From a virus: DNA of 40,245 nt. Positions within the stretch are counted from its first letter, which is position 1. Each line of letters begins with the position of its first letter. The stretch is from positions 1 through 40,245 of the IMG/VR virus record IMGVR_UViG_3300005912_000001. One strand, 5' to 3'. The translations under genes and the position numbers were made by a program. Shown in pieces: positions 1 through 40,245 of the stretch. The notes under the pieces are model-generated. The model was not told where the DNA came from. It saw only the letters and a list, made by a program, of their open reading frames with translations, and did not search any database.

Positions 1-110
1 TTCGATCTCGTGATTGCGATCCACTCGCTAGCGGAAGCGCCGATTGATTTCCTTCACCTGACGACGCTCGGATTCAATCGCCACAACATGACGCACCTGA
101 TCGGGATGCT
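1..110. repeat. Terminal direct repeat, left copy (circular contig overlap)
   Basis: These 110 bases are identical to the last 110 bases of the window. The overlap falls inside one reading frame, which continues across the join without a break. This is what an assembler leaves when a circular or circularly permuted genome is linearised; it is not likely to be a biological terminal repeat, because it lies within a gene and has no special structure. Confidence 0.95.
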
Positions 111-411
111 GGACTCCGGACGGGTCGGATCGGTTCGTGTGCTCTGCTCCGAGTATTTCGCGAGCGCGGACACAACGACGTTTCTCTTCGCGAAGAAGGA
201 ACTTGAGGCGCGAGGTCAATCAATCGTCGCGACTCGAAATCACTCCAAAGTCATGCTCTTCGCGATTGGTCAACAACGCTTCACCGTGGAGTCCTCTGCA
301 AACCTCCGATCGTGTAACAATCTAGAACAATTCAGTCTCACCCATTCAATCGAGCTCTATGAGTTCCATCGCGATTGGATCGAACAAGTCCTTACCAATG
401 GCGCGAAGTAA
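1..411 (+). CDS. PLD-like (half HKD motif) protein upstream of terminase, 3' part
   Basis: This is the C-terminal part of a 254-residue protein whose start is at 39782, across the circular join. The C-terminal half contains N-H-S-K-V-M-L-F followed about 15 residues later by E-S-S-A-N-L. That resembles the H-x-K ... S-x-N signature of one phospholipase D-type half site, but the usual Asp four residues after the Lys is absent. The N-terminal 60 residues are acidic and probably disordered. It overlaps the start of the small terminase gene by 14 bases, so it belongs to the packaging operon. A nuclease or DNA-binding role at packaging is an inference; the fold assignment rests only on this motif. 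Confidence 0.75.
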   Translation, partial: FDLVIAIHSLAEAPIDFLHLTTLGFNRHNMTHLIGMLDSGRVGSVRVLCSEYFASADTTTFLFAKKELEARGQSIVATRNHSKVMLFAIGQQRFTVESSANLRSCNNLEQFSLTHSIELYEFHRDWIEQVLTNGAK

Positions 412-1027
412 ATCGGACAGTTCGGACGATACGGGCGGGAGCGCGGGATCGAAGATCGAGGCGGCAAACGTCGCGAACTTGCTCGCCATGCTGAAGTCAG
501 GCAAGTCGCTCTCCCGCGCTCAGCTCACCCAAATCGATGACTACAACGAAAAGAAGTCAGCAGTCGGACGCGTTGCCGACAACCTTCCGGCCGCCGCCGC
601 TATGTCGGGGATCGATCTCGATACAATCGGGAAATCGAAAGCCGCCGGTTGTCCCGCGTTCCGAGGGTCTCGGATCTACGTTGATGAGCTGATCGAATGG
701 GTAGACGATCACGGTGACACCCTGCCGTCTGGGAGTAGCGAGATCGATCTAATCAACATCGAGATTGCCAAGGAAAGACATCGAAAATGGAAGATCGAGA
801 ATGACGCGAAAGAGGGTCTCACGATCAACCGGCAAGATGTCGCGACTCAGATCCTAGCCCTCGGACTGGAGCTGAAACGCATATTGCGCTACAAGCTCGA
901 AGATGACGCACCTAGGCGGCAACGCCAGAAAACCGAGGCTGAGCTTCGGATCGTGAATCGAAAGCTAGTAGACGAGATCTGCTCAATCATGGAGAAAGGA
1001 TCCGAGACTTGGAAACCGAAGCCATAG
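398..1027 (+). CDS. Terminase small subunit (gpNu1-like)
   Basis: This 209-residue protein sits directly before the large terminase gene and overlaps it by 19 bases, the classic TerS position. Its N-terminus is Ser/Asp/Gly-rich. The middle (about residues 50-110) contains G-S-R-I-Y-V-D-E-L-I-E-W-V, like the winged-helix start of Nu1-type proteins. The segment after it (about 120-205) is charged and helical, beginning I-E-I-A-K-E-R-H-R-K-W-K, fitting the oligomerisation part. It would bind the packaging site and load the large subunit. An ATG at 359 is also in frame, but 398 gives the shorter overlap with the PLD-like gene. No good Shine-Dalgarno sequence precedes it. Confidence 0.8.
   Translation: MARSKSDSSDDTGGSAGSKIEAANVANLLAMLKSGKSLSRAQLTQIDDYNEKKSAVGRVADNLPAAAAMSGIDLDTIGKSKAAGCPAFRGSRIYVDELIEWVDDHGDTLPSGSSEIDLINIEIAKERHRKWKIENDAKEGLTINRQDVATQILALGLELKRILRYKLEDDAPRRQRQKTEAELRIVNRKLVDEICSIMEKGSETWKPKP
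412..429 (+). repeat. Paired 9-bp repeat (TCGGACGGT type), terS copy
   Basis: ATCGGACAG is followed directly by TTCGGACGA. This is the most degenerate member of the family of tandem 9-mers seen at 28571, 36442, 38901, 38966 and 39046. It lies five codons into the small terminase gene. It could be a protein binding site related to replication or packaging, or a chance resemblance. Confidence 0.4.
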
Positions 1028-2937
1028 CAACCGCATGGAGGCAGAGCTGGAGGAGACCGGATAGACGTGAGATTCATGAATGGGCGCGCGTGAAGTTGAA
1101 CCTTCAAGGCGATTATCGAGATCGCGGACCGTTCAATGTGGAAACATCCCGCTATCTGATCCTCCCGTTCCAACTCCTCAAAAACGACAAGGTCCGGATG
1201 GTGAATCTCCTCAAAGCGATCCAAACAGGAGGATCGTTGATCGGTGATCTGTTCTTTCATTGGTCACTTTCGGAGAGTCCCGCGCCCTTCATGGCATCGT
1301 TCCAAACAGACGATGACGCAGAGCAACACTATCTCACTCGGATCGAGCCGACGCTGAGGGCGACGAAGTGCAATCTCCCATTCTACAAGCGACTCAAGAA
1401 GAAGCGGGATCTCTACCAATTCCCGAACATGAACGCATATTTCCAGGGCTCGAATATGAGTAGTCTCCAACGGAAATCGGTCCAGCACGAGATGAACGAT
1501 GAAGTCTGGGACTGGAATCCGGGGATGCTCGCTGAGGCCTGGGGGCGAACGGAAGCCTTTCCGGATACCTGCAAGATCCTGAACATCTCGCAGGGAGGAG
1601 ACGAGGGAACCGACTGGGATGAAGTCTACTCACGCGGACGCCGATACGAATGGGGGATGAAGTGCTTCAAGTGCGGCTTTCACCAACCGCTCGCGTTTGC
1701 TAGTCAAATGATCGCCAACGAAGACGAGCGCGCCGGAGTCGTTTTCGACAAGATCCAGCAATCAGACGGGCGATTCGATATCGCGCGATGCGCTGAGACA
1801 GCCCGGTTCCGTTGTCGGAAGTGCGGTCACGATCACGATGACGAGCCGAAAACATGGGATCGGATCAATCACACGGGCGACTACATTTGCATTGATCCAG
1901 ATCGTTCCATGACGAACTGCTCCATCCATTGGGAACAGCTCGTCAATGGACGATATGGGAGGCTAGTCACTGAGTTCCTGACCGCGCTCGAAATCAAGGA
2001 ACAGGGATCCGTTGAAGCGTTGCGGAAATTCCAAATGAAGAAACGCGCGCTCATGTGGTCAATGAGTCAGGCCGTGGATAAGATCGAGATCGTCACCGCT
2101 GGATACCTCAAAGAGCCAGCGAGCGGAAAGGATTACAAAGCGCCGGCGGGTTTGCTTTCGGAATTCGCGCAAACCTTCATCACCGCCGATTTCCAAGAGG
2201 GACGCGGAAACGACTCCCGTCATTTCAAGATCGTAGTCCGAGGATGGCGCGACGATGGAACCTCCCGATTGATCTGGGAGGGGCGACTCAACTCAGTTGA
2301 GCATATCCACCAACTCCAGAGAAACCTCCGGCTCCGTCCGCGTTGCGTCTGTCTTGATGGAGGTCACGAACGGAATCAAATCGCGTCATGGTGCGCTCAA
2401 TACGGATGGACTGTTTTGATCGGAGACGATCCCGCGACGTTCCCGCACAAGTCGAAAAAGAAAGGAGAGAAGCCGATTCAACGCCCCTACTCCCCGCGAT
2501 TCCGGATCGATCCCCAGCGCGGAAGATCCGGCGCGAATCGGACATTCGCATTCGCTTTCTATTGGTCTAATCCATCGATCAAGACCGTCACCTGGAACCT
2601 ACGTCACGGAAAACCCGAGCGCTGGGAGCTCCCAGACGATCTCTCCAAGGAATACAAACACGAGATCGACTCAGAGGTTCGCAAACGAGAGATCGTCAAG
2701 AAATCGGGCGCGCCCCGATACATCTGGTATCAATTCAAAAAGGACAATCACGCGTGGGACTGCGAATGTATGCAAACGACGTGTGCGATCATGGCCGCGA
2801 TTGTGCCGTTTGACGTGGAACCCGAGTCCGAAGAACCGGACGAATCGGACCGCGATTCGGCGCAAGCGCCGAAAGGGAAAAGGGGTGAAAAAGCACCCCA
2901 TGAACAGGACAAACAACTCACTTTGCTCGAAACCTGA
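1009..2937 (+). CDS. Terminase large subunit (lambda gpA family)
   Basis: This 642-residue protein is the packaging ATPase/nuclease. An atypical Walker A, K-A-I-Q-T-G-G-S, lies at residues 69-76, and a Walker B-like N-D-E-V-W-D-W follows near 163-169. Cysteine pairs at C219/C222 and C269/C272 form a zinc ribbon of the kind found in gpA-type terminases. The C-terminal RNase H-like nuclease shows its acidic residues in T-A-D-F-Q (D394), C-L-D-G-G (D450) and H-A-W-D-C-E. The start is TTG, with AGAAAGGA ending eight bases upstream; no ATG is available in that frame nearby. A gpA-type enzyme suggests cos cutting, but no cos site was recognised. Confidence 0.93.
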   Translation: METEAIATAWRQSWRRPDRREIHEWARVKLNLQGDYRDRGPFNVETSRYLILPFQLLKNDKVRMVNLLKAIQTGGSLIGDLFFHWSLSESPAPFMASFQTDDDAEQHYLTRIEPTLRATKCNLPFYKRLKKKRDLYQFPNMNAYFQGSNMSSLQRKSVQHEMNDEVWDWNPGMLAEAWGRTEAFPDTCKILNISQGGDEGTDWDEVYSRGRRYEWGMKCFKCGFHQPLAFASQMIANEDERAGVVFDKIQQSDGRFDIARCAETARFRCRKCGHDHDDEPKTWDRINHTGDYICIDPDRSMTNCSIHWEQLVNGRYGRLVTEFLTALEIKEQGSVEALRKFQMKKRALMWSMSQAVDKIEIVTAGYLKEPASGKDYKAPAGLLSEFAQTFITADFQEGRGNDSRHFKIVVRGWRDDGTSRLIWEGRLNSVEHIHQLQRNLRLRPRCVCLDGGHERNQIASWCAQYGWTVLIGDDPATFPHKSKKKGEKPIQRPYSPRFRIDPQRGRSGANRTFAFAFYWSNPSIKTVTWNLRHGKPERWELPDDLSKEYKHEIDSEVRKREIVKKSGAPRYIWYQFKKDNHAWDCECMQTTCAIMAAIVPFDVEPESEEPDESDRDSAQAPKGKRGEKAPHEQDKQLTLLET

Positions 2938-2953
2938 AACCTAACCGCAGACC

Positions 2954-3331
2954 ATGAACCAAACCGAAACAACACTCCCCCAGCTTCCCGCCTACACTTA
3001 CCGCGCCCACGTCGTTTCCGTCTACGACGGGGACACGTTCACCATAAATATCGATCTCGGACTTGGAATCTCCATGAACGGGCAAAAGATTCGACTCTTC
3101 GGATTTAACACGCCAGAGGTTCGAGGAGTCGAACGACCGGAGGGTATCCCCGTGAGAGACTACGTCCGGAAGATGATTGAAGGGCGAGACGTGATCCTGA
3201 GAACCCATCGAGACAAGAAAGGGAAATATGGACGTTGGCTCGGAGAGGTGTTCTTTCAACTTGGAGAGGACATGCACGATCTCGGAACATTGCTCGAATC
3301 ACAGGGGTTTGCTCAGCGCGTGGACTACTAA
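2954..3331 (+). CDS. Staphylococcal nuclease-like (SNase/TNase fold) protein
   Basis: This 125-residue protein matches the thermonuclease fold. V-Y-D-G-D-T-F lies near residues 23-29, R-L-F-G-F-N-T-P-E-V-R-G near 47-58 supplies the first catalytic Arg and Glu, and K-G-K-Y-G-R-W-L-G-E-V supplies the second catalytic Arg. All key residues of the Ca-dependent nuclease appear present. The protein has no signal peptide, so it would act in the cytoplasm. It lies 16 bases after the large terminase gene and may process DNA at packaging or degrade host DNA. No Shine-Dalgarno sequence is visible before its ATG. Confidence 0.85.
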   Translation: MNQTETTLPQLPAYTYRAHVVSVYDGDTFTINIDLGLGISMNGQKIRLFGFNTPEVRGVERPEGIPVRDYVRKMIEGRDVILRTHRDKKGKYGRWLGEVFFQLGEDMHDLGTLLESQGFAQRVDY

Positions 3332-3341
3332 ACCGATCACG

Positions 3342-3515
3342 ATGAACACAGAAGAATACAGAATACGATTCGTGGCCCAGATAACCTCCCGAGGAATTGG
3401 GCCTGAAACCGCAAGCGACGAACACGCAGCATGGATCGAAATGGACCCAGAAGCCCCGAAGGGCGGAGCCCCAGAACTCGACGCAGATGAGGCACTGAGC
3501 TATTACGCCGATTGA
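3342..3515 (+). CDS. Small acidic protein of unknown function, 57 aa
   Basis: The start at 3342 is ten bases after the nuclease gene stop. The product is short and acidic, with a segment M-N-T-E-E-Y-R-I-R-F and a proline/glycine-rich middle. No family is recognised. It is the last gene before a pair of palindromes and the start of the head gene block, so it closes the terminase-nuclease transcription unit. Its tight spacing and complete frame favour a real gene, but the evidence is positional. Confidence 0.5.
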   Translation: MNTEEYRIRFVAQITSRGIGPETASDEHAAWIEMDPEAPKGGAPELDADEALSYYAD

Positions 3516-3528
3516 GTCCCTTACTGAA

Positions 3529-3544
3529 TGTTTCCCGGGAAACA
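3529..3544. promoter_or_regulatory. parS/Noc-site-like palindrome 1 (TGTTTCCCGGGAAACA)
   Basis: This 16-bp sequence is a perfect palindrome inside a 26-bp perfect palindrome (3524-3549). It matches the bacterial parS consensus TGTTTCACGTGAAACA at 14 of 16 positions. Its core TTTCCCGGGAAA equals the core of the Bacillus Noc binding site. The phage encodes a ParB-family protein at 33182, the likely ligand. Without a following U-run it is a poor intrinsic terminator. Confidence 0.7.
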
Positions 3545-3554
3545 TTCAGGGAGC

Positions 3555-3570
3555 TGTTCCGCGCGGAACA
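3555..3570. promoter_or_regulatory. parS-like palindrome 2 (TGTTCCGCGCGGAACA)
   Basis: This perfect 16-bp palindrome lies within a 20-bp one (3553-3572), 26 bp centre to centre from palindrome 1. The identical 16-mer recurs at 5649 and 29919 in unrelated coding contexts. It has the same T-G-T-T-N-C arms and central C-G as parS. It ends eight bases before the putative late promoter motif at 3579. Confidence 0.75.
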
Positions 3571-3578
3571 GCCCCAGC

Positions 3579-3600
3579 CGTTGATAGCGCGCCCTTTTGT
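3579..3600 (+). promoter_or_regulatory. Putative late promoter/activator motif, copy A
   Basis: CGTTGATAGC, then six bases, then TTTTGT. The same CGTTGATAGC-N6-TTTGT arrangement recurs at 6513 and 23401, each time at the head of a late gene block. Here the next start codon begins two bases after the motif. It does not fit a sigma-70 promoter well, so a phage-directed promoter or activator site is inferred. Confidence 0.55.
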
Positions 3601-3602
3601 GA

Positions 3603-3950
3603 ATGGCAGCGTCTTGGCATCTAATAAAAGCGTTCATCAGGGAAGCCACTGAGGACGAAGACCTAAACCCGGTTGCGGAGATCTCTACCGCATACGCGAA
3701 ACTGCGCGCGATTCAGCGGGGGCACTTCGAAACCGCGACGATAAACAATGACGGTCTTCAGCAGATCTCTTCACAGGTCAAGGATGTCTCCTTTTCGTTC
3801 GCCGTCCCCTCTGGACTGGGTGCAGCCGAGATCATCGCCACGGCAGAGCAGGCGCTCGAAATGATCGAAGGGAAAACCGTCGCCCAAGCGCGCGCCTTTC
3901 TGGTTCGGCGCAAACGGACGCAACTCGATATGCGGACCTATCGACTATGA
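3603..3950 (+). CDS. Small head protein in the gpW position
   Basis: This 115-residue protein lies between terminase/nuclease and portal, where lambda has gpW (head-tail joining). Its C-terminal half, with I-I-A-T-A-E-Q-A-L and A-R-A-F-L-V-R-R-K-R-T-Q-L, could fit a joiner, but lambda gpW is only 68 residues and the similarity is not strong enough to assign the family by eye. The ATG follows a putative late promoter motif by two bases, and the stop overlaps the portal start (ATGA). There is no Shine-Dalgarno sequence. Confidence 0.6.
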   Translation: MAASWHLIKAFIREATEDEDLNPVAEISTAYAKLRAIQRGHFETATINNDGLQQISSQVKDVSFSFAVPSGLGAAEIIATAEQALEMIEGKTVAQARAFLVRRKRTQLDMRTYRL

Positions 3951-5470
3951 AAGCCCCTACCCTTTTTGACGGACGGGGGAGACCCATCTCCTCGCGCAAG
4001 TCGGCAACCTACGCGCCCGGAGGATATCTCGGAGCCAGCAACCACCGCAGCCGCTCCTATTTGCCGGGGATGATTGCCGACTCGCGTTCGGATTACACCG
4101 CCGGAACACGTCGCGAGCTCCAGCGCCGCGCGGGATTCTTCAAGAAGAACGTCGGAATGGTTCGCGGAGTCGCCAAGAGCCTTGTTGATCATGCCGTTGG
4201 ACCCGGAATCTACCCGCTCGCAGCGACATCAGAGGACGAATGGAATCGCGCCGCCTGGTCGTGGTTCTGGGAAACCGCCAAGATCGGAGATGTATCCGGG
4301 AGGATGACGCTTTGGGAAGCTCAACAGGAACGGGTAAAAGCGAAGTTCTGGGCCGGTGAAATGTTCACCGCCAACTCAAAGAGCCGCGCAGGTTGGCCTC
4401 AATTCCAACTCATCCGCGCGCATAACTGCGGCTCGTTTGGGGTTGATGAATCCGAAGGCTGGAGAGACGGGGTGAAGCTCGACGACGCAAACCGCGCTCG
4501 AGCTTACCGATTCCGCCTGAAGGGGGACGAGCGCTATCAAACGCTCAACGCGAATCAAGTCGTCCATTCCTACATGCTGGAAGAATCGGACGGAATCCGA
4601 GGCGTTCCGCCGCTCGCGTCTGGATTCAATAATCTTCACGACATTCTCGACACGCTCTCACTCGAAAAGGAGAGCATGAAAGACAACGCCCGAGTCGCCC
4701 GATGGACGCAGACCGAATCCGGCGAAGACGAGGAGGAGCCGTCCTATTTTGAAGACGGAAGCACCTCCTCTGAGGACGCTATTGCCTACAAGCTCGATCA
4801 AGTATTTGGGGCTGAAATTCTACGTCTCAAAAAAGGCGAGTCCGTCAATTCATGGTCTTCCGCGCGCCCCTCCCCTGCGTTCATGGGGTTGATCGCCTAC
4901 CTCGGAAAAGAAGTCACGAACGCGACGGGATTCCCCTACGAGTTTGCCTGGGATCCGAACGAGCTCAAAGGACCATCAGTCCGCTTCATTCTTGAGAAAG
5001 TTCGTCTTGCCGTTGGAGAGTGGAAACGGAACGAGATTGAGGACACCTATCCGTTTTACACGTTTGCGATCTCTTGCGCCATGGAGAGCGGAGATCTCCC
5101 CTACCATCCGGAATGGTATAAAGTCGAATGGATCGGCGGCGCTCCAGATGTCACTATAGATAAAGGCCGCGACGGGGGGCAAGACCGCGAAAACATCAAA
5201 GCAGCGCTTACCACGTTCAAGCGTTACTACGCCGCTCAGGGGCTATGGTGGAAAGACGAGCTCGAACAGAAAGCGCGCGAGGCGGGCTACATCGATTTCC
5301 TTGCTGAGAAATACGGAGTCAACGCAGACCGGATTCACTTGCTCATGATCAATCAGGCTCAGGAAGACAAAGAGGAGCCAGGGAAGCGCGCCGATGATCT
5401 CGATCGCAAAGAGCGCGAAGAAGAAAACGAGCAAGACAGCAAGCGCGACCGATCCTCAACCTCCGCCTAG
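3947..5470 (+). CDS. Portal protein (lambda gpB type)
   Basis: This 507-residue protein has the length and layout of lambda-type portals, the dodecameric ring through which DNA enters the head. Recognisable features are the N-terminal R-R-E-L-Q-R-R-A-G-F-F-K-K-N followed by A-V-G-P-G-I-Y-P, a conserved middle segment V-V-H-S-Y-M-L-E-E-S-D-G-I-R-G-V-P, and a highly charged Glu/Lys/Asp-rich C-terminus from about residue 470. The gene overlaps the preceding one by four bases (ATGA) and is followed by the head protease, as in lambda. It has no Shine-Dalgarno sequence and is probably translated by coupling. Confidence 0.92.
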   Translation: MKAPTLFDGRGRPISSRKSATYAPGGYLGASNHRSRSYLPGMIADSRSDYTAGTRRELQRRAGFFKKNVGMVRGVAKSLVDHAVGPGIYPLAATSEDEWNRAAWSWFWETAKIGDVSGRMTLWEAQQERVKAKFWAGEMFTANSKSRAGWPQFQLIRAHNCGSFGVDESEGWRDGVKLDDANRARAYRFRLKGDERYQTLNANQVVHSYMLEESDGIRGVPPLASGFNNLHDILDTLSLEKESMKDNARVARWTQTESGEDEEEPSYFEDGSTSSEDAIAYKLDQVFGAEILRLKKGESVNSWSSARPSPAFMGLIAYLGKEVTNATGFPYEFAWDPNELKGPSVRFILEKVRLAVGEWKRNEIEDTYPFYTFAISCAMESGDLPYHPEWYKVEWIGGAPDVTIDKGRDGGQDRENIKAALTTFKRYYAAQGLWWKDELEQKAREAGYIDFLAEKYGVNADRIHLLMINQAQEDKEEPGKRADDLDRKEREEENEQDSKRDRSSTSA

Positions 5471-5497
5471 TTCCCTAATTTAACCAACGCAAAACCC

Positions 5498-6502
5498 ATG
5501 TCCTATCCTCGAATCGTAGACGCAATTTTCAACTCCCCATGGGCGATCCATCGTCCGTTCTTCGGGACCATGTTTCCGCTGATGCAATCGCGAATCTTCA
5601 GCGACTCCGCGCAACTGGAATCCTTCACCGCAAACGGAGCCGGACCCATGTTCCGCGCGGAACAGTCCGCCGCATCAGGGAAAGGCAAGGGAGGAAACTT
5701 CAGCGCGAGCCGAATCACCAAGCGCACGGATGGTCGATTGATCGACCAAAGCGCGCGGATTCACTCGGAAGCGCTCCAGCGTTGCGGAGGCGATGCCGGA
5801 ACATATCACACAATCGTCCGAGAGGAGGAAGCCGCGCTCCCCCCCGGTCAGATCTTGCACGTCTTCGGCTCCGGAGTCCTAGGAAAGCACCTCTCCTCCA
5901 TGGATGAAATGTGCGCAGGAGGGCTTTCGGTTGATCGTATTCAGTCCGCGATCACAGCAGCAGAAGAAGACGACAAGGTTTCCGGAGTGATGCTTCATCT
6001 CGATACTCCGGGCGGGATTTGTTACGGAATGCCGGAGACGTTCGCGATGGTCAAAAAGCTCCGCGAAACGAAAACCGTTGCCGCGTTCTGCGATTCACTC
6101 ACCGCGTCGGCCGGTCAATGGTGTATCGCCGCAAGCGATGTCGTTTACGTCACGCCATCCGCTGATCTTGGATCTATCGGAGTCTACTCCGCTTTCACCG
6201 ATTACACCGAATGGTGCAAGAAAAACGGGATCACCGTTGAGGTGATCGCAGACGGAGTTCACAAGGGCGCAGGCTACCCAGGAACCGCACTCACTGAGGA
6301 GCAACGCACGAAGATCAAAGCGGATGTTTTGGAGTGCAGTCGTCAGTTCAAAGACGACATCCGCTCAGCGCGTGAAGGGATCACAGACGAGACGATGCAA
6401 GGTCAATGTTTCACCGGGAAATCAGCCGTTGAAGCGAAGCTAGCCGACGCCGTCGTGATCAATCTCAACGAAGCGCTCGCAGACTTAGCGAAAGCGATTT
6501 GA
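5498..6502 (+). CDS. Head maturation protease, S49 family (lambda gpC-like)
   Basis: This 334-residue serine protease of the SppA/S49 clan would cleave scaffold and portal during prohead maturation. The catalytic Ser lies in S-L-T-A-S-A-G-Q-W and the general-base Lys in A-D-G-V-H-K-G-A-G. Oligomerisation motifs D-T-P-G-G and A-D-L-G-S-I-G-V are present. It stops near the normal end of the protease domain, so unlike lambda gpC it lacks an internal C-terminal scaffold; the following gene probably supplies that. A perfect parS-like palindrome lies inside the gene at 5649. No Shine-Dalgarno sequence precedes the ATG. Confidence 0.92.
   Translation: MSYPRIVDAIFNSPWAIHRPFFGTMFPLMQSRIFSDSAQLESFTANGAGPMFRAEQSAASGKGKGGNFSASRITKRTDGRLIDQSARIHSEALQRCGGDAGTYHTIVREEEAALPPGQILHVFGSGVLGKHLSSMDEMCAGGLSVDRIQSAITAAEEDDKVSGVMLHLDTPGGICYGMPETFAMVKKLRETKTVAAFCDSLTASAGQWCIAASDVVYVTPSADLGSIGVYSAFTDYTEWCKKNGITVEVIADGVHKGAGYPGTALTEEQRTKIKADVLECSRQFKDDIRSAREGITDETMQGQCFTGKSAVEAKLADAVVINLNEALADLAKAI
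5649..5664. promoter_or_regulatory. parS-like palindrome 3 (TGTTCCGCGCGGAACA), inside protease gene
   Basis: The 16-mer is identical to those at 3555 and 29919. Here it encodes M-F-R-A-E-Q, whereas at 29919 it is read in another frame, so conservation acts on DNA rather than protein. ParB sites inside coding sequence are common in bacteria. Confidence 0.7.
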
Positions 6503-6512
6503 CGACATCCTT

Positions 6513-6535
6513 CGTTGATAGCCGCCCCTTTGTAT
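6513..6535 (+). promoter_or_regulatory. Putative late promoter/activator motif, copy B
   Basis: CGTTGATAGC, six bases, then TTTGTAT. It lies 10 bases after the protease stop and 44 bases before the next start codon. TTGATA at 6515 and TATCAA at 6533 also form an inverted repeat in this copy. It would allow separate, high expression of scaffold and capsid genes. Confidence 0.55.
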
Positions 6536-6579
6536 CAAGACGCCTAAGCGCACTCATTTAACTCAAAATAATTCTTATC

Positions 6580-7137
6580 ATGTTCGGAGACAAACTCGCC
6601 CTCGCAAACGCCACAATCGGAACTCTGATCGGAGTTCTAGGAACCGCTGGAGTTGAGCTCGATGCAGCCAATATGCTCAGCGCCGAGGAGATCACCGCCA
6701 AATTAGGGGCAGCGAAAAAGGCCAGCATCGAAGCCGCCGTGAAACTCGCCATTGCTCCCGCCGTCGCCGAAGCCATCACCGGACCTAAAGCATCGATTGC
6801 CGCTTTTGAGGCTGGTCTGAACGCATCCGGAATCACGGGGCTGGAATTCGTCGCTGAAGACTTCACCGCACCGAAAGCCGAGGGCGCGCTCAACGGAGCG
6901 GCGACCAAAATCAAAACCGCTATCGAGACCCGCGTTGCGAAAGTCTCCGCCCGTCAGATCGCCGCCTCTGGTCATCCGGGATCGGTAGATGTCCCTGCCG
7001 GAGAGACAGACGACTCGAAAGCGCGCGAAGTCACTCCAGCAACGAAAGCCGAATTCGTGACCACGCTCAACGGGATCACCGATCCCTCCGAGCGCACGAC
7101 CTACTTCCGCGCTCACAATAAGAAATTCATCAAGTAA
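6580..7137 (+). CDS. Probable scaffolding protein
   Basis: This 185-residue protein is rich in alanine and predicted helical, and it lies between protease and major capsid protein, where scaffolds are usually encoded. It ends in the basic stretch R-A-H-N-K-K-F-I-K, like the capsid-binding C-termini of several phage scaffolds. A linker around residues 130-155 is rich in Asp, Ser and Pro. The S49 protease lacks the scaffold extension seen in lambda gpC, which supports this role. A head decoration protein is the main alternative. A putative late promoter motif lies just upstream, and there is no Shine-Dalgarno sequence. Confidence 0.55.
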   Translation: MFGDKLALANATIGTLIGVLGTAGVELDAANMLSAEEITAKLGAAKKASIEAAVKLAIAPAVAEAITGPKASIAAFEAGLNASGITGLEFVAEDFTAPKAEGALNGAATKIKTAIETRVAKVSARQIAASGHPGSVDVPAGETDDSKAREVTPATKAEFVTTLNGITDPSERTTYFRAHNKKFIK

Positions 7138-7195
7138 TCAGCCCTCCCTCTCCAATCAACCCAAGCCAGATCTCACACACTTAATCACTCAAGCC

Positions 7196-8245
7196 ATGCG
7201 TCACGCTCTATTTCTTTTCGCCTTCCTTGTCGCGTTCATCGCGCGCTCCGAACGCTTCGCCGTCCTCATCACCAAAGCAGTGATCACCGTCGCGTTTTCT
7301 GCTACGCAAAGCCTCGCTCCGATGTTTCGCGTCCCGGTCGCCCTCTACGTAGTCAACTCGATTGATGTCGGACTTAAAAAGGAGCATCTCCAAGACGTGT
7401 TCCTTGAGGCATTCAAAGGAGAGATCCTCGCCCTCACTGCATTCGCAACAGACTTCTCAAGCGCAGTCCTGGACAAAGAAGGCGACAAGGTGAAGGTGGG
7501 CTACATCCCGCTTGCCGCAGCCGCTCAGGACTTCAAGGGCTCCTACACTACTCAAGCCACTGACTGGGAAGTTAAGGAGGTGTCGGTTGATCGTCACAAG
7601 TTCGTCTCGTGGGGTCTCTCCGATACGGATATTTTCACGCAAGGGATCGTCAACCTCGAAAGCCAAGCGCGCATGAAAGCGCACACGCTCGCAGCCGCCG
7701 TCGTTGCGGATGTCCTGAGCTGCGTCACCGCCGCCAACTTTGGAGCCGCGCTCCACACCGGACTTGCCGGAGCTTTCGACCTGGATGACATCGCCGATAT
7801 GCGCACCGGCGTCGTAAAAGCCAAATGGCCCAAGGTCGGGCGCTCCATGATCCTCGGAGCCGATTACTACGGAGCCGTTGTCAAAGACAACGCGATGCAA
7901 GACGCATCCGCAGCCGGCGGCACAGAAACCCGCACCTCTGGAGTCCTTCCGAGCCTCTACACCTTCGGGATGATCGAGTCTGAGGAGATCCCCGCCAACG
8001 CGGAGAATCTGATCGGACTCGCAACCCTGCCCTCCGCAATCGCGGTCGCGATGCGCTACCTCGCGCCGCGTCGCCCTGAGAAGTATATCGAAGCGCGCGC
8101 GATTACCGATCCGCTGAGTAAAATCACCATCGGTTTCCGCCATGATTACGACACTCACACGGGCGTCGAAACCCACGTCTACGAGTGCAACTACGGTTTC
8201 GACCCGCTAGAGGCGGCCGCCCTCAAGCGCATGGTCTCCGCGTAA
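7196..8245 (+). CDS. Major capsid protein
   Basis: This protein of about 349 residues follows protease and scaffold, the expected place for the HK97-fold shell protein. A capsid-like core runs from about residue 50 to the end: a long N-arm (G-L-K-K-E-H-L-Q-D-V-F), a spine-helix region with many alanines, and a C-terminal domain with R-Y-L-A-P-R-R-P-E. Oddly, the first 42 residues are very hydrophobic, beginning M-R-H-A-L-F-L-F-A-F-L-V. The true start may be the ATG at 7322 (M-F-R-V-P-V), or the extension may be cleaved by the head protease. No Shine-Dalgarno sequence supports either start. Confidence 0.82.
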   Translation: MRHALFLFAFLVAFIARSERFAVLITKAVITVAFSATQSLAPMFRVPVALYVVNSIDVGLKKEHLQDVFLEAFKGEILALTAFATDFSSAVLDKEGDKVKVGYIPLAAAAQDFKGSYTTQATDWEVKEVSVDRHKFVSWGLSDTDIFTQGIVNLESQARMKAHTLAAAVVADVLSCVTAANFGAALHTGLAGAFDLDDIADMRTGVVKAKWPKVGRSMILGADYYGAVVKDNAMQDASAAGGTETRTSGVLPSLYTFGMIESEEIPANAENLIGLATLPSAIAVAMRYLAPRRPEKYIEARAITDPLSKITIGFRHDYDTHTGVETHVYECNYGFDPLEAAALKRMVSA

Positions 8246-8299
8246 GCGCTCAGCCCCCTCACCCAGAAATTCACCCTCTAGGATCTAATCCCTAAACCC

Positions 8300-8506
8300 A
8301 TGGCTAAAATCAAAATCTACGGCGCTGAGCCGACCCACCCCGACGGAGTCCAAATCACCGAAGCCGCCACCGATAAACTCGGATTCCACGGCGCGACTCC
8401 CGTCGTTCAAGCAACCGTTGCCGTCGCAGCTGGAGCAGCACCCACCGCAGCCGAGTTTGACGCCGTGGTGAACGCGCTAGTCGCGAAAGGTCTCCTCAAG
8501 CTCTAA
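8300..8506 (+). CDS. Small head-associated protein with G-F-x-G-A-T-P motif
   Basis: This 68-residue protein contains D-K-L-G-F-H-G-A-T-P-V-V-Q followed by a short Ala/Val-rich linker and A-E-F-D-A-V-V-N-A-L-V-A-K-G-L-L. That pattern recurs in small phage head or tail accessory proteins, some called head-fibre proteins, where it is thought to help trimerise. Its place right after the capsid gene suggests a decoration or fibre role on the head. The function is inferred from motif and position only. Confidence 0.6.
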   Translation: MAKIKIYGAEPTHPDGVQITEAATDKLGFHGATPVVQATVAVAAGAAPTAAEFDAVVNALVAKGLLKL

Positions 8507-8560
8507 GCGTCCCACCGCTTAAATCCATCCGCCTAGCACTCCCCCACCGTCAAACTCGTC

Positions 8561-9112
8561 ATGAAAGTCGCAACCATCATCGCTCTATTTCCCTCTGGCT
8601 GGAAAACCCTCTTCACGGGGTCGGATATCTCTGAGGCGAAAGAAGGATTCAAACTCGCCAAGGTGCGAGGATCACTGACCAGCAGCGACGGGGAGTCAGC
8701 TAGTGAAATCTACTATTTCGACACCTCCGGACGCCGGATGCGTAAGCGCCTATCCAGTCCCGAGGAGCTCGAAAAACTCAACACCGCCAACGGCAAACAA
8801 GCCAAGGCCGAAGCCGACCGCGCCACCAAAGCGCAAAAAGCCAAGGACAAGAACGCAGTCGATGCCAAAGCGAAAGCCATCGCAGGGAAAGCCGTTGCCG
8901 CCATCGCGAAAGACATCGTCAACGATGCCAACGAAGGCGACTCCGCCCCTGACTCCGACTCCGATTCCGATCCTGAGCCCGAAGCCGAGACGACCGATCC
9001 CGAGGACGAATCCAACCACTTTGGAACCCCTGAATCCGACAAGGTCGCGCAATCCGCCAAAGCGAAGCGCGCCGGGGGCAAAAAGACAAATTCCGAGCCT
9101 GAAGCAAAGTAA
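8561..9112 (+). CDS. Low-complexity structural-region protein, unknown function
   Basis: This 183-residue protein has an ordered first third (about 1-65, with F-P-S-G-W-K-T-L-F and E-I-Y-Y-F-D-T-S-G-R) followed by an Ala/Lys/Glu helical stretch (about 70-125) and an acidic Ser-Asp-Pro-rich tail containing repeated S-D dipeptides. It lies between head and head-tail joining genes. The head might use it as a minor component. The long antisense and +1 frames here come from the biased composition and are not genes. Confidence 0.55.
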   Translation: MKVATIIALFPSGWKTLFTGSDISEAKEGFKLAKVRGSLTSSDGESASEIYYFDTSGRRMRKRLSSPEELEKLNTANGKQAKAEADRATKAQKAKDKNAVDAKAKAIAGKAVAAIAKDIVNDANEGDSAPDSDSDSDPEPEAETTDPEDESNHFGTPESDKVAQSAKAKRAGGKKTNSEPEAK

Positions 9113-9139
9113 GCCCCGGACCTAATAAAAACTAAACAC

Positions 9140-9178
9140 ATTCGCCCGTCCTCCTATGGTTTAGGACGACGGGCGAAT
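9140..9178. terminator. Strong hairpin between head and tail-joining genes
   Basis: An 11-bp perfect stem (ATTCGCCCGTC with GACGGGCGAAT) encloses one mismatch, a further 5-bp stem (TCCTA/TAGGA) and a 5-base loop. There is no U-run on the + strand; on the - strand the following bases are T-rich. It could be a leaky terminator, an RNase processing site or a 3'-end stabiliser that sets the ratio of head to tail transcripts. Confidence 0.6.
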
Positions 9179-9198
9179 TCATAAAAGAGACCTTCCAC

Positions 9199-9549
9199 TT
9201 GCCAAACGCCGTCCACACTCAACTCGCGCGAGGTTTCACCAACGCGCGCCGCAGCGCCGGAACCGTGGTCACATGGACCCGACCGGATCCGCTCGCTGAT
9301 GTTGGGTTGACTGTGATCGCATCCAGCGAAGAACCCGGACCCGATACCATCGATCACAACTCCGGCGACGACGCCCTGAGCGTCTTCAGCTCCCTCGTTT
9401 CCGATTTCGCCGCCGCCGGAGCACTACCCGAGCAAGGTGACTCATTCACCAACGAATCCGGAGATTCCTTCCGTATCGAACGCGTCGAACGCACCCCCGC
9501 TCATCCGATCATCCACTTCCATTGCGCAAACGCGCTCGCCTCCGACTGA
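9199..9549 (+). CDS. Probable head-tail connector/head completion protein
   Basis: This 116-residue protein is followed directly by genes in the Z-U-V tail order, so it occupies the lambda FII position. It is soluble and acidic, with G-D-D-A-L-S-V-F-S-S-L-V-S-D-F and a C-terminal beta-rich part ending H-P-I-I-H-F-H-C-A-N. The start is TTG, and only a weak AGAG precedes it. It overlaps the next gene's start by one base (TGATG), so the two are translationally coupled. The family could not be confirmed by eye. Confidence 0.55.
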   Translation: MPNAVHTQLARGFTNARRSAGTVVTWTRPDPLADVGLTVIASSEEPGPDTIDHNSGDDALSVFSSLVSDFAAAGALPEQGDSFTNESGDSFRIERVERTPAHPIIHFHCANALASD

Positions 9550-10139
9550 TGTCCCTCGAACCCCTCAAAGAATTCCAGCGCCAGCTTGCCGCCTATCTTC
9601 GATGGACGAAGAAAAGCCAAGGACCGGCGATCGAGGATCGGGGGCGCAAAATGCGTTTCGAGCTCTATCGCCAATTCCGAGCCATCGCCAAAACAGCGAG
9701 CGCCCTCCGATCCGAGCTCAACGCAATCGGAATCGCCGGACTCCGCCGCCGCAAAGATCCAAAAACCGGCAAACCCGTATCTTTCAAGCAAGAGATCTCC
9801 CTTCGCGTTCGCTCGATCCGATTCCTCTCGATCAGCTTCCTGTTCCGCTCGTGGAGATACAGCCGCGAAGGACAAGACGGGCAATTCAAAGCGCGTAACC
9901 GTCGCCAGAAAGAAGTTGGGAGCGCCCTCGTTCGCACCAAAGAAGGAAACGAACGCCCCTCCGTCATGATCTCCAGTTTCCTGACTGGAGTCAAAGTGCA
10001 GAACGATCGAAGACGCATCGCAGATCGTGCCCTCCTCTCCCAAGCGCGAGACATGAACGTCTACATCCGCCGCAAGCATAACGACTACTTGCGCGGGCAA
10101 TTCAACCGGCTTTTCCCAGTCATGAAGATCGGAGCCTAA
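9549..10139 (+). CDS. Probable tail completion protein (gpZ-like)
   Basis: This 196-residue protein is close to the length of lambda gpZ (192) and lies in its position between FII-like and U-like genes. It is very basic, with R-R-R-K-D-P-K-T-G-K-P and many Arg/Lys residues, as is usual for minor tail proteins that contact DNA or the connector. The end, D-Y-L-R-G-Q-F-N-R-L-F-P-V-M, resembles C-termini of Z-type proteins. The start was chosen at the TGATG overlap with the previous gene; an upstream TTG at 9522 is also in frame. Confidence 0.6.
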   Translation: MSLEPLKEFQRQLAAYLRWTKKSQGPAIEDRGRKMRFELYRQFRAIAKTASALRSELNAIGIAGLRRRKDPKTGKPVSFKQEISLRVRSIRFLSISFLFRSWRYSREGQDGQFKARNRRQKEVGSALVRTKEGNERPSVMISSFLTGVKVQNDRRRIADRALLSQARDMNVYIRRKHNDYLRGQFNRLFPVMKIGA

Positions 10140-10142
10140 ACG

Positions 10143-10637
10143 ATGCACCTCGGAGAATCATTCGCCCAGATCGAGACGCTCTTTGCCGCAGACGTGAAAG
10201 TTGCCGCGATCCCATTCCTGAAACAAGTCGCGGGAGACATTGCCGACAAATCCAACGTCAAGGCCTACAACTCCCAACTCGAAGCCGCCTATCGATCCCC
10301 AGGGATCGCGATAGTCGCGATAGCCAGCGACGGGCGACTTGAACCCGGCTCCGAGACGAGCCCCATTCTCGATCTCTGGAATACCTTCATGATCTCGATC
10401 ACCGAGAACCCGAAGACCAACGAGACCGGACTGACCGCATTCGAATACACGCGCCGGATCATGCGACTCGTTCACGCCCAAAGTATCGACGCGCGAGGCG
10501 CTCGCGTAGATTTCAAGCTCGATCCCGGATCCGCCTACTCTCTCGAACCCGCGACCCTAAAAGCCGGAGTCGTTACTTATTTCGTTAATCTACTCGTTCG
10601 CACCACTGAGGACACCGGAGCGATCGATCCCTCCTAA
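10143..10637 (+). CDS. Probable tail terminator (gpU-like)
   Basis: This 164-residue protein starts three bases after the gpZ-like gene and directly precedes the tail tube gene, the lambda gpU slot. The sequence has an initial helix (F-A-Q-I-E-T-L-F-A-A-D-V-K) and alternating strands such as S-P-G-I-A-I-V-A-I-A-S-D-G-R-L-E and G-V-V-T-Y-F-V-N-L-L-V-R, compatible with the alpha/beta fold of tail terminators that cap the growing tube. Assignment depends on gene order. Confidence 0.6.
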   Translation: MHLGESFAQIETLFAADVKVAAIPFLKQVAGDIADKSNVKAYNSQLEAAYRSPGIAIVAIASDGRLEPGSETSPILDLWNTFMISITENPKTNETGLTAFEYTRRIMRLVHAQSIDARGARVDFKLDPGSAYSLEPATLKAGVVTYFVNLLVRTTEDTGAIDPS

Positions 10638-10669
10638 AAACACGCCGTCCCCCTAAACCAAATCTAGTC

Positions 10670-11236
10670 ATGATACAACAACCCGAAATTCTCGGCGCTC
10701 ACGGATGGTTCTTCCGCGATGGAGCCGCATTCACCGTTCCCGAAGCCGGAACCACCGGACGCGAAGTCAAGCCCGGAGCCGCGGATCCGCTCTGGCATGA
10801 TTTCGGAATCATTGATGTCAGCATCACTCCAGAAATGGGCGCTGAAATCGAGATCTGGAAATCCTCTCCAGCCGTGAAGGAGCTTCACGACATCATCATT
10901 TCCAAACGCGGACTCACCTTCAAAATCACGAAAAAAGAGCTATCCAACTTCGATCTTGAGCTAGTCCTTGGATCCGAAGGCGTCTCCTATGTTTCGGGCG
11001 AAGCCGGAGGCCAAGTCAACCCGCTCGAACTTCAATCAGCCACCGTCAAAGGCTGGTTGAAACTTCAGTTCTACGGACGCCAATCAGCGCGCGATGGAAA
11101 CACTCCCCTCCTCACGGTCGAGAGCTACGTTTGCCTCAAGTATGATGGTGATTTTGCACCCGGAGACGAACTCATTGAGCCAGTCCTCAGCGCACGCCAA
11201 CTCATCAGCACGCTCAACACCGGAAACATCGTCTAA
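10670..11236 (+). CDS. Major tail tube protein (gpV-like)
   Basis: This 188-residue protein is rich in beta strands and lies between the tail terminator and the tail chaperone/tape-measure cluster. The sequence F-G-I-I-D-V-S-I-T-P-E-M-G and the middle segment L-T-F-K-I-T-K-K-E-L-S-N-F-D-L-E-L-V-L-G fit the tube protein fold, in which strands stack into hexameric rings. The C-terminal part Y-V-C-L-K-Y-D-G-D-F-A-P-G-D-E resembles the final sandwich strands. No signal peptide and no Shine-Dalgarno sequence are present. Confidence 0.75.
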   Translation: MIQQPEILGAHGWFFRDGAAFTVPEAGTTGREVKPGAADPLWHDFGIIDVSITPEMGAEIEIWKSSPAVKELHDIIISKRGLTFKITKKELSNFDLELVLGSEGVSYVSGEAGGQVNPLELQSATVKGWLKLQFYGRQSARDGNTPLLTVESYVCLKYDGDFAPGDELIEPVLSARQLISTLNTGNIV

Positions 11237-11268
11237 GCGCGAGACCTCCTCACCTCCGATCCTGACGC

Positions 11269-12006
11269 GTGTCCGTTCCCGACTACACTCCCGACAACAC
11301 CGCTCCGACTGCGAAAGCACTCGGAGACGGTTTCCCCGCCAATTCCGACGCAGCCGCGAAAGCTGTCGGGAGTGTGCCGGACAACGACGCGCCGGTTTCG
11401 CACGCCGTCCCTACCTCGGAGCCCACAGACGGAGCTCCCGTCGCGACCACTCCGAGCGCCGGAATCCCTAGCAATGACGCCCCCACTTCAACCGCCGTCC
11501 CATCGGCTCCAGCCAACTCCGATCCAGCCGCGAAAGCCCTCGGATCCTCCGAGCCGAGCAACGACGCCCCCACCGGGAAAGCAACCGGCACCTTTCAACC
11601 CACCAAGGACGTTCCGCGTCCCCTTCTCTTCTCAGCCATCGCAGCTCCCACAGACAACACCGTGAACACTCCGACGATCAATCTCCCCGGAATCCTTACT
11701 CTCAACCAGATCAACGGATGGACGCGCATCCCCGCAGGATCCGTCCTCACTCGCGCGCAAGTCCAGCTAGGCGAAGCACCCGACGCAGGGGGCGCAGATG
11801 CAAAGATCCAGCTCGTTGACGCCAACGGTGATTCTTACGGGATCACGATCACGATTCCAGCCGGAGACACCTACGGGCAAGAGATCCCTGGAGCTCCGAT
11901 CGCACTCGCCGCCGATGCCTACGTTCGCGCCAAAGTCACCCAAATCGGCTCCGCAGATCTCCCCGGAGGATTCGGAACTGTCACCCTCTTCACTCAACTC
12001 ACTTGA
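11269..12006 (+). CDS. Repeat-containing tail accessory protein
   Basis: The first half (about residues 5-115) is made of about seven degenerate repeats of 14-15 residues built on P-[SAD]-N-[DS]-A-P-[x]3-A-[KV]; examples are P-S-N-D-A-P-T and P-A-N-S-D-P-A-A-K-A-L-G. The second half (about 120-245) is beta-rich, with L-P-G-I-L-T-L-N-Q-I-N-G-W and a final strand G-T-V-T-L-F-T-Q-L. A flexible stalk carrying a beta domain on the tail tube surface is a reasonable reading. The start is GTG without a Shine-Dalgarno sequence. The ATG of the next gene lies 12 bases after the stop. Confidence 0.6.
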   Translation: MSVPDYTPDNTAPTAKALGDGFPANSDAAAKAVGSVPDNDAPVSHAVPTSEPTDGAPVATTPSAGIPSNDAPTSTAVPSAPANSDPAAKALGSSEPSNDAPTGKATGTFQPTKDVPRPLLFSAIAAPTDNTVNTPTINLPGILTLNQINGWTRIPAGSVLTRAQVQLGEAPDAGGADAKIQLVDANGDSYGITITIPAGDTYGQEIPGAPIALAADAYVRAKVTQIGSADLPGGFGTVTLFTQLT

Positions 12007-12017
12007 ACCTCTCTCCA

Positions 12018-13730
12018 ATGAAGAAAATCATTCTCAGTCTCTTACTCTTTGCGCTCCCGATCGCCCTGACCGCTCAGACGGTCACGACCCCATGGCGCAA
12101 CCTCGGAAAGGCCGGTTCCGATCTCGCAGATCTGGAAACCCGTAACGCCTCCGACCTCACCAACGCGCCAGCCGGAAGCATCGCCGCGACCGACGCCCAA
12201 GCAGCGATCAACGAACTCGACAGCGAGAAAGCGACCACCGCGCAAGGCGCGCTAGCCGATAGCGCCACGCAACCCGGAGACAACGTCTCCACCCTCACCA
12301 ACGACTCCGGATACCTCACGAGCACGCTCGCCGCTCAGCAGTTCGCCGCCCGGTCGCCGGACTCGGGGCTCGTGTGGACCGGAGTGTCAGGGGCACGCGC
12401 ATTTGCCCCCGCGATTGCTCTCGGCACTAGCAATCTATTTGTGCGGACTAAGGTTTTCTTGACCGGACTGACATCCGCAGAGGCGAGAGGCATTTGGATT
12501 TTTGGTGGCAATGACGCAAGTCCGCCTTCATCGAACGGTGGCATACTTGCGTTTATCGACGGGGCATCTGGTCGGCTTATCTTCCAATCCCGAGATGGTG
12601 CTGGAACTACGAACGCGACCGTTTCGGAAACGACCGCACGCACTGGCCTTGCCGACCTCGTATTGGTGAGGATCGGCACAACGGTCAACGTGTATATTGA
12701 TGGGCTGTTATATCTGACAAACACCGATGCGGATTGGGCCCAATCATTCACATCCAATTTTTTTACGCTCGGACTAACGTCAGGAAACGCCGCCAGCACC
12801 CTCAACGGGGCAATGCAGTCTGCTGAATACGGCAACTTTGCGCCGACCGCCGCCGAGGTGCTCACGCTGCACCGCTTCGGCTGGGCTGCGTTGCCAGAGT
12901 ATGTCCTTACAGCGGGCGCAGGAACCACGAAATACTCCACGGACTTTAGCAGCTCGAGCGGTTGGACATTGACCGGGAGTAGCACCATTAGCGGCGGCAA
13001 GCTGAATTTAACATCAAATAATACTGTATTCGCGCCAGCTAGTTATCCTTTAGTTGGAGGGAGAGCCTATGTGATTACAATTACTGTAGACAGTATTACC
13101 GGTGGATCAGCGCAATATTACAACGGATCGGCATATGTATCATATGCAACCACAGCTGGCACCTACGTGATTCCCTTCATTGCAGCGGGCTCATACGTTC
13201 AAACCACTCTTAGGATTTCGGGAGGATCAGGCGTGTTGGATGATTACTCGGTAACGACTGCTGGCGTCGCCGGATCATGGGACTTCAACTCGGGCGCAGG
13301 CTACCAGCAGCGGGACCTCAGTGGAGGCAAACGCCCGATGACGCTCACGACCACGGGAGTCCAACGCCTGCGACCAGACCGCCAAGGCTCGGTGACCGGC
13401 TCTCTCACGTGGGCTGACACCCATGAGGCTAAGTCTCTCCTCGGCCAGGAAGCCCTACCATCAAACGCCATTATTGATGCGATCACATTCGTGGCCACTG
13501 CCGGATCAAGCGGCGACGGCATCACCATTGGCACCACCACCAATCCCGATCAATTCGTTGCCGTCAACAGCTACACCACCACTGCCGAAAACTTCGCCGG
13601 TTCGCAAATAGCCAGCCCCTTCCCCGGTGGAACCGCGACCAACGACCTCACCATCGTAGTCGATCCAGACACAGCCAACTACACCGGATCCATCACCACA
13701 ACGGTCACCTATCACCTCGCCAATTACTAA
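12018..13730 (+). CDS. Secreted-type fibre/lectin-like protein in the tail operon
   Basis: This 570-residue protein opens with a clear Sec signal peptide (M-K-K-I-I-L-S-L-L-L-F-A-L-P-I-A-L-T-A-Q), unusual for a virion protein. Residues about 30-100 resemble tail-fibre stalks (A-A-I-N-E-L-D-S-E-K-A, then L-T-N-D-S-G-Y-L-T). Residues about 110-275 look like a LamG/concanavalin-like domain, including V-N-V-Y-I-D-G-L-L-Y. Residues about 290-400 look like a carbohydrate-binding beta sandwich (S-G-W-T-L-T-G-S-S). The central DNA is markedly A+T-richer than its flanks, as in exchanged receptor-binding modules. It may be a receptor-binding protein with an odd leader, or an exported lysogeny factor. 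An upstream in-frame start at 12003 lacks the signal-peptide start geometry. Confidence 0.65.
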   Translation: MKKIILSLLLFALPIALTAQTVTTPWRNLGKAGSDLADLETRNASDLTNAPAGSIAATDAQAAINELDSEKATTAQGALADSATQPGDNVSTLTNDSGYLTSTLAAQQFAARSPDSGLVWTGVSGARAFAPAIALGTSNLFVRTKVFLTGLTSAEARGIWIFGGNDASPPSSNGGILAFIDGASGRLIFQSRDGAGTTNATVSETTARTGLADLVLVRIGTTVNVYIDGLLYLTNTDADWAQSFTSNFFTLGLTSGNAASTLNGAMQSAEYGNFAPTAAEVLTLHRFGWAALPEYVLTAGAGTTKYSTDFSSSSGWTLTGSSTISGGKLNLTSNNTVFAPASYPLVGGRAYVITITVDSITGGSAQYYNGSAYVSYATTAGTYVIPFIAAGSYVQTTLRISGGSGVLDDYSVTTAGVAGSWDFNSGAGYQQRDLSGGKRPMTLTTTGVQRLRPDRQGSVTGSLTWADTHEAKSLLGQEALPSNAIIDAITFVATAGSSGDGITIGTTTNPDQFVAVNSYTTTAENFAGSQIASPFPGGTATNDLTIVVDPDTANYTGSITTTVTYHLANY

Positions 13731-13740
13731 GCCGCTCACC

Positions 13741-14331
13741 ATGAAAACCGCGCTCAAACTCATCTCTCTCACGCTCCTCGTTTTCTCGCTCGGAGTGACA
13801 TCTAATCACGCTCAATCCGAAAGCGAACCGATCGAAGAATCTTCCCCCATCCCTCCTCGATTGGTCGAAATGGGAGAGGGGTCTCCTCACCCATTCGCCC
13901 TGATCAAGACCCTCGAGCCAGAAAATGGATTCGTCGTCTTTGATTGGGTATCGAGCGAAGGCGCGAAGCTCGACGGAGGAAACTCCATCGCGCGATTCAC
14001 CCCGCTCACACCTGATCCCGAGACCGGCGAATATGCCACCCTCACCGATGCGGAAATCGCCTCGGCCATCCTCGCACCTGAGCCTCAGGCAGCGGTTCCT
14101 GTCAAAGTCACCCGTCGGCAGCTCTTCCTCGCGCTCCTACAAGTCGACGAAACGCTGACCCGAGATGCGATTCGCGCCATGCTCAGCACCGAGGCGCAAC
14201 GCATCGAGCTCGATGAGGCGGCGGATTTCGAGCGGGCGCATCCGATGGTGGCGGCCCTCGCGGCGCATCCCACGCTCAATCTCACCAGCGACCAGGTCGA
14301 CGATATCTTCCGCGCGGCCGCGACGCTCTGA
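13741..14331 (+). CDS. Second exported protein in the tail operon, unknown function
   Basis: This 196-residue protein also begins with a Sec signal peptide (M-K-T-A-L-K-L-I-S-L-T-L-L-V-F-S-L-G-V-T), with likely cleavage after N-H-A. The mature part has a proline-rich start and a beta segment (P-E-N-G-F-V-V-F-D-W-V). Its C-terminal 75 residues are helical, with R-R-Q-L-F-L-A-L-L and L-T-R-D-A-I-R-A-M-L; the helical part resembles tail-fibre-linked helper regions, but no family is assigned. The gene follows the lectin-like gene by 10 bases, suggesting a functional pair. Confidence 0.6.
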   Translation: MKTALKLISLTLLVFSLGVTSNHAQSESEPIEESSPIPPRLVEMGEGSPHPFALIKTLEPENGFVVFDWVSSEGAKLDGGNSIARFTPLTPDPETGEYATLTDAEIASAILAPEPQAAVPVKVTRRQLFLALLQVDETLTRDAIRAMLSTEAQRIELDEAADFERAHPMVAALAAHPTLNLTSDQVDDIFRAAATL

Positions 14332-14335
14332 CCTC

Positions 14336-14371
14336 TTTCAGCTTTTCAGTTTTCAGCCTTTCAGCTTTTCA
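14336..14371 (+). repeat. TTTCAGC-type pyrimidine-rich tandem repeat
   Basis: Five units of TTTCAG separated by one to three bases fill the gap before the tail chaperone gene. The run is followed by seven A residues and ATG. It contains no Shine-Dalgarno sequence and no hairpin. It may be an intergenic repeat picked up from the host or an A/U-rich ribosome-entry leader for the highly expressed chaperone. Confidence 0.6.
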
Positions 14372-14406
14372 AAAAAATGCCCATCCCTCCCCCCCATTCT
14401 CTCTCC

Positions 14407-14832
14407 ATGAGTGATCAAACCCTAGTCAACGAATCCGCCCCGATACCCCTCACGGACAAGGACGGGCACACTATGAGCGCCACGCTCAAACGCCTCACCA
14501 TTCGGGAGGTGTTCAAGTTCGTTCATCACATCCGCGAAAACCGCTCAGTTGCCCTGGTATCCCTCACCACCGGACGCACCGAAGAATGGGTTGACGACCT
14601 CTCAGACGACTCGTTTGGCGAGCTGAGTAAGGAGAGCATAAAGCTAAATTTTCAGAGAGCCGTGACGATCAGCGACAAAGATCCCGTCATGGCTCAACTG
14701 ATCGGCCCAATCGTCGCGAATATGATCGGACTGATCCAAGCGAGCGAATCGATGCTTACTGGACTCAACTCACAGAAAAAGTCGCCAGAGCCGCCGCTCT
14801 CGGAATCTGTTCCGGAGACTGGGAACGGATAA
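14407..14832 (+). CDS. Tail assembly chaperone, short form (gpG-like)
   Basis: This 141-residue protein lies just before the tape measure gene, where nearly all long-tailed phages encode a chaperone pair made by frameshifting. It contains L-T-I-R-E-V-F-K-F-V-H-H-I-R and a hydrophobic C-terminal helix V-A-N-M-I-G-L-I-Q-A-S. The zero frame ends at 14832 with a proline/serine-rich tail. At 14775-14781 the sequence G-AAA-AAG allows a -1 slip into a conserved downstream frame. The ATG at 14377 is an alternative start, but 14407 gives M-S-D-Q-T, more like chaperone N-termini. Confidence 0.8.
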   Translation: MSDQTLVNESAPIPLTDKDGHTMSATLKRLTIREVFKFVHHIRENRSVALVSLTTGRTEEWVDDLSDDSFGELSKESIKLNFQRAVTISDKDPVMAQLIGPIVANMIGLIQASESMLTGLNSQKKSPEPPLSESVPETGNG

Positions 14833-15002
14833 TTGATCTCACCCCGTCCCGGTTGCGCCTCGTCATGCAAGCGCAAAACCAAATCCGCGCGGAGGACGCT
14901 CTCACCCAACTCGCTTGTGTCAGTCGCGGCACAGTCGGAGGCGAGCCTTACAAGAAATATCACAAAAAACTCGTGAAGCTCGCAGGCTATAAAACGGACT
15001 AG
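14781..15002 (+). CDS. Tail assembly chaperone T domain, made by -1 frameshift (gpGT)
   Basis: This segment has no start of its own. Reading the chaperone gene from 14407 and slipping back one base after AAA-AAG (14776-14781) continues into 73 codons ending at TAG 15000-15002. The new frame encodes W-E-R-I-I-D-L-T-P-S-R-L and A-L-T-Q-L-A-C-V-S-R-G-T, then a basic end K-K-Y-H-K-K-L-V-K-L. It gives a G-T fusion of about 198 residues, as in lambda. The A-site codon re-pairs perfectly (AAG to AAA); the P-site pairs less well (AAA to GAA). Confidence 0.8.
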   Translation, partial: VARAAALGICSGDWERIIDLTPSRLRLVMQAQNQIRAEDALTQLACVSRGTVGGEPYKKYHKKLVKLAGYKTD

Positions 15003-15017
15003 CCTCCCCCTTTCCAA

Positions 15018-17384
15018 ATGCCCGAAGCTACCGCAAAACTGAACGTCCTGATCTCGCTAAAAAGCGCGATCAAGGACAACCCTCAGGCGCTCAAATGGCT
15101 CCGCAACGTCACCGCAGGACTAGGAGCCGCCGCTGGAGCCTACGCAGTCCTTGCCGCGAAACAATCGCTCCAACTCGGAGCCGATCTCAAGAACCTCGCG
15201 CAATCCGCCGATCTCTCGACCGACGCCTTCCAAGTCCTCACCCTCAACGGTGAACGCTGGAACGTCAAAATCGCCCAGATCGCAAAAGCCGCTCAGACCC
15301 TCCGGAAGAATCTCCAAGAGGCGCGCGTCAACGGAACCTCTCCCCTCAACAACGATCTCAAAGCCCTCAACCTTACCGCAGCCGGACTCCAAGCCCTCGC
15401 CCCGGAGCGTCAATGGGAAGTGATCGGACGCGGGATCGCCAACGCCAGCGACAAGCAAGCCGCCCTCAACGCAGCGACCAAACTATTCGGAGAAGAAGAC
15501 GGACCCCGCCTCCTCGGAATGCTGGAAGCCCTCGGAACGGAAGGATACGACAAACTAGCCAAAGGCGTTGAAAGTATCGTCCTCGATCAAAGCCAGATCG
15601 ACGATCTCGCTCAGGCTGAAGCCATCCTCTCCGGGATCGTGGATAAGATGACATGGCTCGCAGCACACGGGACCGTTGGTCTCTCCCGCGCGATGACCTC
15701 CCTCACCCCCGAACAGTCCGGAGTTGAAGGCGCGAGCAAGGAAGCCGCCGCCATCCGCGCGCGAATCATCGCAGCCGGAAACAACGCCGAACGACTCGCC
15801 ACGATTCAAGAAAGCATCACCAAACGCCGCGCAGATCTCGAGGCCGATATTCTCGATATCTATCGCGTCAACATGGAGAGCAACGCTCCCCTATCCGCCA
15901 GCGATCAGCGCGCCGATACCTACGCGAAAGCCCTCCTTCAAGATCTCAAGAAAATTGAGGATCATCTCAGCTCCACGACCATTGATCGAGATCTGAAAAC
16001 GCAAGTTGATGAAGCCGCGAAACGTCAGGAGCAAATGTCCGAAGCCAACGCGCAAGCCATCGCCGAAGACAACGCCACCGCGCAAGCCCTCGAAGCGAAA
16101 ACAGCCGCCGAACTTGCCGCGCGCGATGCCGCCGCCCTGCACTCGAAACGCGTCAGCGAGGGAGCCGCGATCACCGCCCAAGCTCGCACTCCCCTAGAAG
16201 CCTACGCAGACGAAGTCTTTCGTCTCAGCGCCCTCCAGAAAGACGGGATCATTTCCGGGGAAACCTACCTCCGCGCGATCGCCCAAGCCCAAGGTCAACT
16301 CTCCAGCAAGACCACCATTCCAGCCGCTCAGCTCAGCCTCAATCGCGAGCTCCTAGAGATCACCACGAAACGCGCCGCGATCGATTCCGACTTTACCTCA
16401 ACCGCCGCCGAAAAATGGAGTCAGCGCAAGCAACTCCTAGAGGCTGAGGTATCCGTCCAAGAGCGCTACATCGCCAACCTTCGAAAGATGCAAGAGGGCG
16501 CAGATCCCCAGTCAGCAGCAACCTATGAATCACTCATTCAGGGATCGATTGGACAGATCGGATCCCTCCAAGATCAAAGCGCCGGACTCGGAGCCGATCC
16601 CGATGATTGGTCCGATCAGATGCAGTCCCAGTTGACCGCGCTTCGCGATAGCTGGGGAACCACCTCCCAACAAATCGCCGGGATGATCACGGGCACCATC
16701 GGAGGCGCAGTCGATACCCTCGGAGATAACATCACCGCTTCCATCTTCAAGAGCCAGACCCTCGGAGAAGCCTGGAACAATATCCAGCTCGCGATAGGAC
16801 AAGAGGCCGTCTCAGCAATCGTCAAATTCGGGCTCCGCTGGGTAGCGACCAAGCTCATGATGGCTGGCACCGATGCCGCCCTAGCTGCCACGCAAACCGC
16901 GACTCTCATCCCACTAGCCGCCGCTCAATCAGCGATTTGGGCCGGACCCGCAACCCTCGCCACGATTGCCAGTTTCGGAGGAGCCGCCGTCGCAGCCCCC
17001 GCGCATATCGCCGCCTCGATGATGCTCACCCAAGGACTCGCAGCCATCCCAGGTCACGAAGACGGAGGCCACGTCAGAGGCGGCAAACAACTCAGTTGGC
17101 TCAACGAATCCGGAGAGGAATACGTCTTCAGCGCGCCAGCCGTTGCCGCCCTCGGAGTCGATACCCTGGAGACCCTCCATCGATCCGCCAAAGAACCCAC
17201 CTCAGGCAGTTCCAGCGCCGGGGGCTCAGGATCGAGCTCCGGTCCCGCGCGCCAAGCCCCCCCCAACGTTGCGATCTTCGGGGAAAATATGCGCGCCGCT
17301 AAAGACTGGGCTCAATCCCAAGAAGGAGAAACCTGGTTCCTCGATTCCATGGCTCAGCACATGTCCAAATTTATAAACGCCTGA
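15018..17384 (+). CDS. Tail tape measure protein
   Basis: This 788-residue protein sets tail length. It is mostly helical with strong coiled-coil character (about 60-420) and has a hydrophobic segment near residues 33-50 (G-L-G-A-A-A-G-A-Y-A-V-L-A-A). A second long hydrophobic region at about 610-680 fits membrane insertion during DNA ejection. The C-terminal motif E-D-G-G-H-V-R-G-G ... E-S-G-E-E-Y-V-F is a common tape-measure ending. Its moderate length predicts a tail somewhat over 100 nm by the usual 1.5 Angstrom per residue rule. The next gene overlaps its stop by one base (TGATG). Confidence 0.92.
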   Translation: MPEATAKLNVLISLKSAIKDNPQALKWLRNVTAGLGAAAGAYAVLAAKQSLQLGADLKNLAQSADLSTDAFQVLTLNGERWNVKIAQIAKAAQTLRKNLQEARVNGTSPLNNDLKALNLTAAGLQALAPERQWEVIGRGIANASDKQAALNAATKLFGEEDGPRLLGMLEALGTEGYDKLAKGVESIVLDQSQIDDLAQAEAILSGIVDKMTWLAAHGTVGLSRAMTSLTPEQSGVEGASKEAAAIRARIIAAGNNAERLATIQESITKRRADLEADILDIYRVNMESNAPLSASDQRADTYAKALLQDLKKIEDHLSSTTIDRDLKTQVDEAAKRQEQMSEANAQAIAEDNATAQALEAKTAAELAARDAAALHSKRVSEGAAITAQARTPLEAYADEVFRLSALQKDGIISGETYLRAIAQAQGQLSSKTTIPAAQLSLNRELLEITTKRAAIDSDFTSTAAEKWSQRKQLLEAEVSVQERYIANLRKMQEGADPQSAATYESLIQGSIGQIGSLQDQSAGLGADPDDWSDQMQSQLTALRDSWGTTSQQIAGMITGTIGGAVDTLGDNITASIFKSQTLGEAWNNIQLAIGQEAVSAIVKFGLRWVATKLMMAGTDAALAATQTATLIPLAAAQSAIWAGPATLATIASFGGAAVAAPAHIAASMMLTQGLAAIPGHEDGGHVRGGKQLSWLNESGEEYVFSAPAVAALGVDTLETLHRSAKEPTSGSSSAGGSGSSSGPARQAPPNVAIFGENMRAAKDWAQSQEGETWFLDSMAQHMSKFINA

Positions 17385-19177
17385 TGTCATTCGCTATCGT
17401 AGATCACGACGGGACAGACTTCGCCGTCCTCCTCCTTGAACCAAATCGCCGCGACAACGGATCACTCGATATCGTTTACTCCTTCGGGACGACGATCACC
17501 GTAGGAGATTCCGGGCGTGAAACGCGCGAGCCAGATCAGCCAGATCTCCGCCTCCGTCAATCCTGTGCATACACCCTCACCAAAGCCGAATCGCACACCC
17601 TACGCACGCGCCTAGCTGCCCTCTCGACCACGCCGATTGCCGTCCCCCTCTGGATAGACCAACTCACAGGAGCGAACTGGGGAAACCGCCTCCACGATTG
17701 CGAACTCATCGCGCGCCTATCCGATGGAGCGATCCTCGCGAGTGATGCCGAGTTGAGTGATACCGAGACCTACGTCCCCCTCTTGATCGGTCGCCTCATC
17801 GAAAAGCAACCCGAAGCCTCCCCCCTCGCTGAAGAGTCGGGATCCGAAACAGATTTCACCATCGTTGAGGATTCCGAGTGGGGCTATCGGCTCACCATCA
17901 AAGGAGCCGCCGTCGCGGGAACTTGGCCCACAAGCCTAGTCCCAGAGACGACCTCCAACCTCAAAGACTTCTCCGAAACCGGACTCGTATTCGAAAAAAT
18001 AGGACGCAGACGCAAACACACGATCGAGCATCAAGAAACCGCGTTCAAGTGGGGCCAAAGCGCCTCCTTTGTGCTGGGTTCCCGTGCCGAGATCGCCCTA
18101 TTCCTTCAGACCTTCGAAGCTCACGCCGGACGCCTCCGCTCGTTCTCCATGCCGTGGTGGTTTCGCCCCGGAGCCGATGCGCCAACGACGCCGCACGAAA
18201 CGATTGTGCGCTTCGGTTCCGATCAGATCCGCGTCGAATACGTCACGGCCGTCACCGCTCGAATCACCCTCACATTTTGGCAACTCCCGTGGGAGATCAC
18301 CCCCATCGAAGGAGAGACCCCCGTTCAACCCGGGCGATTCTTCCTCTACCGTCACACCCTCCAGACGCCAACGACTCCCATCATCTGGAGATACACCGAC
18401 TATCCCGCGCCCATCACCGTTGAAGAAGACGCCGAAGACGTGACCTACTTCCCAGCCGATATCGAACACGATAAAATCACGCAAGGATACCAGCTCGATG
18501 ACGATCCCGTGACTCTCAAGAGCTTCGTTGCCGATAGTCACCCCTGGATGCTCGCCCTCAAGCGCATGTTAGAAGCCCCCCTTCAGCTCGATATCTTCGA
18601 AGTCGATCCCGAGAATCCCGTTCCCGTGCTCAAACACACCGGGGAGCTCGACGCCCCCACCGGAAAAGGCCGCAAGCTCGCGATGAAATCCACCGCGCTC
18701 TCCGGAGCCCTCGATATCAAAGTCCCCAACTTCTACGTTCAAGAATCATGCAATCACGAATGGTGTTCCATCGGATGCGGGAAAGATATCGAAGATTACA
18801 CATTCACCGCGACGATTGACGTAATCGACGGGCGCGAAATCACCGTCACGATCACCGTGAATCCCCCCGCCTCAGCGATGGGAGCCGATTACTTTGCCAA
18901 CGGAGATTGTAGCATAGGAGCCGGAAGCACCTTCGAAGGACGCGAAATCATCCGATCCGAAAACCTCGGATCCGGTCAGCAAAAACTCACCATCGATCAC
19001 GCCCTCCGCGCGCCCTCCATCGATCAAGAAGTATCCATTCGCCCCGCCTGCCAAGGCACATGGGCCGAATGCTCCGCCTTCGCCAATACCATCAACTACG
19101 GAGGACACCGTCACGTCGGAGCCGATAATATTAGCGTTCCCGCCCGTGAAACCAACGCGCAAGGGGGCAAGAAATGA
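17384..19177 (+). CDS. Distal tail/hub protein (gpL/DUF2163-like, probable Fe-S)
   Basis: This 597-residue protein lies between tape measure and NlpC/P60 gene, the place of lambda gpL and gene transfer agent hub proteins. Its C-terminal domain (about 370-597) carries cysteines in E-S-C-N-H-E-W-C-S-I-G-C-G-K-D and A-C-Q-G-T-W-A-E-C, followed by N-T-I-N-Y-G-G-H-R-H-V-G. Those match the C-terminal signature of the DUF2163 hub family, and related gpL proteins bind a 4Fe-4S cluster. The N-terminal 370 residues form an additional beta-rich part that could be a fused distal tail protein. It overlaps the next gene by four bases (ATGA). Confidence 0.78.
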   Translation: MSFAIVDHDGTDFAVLLLEPNRRDNGSLDIVYSFGTTITVGDSGRETREPDQPDLRLRQSCAYTLTKAESHTLRTRLAALSTTPIAVPLWIDQLTGANWGNRLHDCELIARLSDGAILASDAELSDTETYVPLLIGRLIEKQPEASPLAEESGSETDFTIVEDSEWGYRLTIKGAAVAGTWPTSLVPETTSNLKDFSETGLVFEKIGRRRKHTIEHQETAFKWGQSASFVLGSRAEIALFLQTFEAHAGRLRSFSMPWWFRPGADAPTTPHETIVRFGSDQIRVEYVTAVTARITLTFWQLPWEITPIEGETPVQPGRFFLYRHTLQTPTTPIIWRYTDYPAPITVEEDAEDVTYFPADIEHDKITQGYQLDDDPVTLKSFVADSHPWMLALKRMLEAPLQLDIFEVDPENPVPVLKHTGELDAPTGKGRKLAMKSTALSGALDIKVPNFYVQESCNHEWCSIGCGKDIEDYTFTATIDVIDGREITVTITVNPPASAMGADYFANGDCSIGAGSTFEGREIIRSENLGSGQQKLTIDHALRAPSIDQEVSIRPACQGTWAECSAFANTINYGGHRHVGADNISVPARETNAQGGKK

Positions 19178-19653
19178 GACCCTACTTCTTCAACAATCCG
19201 GGCCGCGTGAGATCCCTCAAATTCGAGCAAGACCGCTGGATCGGAACCCCCTTCTATCCGCGCGCTTGCGCCGTCGGAGTCGGAGTCGATTGCGTCCGTC
19301 TCCAAGCCGAGATCCTCGCCAATACCGGAGCGATCCCCCGTCTCGAACTCCCCGCCTACACGCTCGATCACGCCAAGCACACGACCCGCTCTCAGCTCCT
19401 CGTTTTCCTCTTAACCGCTCCCGAGCTCGAAAATCGCTTTACCCTCGTGCCCCTCGGAGCACCGCGCATCCCCGGAGATCTCCTAGGACTTCTCAGCGGG
19501 ATGACTGATCATCACCTCGCCAGCGTCGATCAATGGGGAAACGCCGTGCACGCCATAGAAGAACACGGAGTCATCCGCACCCGCCTAGACGACCCTAAAT
19601 TCAGCCGGCGTATCTGCTACGTCCTCCGCCTCAACGAATCCCCCCAAAAATGA
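19174..19653 (+). CDS. NlpC/P60 tail-tip cysteine peptidase (gpK-like)
   Basis: This 159-residue protein has the NlpC/P60 layout: catalytic Cys in G-V-D-C-V-R-L-Q (C40) and catalytic His in M-T-D-H-H-L-A-S-V (H113 or H114). Tail-tip members cut peptidoglycan stem peptides during DNA injection or help assemble the tip. It has no signal peptide, fitting a virion-carried enzyme. It overlaps the neighbouring genes on both sides by four bases. AAGGGGGCAAG eight bases upstream is one of the few Shine-Dalgarno-like sequences in the late genes. Confidence 0.85.
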   Translation: MRPYFFNNPGRVRSLKFEQDRWIGTPFYPRACAVGVGVDCVRLQAEILANTGAIPRLELPAYTLDHAKHTTRSQLLVFLLTAPELENRFTLVPLGAPRIPGDLLGLLSGMTDHHLASVDQWGNAVHAIEEHGVIRTRLDDPKFSRRICYVLRLNESPQK

Positions 19654-22600
19654 GCTTCGGATATCGCCGCCCCTCAGAAGCACCCACCACAGCCGGACTC
19701 GACGCCGATGAAGTCGCGACGAATCAAAAAGCCGTTCCCGCGCGCTGGTTCATCGGTGATGACTGGTGCCCTCTCACCTGGTTGATCCCCCAACCCCTCA
19801 ACGTCGAATACATCGAACAACGCGAGAAAGTCGGCAAATCCAAGCAGACCACCGGACACGAAGTTTTCGCAGATCTAGCCGGTCTCGCCTGCGTCGGACT
19901 CGTTCACTCGATCACAGCCATCGAAGTCGCCAAAGAGATCGTCTGGACAGGCTCCATCGTCCGCCCCACCGATACCGAAGATCCCAGTTATTGGAGAGCA
20001 ACCATCGTCACCAACGTCGGAACGTTTTACATCTACTGGGGCCGCGCCGATCAACCCGTTGATTCAATCCTACTTGCCCCGCTCGGAGCACTCGACGCCA
20101 CCCAATCACACCCCGCTTATCGGAATCAGTGCATCGTCATCGCCAAACGCGCCTCCTTCGGTCAAAGCACCTCCGCTCCCTCGATACGCGTCAAACTCCG
20201 CCGCGTTCCCGTCCCCCAGATCGGCACCTTCGCAGCCGAAAATCACGCCCAAGGAGAAAGCCTCCTCGCTGGAGCACTCGAACTCCTCACAGATCCGATA
20301 TTCGGAGCATCAATCGCCACGAAGCACTTCACCGCCGCCGATTGGGAAGCCCTCTCGACCGCCGTCATCGCCGGCGCCGGTCGTCACTCCCCCTCGCTCA
20401 CTCGATCCCAGCCCGTCCGCGATGTCGTCCGCGAATTCTTCCGCCTCTTTGATGGATGGGCACGAATCGAAGGCGGCAAAATCACCCCCGGGTTCTTCCC
20501 TCACGACGGAACCGGCCTCGACGACCTCCCAGAGATCTCCCATCACGACATCATCGGAGACCCCGATATCGGTGCACCCAGCTTTTCCAAAGCAGCAAAC
20601 AAAGTCGTCGTCACCTTTCGCGACCGCACCCAAAAACACCGCGAAGACACCGAGAAGCACACCGCCCGGTCAAACTCACGCGCCCGTCAACGCGTCCAGC
20701 CCGTCACCGTCAGCGCCCTCTCCATCATCGATCGAGACCAAGCGCGCTCCTACGCCGCCGAACTCGCGCGAGGCTCAGCCGAGGGCGAAAGCAAGGGCTC
20801 ATTCACAGTCCGACTCCCCCGCGCCATCAAGACCAACGGCGATCCCCTCCAAGCCGGAGACAACTTCAACCTCGATTGGTCACCCTATGAGCTCGATCAG
20901 ATCTCAAGAATCACGCGGATCTCTCATCCCTACCGAGGCGCGCCCTCGATAGACTACGTTGCCGAGCGCGGGATCTACCCCCTCCCCTACGTGCCCCCAG
21001 TCAGCCTCCAGCCCGACCTCGGAGCGCCCCTCCCCACACCGATTGCACACGCGCGAATCCTAGAACTCACCACCGAACTAGCCGGGACACCCATCGGAAT
21101 CCAAATCGCCATCCTCGCGCAACGCCCCCCCGGAGAGCACGAAGACGCCGCCGCCGTAAAAGCCAAAAACGTTGCCGGATTCAATCTCCATTACAGCGCA
21201 GACGATGCCACCTTTGACCCCATCGGAAACGCCTCCGGATGGAGCGTCCGTGCGAACCTAGTCGGAGCCGTCGCAAATACCGCAGCAGCAACGACGATCA
21301 CGATCAACATCCCCGCCGATAATCTCGACACCGATCGCATCACACCCATCAGCGCAGAAGACCAAGCCGATGATCAACTCCTCCTCATCATCGGAGACGA
21401 AGTCCTCTCCGTTGGAGACGTTACCCTCAACGCCGGAAACCACGACTTGACCGATTGCCTCCGCGCGCGCCAAGGCTCGATAAAAGCAGCCGGAGCGGAC
21501 GACGCTGAGGTTTGGCTCATCTATCGCGACGAGCTTCCGCGGTTCGCTCACAAACGATTTATCGAAGACACGACGCGCTACTTCAAGCCCCAGCCCTACT
21601 CCCCCGGAAACGTCGTTGATCTAGCCGATATCGATTCGATCACTCACGCATTCCGAGACCGCGCCGATGAACTCCCCGTCATCGCCCTCGGAGCCGCCCC
21701 CGTCTCTCCCGTTGTCGGGATCGGACAAAACTTCACCGGGTCGATCTCCGACGTAAACGGAGACCTCACCACCTACGAAATCACCGCCGCGCGCATCGTA
21801 GCCGCCGCCATAGATTCAGAAATCACCATCCGGTCCGCCGAATTCGGTCCCGATGATCGCGCCCTATTCAACTTCAAAGTCCCCGTCGCCTTCCCCCAAG
21901 CAGGAACCTGGAGAATCATCGTCCGAGCCCACGACGAACGCACCGGATTCAAAGAAACGCAAACCGCCGATATCACCGTCTCAGCAGGATCAGGCGGATA
22001 CGGAACAGACGACGGCGTGACCCCCTCAGCGATCACCGGAGTCTCGATCACTGGAGCCCTCTCCATGCTCATCGCCGAATGGACCAACCCAGTTAACACG
22101 CCAATCCTGCGAACGCTCATCTACATCGCAGACACCGCCGCGAAACCCGCGAATCCGAGCGCCTCAATCGAAGATCCTCAACAATTCTATTTCCTCCAAG
22201 GACTCGACTCCAGCACTCAGAAATATTTCTGGTTCGAAGTAGTCGGACGCAACGGGCGCAAAAGCGCCGTCTCCGGGCCGCACAACGCAACGACGCGCGC
22301 CGGGATCGACCTCTCCGACATCGTCGCCGGACTCACCATGGTCGAAATCGTCGGAGCCCTCCCAGGAACAGACCTCACAGACGGACGCACCGTTTTCCTT
22401 ACCACAGATAAGAAACTCTACCGCTACGACGCCACCGCCGAAGAATGGACGCGCAAGATCGACGGAGCCGACCTCGTCGCCGATTCCATCGTTGCCGGAG
22501 CCATCGCCGCTGGAGCGATCACAGCTGAAGCGGTCGGTGCAAATGAAATCATCGCCAACGTCGCGAACATTCAGAACGGAATCATCACGAGCGCCAAAAT

Positions 22601-23141
22601 CGCCAATCTTGACGCCGAGAAAGTGAACACTGGAACCCTCGCGACGATGGTCCTGACCGCGTCAAAGACCCGAACGGACTCGAGTTTTTTCAACGCCGGA
22701 ACCCCAGCCAATACATTCCCCTCCTTCTGTGCCGAACGCGATACCGAGGCCACAGCCGGAGACAAAACCGTCGGAAACTACAACTACTCGATCCTATCGG
22801 TCAACGGATGGAGCGTCGGCACCGGGCACGCGACCCGGTTCGGAAAAGCAACGATGACATTCACCGTCTCCCTCAAAGCCTCCTTCACCATCACCGATCG
22901 AGGAGCCGGAAACTCTCACGCCGACGCGCGCTCCGTTTTCCGCATCAACGCGGGAAGCTGGCAAACCCTCTCAGAAACCGATCGCGCCACTGAGACCGAT
23001 GGAGGCGCAGCAATCACCGACTCCGTCGAAATCACCGGATTGACCGGCTCAGACGTGATCGACTTCGGGATTCAGGTCATCGTCCCAGCTACCCAATACT
23101 ACGGAAACGCCGTCATGAGCGTCGTTTTCGGAAACGTCTGA
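19650..23141 (+). CDS. Tail tip/host specificity protein (gpJ-like)
   Basis: At 1163 residues this is the largest protein, in the gpJ position after the gpK-like gene. The first 450 residues resemble the hub part of tip proteins. Residues about 455-560 and 700-850 look like fibronectin-like beta sandwiches (for example T-P-S-A-I-T-G-V-S-I-T-G ... L-I-A-E-W-T-N-P). Residues about 935-1010 are a helical stalk with repeats of G-A-I-A-A-G-A-I-T-A-E-A-V. The C-terminal 150 residues are beta-rich and probably touch the receptor. It has no signal peptide. Confidence 0.85.
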   Translation: MSFGYRRPSEAPTTAGLDADEVATNQKAVPARWFIGDDWCPLTWLIPQPLNVEYIEQREKVGKSKQTTGHEVFADLAGLACVGLVHSITAIEVAKEIVWTGSIVRPTDTEDPSYWRATIVTNVGTFYIYWGRADQPVDSILLAPLGALDATQSHPAYRNQCIVIAKRASFGQSTSAPSIRVKLRRVPVPQIGTFAAENHAQGESLLAGALELLTDPIFGASIATKHFTAADWEALSTAVIAGAGRHSPSLTRSQPVRDVVREFFRLFDGWARIEGGKITPGFFPHDGTGLDDLPEISHHDIIGDPDIGAPSFSKAANKVVVTFRDRTQKHREDTEKHTARSNSRARQRVQPVTVSALSIIDRDQARSYAAELARGSAEGESKGSFTVRLPRAIKTNGDPLQAGDNFNLDWSPYELDQISRITRISHPYRGAPSIDYVAERGIYPLPYVPPVSLQPDLGAPLPTPIAHARILELTTELAGTPIGIQIAILAQRPPGEHEDAAAVKAKNVAGFNLHYSADDATFDPIGNASGWSVRANLVGAVANTAAATTITINIPADNLDTDRITPISAEDQADDQLLLIIGDEVLSVGDVTLNAGNHDLTDCLRARQGSIKAAGADDAEVWLIYRDELPRFAHKRFIEDTTRYFKPQPYSPGNVVDLADIDSITHAFRDRADELPVIALGAAPVSPVVGIGQNFTGSISDVNGDLTTYEITAARIVAAAIDSEITIRSAEFGPDDRALFNFKVPVAFPQAGTWRIIVRAHDERTGFKETQTADITVSAGSGGYGTDDGVTPSAITGVSITGALSMLIAEWTNPVNTPILRTLIYIADTAAKPANPSASIEDPQQFYFLQGLDSSTQKYFWFEVVGRNGRKSAVSGPHNATTRAGIDLSDIVAGLTMVEIVGALPGTDLTDGRTVFLTTDKKLYRYDATAEEWTRKIDGADLVADSIVAGAIAAGAITAEAVGANEIIANVANIQNGIITSAKIANLDAEKVNTGTLATMVLTASKTRTDSSFFNAGTPANTFPSFCAERDTEATAGDKTVGNYNYSILSVNGWSVGTGHATRFGKATMTFTVSLKASFTITDRGAGNSHADARSVFRINAGSWQTLSETDRATETDGGAAITDSVEITGLTGSDVIDFGIQVIVPATQYYGNAVMSVVFGNV

Positions 23142-23145
23142 GATC

Positions 23146-23388
23146 ATGAAAGTCGAACAAATCAGATTTACGCGCGAGACCGGGCGCAACCGCTACACCA
23201 TAGCCGAACGCGTCGAAATCGAAGCCATCGAAATCAGCTCCGATGATTCCGACTTTGTAGAAATCGAGCTCACTGAAGACGGGCCAGGTTTAAAAAAAGG
23301 CGCGCGACTTCGCGTCTTGAAACAGAAACTCAAAGCGCGCAAAGAGCCGAAAACGAAACCCGCGAAGAAGAAGCAACGCGGATCCTAG
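23146..23388 (+). CDS. Small protein after the tail tip gene, unknown function
   Basis: This 80-residue protein starts four bases after the gpJ-like gene. Its first half alternates strands with acidic residues (E-A-I-E-I-S-S-D-D-S-D-F-V-E-I-E-L); its last 25 residues are very basic (L-K-Q-K-L-K-A-R-K-E-P-K-T-K-P). No family is recognised. It is the last gene before the third putative late promoter and could be a tail assembly helper. Confidence 0.5.
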   Translation: MKVEQIRFTRETGRNRYTIAERVEIEAIEISSDDSDFVEIELTEDGPGLKKGARLRVLKQKLKARKEPKTKPAKKKQRGS

Positions 23389-23400
23389 AGCGCGCCCCTC

Positions 23401-23423
23401 CGTTGATAGCCGTGCATTTGTAT
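23401..23423 (+). promoter_or_regulatory. Putative late promoter/activator motif, copy C
   Basis: CGTTGATAGC, six bases, then TTTGTAT. The last A-T belongs to the start codon of the next gene at 23422, so any transcript beginning here is leaderless or starts inside the motif. The motif separates the tail block from the probable lysis block. Confidence 0.55.
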
Positions 23424-23991
23424 GAAGATCCGTCTCTTTATCCTCCTCGCGCTCTCTTTCGCCTTCTTCGGATGCCAGACGCAAAGCGTCAAAGTCCCCA
23501 AGCTCCCAGAATGGAAACAATCCACCGATTCCCAGATCTACGGAATCGGAGACATCTACGAAGGACTCGCCCAATACGCCCCCGGAGCACACCTAGTCGC
23601 GCCAGCCGACGCCTACTTTACAAAAATCCCTCACGCATTCGCCGAAGAACTCACCCGCTGGACATGGGAATTTCTCACCGCGACCGGGATCAAATACACC
23701 GCCGAAAGTTTCGACTGTGATGACTTCGCCGAAGCCTTCGCCCTAGCGATCAACGTATCAGCCGCGCGCGCCGGAGTAGAAGCGCAACCCCTTGGATTCC
23801 GAATCTTCGTCGATCAAACTCACGAATTCGGAGGAGTCGGAGCCGGAGGGAGCACCGCGAAACACGCGCTGAACGTCGTCTACACCGATCGAGGCCCCTA
23901 CGTCATCGAACCTCAACCCAGTCGCGCCCCGCGCATGAAACCGCTCTCCGAATACCGAAACCTAATCTGGGAAGTCCGGATAGGAGGCTGA
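23422..23991 (+). CDS. Lipoprotein with Cys-His (papain/transglutaminase-like) motif
   Basis: This 189-residue protein starts with a lipoprotein signal (M-K-I-R-L-F-I-L-L-A-L-S-F-A-F-F-G-C) with lipid attachment at C18. The mature part has E-S-F-D-C-D-D-F-A-E-A-F (C99) and T-A-K-H-A-L-N-V-V (H148), then Y-V-I-E-P-Q. That Cys...His...Glu order fits the papain/transglutaminase superfamily, so it may be a cysteine endopeptidase or amidase acting on the cell wall. It heads a block of envelope proteins after the tail genes, so a lytic enzyme tethered to a membrane is plausible. The -3 residue of the lipobox (Phe) is unusual. Confidence 0.62.
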   Translation: MKIRLFILLALSFAFFGCQTQSVKVPKLPEWKQSTDSQIYGIGDIYEGLAQYAPGAHLVAPADAYFTKIPHAFAEELTRWTWEFLTATGIKYTAESFDCDDFAEAFALAINVSAARAGVEAQPLGFRIFVDQTHEFGGVGAGGSTAKHALNVVYTDRGPYVIEPQPSRAPRMKPLSEYRNLIWEVRIGG

Positions 23992-23995
23992 GCCG

Positions 23996-24643
23996 ATGCC
24001 CCACGATTCGCGACCCATTTACATCCTCGTCAACGGAATCCTCTCCAACCCCGGAGACTCCGATCAATGGACAGATCACGGGGTGACATGGCTACACCAA
24101 CGCGCCGGAATCAATGCCCAGTGTGAGAAATTTGAATACTTCGCGCGCGCCCTCACCCGCCGATTCAAACAAGACAAACACTCGACCGAACTCGCCCAAC
24201 TCATCGCCAGCTACGAAGGGCGAGAACTCCACGTAGTCACCCACTCCAACGGAGCCGATCTCCTCATTCGCGCCCTCCGGAAACCAGAGCTAGCAGAGAT
24301 TGAAATCGAGTCCGCTCACCTCATCGCCGCCGCGTGCGAAGAAGACTTTTCGACGAACGGACTCAATGCCGCCCTAGCCGCTGAACGACTAGGCTCCATC
24401 TACGTCTACGCCTCCGAAAATGACGGCGTCCTGAAATACTTCGCGCGCCCCTCCCGGTTCCTCCTCGGCTGGGCAAATCTAGGATACGGGCTCCTAGGAC
24501 TACGCGGACCCATCAACGTCGCGCGCGCCATCAGTCCAGCCGTCGTCACCACCTGGAAGAACCATCACGGCCACTCGACATGGTTCAAAGGCGAACACTT
24601 TGCGGAGACCTTTTACGCTATTCTAACCAACGATCAAAAATGA
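23996..24643 (+). CDS. Alpha/beta hydrolase (lipase/esterase-like), possible lysis enzyme
   Basis: This 215-residue protein has an alpha/beta-hydrolase nucleophile elbow H-V-V-T-H-S-N-G-A (S84), a likely Asp in E-N-D-G-V (D143) and a His cluster H-H-G-H near 190-193. An oxyanion-region sequence I-L-V-N-G-I lies at the N-terminus. It has no signal peptide. Position within the envelope block suggests a role like phage LysB-type esterases, attacking lipids or esterified wall components at lysis. AGGAGG nine bases before the ATG is a good Shine-Dalgarno sequence, rare among the late genes. Substrate is unknown. Confidence 0.65.
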   Translation: MPHDSRPIYILVNGILSNPGDSDQWTDHGVTWLHQRAGINAQCEKFEYFARALTRRFKQDKHSTELAQLIASYEGRELHVVTHSNGADLLIRALRKPELAEIEIESAHLIAAACEEDFSTNGLNAALAAERLGSIYVYASENDGVLKYFARPSRFLLGWANLGYGLLGLRGPINVARAISPAVVTTWKNHHGHSTWFKGEHFAETFYAILTNDQK

Positions 24644-24975
24644 AAACCAAACGGCTCCTCCCCCTACTCCTCGCGCTCGCCCTCGCAATCGCCTTCACCG
24701 GATGCACCGCGCCCAAAATGCTCACATCCGCCTCGACCACCCTCAAAGTCACGACCCCCGAAGGACTGCAAGTCGAATACAGCTCCCCCAAAGATCAAGA
24801 CGTAGAATACGATCCCACCACCGGGAAATTTCACGTCCGCTCCACCAGCAACGAAGCGCTCATGAACAGCGCGCGCGCCATGGAAGCCGAATCCATGAAA
24901 AACCTCTCCGGAGCCGTCCGAGACGCCCTCACCCTCGTCTCCCCCCTACGACAACTCCCCCCAATTTCTCCCTAA
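24640..24975 (+). CDS. Small lipoprotein, possible outer-membrane spanin
   Basis: This 111-residue protein begins M-K-T-K-R-L-L-P-L-L-L-A-L with a lipobox ending in F-T-G-C (C22). The mature part is a short beta segment (T-L-K-V-T-T-P-E-G-L-Q-V-E-Y) and a helix with M-E-A-E-S-M-K-N-L, ending in proline-rich sequence. Size, lipidation and place in the envelope block fit an o-spanin or similar fusion factor, but no i-spanin partner is clear. The start overlaps the hydrolase stop (ATGA). Confidence 0.6.
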   Translation: MKTKRLLPLLLALALAIAFTGCTAPKMLTSASTTLKVTTPEGLQVEYSSPKDQDVEYDPTTGKFHVRSTSNEALMNSARAMEAESMKNLSGAVRDALTLVSPLRQLPPISP

Positions 24976-25101
24976 TAGGAAGAATGCCGCGCTCGTTGAA
25001 ACGGATATCGACGGATCTGGCTCCGGGGGGCGCAAATCACAACCCCGGAGAATTCATAACGAGAGACCGATTCAGCTCCCGAAACCGTCAAACTGAATCA
25101 A

Positions 25102-25143
25102 GCCCGTGCCCCGCTCTATCGACGGGCACGGGCAACCCTTTTC
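25102..25143 (+). terminator. Intrinsic terminator
   Basis: A perfect 10-bp stem (GCCCGTGCCC with GGGCACGGGC) around a 12-base loop is followed by AACCCTTTTCCTC. It would end transcription after the lipoprotein gene. The gene starting at 25155 lies only 12 bases further, so it may have its own promoter or depend on readthrough. Confidence 0.75.
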
Positions 25144-25154
25144 CTCATCAATAA

Positions 25155-25796
25155 ATGCCCATAGACCTCTGGACCCCTCTCTTCGGTTTCCTCTGCGTGA
25201 TAGCCACCGGCTTTTTCGGTTGGCTACGAACCCGGAATCACTCAACCGCCCGAGAACAAGCCGAAGTTGAAATGAACTTCCAAGCGACTCAACTCAGTTT
25301 CAGCCGCATTGCAGCCGATTGGGGGACGACTCACGAAGAGATCCGGCACCTCATGGACACGAGCACGATTGACCGCGTGATGATCTTTGTCGCATGGAAC
25401 GGAAACAACGCCCCCCGCTGGACAACAGCCGTCCTCCAGATCCGCCAAGGCGAGCAAGACCCGATATCATATATTCACTACGCGCTCGATGATGATTATC
25501 GCGATCGGATGGTGCGGATCGGAGCAAGCGGGACCGCGCACGTGAGGACAGCTGATTTGGAATCGTGCAAAATCAAAAGAACCTACGAAGTCGAGGAAGT
25601 CACAGAGGCGATTTGGTCTCATATCTCGAAAGAGCAGCTCCCGGGCTCGAAAGCCGTCGCTCACACGTATTGCTCATGGGCCACCCACGACCCAGTGGGA
25701 ATCGACGCCAAGACCGCAACCCGTTGCATGATCTTGACCGGACGCCTCAAAGGAATCGCCGCCAGCCTTAACGCCCCTGGAGTCGTCAATCCCTAG
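25155..25796 (+). CDS. Membrane-anchored GAF-like protein
   Basis: This 213-residue protein has one N-terminal membrane segment (L-W-T-P-L-F-G-F-L-C-V-I-A-T-G-F-F-G-W) and a soluble domain beginning with a helix, then I-D-R-V-M-I-F-V-A-W-N-G. That fragment resembles membrane-tethered GAF-like proteins often found near phage lysis or lysogeny genes. It is the last rightward gene before the integrase, which converges on it with 62 bases between. A holin role is possible but unproved; a single membrane segment would be unusual. Confidence 0.55.
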   Translation: MPIDLWTPLFGFLCVIATGFFGWLRTRNHSTAREQAEVEMNFQATQLSFSRIAADWGTTHEEIRHLMDTSTIDRVMIFVAWNGNNAPRWTTAVLQIRQGEQDPISYIHYALDDDYRDRMVRIGASGTAHVRTADLESCKIKRTYEVEEVTEAIWSHISKEQLPGSKAVAHTYCSWATHDPVGIDAKTATRCMILTGRLKGIAASLNAPGVVNP

Positions 25797-25858
25797 TCCG
25801 ATGATATTTGAAAAGGAGCAACGCGAAATTGCCCTAACTGAAAGGTTTCCGATTCTTT

Positions 25859-27160
25859 TTAGTTCGTCGGAGGACCGCTTGACGGTGAACAGGTGAGCGC
25901 AACCGAATGGTTGCCGACTGACCAAATGCTATCGGGGGACGGAAATCGATGTGCCCCCCCCCTAGGCTTCAGTCCCGTCCCTCTCCGAGACGCTTTCCGG
26001 GGCTCCGAGTAGTGTAACGTCAAGCCATCGAGCGCGAGTGCGTCAGCCAAGGGAACGGGCCGAATGTAGCTCTGAAATAGGACGCGTTCACTGTTTCCCA
26101 TGTCTTGCTCCAGTGCCTTGGTGTCCTTTGTCATAACGTATCGATGAGACGCGTAAGAGTGCCGGAGAAGATCCTTCTCCCAATCGTCAAACACCCCCGC
26201 ATCTTTACGAATCCGATCAAACTTCCGTTTCGAGAAATAGTTTGGAGCGAGCTTCTCAGATTTGCACCAAGTCAGAATCCTCCAGAGCGGACCATGAATC
26301 GACGCATTGCGCCGCCGTCGTCCTCCCTTGGCTTTGTTGACCTCGATCAAAAGATGTTCCGGTTCAAGGTAGAAATCAGACCACCCATCGAGCCGGGGGG
26401 CCTCTCCCGGACGCACCCCTGAGAGCGCACAAATCGACAAAAACGGGAGCATTTCCGGACCCTCCGCATCGGTAAGCGCCATCTGAAGGAGTCTCCATAT
26501 CCGATCGAACGAAAGAACCCCAGGAATTCGAGCGCGATGAACCGGGCGATCGAGATCCGTCACGGGATTCTCGAAAAGTAGTCGCCTTCGAGGGTTCGAA
26601 AGGAACGCGCAAAAAAGCTTCATTAGGTCGAATCGATCGCGCTGACTTCGATCCATGCGATCGGAATCATAGATCCAGCTCGAAACTTGGAGAACCGAGA
26701 TCTCATCCGTCCGAGACACTCCGGAAACGCGCGCGAAATGAGTCAGCACAATTCGCCGACAATTGATCGTCACCTCCACACATTTCCGTTGATCACTTAG
26801 CCAACTACAAAAAAGCTCAATCCCGTCCTTGATTGAGACACCCTGAACAGGCTTGAAATGCCGAAGGTAGAATTCAGCCGCGCGGGAATGAGTTACCCCA
26901 GCCGGGAGGACATCGCGAGCGCGCTCCGCGTCCCGAAGTTGTCCCTCAGGGAGGGTAGTCAATCGAGGTTGGAGATCTCCCGGATTGGCTACTGTCCGGA
27001 GTTGTTCCGCTGCGAAAATCTCAGCCTCATCCCTAGATCTGAAGTTATTTCGGATCCGTTTGCCCTCGATCGAGCCCTTGACGCGAAAAGAAATCGAGCC
27101 AGAGCGATTCTTGAACGGGGTAATTTCCAGAGGTCGAGCGGTTGCCAAAACGGTTGCCAA
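25859..27160 (-). CDS. int: Tyrosine recombinase / integrase
   Basis: This 433-residue protein catalyses integration and excision at attP. The N-terminal 90 residues fit arm binding (R-S-G-S-I-S-F-R-V), a core-binding domain follows, and the catalytic domain shows S-G-V-R-P-G-E (box I Arg), N-K-A-K-G-G-R (Lys), D-L-L-R-H-S-Y-A-S (box II Arg, with Asp in place of the first His), M-G-N-S (Asn where His is usual) and the nucleophile in F-Q-S-Y-I-R-P-V. The substituted box II resembles a group common in Verrucomicrobiota, from memory. The presumed start is TTG and overlaps repeated arm-like sites; a second in-frame TTG lies 12 bases inside. About 60 residues follow the active Tyr, longer than usual. 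Confidence 0.9.
   Translation of the reverse strand: MATVLATARPLEITPFKNRSGSISFRVKGSIEGKRIRNNFRSRDEAEIFAAEQLRTVANPGDLQPRLTTLPEGQLRDAERARDVLPAGVTHSRAAEFYLRHFKPVQGVSIKDGIELFCSWLSDQRKCVEVTINCRRIVLTHFARVSGVSRTDEISVLQVSSWIYDSDRMDRSQRDRFDLMKLFCAFLSNPRRRLLFENPVTDLDRPVHRARIPGVLSFDRIWRLLQMALTDAEGPEMLPFLSICALSGVRPGEAPRLDGWSDFYLEPEHLLIEVNKAKGGRRRRNASIHGPLWRILTWCKSEKLAPNYFSKRKFDRIRKDAGVFDDWEKDLLRHSYASHRYVMTKDTKALEQDMGNSERVLFQSYIRPVPLADALALDGLTLHYSEPRKASRRGTGLKPRGGAHRFPSPDSIWSVGNHSVALTCSPSSGPPTN
27137..27160. repeat. Probable integrase arm sites (AGCGGTTGCCA), P arm
   Basis: AGCGGTTGCCAA at 27137 and CGGTTGCCAA at 27151 are direct repeats 13-14 bp apart that overlap the integrase start codon. AGCGGTTGCCA recurs exactly 200 bp away on the other side of attP. 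Next to it, AGTTGACTA (27162) and AGCTGACTA (27172) form a second pair of direct repeats. Placement on both sides of the core is typical of arm-type integrase sites. Confidence 0.55.
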
Positions 27161-27254
27161 TAGTTGACTAGAGCTGACTAAGTGCGATCACCCGTGAACA
27201 TACAAGCCCAAAGAAAAAGGCACCCCATCCCATAGGAAAAGACAGTTTTAGGGA

Positions 27255-27299
27255 TGGTGGAGCTGAGGGGAATCAAACCCCTGACCTCTTCATTGCGAA
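27255..27299 (-). other. attP: attP core carrying the 3' part of a tRNA-Ala gene
   Basis: Read on the - strand, these 45 bases are the 3' part of a tRNA: anticodon loop TTCGCAA, stem TGAAG, variable AGGTC, T stem-loop AGGGG-TTTGATT-CCCCT, acceptor CAGCTCC, then ACCA. The acceptor sequence would give the G3-U70 pair of tRNA-Ala, and the loop reads anticodon CGC. The 5' anticodon stem is not matched, so homology ends there. A copy would restore the host tRNA after integration. The position 95 bp upstream of the integrase supports attP. Confidence 0.9.
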
Positions 27300-27336
27300 C
27301 GTTTAATTCGGATACTGTCTATCAATGCCTTATGAT

Positions 27337-27373
27337 AGCGGTTGCCAGTTTCTCAAATTTGGTGACAACCGCT
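27337..27373. repeat. Probable integrase arm sites, P' side, inverted pair
   Basis: AGCGGTTGCCAG (27337) and the inverted copy ending TGACAACCGCT (27363-27373) form a near-perfect inverted repeat across a short A+T-rich spacer. The left arm is the same 11-mer as at 27137. Sites on both flanks of the tRNA-derived core suggest an integrase/excisionase complex. Confidence 0.5.
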
Positions 27374-27423
27374 GTCCTGTTTTGGCTCGCGCATGATCTG
27401 CTTGAGTGCTCCCCTCACCTTCC

Positions 27424-27645
27424 ATGGATTACTTGATCATTTGGCTGGTTTGCGGGGTACTTAGTGCAGTCATTGGAGCCGCTAAGGGTCGCGGGTTTTT
27501 AGGGTTTTTCTTGGGCGTTTTATTGGGGCCATTGGGCATCCTTGCGATGCTGATCATTCCGGGGAATCGGAAGGTCTGCTACTATTGCAAATCTCGTATC
27601 CACAAGGACGCGATTGTTTGCCCGAAGTGCGGGAAAAATCCTTAG
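27424..27645 (+). CDS. Small membrane protein with zinc ribbon
   Basis: This 73-residue protein has two hydrophobic segments (residues 3-19 and 25-45) separated by G-A-A-K-G-R-G-F, then a cytoplasmic zinc ribbon C-Y-Y-C ... C-P-K-C. This design is common in small bacterial chromosomal proteins. It lies just beside attP and is isolated from other phage operons, so it could be a lysogeny-expressed accessory gene or a host gene carried in by imprecise excision. The ATG at 27424 gives the natural membrane start. Confidence 0.7.
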   Translation: MDYLIIWLVCGVLSAVIGAAKGRGFLGFFLGVLLGPLGILAMLIIPGNRKVCYYCKSRIHKDAIVCPKCGKNP

Positions 27646-27904
27646 CGACACACGCACCACCTCCCAGAAATCTTGAATGGACACGGGGGGAGTTCGTTGG
27701 TCTCTGCCGGAAACGGAATCATGTTTGAGGCCTCCATCGGGAGCAGTAACTGGGCTTGCCCGATGCGCCTATTTCGGCACGGGGACAAGGTCCGATTTGC
27801 GATCTTGGGGTTTGGGAATGGGATTGGATCCATCCGTCCTACCTTACCAATGTTTTACATTTAAAGCTCTAGGGATGATCACCTAGATTGGGAGGGAAAA
27901 CCCC
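27646..27904. other. Intergenic region without a convincing gene
   Basis: No reading frame here looks coding on either strand. The only visible structure is an imperfect palindrome at 27868-27887 (TCTAGG ... CCTAGA around TGATCA) and, on the - strand just past the repressor stop, a weak GAGGG-GTTTT-CCCTC hairpin that may end the repressor transcript. Confidence 0.5.
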
Positions 27905-28411
27905 TCATGCTGGGTGATCGGTGCTTTGGGGGCTGAGGTTGTATTCTGCTAATTCTTCAGCCGCTTGCATGTTCCCAAAGTGCCCATCCTCTAGCTGGGA
28001 GGCGTCGATTTTGCCAGTGATCCAGCTGATTGTTGAGCCTAGGTCTGGATCCCCTGCGTTGATTTGATCTGCGATGGAGCGAAATTTCGCGCGAAGGTCG
28101 TCTGATACGTCGTCGAGTGGGACTTTGTCGCCTTGATCGCCTACGAATCGGATCTCTAGGAGCTCTAGGGGGAAGCCGCTCCGTTCTGCTACATCGTAGA
28201 GATGCGCGCTAAGGATGGTGTATTGATGCTCTGGGTCCGGACTGGAGCGAGTCACGAGCTTTTCGAGGTTTGCGGGACTGAGTCCGACTTGTCCGAGGAG
28301 GATTTTTGAGAGCGCGGATTTGATGATCCCGACGCGTTGCGCGAAATCGGAAACGTTGGTCGTTCCGTTGGCTCTCATCACGGCTCGGACTGCGCTTTCT
28401 AGTCTGTTCAT
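27905..28411 (-). CDS. Lysogeny repressor (XRE-like helix-turn-helix)
   Basis: This 168-residue protein is transcribed away from the early operon across a symmetric operator, the layout of a lambda-type immunity region. The N-terminal 60 residues contain a helix-turn-helix (V-S-D-F-A-Q-R-V-G-I-I-K-S-A-L-S-K-I-L). The C-terminal part is acidic and helical and lacks the Ala-Gly/Ser/Lys features of LexA-type self-cleaving repressors, so induction may work by another route. Its ATG lies seven bases after a -10 element (TACTAT at 28424-28419 on the - strand), so the mRNA appears leaderless. Confidence 0.75.
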   Translation of the reverse strand: MNRLESAVRAVMRANGTTNVSDFAQRVGIIKSALSKILLGQVGLSPANLEKLVTRSSPDPEHQYTILSAHLYDVAERSGFPLELLEIRFVGDQGDKVPLDDVSDDLRAKFRSIADQINAGDPDLGSTISWITGKIDASQLEDGHFGNMQAAEELAEYNLSPQSTDHPA

Positions 28412-28489
28412 GTGCGAGATAGTAGAAAAAAAGGAAACTGGATCAATCTTTTTGTTGACGCAGTCCCTTTTTCTTCTACTGTCTCTTAT
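28412..28489. promoter_or_regulatory. Divergent mirror-symmetric operator with two leaderless promoters
   Basis: GAGATAGTAGAA (28416) and TTCTACTGTCTC (28474-28485) are inverted repeats centred at 28450.5. Rightward promoter: -35 TTGACG 28455-28460, 16-bp spacer, -10 TACTGT 28477-28482. Leftward promoter on the - strand: -35 TTGATC 28446-28441, 16-bp spacer, -10 TACTAT 28424-28419. Both -10 elements end seven bases before an ATG. The inverted repeats overlap both -10 elements, so bound repressor would block both. Confidence 0.75.
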
Positions 28490-28741
28490 ATGGAAATCGA
28501 CTTTGAGGCTGAATTAGGGGACACGGTTCATCACTTGAGCGGGATGTTGAGGACGGTGAAGCGTCTCAACCCGTCCGCGCCGTCCGCGACCGTTTCGGAT
28601 GCTCTGATCAAACATCTCAAAACACTCACTCCGGAGGATCTCGGATTGACGCAGGTCGCAGGGAGTCGCGCCCAGGAGATCGAGGCGCGCGCTCGGATCG
28701 AGGCTGAATCAGAGCAGATCGTTGCCGCTCAAACCGCATAA
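28490..28741 (+). CDS. First early gene, unknown function
   Basis: This 83-residue protein is the first product of the rightward early promoter, the place of Cro in lambda, but no helix-turn-helix is apparent. It is helical and acidic, ending A-R-A-R-I-E-A-E-S-E-Q-I-V-A-A-Q. The ATG at 28490 was chosen because it lies seven bases from the -10; the longer in-frame start at 28412 would lie within the operator. A pair of 9-bp repeats (28571-28588) falls inside the gene. Confidence 0.6.
   Translation: MEIDFEAELGDTVHHLSGMLRTVKRLNPSAPSATVSDALIKHLKTLTPEDLGLTQVAGSRAQEIEARARIEAESEQIVAAQTA
28571..28588 (-). repeat. Paired 9-bp repeat, early-gene copy
   Basis: CCGTCCGCG twice in tandem; on the - strand this is the CGCGGACGG form of the TCGGACGGT family. 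A third weaker unit, ACCGTTTCG, follows directly. Here it encodes P-S-A-P-S-A, while other copies encode different peptides in other frames. Confidence 0.45.
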
Positions 28742-28766
28742 CGAAAAATCAACGAAAGGTTAAAAA

Positions 28767-29165
28767 ATGAATCAATTCAGACAATCCCGGGAATACAGCG
28801 CTACGGTTGGGAACAGTATCTTGATCACGATTGCGGAAAAAGCAGCGGACGCGCTGATGGGAGAGATCGCCCGTCGTCACCTCGGACGCGTTGGGATGCC
28901 GGGCCGTTGTCCCGTTGCTTCATCGGCGTCGAATTACGATGAAATGCGCCGATTCTTCCGGGCGCTCCCTATTGAGGGAAAGCGGTTGTTTCGTCACATC
29001 CTCAGGGATAAATTTAGGGCGCAGCGATGCGCTTTCCCACGTTGGCAGGATTACGTGATGTCGGTGAGTGATCGAGAGGGGGGCGATGTGCCTTCCCGTG
29101 ATCCGAACGCTCCGGAGTGGTCAACGTTCGTTTATCGGAGCGTGATGGGGGAGGAGGCAGCATGA
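28767..29165 (+). CDS. Early protein of unknown function, 132 aa
   Basis: No family is recognised. The protein has a hydrophobic-then-helical N-terminal part (S-I-L-I-T-I-A-E-K-A-A-D-A-L) and a middle rich in Arg and aromatic residues (F-F-R-A-L-P-I-E-G-K-R-L-F-R-H-I-L). GAAAGG upstream of the ATG is a Shine-Dalgarno sequence. Its stop overlaps the next start (ATGA), so it belongs to a coupled early operon. Confidence 0.6.
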   Translation: MNQFRQSREYSATVGNSILITIAEKAADALMGEIARRHLGRVGMPGRCPVASSASNYDEMRRFFRALPIEGKRLFRHILRDKFRAQRCAFPRWQDYVMSVSDREGGDVPSRDPNAPEWSTFVYRSVMGEEAA

Positions 29166-29614
29166 ACGCCGTTGCTCCAGTTTTGAAGATCCGGACGGTT
29201 CTCCGGGAACGGACCCTTGCTCCGATTAGTTTTCGGCTTCAGGGGGCTATCCGGATAGATGATGACTTGATGCTCGGATGGGCCGAGGAGGAGGTCACCG
29301 CGCGAAAGGACATCATGAGACTGACCGCGCGAGCGGACGCGGAATTTGCTGAGCTGAAGGCGCAAGCGGTCGAGATGGTTAATCAGGGTGCGGAGATCTC
29401 GAATCTCAACGCGTTGCTGTTTTTCACGAAGATCGAGAGCGCGCGGGGGCTCGTGAGACAAGCTCACGCGCTCGCTACGCTTTGTTGCTTGGTATTGATC
29501 CTTGCGGGGTCGCTTTCCCTTGGTTTGGGGAGTTCTGATCAGACGGCGCGCAGAGCTAAGGCTCTGTGCGTTCGTCGATTGGTTCGCACTCGGAAAAACG
29601 GGGATTGGATCTGA
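29162..29614 (+). CDS. Early membrane-associated protein of unknown function
   Basis: This 150-residue protein has a charged helical N-terminal two thirds and one hydrophobic segment near residues 103-122 (A-T-L-C-C-L-V-L-I-L-A-G-S-L-S-L), followed by a basic tail. Such topology would place the N-terminal part in the cytoplasm or the periplasm; it cannot be decided here. The start was chosen at the ATGA overlap with GGAGGAGG just upstream, rather than at the longer 29117 start. A superinfection-exclusion role is possible but unsupported. Confidence 0.55.
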   Translation: MNAVAPVLKIRTVLRERTLAPISFRLQGAIRIDDDLMLGWAEEEVTARKDIMRLTARADAEFAELKAQAVEMVNQGAEISNLNALLFFTKIESARGLVRQAHALATLCCLVLILAGSLSLGLGSSDQTARRAKALCVRRLVRTRKNGDWI

Positions 29615-29615
29615 T

Positions 29616-29951
29616 ATGAGCCGCCCCGCTGAATGGATCTCATTTGCTGAGTTGGAGGCGCGCTCGCCTTGGACAAGCGCGAGCACGCTCAGACGCATGA
29701 TCAAGGGGAAGCGGATTTCGTATCGCCAGACGCGCAAGGGGGCTCCGATGTCGTTTAATTGGATCACGGTCGAGGCTGAGTTGCGCAACCTGGACACGGT
29801 GAGCCGGGTGCGTGAGATCGCGCCGTTCGCATACGATCAGGGAGATGTTGCACGAATTGAGGCGAAGCTGGACGCGATTCTTCAAGCGCTCGTTCACAAT
29901 GTCGGGATTCCTGCGGATTGTTCCGCGCGGAACATGAGGAGGACGGGTTGA
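29616..29951 (+). CDS. Excisionase/helix-turn-helix-like protein
   Basis: This 111-residue protein starts with I-S-F-A-E-L-E-A-R-S-P-W-T-S-A-S-T-L-R-R-M-I-K-G, like the helix-turn-helix of MerR/Xis-type DNA-binding proteins, followed by a wing-like strand (M-S-F-N-W-I-T-V). A coiled-coil helix (D-V-A-R-I-E-A-K-L-D-A-I-L-Q-A) closes it. It could be the excisionase or an early regulator. The 3' end contains a perfect parS-like palindrome (29919) and the Shine-Dalgarno sequence of the next gene. Confidence 0.5.
   Translation: MSRPAEWISFAELEARSPWTSASTLRRMIKGKRISYRQTRKGAPMSFNWITVEAELRNLDTVSRVREIAPFAYDQGDVARIEAKLDAILQALVHNVGIPADCSARNMRRTG
29919..29934. promoter_or_regulatory. parS-like palindrome 4 (TGTTCCGCGCGGAACA), early operon
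   Basis: The 16-mer is identical to those at 3555 and 5649, here read as D-C-S-A-R-N-M in the gene around it. It is the only copy in the early region and lies about 3.3 kb before the ParB-family gene in the same operon, so ParB could autoregulate its operon from here. Confidence 0.7.
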
Positions 29952-30169
29952 GCGCACTTCTGGATTCCCTCACGCCGGAGATCAAGATCCGGGGAACGAT
30001 GCCGGTGATCTGCTACCGATGCCGGAGACTGATCCGGACGGTAGAGTGTAACTTGGAGCAGTCCGGAGAGGTATCCCATGGGATTTGCCCCGACTGCAAA
30101 CCTCTAGAGATCGCTCGATTGCTGGGCGAGATGAACGCAACGAAACATCAAACAAAGGAGAACGTATGA
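29948..30169 (+). CDS. Small zinc-finger protein
   Basis: This 73-residue protein contains C-Y-R-C (about residue 21) and C-P-D-C (about residue 46), a zinc-ribbon pair. Start TTG is chosen because GAGGAGGA ends four bases before it and TTGA overlaps the previous stop. The ribbon suggests nucleic acid or protein binding. The stop overlaps the next gene (ATGA). Confidence 0.6.
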   Translation: MSALLDSLTPEIKIRGTMPVICYRCRRLIRTVECNLEQSGEVSHGICPDCKPLEIARLLGEMNATKHQTKENV

Positions 30170-30546
30170 ACGAAGTCCCTACGCTGACACGGACAGGTCT
30201 CAAGCGCGCGGTTGCCGTCGCTTTGATCGGAGAGGGATTCACGAAAGCGGTTTACGATATCGAACACCTTTTTTTCGACTTTGGGGTGCATTGGTATTGG
30301 TCGGGAGGTGATCAGTTTTTTACTCCGGAGGGGTTGATCCTGATTGCCGAGAAGCTAGAGGAGCAGGATCACAAAGCGGAGGCGCAAGCGTTGCGCGATC
30401 GAGCGCGAGGGCTGGAGGAAACCGGCGCGCGTAATTTGGATCTGAATCCGGGTGCGCCGATTGATGATAGCACGCCGAAACCGAAACGGATCGCGGGTCG
30501 CTCGCGCGCTTATGCCGATAAAGACGAGGAGACCTGGCTCCGATGA
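30166..30546 (+). CDS. Early protein of unknown function, 126 aa
   Basis: The sequence has an aromatic patch (L-F-F-D-F-G-V-H-W-Y-W-S-G-G) followed by P-E-G-L-I-L-I-A-E-K-L-E and a charged, disordered C-terminus. No family is recognised. It is preceded by AAAGGAG and overlaps its neighbours at both ends by four bases, so it lies in the coupled early operon. Confidence 0.55.
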   Translation: MNEVPTLTRTGLKRAVAVALIGEGFTKAVYDIEHLFFDFGVHWYWSGGDQFFTPEGLILIAEKLEEQDHKAEAQALRDRARGLEETGARNLDLNPGAPIDDSTPKPKRIAGRSRAYADKDEETWLR

Positions 30547-30773
30547 TCGCGACTATCGAGCATGGGCGGACTCGAATCCTCCCAGATATTGAGGCTCCCA
30601 GAGAGCTCCCCTCCCCTCGTGCTGCGTTGGTCGCACCTGCTAGGGATTACACTTTTGCGGAGGAGTCGGGTTGCGTCGTTGTCCACACGCAGACGGGGAC
30701 GTTTGTCGGTCGATTTTCATCCCGTGCGATTGCTGAGGGCTCACTGCGTTTTTTGAGAGGCAAAGTATCATGA
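30543..30773 (+). CDS. Small early protein of unknown function, 76 aa
   Basis: A short beta-rich protein with G-C-V-V-V-H-T-Q-T-G-T-F-V-G-R-F and A-I-A-E-G-S-L-R-F-L. No family is recognised. Four-base overlaps with both neighbours support a real gene. Confidence 0.5.
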   Translation: MIATIEHGRTRILPDIEAPRELPSPRAALVAPARDYTFAEESGCVVVHTQTGTFVGRFSSRAIAEGSLRFLRGKVS

Positions 30774-31192
30774 CTGAATTTATTTTTACGCTGAAATTCG
30801 GGATCCTTGTGGTCTTGATCATGGGGATAGCGATCCCGTTTGTGATTGCTGATGTATTAAGGAGTTGGGCGCTAGGGGCTCCGAAGCGGGAGGGCTTCGC
30901 GTCATGGATGGGATGCGAGCAACGGGGGCGCGTGATGGAGAACGGACAACCCTACGTGCCGGAGAGTTTGGTGTGTGCGAGCTGGGATCATGAGATCGGA
31001 ACGATGCTCAGGGTCACGAATCGAGAGAATGGGCTGAGCGTCCTTGCGCGGGTTTCTGATCGTGGTCCCGATAAAGCGCTCTATCGCGCTGGTCGGGTGA
31101 TCGAGTTGAGCGAGCGCGCCTTTGATGTGATCGCAGATCCGAGGGTTGGAGTTGTTGCCGTGTCGATCGCAGTCAAGGGGGACTCGTATTGA
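30770..31192 (+). CDS. Membrane-anchored RlpA-like (double-psi beta-barrel) protein
   Basis: This 140-residue protein has an N-terminal membrane segment (F-G-I-L-V-V-L-I-M-G-I-A-I-P-F-V-I-A) and a domain matching RlpA: A-S-W-M-G, then I-G-T-M-L-R-V-T-N, then V-S-D-R-G-P, then I-E-L-S-E-R-A-F. RlpA enzymes cut denuded glycan strands. The catalytic Asp of D-R-G-P is present, but the usual Ala-Ala-His is replaced by C-A-S-W, so activity is doubtful. It sits in the early operon, not the lysis block, which is odd for a wall protein. It overlaps both neighbours. Confidence 0.72.
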   Translation: MTEFIFTLKFGILVVLIMGIAIPFVIADVLRSWALGAPKREGFASWMGCEQRGRVMENGQPYVPESLVCASWDHEIGTMLRVTNRENGLSVLARVSDRGPDKALYRAGRVIELSERAFDVIADPRVGVVAVSIAVKGDSY

Positions 31193-32826
31193 TCCAGCCT
31201 TTTCATATCGATGGTTTCGCTGGGGGCGGGGGCGCGAGCGAGGGTTATGAGCGCGCGTTTGGGAGACGGGTGGATGTCGCGATCAATCATGATCACGAGG
31301 CGCTCACGATGCACCGCGCTAACCATCCTTTGACGCGTCATTTCCGGGAGGATATCCGGGCGCTGGATCCAATCGCTTTGTGTAATGGTAAACGTCCGAC
31401 GAGCGCTTGGTTCTCTCCAGATTGTAAGGACTTTTCGAAAGCCAAGGGAGGTAAACCTAAGAGCAAACATATCCGAGGGCTGGCTTGGATCGTAATCCAT
31501 TGGGTAAATACGGTGAAGCCTCTCACTATCTTCATGGAGAATGTTGAGGAGTTTGCGTTCTGGAGTCCTCTGCTCGCTGATGGCTCGCGCAATCCTTGGC
31601 GCAAGGGGTGGTTCTTCCAGTGTTTCACGGGCGCACTGAAGCGCCGGGGTTACGTGGTGGAGTGGAGGGAGTTGAGGGCTTGCGACTACGGAGCTCCGAC
31701 GATCCGGAAACGCTTCATCTTGGTCGCTCGATGCGATGGGGAATCAATCGCTTGGCCTGAGGTAACTCACGGGCGCGCGGACTCAGAGCGAGTGAAGTCG
31801 GGTGAGTTGAAACCGTATTTACGGGGGGCTGATTGCCTTGATTTCTCGATCCCTTGTCCGTCGATATTCCTCACGTCGAAACAAGCGAAGCGGGTCCGCG
31901 TGAAGCGCCCTCTCGTGAAGGCTACTCTTCAAAGAGTCGCGAAGGGGATTGATCGGTTTGTGTTGAAATCAGCAAAGCCGTTTCTCGTTTCGCTCACCCA
32001 TCAAGGGGGAGATCGGATTGAGTCAATTGAGGAGCCTTTTCGGACGATCACAGCCGCGAATCGAGCAGAGAAGGCGCTTGTTTCTCCGGTCTTGACCTAC
32101 GGTCAGCACGGGGGGCGATCACGCGACGCCAGCGCACCGATGCACACGATCACAGCGAGTCCCAAGGACAGCAACGCGTTGCTTGCGGTGAATCTTTGCC
32201 GTCAGTTTGGGACGGGGATCGGTCACAGTGCGAACGAGCCTCACCGAACTATCATGACGCAGGGAGGCGGGAAAACTCAGCTCGTGACGACGTATCTCGC
32301 GCAGAACAACACGGGGAGCGTGGGGCATGATGCACGGGCTCCGATTTCGACGATCACGGGGCGCGGGACACAACAGAGCGTGGTTGGGGTGTCATTGCTC
32401 CAGTATTACGGGCAATCACAGCCAACAGGGATCCGGGGACCACTCAACACGATCACGACTCACGATCGATTTGCGCTTTGTGAGGCGCTGGGAGCGATCC
32501 CTCCTCTCACGCCGGATCTCGAACGGAAGGCGCGCCGAGTCGCCAAATTCCTGCGCTCGTATGGCGTCGAATTTGAGGGTGAGTTTGCTACGGTCGGAGA
32601 CTATATTCTGACCGATATCGGGATCCGGATGTTGACTCCGCGTGAGCTTTTTCGGGCTCAGGGTTTTGGTGATCACTACCAGATCGGGGATGATCCAACG
32701 AAGCGGTTTCAGCTCACAAAAACGTCTCAGGTGAGGATGTGCGGGAACAGTGTCCCGCCTCCCCTTGCCGCAGCTGTGCTGCGTGCAAATTTGACAGAGA
32801 ACATCAAACAGGAGGTTGCCGCATGA
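31189..32826 (+). CDS. C5 cytosine DNA methyltransferase with repeated target domain
   Basis: This 545-residue enzyme would methylate cytosine at C5. Motif I is F-A-G-G-G-G-A-S-E-G (about 10-19), the catalytic Cys is in S-P-D-C-K-D-F-S (C79, with Asp where Pro is usual), motif VI is E-N-V-E-E and motif VIII is D-Y-G-A-P-T-I-R-K-R. Residues about 270-420 hold five degenerate repeats of about 40 residues around R-T-I-T-A or S-T-I-T-G. Motifs IX-X end with C-G-N-S-V-P-P-P. The start is TTG, overlapping the previous stop, with AAGGGGG upstream. No restriction partner lies nearby, so it probably protects phage DNA. The target sequence is unknown. Confidence 0.9.
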   Translation: MIQPFHIDGFAGGGGASEGYERAFGRRVDVAINHDHEALTMHRANHPLTRHFREDIRALDPIALCNGKRPTSAWFSPDCKDFSKAKGGKPKSKHIRGLAWIVIHWVNTVKPLTIFMENVEEFAFWSPLLADGSRNPWRKGWFFQCFTGALKRRGYVVEWRELRACDYGAPTIRKRFILVARCDGESIAWPEVTHGRADSERVKSGELKPYLRGADCLDFSIPCPSIFLTSKQAKRVRVKRPLVKATLQRVAKGIDRFVLKSAKPFLVSLTHQGGDRIESIEEPFRTITAANRAEKALVSPVLTYGQHGGRSRDASAPMHTITASPKDSNALLAVNLCRQFGTGIGHSANEPHRTIMTQGGGKTQLVTTYLAQNNTGSVGHDARAPISTITGRGTQQSVVGVSLLQYYGQSQPTGIRGPLNTITTHDRFALCEALGAIPPLTPDLERKARRVAKFLRSYGVEFEGEFATVGDYILTDIGIRMLTPRELFRAQGFGDHYQIGDDPTKRFQLTKTSQVRMCGNSVPPPLAAAVLRANLTENIKQEVAA

Positions 32827-32856
32827 GGGGCGTATTCCTCAACGCAACCCCACGCG

Positions 32857-33144
32857 ATGCCTGAACGACTTATGACCTCACAAAAACTAATCACACTACT
32901 GCGCAGACACGCGCAAAAATCAGCCGCGATCAATTTTGAACTGGAGAACCTTTTTCCGGAGGGGGCGGAATGCAAATTTATGCTAAGTTGCCGCCAGATG
33001 ATCGCGACTAAAGGGACAATCCTGAGTGCGCGGATGAGTGGGGGGCATCCTCAGGTCGTGGTCCGTTTAAGTGCAGTTAATCGATGGGGATACGCGACCG
33101 TTAAGCGCGTCTCGCCCGAGAATGTCATTGTCGTTGAGAAGTAA
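32857..33144 (+). CDS. Early protein of unknown function, 95 aa
   Basis: This basic protein contains L-I-T-L-L-R-R-H-A-Q-K-S and, near the end, V-V-V-R-L-S-A-V-N-R-W-G-Y-A-T-V-K-R-V. No family is recognised. An ATG five codons downstream (M-T-S-Q-K-L, 32872) may be the real start. It lies between methyltransferase and ParB genes, and neither start has a clear Shine-Dalgarno sequence. Confidence 0.5.
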   Translation: MPERLMTSQKLITLLRRHAQKSAAINFELENLFPEGAECKFMLSCRQMIATKGTILSARMSGGHPQVVVRLSAVNRWGYATVKRVSPENVIVVEK

Positions 33145-33181
33145 TCACGAGCCCAAACCAAACCTCCAACTGTAATATATT

Positions 33182-35533
33182 ATGAATACACCAACGAAAC
33201 CGAAAAAAACGAAAACGGATCCAGCCTCATTCTCATGGGATGAAAAAGGAAATTGCGTTGAGGGAAATTGCATCACGATCCAAGCTGGGACGCATGGGTT
33301 CGTGTTGCTCTTTACCGCCCTCCGTCCTGATGGTGAGGGGTGGTCTTACGGGGCGATTGTTTCGGATGGAGCACCTGACCCTTTAATGAATCATCCCTGC
33401 ATGGCTCAGGGGCTTGCGGAAACGACGGAAGCGGAAGCGGTGGAGAGTGCTGCGTCTCTGGTCACGTTTAATCGTGATTTACCAAAGGAGCTGATTGATT
33501 GCGTTGATAATTACTTTAAGCCCGCCCTAGGTCTTGCGATCACTGAGCCGGTTTTGCCGGGGACTGCGAGCGAGTGGAGAGAGGATGGGGAGTGTCTCAC
33601 GCCGGAGATCATCAAGGTCGCGCTGAAGGGCGCTTTTGAGGTGGAAATCTATCTAGGGGTGACTGAAGCGGGTCACTGGTTTGCGGGTCAATACTGCCGG
33701 ATTGAGGAGGAGGAGGTTTCGACGTCTTGCACGCGTAACGGGGAGGCGTTTGCTGATCGTAAGTCTGCGTTTCGCTGGGTTCTCAATGCGGCGCTCGAAT
33801 TCTACACGGTGACGCGCAAACCGGTGAGGGGGCTCAAGGGTGCAACGACTGCGATCAGCGTATTGCTGGAGGCTTTGGATGAGGCTTGCGCGCCGGTTGT
33901 CGCGCCGGTCAATGCGCGCGCGCCGGTTTATGTGACGAGTTACGCCGCAACTGCGGTCGCAAAGATCCAGCGCAATCCCGAAAACAATCGGAAGCATTTC
34001 GACGCGGTGGCGCTCCGGGAGCTTGCGGACTCGATTCGGGCGGAGGGGCTTCATCAGCCGATCTTGATCCGGCGTTTACTGGATGGGGAGATTCCTACGG
34101 GGGAGCTTTCTCTAGGGGATGCGAGCGCGCCGGAGTTTGAGCTGATCGCCGGAGAGAGGCGCTGGAGGGCGATGGCTATCGCCGGACGTGATACAATCGA
34201 CGCGAAAATCTACGAGGGGCTTGTGCGCTCGAAGATGAAAGCTATCGCACTTATCGAGAATCTCCAGCGCGAGGGGCTTAACTGCATGGAGGAGGCTGAG
34301 GGCTACACGGATTTGATGAAGGATGAGGGGCTTTCAACGGAGGCTTGCGCGGACCGGGTGGGGAAAAATCGGAGCACGGTCGCAAAGTTTGTGAGGTTGC
34401 TCCAGTTGCCGGATTTGGTGCGAGATCAGTTGAGAGAGGGCATTTTCTCCCCTAGCCATGGGCACGCGCTCGCGCGGTTTGCGGAGTGGCCGGATCATCT
34501 GCGGGTGATCGCAGAGGAGGCGCTGGAGGCTCGCGCATCGTCGAAAGTATTAGAGAAGGGGGTTCCGTTCGTCTCTGCGTTGATCAAAGCGGAGCTTGCG
34601 GTGGTGATCGATCAGTTCGCCGCCGTGAAGTTGCCGCCGAAGTTCAAGGGGTTGCCTCAGTATATCTCCCGAGGGGATGGGGATTGGGTGTGCTTCGATC
34701 CTGAGCACTGGAGAACCTACCTTGAGGAGAAAGCCGAAAAACAACGGCTCAAAGAGGAGGCTGATGCTAAGGAAAAACAGCTAGCCGAAGCGGACCTAGC
34801 GAAGAAGAAACGCAAACAGCTCCGACTTGCAGACCTGGACCGCGATTCCTACCGCCGATTTGAGGGAGATAGCGCGGATTTGCTCGCGCTGGTGCCTGAG
34901 AGCTCGAAGCGGGACGCGAAGGACTGGGACAAATCGGATACGGTGATCGTCACCGATGTTGAGCTAGCTGAGAGGCTCAAAAAGGCGCTACAGCGTGCCA
35001 CGAAAAAGAACCGCAAGGGGATCGCAATCGAGATCGAGGGGCACGTTTTGAAGGGGTTGAAGAAGCTGAAGACAGTCGGGTCGAGAGAGATCGCCTGGCT
35101 GGTGTTTATGCGGACGGATCTGAGAGAACAACGGATCACGATGAGCCTCACAGCGGAGGCGGTAGATCGGAGCGCGGAGGCGTTCGGATCGCCGTCGGCG
35201 TTGCCTGACAGTGTGCTAGAGATCGGTGATCGCAATGTTTCGGGCGAGGCATTCGCCGCGCATGAACAGAAGCGGCTCCATGAACTCAATACGTGTTCAG
35301 GGGCTGAGCTCGTGAGAGCGTTGATCGCTGAGCGGTTGCCGAGTGCGTTGGTCGATATGATCGAGGCCGGGCCGGACTCACTGGGTGCTCGATATCTGCG
35401 ATGGTGGCTCAATACGGATACGCTTTGGCTCCTAGAGGAATCCGAGGAGGGGCGCGCCGAACTGATCGCAGAGGTGAAGGATTCGGGCTGGTATGAGAGA
35501 GCGATAGCCGGGGAAGAGGAGGAGGAAGGATGA
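33182..35533 (+). CDS. ParB-family protein with N- and C-terminal extensions
   Basis: This 783-residue protein has a full ParB core. N-P-E-N-N-R-K-H-F starts the CTPase domain near residue 264, G-E-R-R-W-R-A lies at about 324-330, E-N-L-Q-R-E-G-L-N at about 359, and a helix-turn-helix (C-A-D-R-V-G-K-N-R-S-T-V-A-K-F) near 385-405. Family knowledge: G-E-R-R and E-N-L-Q-R bind CTP and let ParB close as a sliding clamp after loading at parS. Residues 1-255 and 450-783 are extensions not seen in chromosomal ParB; the latter contains a coiled coil (about 520-560). No ParA lies in the genome. Four parS-like palindromes are likely sites. Start ATG 33182 has no Shine-Dalgarno sequence. Confidence 0.88.
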   Translation: MNTPTKPKKTKTDPASFSWDEKGNCVEGNCITIQAGTHGFVLLFTALRPDGEGWSYGAIVSDGAPDPLMNHPCMAQGLAETTEAEAVESAASLVTFNRDLPKELIDCVDNYFKPALGLAITEPVLPGTASEWREDGECLTPEIIKVALKGAFEVEIYLGVTEAGHWFAGQYCRIEEEEVSTSCTRNGEAFADRKSAFRWVLNAALEFYTVTRKPVRGLKGATTAISVLLEALDEACAPVVAPVNARAPVYVTSYAATAVAKIQRNPENNRKHFDAVALRELADSIRAEGLHQPILIRRLLDGEIPTGELSLGDASAPEFELIAGERRWRAMAIAGRDTIDAKIYEGLVRSKMKAIALIENLQREGLNCMEEAEGYTDLMKDEGLSTEACADRVGKNRSTVAKFVRLLQLPDLVRDQLREGIFSPSHGHALARFAEWPDHLRVIAEEALEARASSKVLEKGVPFVSALIKAELAVVIDQFAAVKLPPKFKGLPQYISRGDGDWVCFDPEHWRTYLEEKAEKQRLKEEADAKEKQLAEADLAKKKRKQLRLADLDRDSYRRFEGDSADLLALVPESSKRDAKDWDKSDTVIVTDVELAERLKKALQRATKKNRKGIAIEIEGHVLKGLKKLKTVGSREIAWLVFMRTDLREQRITMSLTAEAVDRSAEAFGSPSALPDSVLEIGDRNVSGEAFAAHEQKRLHELNTCSGAELVRALIAERLPSALVDMIEAGPDSLGARYLRWWLNTDTLWLLEESEEGRAELIAEVKDSGWYERAIAGEEEEEG

Positions 35534-36093
35534 AAAAGTATTTTCTGAAATTCGGACTACACGACTACGTGGAGCCTTTCACCGTCGATCATTGTCCTGA
35601 AAATGACGGGATCGATGTCATGGAGATTTTCGCTCGCTACGCGAAAATGCGTAAACTCTGCGGTGCAAGCGCGGTTATCAAGCGTGATGAATTCGAGCGC
35701 TTCCTTTGGGCGGAATTCGGGTTAGAAACGGTGAGGCTACCTCCAAAGATCACGCAACGAACAATCGTTTGTTTGTGCGGTTCGACGCGATTTATGGAGG
35801 TCTTTAACCGAGCGAACCAAATCGAGACTATCCGAGGAAAAATCGTGCTTTCGGTCGGATGTGACACGAAATCGGAGCAATATCGATTGATGGACGATGC
35901 TAAAGGTGTCGGAACAAAAATCGCGCTCGATCAGCTCCATCTCGACAAAATTGAACTAGCGGACGAAGTGCTGATTCTTAACGTCGGAGGCTACATCGGA
36001 GAGTCTACGCGTAAAGAAATCGAAAGGGCTAAAATGCTGGGAAAGCGCCTGCGGTGGTGGGAGCAATCGAAAGCAGCGGAGGAGCAATCATGA
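35530..36093 (+). CDS. Nucleoside 2-deoxyribosyltransferase-like protein
   Basis: This 187-residue protein has a Rossmann-like core: V-C-L-C-G-S-T-R-F (about 79-87) near the start of the domain, L-D-Q-L-H-L-D-K-I-E-L-A-D-E-V-L-I-L-N-V-G-G-type strands, and Y-I-G-E-S-T-R-K-E-I-E-R-A at the end. The glycine-rich first loop and the G-E-S-T segment are typical of the nucleoside 2-deoxyribosyltransferase/DUF4406 superfamily. A role in nucleotide pools, base change or defence evasion is possible. GGAGGAAGG before the ATG is a strong Shine-Dalgarno sequence, and it overlaps the ParB gene (ATGA). Confidence 0.7.
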   Translation: MKKYFLKFGLHDYVEPFTVDHCPENDGIDVMEIFARYAKMRKLCGASAVIKRDEFERFLWAEFGLETVRLPPKITQRTIVCLCGSTRFMEVFNRANQIETIRGKIVLSVGCDTKSEQYRLMDDAKGVGTKIALDQLHLDKIELADEVLILNVGGYIGESTRKEIERAKMLGKRLRWWEQSKAAEEQS

Positions 36094-36350
36094 AGCAGGG
36101 TATCACCTATGTGATCGGACGTGATGGGGTGGATAAAATGGATGTGATTCGCACGTTCGAAGCGCGCCACCTCGAGCGCAATGAGCAGTTCGCGACGATT
36201 CAGGAGATGACGCTAAGTCGGGGTGCGATTCGGCAAATCAATTTTTGTGAGCAGCGAACGCGAAACGTGATCGTCGGAGTCACGGGGACCGCTGAGATCG
36301 TCCATCACTTGCCGAAAGCCGCGCGGATCGTCGTGATTCTCGAACCCTAA
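36090..36350 (+). CDS. Early protein of unknown function, 86 aa
   Basis: This small protein contains M-D-V-I-R-T-F-E-A-R-H-L-E-R and ends in a strand pair (V-I-V-G-V-T-G-T-A-E-I-V ... R-I-V-V-I-L). No family is recognised. The ATG overlaps the previous stop and GGAGGAG precedes it. It is the last gene of this early run before a 76-base gap ahead of the replication gene. Confidence 0.5.
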   Translation: MKQGITYVIGRDGVDKMDVIRTFEARHLERNEQFATIQEMTLSRGAIRQINFCEQRTRNVIVGVTGTAEIVHHLPKAARIVVILEP

Positions 36351-36426
36351 AAAAATTTGACTACTCCATCTAGTAGCTATTCCGCCTCGCAACCACAACC
36401 TGTTGTGCCCTCCCCTCTTTTTGCCC

Positions 36427-38514
36427 GTGCCTAAAAAACAATCGTCCGAGCCGTCCGAGGCTCCTGAAACTCCACCTGTGAAGGTTGACCATGTGAAGGA
36501 GATTTACTCCGCGCTTTCTGGTCAACCTGTCCTACTTCGCGTCCGGGAGGGAAAGAAGGGGCCAGTCGATAGGGGCTGGGATCAAACAACATGGGAGGAC
36601 ACGCTCGACGAGGGATATCGCGAGGATCTCGGGCGGGGAAATATCGGTGTATTGCTGGGTCGTCGGAGTGCATTGAGGGTCGCGGGGGAGGTGTATCACC
36701 TTTGCTCGATCGATATCGATGACGACGCGGACGTTGAGCCGTTCCTTGAGCTCAATCCGAGGCTCCGTCAGACGTTGATGACTAAGGGCAAGCGAGGGGG
36801 AAATCTCTGGGTCTGGGCATTGCGCGATTCGTATCCGGCTATGCACTACCTGAAGAAAACCGGAGAAAACGGAGAGCCGGATAGAGATCAACCGTGGGGC
36901 GAGTGGAGAACTGACGGGGTGAACGAAGAAGGAGAGGAACGCGCTTTCCAAACCGTGATCTACGGGACGCATCCGGACGGGATGCGCTATCAGCGAATAT
37001 CGAAACACAAGAGTCCGATTCGGATGGATTTCGAAGAAATCGAGTGGCCTGAGGAGTTGTTTCTCCCGTGGGCAAAATCGGACTGGGATCAGTTGGTTGA
37101 TGATCACGGAGAGCCGTGGACTAAGAGCAAAAAGGGCGCTTTCACGCTCAATCCGCCGTTTTGGGTGGGGCTCTATGCGACTCAGCGCACGATTTTGTAT
37201 GAGCCTGAAGAGGGTAGATTCTACGACTACCAGGACGATAGGGGGCTCTGGGTGAACGAGTCGGAGGACTCCGTCCGCTGGAAGTATTCGCTCGATATGA
37301 AAAAAGCGAGCGATGACGCAAAGGAACCGGCGTTGTTGGGTAAGCGCACGAATACGTTTTTGCAGGGGTTGACGAGTCTGCTGAAGGGGTGCGTCGAAAA
37401 GCGCGAGGCGTTCAAGAGAGAGCCAGGTCTCGTTCATCTGCAAAACGGGATGCTCGATCTACGCAACGACCCTCCCACCCTGAGCTCGTTCGAACCCCGC
37501 TTTCATTCAAGAAATCAAATCCCGGTCGATCTCGTGGAGGGCGCTGACTGCCCGGTGTTCCGTAAGGAACTACTTGAGGCGGCTTTGCCGCCCGGTGACG
37601 TTTCTCTGATTCAGCGTTGGGCGGGTCAGTTATTACTAGGGGTGAATCTGACTCAAAAAATCATGTTGCTCGTAGGTAAGGAGGGGCGGGGTAAATCGAC
37701 GTTAATGAACGTGATTAAGTCCATGATCGGAATGAGTAACATCGCCGGACTTCGAACGGAGCACCTACACCAACGTTTCGAGCTATTCAACTACATCGGG
37801 AAAACGTTCCTAATCGGTGCCGACGTGCCGGGTAAATTCTTGATGACGGAGGGCGCTCATGTGCTCAAGGCGCTAGTAGGAAAGGACGTGTTGACCGCAG
37901 AGAAGAAGAACGGAGACAGCGTCAACATTATCGGAGATTTCAATATCGGACTTACGTCAAACAGCCGTCTCAAGGTGAAGCTAGACGGGGACGCGGGGGC
38001 ATACGGACGCAGGTTGATGATCATCAATTACGAGCGTCCAAAGCCCGAACGCCCCGACCCCCATTTTGAGGAACGACTGATTGCGTCCGAGGCGTCCGGG
38101 ATCCTGAACTGGATGATTGAGGGGGCCATGATATTGCTGGAGGAAATCAGGACGACGGGCTCGATCATCATGAATGCCGAGCAAAAGGATCGGGTTGAGT
38201 CGTTGCTTGCTGAGTCGGATTCGTTACGTCAGTTCGTCACGAAAGTCGTCACGATATCAGAGGGTGACGATGTCACATCGCAGGAATTGTCCATTGCCTA
38301 TGTCCAGTATTGCGAAGCGCGAGGATGGAACCCGCTCCCAACGAAACGCGTCGAGTCAGCCATGCCGGACGCGATGACAGAGATCCATCGGGTAGCGAAA
38401 CGAAACGACATCAAGCGCGATGACGGGCATCACGCCCAGAAAGCGCAAAGAGGATATCGAGGGATCAAGATATTGGTCACTGAAGATCCAGAGGAGGGCT
38501 TCAGCGATGTCTAG
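36427..38514 (+). CDS. Replication protein: PrimPol primase plus D5/SF3 helicase
   Basis: This 695-residue protein (from GTG 36427) joins two replication activities. The N-terminal half has the primase-polymerase acidic site S-I-D-I-D-D-D (about 93-99), R-G-G-N-L-W-V-W and the Q-T-V-I-Y-G-T-H-P-D-G-M motif. The C-terminal half is a D5-type SF3 helicase with Walker A G-K-E-G-R-G-K-S-T at about 417 and S-N-S-R-L-K-V as sensor region. It would prime and unwind at the phage origin. A TTG at 36403 would give eight more residues; GTG giving M-P-K-K looks better. It contains a paired 9-bp repeat at its start and a degenerate parS-like site at 37556. Confidence 0.88.
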   Translation: MPKKQSSEPSEAPETPPVKVDHVKEIYSALSGQPVLLRVREGKKGPVDRGWDQTTWEDTLDEGYREDLGRGNIGVLLGRRSALRVAGEVYHLCSIDIDDDADVEPFLELNPRLRQTLMTKGKRGGNLWVWALRDSYPAMHYLKKTGENGEPDRDQPWGEWRTDGVNEEGEERAFQTVIYGTHPDGMRYQRISKHKSPIRMDFEEIEWPEELFLPWAKSDWDQLVDDHGEPWTKSKKGAFTLNPPFWVGLYATQRTILYEPEEGRFYDYQDDRGLWVNESEDSVRWKYSLDMKKASDDAKEPALLGKRTNTFLQGLTSLLKGCVEKREAFKREPGLVHLQNGMLDLRNDPPTLSSFEPRFHSRNQIPVDLVEGADCPVFRKELLEAALPPGDVSLIQRWAGQLLLGVNLTQKIMLLVGKEGRGKSTLMNVIKSMIGMSNIAGLRTEHLHQRFELFNYIGKTFLIGADVPGKFLMTEGAHVLKALVGKDVLTAEKKNGDSVNIIGDFNIGLTSNSRLKVKLDGDAGAYGRRLMIINYERPKPERPDPHFEERLIASEASGILNWMIEGAMILLEEIRTTGSIIMNAEQKDRVESLLAESDSLRQFVTKVVTISEGDDVTSQELSIAYVQYCEARGWNPLPTKRVESAMPDAMTEIHRVAKRNDIKRDDGHHAQKAQRGYRGIKILVTEDPEEGFSDV
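36442..36459 (-). repeat. Paired 9-bp repeat at the primase gene start
   Basis: TCGTCCGAG and CCGTCCGAG in tandem, the - strand form of TCGGACGGT. It lies six codons into the primase-helicase gene and may be an autoregulatory or origin-linked binding site. Confidence 0.5.
37556..37571. promoter_or_regulatory. Degenerate parS-like site
   Basis: TGTTCCGTAAGGAACT keeps both arms of the TGTTCC-N4-GGAACA family except the last base and changes the four-base centre. It lies inside the primase-helicase gene. It may be a weak site or chance. Confidence 0.3.
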
Positions 38515-39244
38515 ACCATCACCAAAGGAACGAGCGAGCGCGTTCGTAAGAGGCGCGCGCCCATCGATCGCAGGTCAACACGGTCACGATGCTCTGTTTT
38601 CGGTCGCTTGTGGACTCGTGGTCGGATTCGGGCTCTCCGATGGGGACGCTTGGGAACTCCTCACAGAATACAATCTAGCTAACTGCAACCCAGCATGGTC
38701 GGAGAAGGATCTTAGGCGCAAACTCACTCACGCTCGAAGCAAAGCGGACAAGTCTCCGAACGAGGTCGGAGCTCTCCTCAACCAAGATCGAGCCGATTAC
38801 ACAGGTCCGAAAATCCAGAGCAACGACCCCGGTTCTACTCCGATCCGCAACGACGCCCCGGCTCCCGCGCCTTCTGGAACGCCTCAATCAACCGCCCAAT
38901 CTCGGACGGTGCGGACGCCTAAATTCAAAGTTCGAAAGTTAGGGGAAGGGGTAAAAAAGCGAACAGTTCGGACGATTCGGACGGTTGTCGCCCATACTTT
39001 TATAAATAGGTCACCAGTTCCCCCACTCACGAGAGTTAAAGAAACACCGTCCGAACCGTCCGAGAACAAGCAGACTCCGAAGCCTGAGCCATCTCCAGAA
39101 CCCGAATCAAAGCCTGTCAAGCGGTCGAGAGAGCTCCTCTGGGGCGATACGCGGACGACGATCATGAGAGATGGAACGGTGACGCGTGAGCACTCAAACG
39201 GACGCATCGAAACCCGTCGATCAGTCGAGAACGAAGAACAATAG
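38507..39244 (+). CDS. Primase-associated (PriCT-like) protein with disordered tail
   Basis: The first 80 residues of this 245-residue protein, with L-S-D-G-D-A-W-E-L-L-T-E-Y-N and P-A-W-S-E-K-D-L-R-R-K-L, match a helical module often fused to primases. The rest is Pro/Ser/Thr-rich and charged, with little order. It overlaps the primase-helicase stop by eight bases and is preceded by GAGGAGGG, so the two are coupled; it may be a helper subunit. Its 3' half carries three paired 9-bp repeats and an A+T-rich patch, so part of the gene may serve as the origin, as lambda O does. Confidence 0.65.
   Translation: MSRPSPKERASAFVRGARPSIAGQHGHDALFSVACGLVVGFGLSDGDAWELLTEYNLANCNPAWSEKDLRRKLTHARSKADKSPNEVGALLNQDRADYTGPKIQSNDPGSTPIRNDAPAPAPSGTPQSTAQSRTVRTPKFKVRKLGEGVKKRTVRTIRTVVAHTFINRSPVPPLTRVKETPSEPSENKQTPKPEPSPEPESKPVKRSRELLWGDTRTTIMRDGTVTREHSNGRIETRRSVENEEQ
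38901..39063. other. Candidate replication origin with paired 9-bp iterons
   Basis: Three pairs of tandem 9-mers lie here: CTCGGACGG-TGCGGACGC (38901), GTTCGGACG-ATTCGGACG (38966) and, inverted, two copies of ACCGTCCGA (39046). Between the second and third lies ACTTTTATAAATAG (38994-39007), the most A+T-rich patch around. Iterons next to an A+T-rich element inside or beside a replication gene are the usual architecture of lambdoid and plasmid origins. Confidence 0.5.
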
Positions 39245-39255
39245 CCGCAATTTCC

Positions 39256-39669
39256 ATGGAACAATCTCACCAAGAATCTCCTGAATACAGATCCGCAGTC
39301 GAACGAGCCAGCGTTGAGGAATTCAAGAACCCCTTTGACGTGATCGATGAACAGACAAGAGGGGATCTTATTTGCCAGCTTGCGGAAGTCCTGACTCCGA
39401 TCCTCCAGTTCATCGCCAAAGGTCGCCTTACTCGGACGATGGCGATGAGATCATGGGTTTGGTTATACGAGACCCGGTCAGACTTGATCGCCGGGGAGAC
39501 GATTGACCAATGCGCCAAGCGCGCCGGAGTCGCACCTCAACGCGTTCACACCTTGATCAAAGAGTTCAGGAACGTCGTCCCAGGTTTCCGATCATCCCGC
39601 CGCAAGTCCGATCGGACCGTTGCCTCTATGAAGAAAACCGCAGCGCGAAAAAGGAGGGGCGAAAAATGA
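39256..39669 (+). CDS. Helix-turn-helix protein, possible late regulator
   Basis: This 137-residue protein has a C-terminal helix-turn-helix (I-D-Q-C-A-K-R-A-G-V-A-P-Q-R-V-H-T-L-I-K) followed by a very basic tail (R-K-S-D-R-T-V and K-K-T-A-A-R-K-R-R). The N-terminal half is helical (L-I-C-Q-L-A-E-V-L-T-P-I-L-Q-F). It lies between replication and packaging genes, where many phages encode their late activator, so it is a candidate for recognising the CGTTGATAGC motifs; this is inference. There is no Shine-Dalgarno sequence. Confidence 0.55.
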   Translation: MEQSHQESPEYRSAVERASVEEFKNPFDVIDEQTRGDLICQLAEVLTPILQFIAKGRLTRTMAMRSWVWLYETRSDLIAGETIDQCAKRAGVAPQRVHTLIKEFRNVVPGFRSSRRKSDRTVASMKKTAARKRRGEK

Positions 39670-39785
39670 GCGCCGCGAACACCCGCGCCGCCCCGCGCCC
39701 CCCCCCAGGACTAAGGAATCTTTTTTTTTACGCGAAAAATAGAACGGGTTCCGCTCTGCACCACCTTTTCACACACGAAGCATGA
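39666..39785 (+). CDS. Very small protein (39 aa) with homopolymer runs
   Basis: The frame is linked by ATGA to both neighbours and preceded by AGGAGGGG, which argues for translation. The product has P-R-P-P-P-G-L and an aromatic pair. It contains a run of nine C (39698-39706) and nine T (39721-39729), where sequencing errors or slippage are likely; the reading frame may be wrong. It may serve mainly to couple translation to the PLD-like gene. Confidence 0.4.
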   Translation: MSAANTRAAPRPPPGLRNLFFYAKNRTGSALHHLFTHEA

Positions 39786-40245
39786 CAAAACCAGAAAACG
39801 CGCGCGAAACCTCCGACGAATTCGACGGACTACCGACTCCAGACCTCACGGGATTTCAAGATCCGGACTTTGATGACATTCACGGACTCGATTTTGAGGC
39901 AGTCGTCAATGGACTCGATAAAACTGAGGAGGAAGTGACTCCGATCGGGAAGCCGCGCAAACTGAAAGCCGGAGAAGCGACCGGACTCGGAGGGCGAGCC
40001 GTCTCGATGACGCGACGAACGAAGCGAAAAATCTTCTATGATCTCGCGACTTCGAAACGCGCGGTCAGTGCGATTGGAAAACTTCCGGATCCCGAGGAAT
40101 CTTTTCATTGCCTGATGGGTGGAGACTATCACGGATTCGATCTCGTGATTGCGATCCACTCGCTAGCGGAAGCGCCGATTGATTTCCTTCACCTGACGAC
40201 GCTCGGATTCAATCGCCACAACATGACGCACCTGATCGGGATGCT
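39782..40245 (+). CDS. PLD-like protein, 5' part (continues at position 1)
   Basis: This is the N-terminal part of the 254-residue protein that continues as 1-411 after the circular join; bases 40136-40245 duplicate 1-110. The first 60 residues are acidic, with G-L-P-T-P-D-L-T-G-F. A basic stretch R-R-T-K-R-K-I-F follows near residue 78. The start overlaps the preceding small gene (ATGA), so it ends the early/replication chain and leads into terminase. Confidence 0.75.
   Translation, partial: MTKPENARETSDEFDGLPTPDLTGFQDPDFDDIHGLDFEAVVNGLDKTEEEVTPIGKPRKLKAGEATGLGGRAVSMTRRTKRKIFYDLATSKRAVSAIGKLPDPEESFHCLMGGDYHGFDLVIAIHSLAEAPIDFLHLTTLGFNRHNMTHLIGM
40136..40245. repeat. Terminal direct repeat, right copy
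   Basis: This segment is identical to bases 1-110 and marks the contig as circular or circularly permuted. The non-redundant length is 40,135 bp. Confidence 0.95.

Follow-up and report, generated by a model that had tools for sequence, protein, structure and literature searches.

Why would an integrating phage carry a ParB-type protein and parS-like palindromes with no ParA detected? The question is raised by a virus record in IMG/VR, 40,245 bases long (hereafter the window, the whole stretch of DNA that was analysed), whose bases 1–110 are identical to bases 40136–40245 and whose end-to-start junction is spanned by another record (L016), so the genome is probably complete. A first-pass annotation had reported two perfect 16-bp palindromes at 3529–3570, their starts 26 bp apart, between the terminase and head genes; both are there, each the core of a longer perfect palindrome, in a gap (3516–3602) flanked by a small open-reading frame after the terminase gene (3228–3515) and a gene before the portal gene (3603–3950). 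The pair is real but belongs to a genome-wide set, exact copies of the second palindrome at 5649 and 29919 having been overlooked. The sites and the structural genes among which they lie are as follows:

1009–2937, plus strand: terminase large subunit, GpA type
3524–3549, no strand: site A, a 26-bp perfect palindrome with core TGTTTCCCGGGAAACA at 3529–3544
3553–3572, no strand: site B1, a 20-bp perfect palindrome with core TGTTCCGCGCGGAACA at 3555–3570
3947–5470, plus strand: portal protein, lambda family
5498–6502, plus strand: S49-family peptidase, which harbours site B2
5649–5664, no strand: site B2, an exact TGTTCCGCGCGGAACA copy within the S49-peptidase gene
29919–29934, no strand: site B3, an exact TGTTCCGCGCGGAACA copy close to the end of the open-reading frame 29502–29951

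An order-2 Markov model predicts 2.7e-5 exact copies of TGTTCCGCGCGGAACA in the window, which has three (3555, 5649 and 29919), and the frame TGTTN8AACA occurs only at the four sites A, B1, B2 and B3, all four perfect palindromes, where the shuffled window is expected to hold 0.2 such frames and 0.005 perfect ones. A generic palindrome-family test gave merely p=3e-3, owing to its pseudocount and to there being just two further copies, and synonymous-codon shuffling retained 1.4 of the 2 intragenic sites. Sites A and B1 each agree with TGTTYCACGTGRAACA, which we take to be the parS consensus, except in the base immediately on either side of the central CG; the parS likeness that had been ascribed to the first palindrome is therefore genuine but equally a property of the second. 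The CCCGGG core of site A is presumably also that of the Noc binding site (NBS). The likeness of the cores, in the central CG and in CCCGGG, to parS and Noc sites stands, but the residues with which the protein would contact DNA (below) indicate a site that is neither. The presumed binding protein is encoded in the right-hand part of the window, among these genes:

25859–27160, minus strand: tyrosine integrase-like gene (phrog_1, 1e-11)
27905–28411, minus strand: candidate repressor without a family match, its HTH guessed by eye, facing away from the operon on the ParB side
31189–32826, plus strand: C5 cytosine DNA methyltransferase, upstream of ParB
33182–35533, plus strand: ParB-type protein of 783 aa, with an N-terminal extension, ParB_N, HTH_ParB and a long C-terminal part
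33950–34267, plus strand: ParB_N/CTPase fold (aa 257–362), with GERRWRA and ENLQRE
34274–34558, plus strand: HTH_ParB domain (aa 365–459), with the recognition segment VGKNRSTVAK at 34358–34387
36403–38514, plus strand: P4-family primase/helicase, co-directional with ParB and downstream of it

Pfam, NCBIfam and comparison with PDB sequences and folds all place the open-reading frame 33182–35533 in the ParB family. Its N-terminal CTPase domain scores 64.1 bits against PF02195 (cut-off 26.3) and 115.5 against TIGR00180 (cut-off 58.45), its HTH 68.3 bits against PF17762 (cut-off 22.6), and its closest PHROG is phrog_3264, 'ParB-like partition protein'. The ParB with G-E-R-R and E-N-L-Q-R motifs that the annotation had recognised is thus borne out, by GERRWRA and IENLQRE and by both domains scoring over cut-off; these carry the GERRxR and ENxQR phosphate-motif residues of CTP-dependent ParB clamps, and it is quite likely that the window ParB is such a clamp. 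A 23-row structure model is confident for the core only (mostly pLDDT about 90), the best PDB fold matches of which are CTP/CDP-bound ParB and Noc, followed by KorB. In the account of Jalal et al. (PMC7383237), as far as its sections on specificity go, residue 173 reads base 1, R for the G of parS and Q for the A of NBS. The equivalent residue in the window ParB is R397, the parS-type arginine, and the window sites have G at base 1; position 201 is S (G in the parS type, R in Noc), and base 6 of the sites is C or G, not A. At the positions of Noc's NBS-specific residues Q173, K179/K184 and R201 the window ParB has R, F, Q and S. The contact residues would suit a diverged site, a matter of consistency and not of proof, since four of the six contacts that the same sections give as conserved across ParB and Noc (PMC7383237) are also altered in our alignment (Q162T, S172N, N178K and R204H).

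If palindromes and ParB belong together, relatives should tell. A ParB-domain alignment scan of viral contigs, of which the best 80 of at least 513 confirmed matches were kept, yielded a sister phage, G001 (IMGVR_UViG_2508501067_000002), whose ParB domain is 64% identical to that of the window in its best segment (among those best 80); aligned over their full length the two ParBs are 42% identical, and 12 further homologous protein pairs, including terminase, portal, S49, primase and integrase, share 33–65% identity. G001 has no match to TGTTNCNCGNGNAACA and lacks the window 16-mers, and a search without a preset motif returned as its top palindrome family TGTTYGCCGGCGAACA, with eight members, four exact and four with up to 3 mismatches (p=5e-12). 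All 8 of its intragenic sites compare with 1.5 left after synonymous shuffling, and one falls within its parB. Two lie at counterparts of window sites: an exact site (15048) immediately precedes the gene 3603 homologue and, like sites A and B1, has a GCCGTTGATAGC common to both phages downstream of it; another falls early in the S49 gene, where alignment puts it 18 codons upstream of B2. Related phages that keep ParB but lack the palindromes had been put forward as evidence against the pairing; G001 is such a phage as regards the 16-mers themselves, yet it has an eight-site set of its own with two members in corresponding places. Its other sites have no window counterpart at the two homologous genes examined (primase, 17384–19177).

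Scanning viral contigs by DNA alone with TGTTYGCCGGCRAACA (30 stretches) recovered G001 and also a third phage, in the form of two fragments (L360 and L367, in 99.96% agreement across 4,439 bases); its portal and S49 proteins are 61–62% identical to the window's. The fragments do not reach as far as a ParB gene, and this phage is seen by its sites and structural genes only: one site in L367 (705) precedes the same gene as B1, and its S49 site occupies the same codons as in G001. Exact-codon orthology of the window site at 5649 with the G001 S49 site was rejected, the two being 18 codons apart where G001 and L367 share codons. On these comparisons the position of a site is kept while its sequence changes, as expected of a site that follows its protein, and across the phages site and ParB HTH appear to change together. 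Directly by the conserved site before the gene 3603 homologue, the third phage also carries (L360:3834–5297) a 31%-identical homologue of the window C5 methyltransferase (31189–32826).

For the window's own site type, the reverse search, from motif to protein, finds HTH_ParB in only 1 of 18 records with a window or G001 16-mer (L004, 11 of the 13 loci of one 16-mer search and 6 of the 30 of the TGTTYGCCGGCRAACA search), the one being a near-identical relative of the window (G152); most of the other 16-mer-bearing records look like chance matches, and some are short. No close relatives were found in named bacterial genomes, the one distant ParB-domain match (37%, L311) being in a Paceibacterota MAG. 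A 155-kb GC-rich contig without HTH_ParB (L012, IMGVR_UViG_2818991472_000001) has palindromes of 24 bp (8933–8956) and 26 bp (8979–9004), both with the TGTTCCGCGCGGAACA core. They sit in a gap next to genes that look structural by eye, the two cores 47 bp apart, and to judge from the AAAA/TTTT flanks may be operators or a bidirectional terminator pair.

A second and larger site family came from VarioGold and Aval, cultured phages with ParB and integrase and without an annotated ParA. The palindrome GTGCANACGTNTGCAC (GTGCA type) ranks first among palindrome families in 17 of 25 genomes, both of these included. In a ParB-chosen set, running therefore from ParB to site (it draws on 20 of 30 records from one search, taken whole or to 39,950 bases), 20 of the 21 GTGCA-type records, which include the two source phages of the motif, have at least 3 sites with up to 2 mismatches, 123 in total, where shuffling gave means of 0–0.35 per genome (about 0.2 expected). 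With a palindrome filter added, G006 keeps 1 site and G027 none, and three records speak against the pairing, G002 with a very similar HTH and just 1 GTGCA site, and G135 and G141 with 2. Among 37 further records, also ParB-chosen (34 of the 49 loci L055–L103 on contigs of at least 30 kb, plus L105, L313 and L314), 25 have two or more GTGCA sites and 12 have none, with 135 sites by our sums against 19 for the reversed pattern, and in 11 of the 12 site-free records, those aligned, ParB has a different recognition segment. A symmetrised matrix of 122 sites is strongly conserved save at position 6. Of the 20 records with at least 3 sites, 18 have one within parB; a site lies 12–34 bp after the capsid gene in 6 of the 15 records in which that gene is recognisable, whilst 108 of the 123 sites fall inside open-reading frames as called, about the coding fraction. 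Coding explains part of the sites here as in the window, since synonymous shuffling spares about 9 (8.8) of the 19 in-parB sites and 36 of the 109 intragenic ones. Even spacing as a sign of coating was weak and was set aside, the sites in most genomes being not clearly more even than random. In VarioGold the site after the capsid gene (L018:5752–5775) has a T-run behind it, TTTCTTTTTT, and might serve as a transcription terminator too.

Starting from the motif gave the same association for this family. A GTGCANACGTNTGCAC scan of viral contigs returned at least 120 stretches; among the 80 loci listed were 46 distinct contigs of at least 30 kb, and 37 of these 46 encode HTH_ParB over cut-off (30 of 39 once the 7 contigs already in the ParB list are dropped). 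A scrambled palindrome of the same composition matched 45 stretches in the whole collection, one site each, with HTH_ParB over cut-off in 1 of 45 and at E≤1e-3 in 3 of 45 (1 and 2 of the 10 stretches of at least 30 kb). Against that 1 of 10, Fisher tests give 5e-5 for 37/46 and 2e-4 for 30/39. Nine of the 46 motif-bearing contigs among the loci listed are without HTH_ParB. In five control genomes from the scrambled-palindrome scan (G096, G105, G111, G114 and G115) no palindrome family reaches p<0.01.

Not every ParB phage yielded a family. Plain parS or Noc sites were rejected for VarioGold, Aval, Maja and Bbif-1, in which nothing comes within 3 mismatches of parS or NBS; Maja and Serratia phage Eta have no palindrome family, and the top family of Bbif-1 (p=1e-8) was discounted as looking like low-complexity coding. 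Among the 12 ParB records free of GTGCA sites, families with p<1e-3 were also discounted, as low-complexity in G137, as clustered repeats in G147, as GC-rich in G127 and, in G151, as CGGCGATCGCCG, which is presumably HIP1-like. In G131 the ParB lies beyond the 39,950 bases taken, in which there is none. The record G119 (L315/L316), one of the same 12, holds four copies of TATCACGCGCGTGATA-like palindromes (p=1e-5) and a ParB with a different recognition segment, possibly a third site family.

Whether any of this amounts to a segregation system depends on its partners. No match to PF13614 (AAA_31, ParA-type), the sole motor family covered, was found in the 46 ParB records, the window included and VarioGold and Aval outside the set; VarioGold has a 98-aa gene annotated as an AAA+-type ATPase near parB. 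The ParA-binding motif [LFI]G[KR]G[LFI], in the form given in PMC12704722, is absent from all 36 ParBs searched, the window's included, and a PF00589 integrase is present in 37 of the 46 records. In the window the tyrosine integrase that marks an integrating temperate phage is recognised through phrog_1 (1e-11), with weak XerC/D matches below cut-off and none to PF00589 at 1e-3; its G001 homologue (51% identical) does match PF00589. The 16-bp palindromes would be cognate by comparison, in a parS-like frame that is not parS itself, and on this evidence the window has a ParB–parS-like pair by anatomy that is not ParABS by membership. Gene order is the basis for timing: parB is on the same strand as the primase gene, upstream of it, and diverges from the candidate repressor, an arrangement that points to lytic expression, and the ParB–primase co-direction suggests a lytic-phase operon in the window. 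In VarioGold and Aval, where the repressor gene precedes ParB and both are on one strand, ParB may be expressed in lysogeny.

The sequences themselves show the site set, how it is conserved and diverges along with ParB, and the lack of a detected ParA, and from these we infer binding, clamping, timing and purpose. That the phage ParB and the palindromes belong together is very likely. We lean, on balance, towards the palindromes being loading sites, genome-wide and probably in lytic growth, of the phage's own ParA-independent ParB-type clamp. A ParB dimer would bind each 16-bp palindrome through its HTH, close as a CTP clamp, which we propose because its CTP-pocket motifs are conserved, and then slide off to cover the adjoining phage DNA. 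It would probably be made in early lytic growth, and with dispersed sites every replicating phage genome would be covered. The complex is probably no segregation machine, since ParA was undetected and ParB is without the ParA-binding motif, and a role other than segregation is likely. The likeliest purpose would be to mark or organise phage DNA in replication and head filling (telling self from host, compaction, or steering modification or packaging); any such specific marking or coating purpose is put forward tentatively.

The competing accounts share much of this evidence. ParB might be a KorB-like regulator: loaded at dispersed sites, it would slide along the DNA and silence phage promoters or switch them from early to late, perhaps aided by a partner that locks the clamp. 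For KorB, the sections of PMC11790492 dealing with its operators give a 16-bp site, distances to promoters of 4–10 bp or 45 to >1000 bp, and sliding over as much as 1.5 kb. KorB structures match the ParB model, a site follows the capsid gene at 12–34 bp in 6 of 15 records and sites A and B1 are upstream of the portal gene, but no promoter preference is visible, since 108 of the 123 GTGCA sites are in open-reading frames, about the coding fraction; we regard this role as possible though unlikely. Partition in trans, in which ParB on the phage sites would work with a host ParA (or host ParB/SMC) so that an extrachromosomal prophage or replicating phage DNA is inherited, would also explain the site–ParB pairing, and the Eta authors proposed host factors for their ParB (PMC3918226, in its passage on that gene). 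The motif missing in 36 of 36 ParBs, the integrase in 37 of 46 records and the ParB–primase gene order in the window and G001 make it improbable.

It is also unlikely that another phage or host protein (a repressor or a host LexA/LacI-type regulator) binds the palindromes and that the ParB link reflects shared phage ancestry. Two records with similar palindromes and no detected ParB fit that account: the GC-poor phage record G041 (IMGVR_UViG_3300021495_000012) has six GTGCAAACGTTTGCAC-like copies and no ParB by HTH_ParB, phrog_3264 or a custom HMM, and G040 has four related sites, its ParB likewise not detected. The G041 sites resemble what we take to be a PurR/LacI-type operator, and the record may be a fragment or may use a LacI/PurR-like protein. 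A tape-measure family in 19 of 21 records and a primase family in 18 also favour it, but ParB is the only family in 21 of 21 (20 by clustering, G009 by HMM), though in a ParB-chosen set; no other of the 12 most widespread families reaches that count. Of the 46 motif-first contigs among the loci listed, 37 have HTH_ParB, and the site sequence varies with ParB HTH type. RNA hairpins or terminators in gaps, plus chance, are barely credible: the T-run after the VarioGold capsid-gene site would fit, but none is seen 3' of the window palindromes in the sequence around the sites, on which ground terminators were rejected there, exact copies stand in coding genes (5649, 29919), and dispersed copies recur across dozens of records.

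A ParA-independent clamp of this kind would resemble several known systems in part. With chromosomal ParB–parS it shares ParB_N and HTH_ParB, GERR and ENLQR, 16-bp palindromes with a central CG, several dispersed sites and the R173-equivalent arginine, whereas it is phage-borne, has neither ParA nor ParA-binding motif detected and has long N- and C-terminal extensions; the phage site core is CCGG or GCGC (or GTGCANACGTNTGCAC), where that of parS TGTTYCACGTGRAACA is, as we take it, ACGT. Noc with its NBS is likewise a ParA-less ParB paralogue with dispersed 16-bp sites, and the Noc model gives the best NCBIfam E-value for the window ParB, yet at 144.7 bits, far under the cut-off of 315; the base-1 reader is R, not Q, and no Noc-like N-terminal membrane helix is apparent by eye. 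KorB–OB of plasmid RK2 is a ParB-family CTP clamp with 16-bp sites on a mobile element, and KorB regulates genes too, but the phage KorB domain (PF08535) falls under cut-off (20.9 against 22.3 bits) and the phage sites are mostly in genes. P1, N15 and the mycobacterial plasmid-prophages encode a ParB with cognate sites, but are extrachromosomal and have their own ParA.

Among phage ParBs, the ParB–Tls loci and ParB–methyltransferase fusions (PMC6536676) also place ParB between modification genes and terminase, and that paper cites the idea that phage ParB steers DNA modification at packaging; the passages on these loci name no ParB binding sites, whereas in the window candidate sites go together with a ParB whose HTH is complete. 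The survey of the ParB-CTPase fold in PMC12704722 has, in the parts relevant here, orphan ParBs common on prophages, mostly without the ParA motif, and CTP binding for some phage proteins, for which those parts name no DNA sites, and the Eta paper (PMC3918226), in its passage on the gene, gives ParB without evidence of ParA or ParS. The VarioGold paper mentions the ParB domain, and a term search of it finds neither palindrom- nor parS nor inverted repeat. A matched ParB and site set on a phage with an integrase-like gene and no ParA detected, which by the first-pass annotation would be a new use of ParB, is well supported by comparison between phages, but orphan ParBs in prophages are not in themselves new (PMC12704722; PMC3918226, in the same sections). 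Among the top entries of the open-licence literature on phage ParB with sites or CTP, no description of phage ParB site sets was found.

Earlier accounts, as far as those sections of PMC12704722 and the Eta paper go, gave orphan prophage ParBs no sites and no job. Sequence now defines two site families, and since dozens of phage records, that of the cultured VarioGold among them, carry one of the two, experiments can directly address binding, CTP dependence and purpose. The paired ParB helices and sites that occur in nature also extend the work on ParB and Noc specificity. Integrating phages may widely deploy a ParA-free lytic DNA-coating clamp at private, dispersed 16-bp sites, marking self DNA for replication, modification, protection or packaging, with recognition helix and site co-diverging so that each lineage would coat only its own DNA, a generalisation that we hold to be conceivable but short of probable. 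The ParA-free clamp, if true, would be a further use of the ParB CTP switch beyond segregation and nucleoid occlusion.

Follow-up and report, generated by a model that had tools for sequence, protein, structure and literature searches.

A two-box motif at the heads of gene blocks in a temperate siphovirus related to Verrucomicrobiota phages: a candidate phage-specific promoter element

Three motif copies in a probably complete phage genome

The window, by which we mean the whole stretch of 40,245 nt analysed here, is the probably complete genome of a temperate siphovirus related to Verrucomicrobiota phages. Since it carries a direct terminal repeat of 110 bp (1-110 = 40136-40245), the record most likely represents a complete genome of ~40.1 kb (40135 bp) that was assembled circularly. 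Terminase, portal, protease, head, tail, integrase, primase and ParB genes are recognised, whereas known RNA families and tRNAs were not found in the window. Three of the four phage records with related portals infect Verrucomicrobiota and the fourth Sulfurimonas, and a prophage relative was located in a Verrucomicrobia MAG. The features relevant to the present study are the following.

3579-3600, plus strand: site copy 1 (P site), with box 1 CGTTGATAGC at 3579-3588 and box 2 TTTGT at 3596-3600; exact match, and at the same place in five relatives
3603-3950, plus strand: small gene ahead of the portal gene, first of block 1; in relatives, conservation begins at its first codon
3947-5470, plus strand: portal protein
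5498-6502, plus strand: head maturation protease
6513-6533, plus strand: site copy 2 (S site); exact match, and at the same place in five relatives
6580-7137, plus strand: putative scaffold gene, named from its position; first of block 2
7196-8245, plus strand: major head protein
23401-23421, plus strand: site copy 3, TTGATA-N13-ATG; exact match, and TTGACA-N13-ATG at the small lipoprotein genes of relatives
23422-23991, plus strand: gene with a lipoprotein signal (MKIRLFILLALSFAFFGC), first of block 3
36403-38514, plus strand: primase, an early gene shortly upstream of the candidate regulator
39256-39669, plus strand: helix-turn-helix (HTH) protein P0001, encoded between primase and terminase and a candidate for regulating the sites; homologue in G001, weak profile link

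The initial annotation had described a three-copy motif at 3579, 6513 and 23401, and an exact search verified it: CGTTGATAGC-N6/7-TTTGT occurs in three exact copies, all on the plus strand. The pattern CGTTGATAGCN{5,8}TTTGT matches at 3579-3600, 6513-6533 and 23401-23421 on the plus strand, nowhere on the minus strand, and not once in 100 dinucleotide shuffles of the window, and CGTTGATAGC without mismatch is confined to the three copies throughout the window. The extra T that had been noted in the copy at 3579 is real. All three copies lie in intergenic gaps, and their assignment to the heads of a portal and a scaffold/capsid block stands, whereas the label 'envelope/lysis' for the third block is unproven, as the product of 23422-23991 has a lipoprotein signal and no match in PHROG, be it to lysis or to other proteins. 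Two of the copies are indeed very near an ATG: copy 1 ends 2 nt before that of 3603-3950, in the arrangement TTGATA-N16-ATG, and copy 3 directly adjoins that of 23422-23991. Copy 2 has no adjacent start codon and lies 46 nt upstream of the ATG of the putative scaffold gene.

Conservation in close relatives and in a wider site family

Five relatives with portals 45-65% identical to that of the window (L124/G001, L141, L142=L143, L140 and L125) were compared at two homologous places, namely P, before the gene preceding the portal, and S, before the scaffold gene. The two-box motif is present at both places in the window and in each of the five relatives, and it is kept although the flanking sequence differs; the initial annotation had named a lack of conservation in relatives as grounds for abandoning its proposal, and the opposite was found in every close relative examined. 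The sequence common to P and S is CGTTGATAGC in the window, CGCCGTTGATAGCCG in L124, CGTTAAGTCC in L141, CCTTGATACGCGC in L143, AAAATCAGACCG in L140 and GTTTGATAGA in L125. Box 1 is thus identical between P and S inside one phage and mostly different from phage to phage, and the summed common length is highest for the true pairing among all 720 permutations. In the 3.2-Mb MAG that contains L140, AAATCAGACCG occurs exactly twice, at the P and the S site. That the box changes in concert in this way suggests that it is recognised by a factor specific to each phage.

In the relatives box 2 reads CTATAG, CTTTAAA, CTATAAA, CTTAAGT or CTAATAG. As such, the parts that had been described as constant are exact among the three copies of the window, but across relatives it is box 1, and at most sites the distance to the start codon, that stays constant and not TTTGT. 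In the six phages the P motif abuts or nearly abuts the ATG, whereas the S motif lies 37 to >100 nt from the start codon, with box 2 retained and no start codon found consistently at the usual spacing. A scan of viral contigs for the exact motif of the window returned 119 scattered matches, which, apart from a near-identical relative among them (L020), are apparently mostly due to chance.

Of 384 genomes of the class, 55 were matched by a portal profile, and 40 prophage loci were read for TTGAC[AT] located 13-15 nt before the ATG of open reading frames of at least 50 aa. On the portal strand of the 40 loci, the hexamer occurs 60, 57 and 20 times at 13, 14 and 15 nt, respectively (137 in total), compared to mostly 0-5 at other spacings, where a tail at 16-17 nt is the exception. 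The opposite strand has 0-3 per spacing, and at most 2 at each of the spacings from 13 to 15 nt. An open scan of all hexamers at all distances in the same set placed TTGACA at 13 and 14 nt on ranks 1 and 2. For the longer form DTTGACAC the counts are 106 on the phage strand and 5 on the opposite one, and the family consensus can be given as KTTGACAC, a C/G-rich stretch, GG[CT] and the start codon. This codon is ATG in 117 and GTG in 32 cases and never TTG or CTG; Shine-Dalgarno-like tetramers are found at 2-4% of the sites, as opposed to 21% of other genes and 10% inside genes. The gap before site-led genes is larger than before others (median 30 vs 5 nt), and the sites mark the heads of gene blocks and not all genes, being found before the small pre-portal gene, the scaffold gene, the small lipoprotein gene and further blocks, some of them before the terminase. 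As blocks upstream of the terminase are also preceded by sites in relatives, 'middle/late' describes the blocks better than the earlier label 'late'.

Compared to this family the window has TTGATA instead of TTGACA, with N13-ATG at copy 3 and N16-ATG at copy 1, and its portal and scaffold positions match. From these features, the window appears to carry a derived TTGATA variant of a TTGACA-N13-15-RTG site family. The nearest named phages, P8625 and Moulinsart, have no such sites on the coding strand in the parts examined, looser matches aside. In the literature on promoters, transcript starts and start-codon motifs of Verrucomicrobia and Akkermansia phages, of which subscription journals were mostly outside our reach, no earlier description was found. 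The signal is apparently both widespread among Verrucomicrobiota viruses and undescribed. A slight excess of 4-bp stems in the spacer (16 vs about 6) derives partly from related copies, and a spacer hairpin was not retained as a signal.

An HTH gene linked to the sites

In complete prophages the early operon comprises helicase, primase and, as its last gene, that of an HTH protein of 174-222 aa, the 3' end of which is overlapped by a site in several cases. In 20 loci the contig was found to carry this gene too, and each of them has at least two sites, while 6 of the 11 long loci without it have none or one (Fisher p = 6e-4, not corrected for phage relatedness). In two loci (L213 and L219) sites are present and the HTH gene was not found. 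Three further loci (L270, L271 and L272) represent the reverse case, with an HTH gene and no TTGAC[AT]-N13-15 site in the stretch examined; a different box may be in use here, or the loci may be fragments of contigs.

The same association is seen in an independent set of 80 viral contigs that were picked solely because they encode the HTH protein. Here, 113 sites lie on the strand of the HTH gene and 4 on the other; since near-duplicates confound a hexamer scan on these contigs, de-duplicated counts were used, which are 55 vs 4. With equal lengths of DNA inspected on either side of the HTH gene, 106 sites lie downstream of it and 5 upstream. No enrichment is seen in unrelated viral contigs that add up to a similar length, where 13 sites compare to 22 matches at control spacings. 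The architecture is present in 40 prophage loci and 80 viral contigs. The box variants are specific to individual phages, as permutation reached the observed value in 0 of 5000 cases for base -1 and in 5 of 5000 for base 6. In two prophages of one genome (L209 and L210), TTGACT is found almost throughout, and a divergent HTH homologue is encoded nearby.

The domain that reads the TTGACA of the -35 element is region 4 of sigma factors. In the predicted structure of the HTH protein (mean pLDDT 78; 85-94 in the HTH part), the structural neighbours are mostly chains of sigma domain 4, with middling Z scores of up to 6.6, which can mean a common fold only. Pfam Sigma70_r4 gives a weak match in 15 of 34 family members (best E 0.004), and structures of the repressor KorA are matched by the protein sequence as well. 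Sigma region 2 was not among the Pfam and PHROGs matches of the HTH proteins, although such lists do not exclude one. Site and protein agree, because region 4 is the part of sigma that reads TTGACA; neither match is proof.

In the window itself, P0001 occupies the place between primase and terminase and has a homologue in G001 that is about 50% identical. Against the regulator profile it scored as the best non-member of 750 proteins (E 0.11), and hhalign against the regulator family A5/A7 gave E 7e-5 at a probability of 63% and E 0.0036 at 9%, while a structure search with the poorly modelled P0001 was uninformative. Homology to the regulator family is only suggestive on these values, and P0001 is the leading candidate regulator of the window's sites, not an established member.

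A candidate phage-specific promoter and its alternatives

From the conservation of the sites, their fixed spacing, strand and position at block heads, the phage-specific variants and the linkage to the HTH gene, all of which can be read from the DNA, we infer transcript starts, protein binding and activation, and the role of P0001 in the window. In our view the motif is probably a phage-specific promoter element for middle and late gene blocks that is driven by the phage HTH protein, which lends support to the earlier idea of an undescribed late promoter or activator site. The early operon would provide a small HTH protein with a region 4-like HTH, which would bind box 1 (TTGATA in the window, TTGACA in most relatives) and, together with the host RNA polymerase, would start transcription about 13-16 bp past box 1, within box 2 or immediately behind it. 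In the window, P0001 would take this part. With the start codon at that point, as at copies 1 and 3, the mRNA would be leaderless or nearly so, whereas with a start codon further on, as at copy 2, a leader of about 45 nt would result; the scaffold block of the window's clade in general would have a leader. The fixed distance to ATG or GTG fits such nearly leaderless mRNAs. In mycobacteria, an ATG/GTG rule for leaderless mRNAs has been measured (PMC4633059); the present sites, which are those of Verrucomicrobiota phages, resemble these in having ATG or GTG, never TTG or CTG, at the presumed 5' end and no Shine-Dalgarno sequence.

Two known systems come near the proposed regulator. The Ltr/RinA proteins of Staphylococcus phages are late transcriptional regulators, needed for late transcription and acting at the promoter, and their gene closes the early cluster, ahead of the promoter region that they control (PMC13123087). 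The present HTH gene likewise closes the early operon and precedes almost all of the sites; in the window, that of the candidate P0001 follows primase and precedes terminase. Ltr acts at one promoter with direct repeats from -107 to -42 and a TATA box, from which one long transcript is made (PMC13123087), whereas the present family has many single sites by gene starts and no -10 element. A different precedent exists in phage T4, where the split sigma factor gp55/gp33 redirects the host RNA polymerase to late genes, at promoters that consist of a -10 element (TATAAATA) only. What we propose for the HTH protein is similar in that a phage-encoded, sigma-like part would redirect the host enzyme to late genes; it differs in that the present family shows an upstream box only and in that a second subunit was not identified.

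It is uncommon for a promoter to lack a -10 element altogether. One could speculate that the sites represent a new promoter class, in which a phage protein with a region 4-like HTH and no recognised region 2 uses a -35-like TTGACA about 14-20 bp before the transcript start, without a -10 element, to produce leaderless mRNAs from many blocks across Verrucomicrobiota phages; we regard the chances of this stronger proposition as slightly short of even. For a large phage group that has hardly been studied, the sites would provide a simple and testable code of regulation, with one early regulator, several sites per phage and readable start points, and gene blocks and true start codons in Verrucomicrobiota prophages would become predictable. 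If the -10-less, leaderless reading were true, bacterial RNA polymerase would be steered here in an unusual manner.

The main rival is a signal at the level of translation, namely that box 1 acts within the mRNA as a landing site for the ribosome or an RNA-binding protein, set at a constant distance from the start codon. Such a role has been proposed for the start-associated sequences (SAS/ESAS) of cluster K mycobacteriophages, which precede non-structural genes and have the consensus GGGATAGGAGCCC, its Shine-Dalgarno core lying 3-7 nt upstream of the start codon (PMC3203893). They are the closest described sequence element, being likewise short asymmetric repeats, mostly in one orientation and at a near-fixed distance before many phage start codons, and practically absent from the host (PMC3203893). 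The present sites do not belong to them, as the consensus differs and Shine-Dalgarno-like tetramers are as rare as stated above; TTGACA/TTGATA instead stands 13-16 nt before the start codon of structural blocks and is linked to an HTH gene. The near-constant 13-15 nt to ATG or GTG in the wider family, where a Shine-Dalgarno sequence is absent, would suit a translational role, and, as a counterpoint to the promoter interpretation, sites outside the window's clade hardly ever occur without a start codon attached, which would also be expected of a translation signal. However, sites head gene blocks and not every gene, and the S copy lies at least 37 nt from the scaffold start in all six clade phages, with box 2 kept and without a start codon that recurs at the usual spacing, which favours a signal read in the DNA. 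We consequently hold the translational explanation to be unlikely, if worth keeping in mind.

Alternatively, the HTH protein or a repressor could bind box 1 as an operator or stoperator-like site and silence the blocks. Asymmetric intergenic sites in one orientation and the resemblance of the HTH to KorA would agree with such a function, but the strict spacing to the start codon, the lack of a separate promoter signal upstream of the sites and the location of the HTH gene behind primase, within the early lytic operon, make it improbable.

An ordinary host promoter, or one used by a host alternative sigma factor, with TTGACA as a mere -35 box, seems quite improbable as well. TTGACA is the -35 consensus of sigma-70, and the HTH resembles region 4 in its fold and, weakly, in its sequence; still, the HTH protein has no recognised region 2, and the distance to the start codon is wrong, since a -35 box so placed would start the RNA inside the gene. 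The misfit to sigma-70 that had been claimed holds beyond the window, as the -10 hexamer is absent 16-18 nt after the box at the window's copies and no TATAAT-like enrichment is seen anywhere near 135 sites of the wider family. In 13 host genomes there is a modest excess at the site spacing over the control spacing; among the matches listed, however, prophages dominate, and host-wide use of the site was rejected. The phage-specific box variants likewise argue against a host factor. Sigma-54, flagellar sigma and T7-like promoters, judged from the site consensus only, would require a second element for which no match was found, and no single-subunit polymerase was recognised among the annotated proteins. 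That the motif is a functionless chance repeat or the remnant of a recent duplication, as its mere three copies in the window might suggest, has a negligible probability, since a chance repeat is ruled out by the shuffles, by the conservation of homologous sites amid differing surroundings and by the strand and spacing counts in the wider family.

Two further observations concern other parts of the genome. Perfect 16-bp palindromes that resemble parS/Noc sites (TGTTTCCCGGGAAACA once and TGTTCCGCGCGGAACA three times) are present at 3529-3544, 3555-3570, 5649-5664 and 29919-29934, the first two directly upstream of site copy 1, and palindromes of the TGTTYGCCGGCRAACA type occur at corresponding places in the relatives G001, L141 and L142. 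A ParB protein is encoded at 33182-35533, and the palindromes and ParB likely form a phage partition or ParB/Noc-like system. Lastly, a protein with a DPBB/RlpA-like lytic transglycosylase domain is encoded at 30770-31192, in the early region and far from the presumed lysis block.
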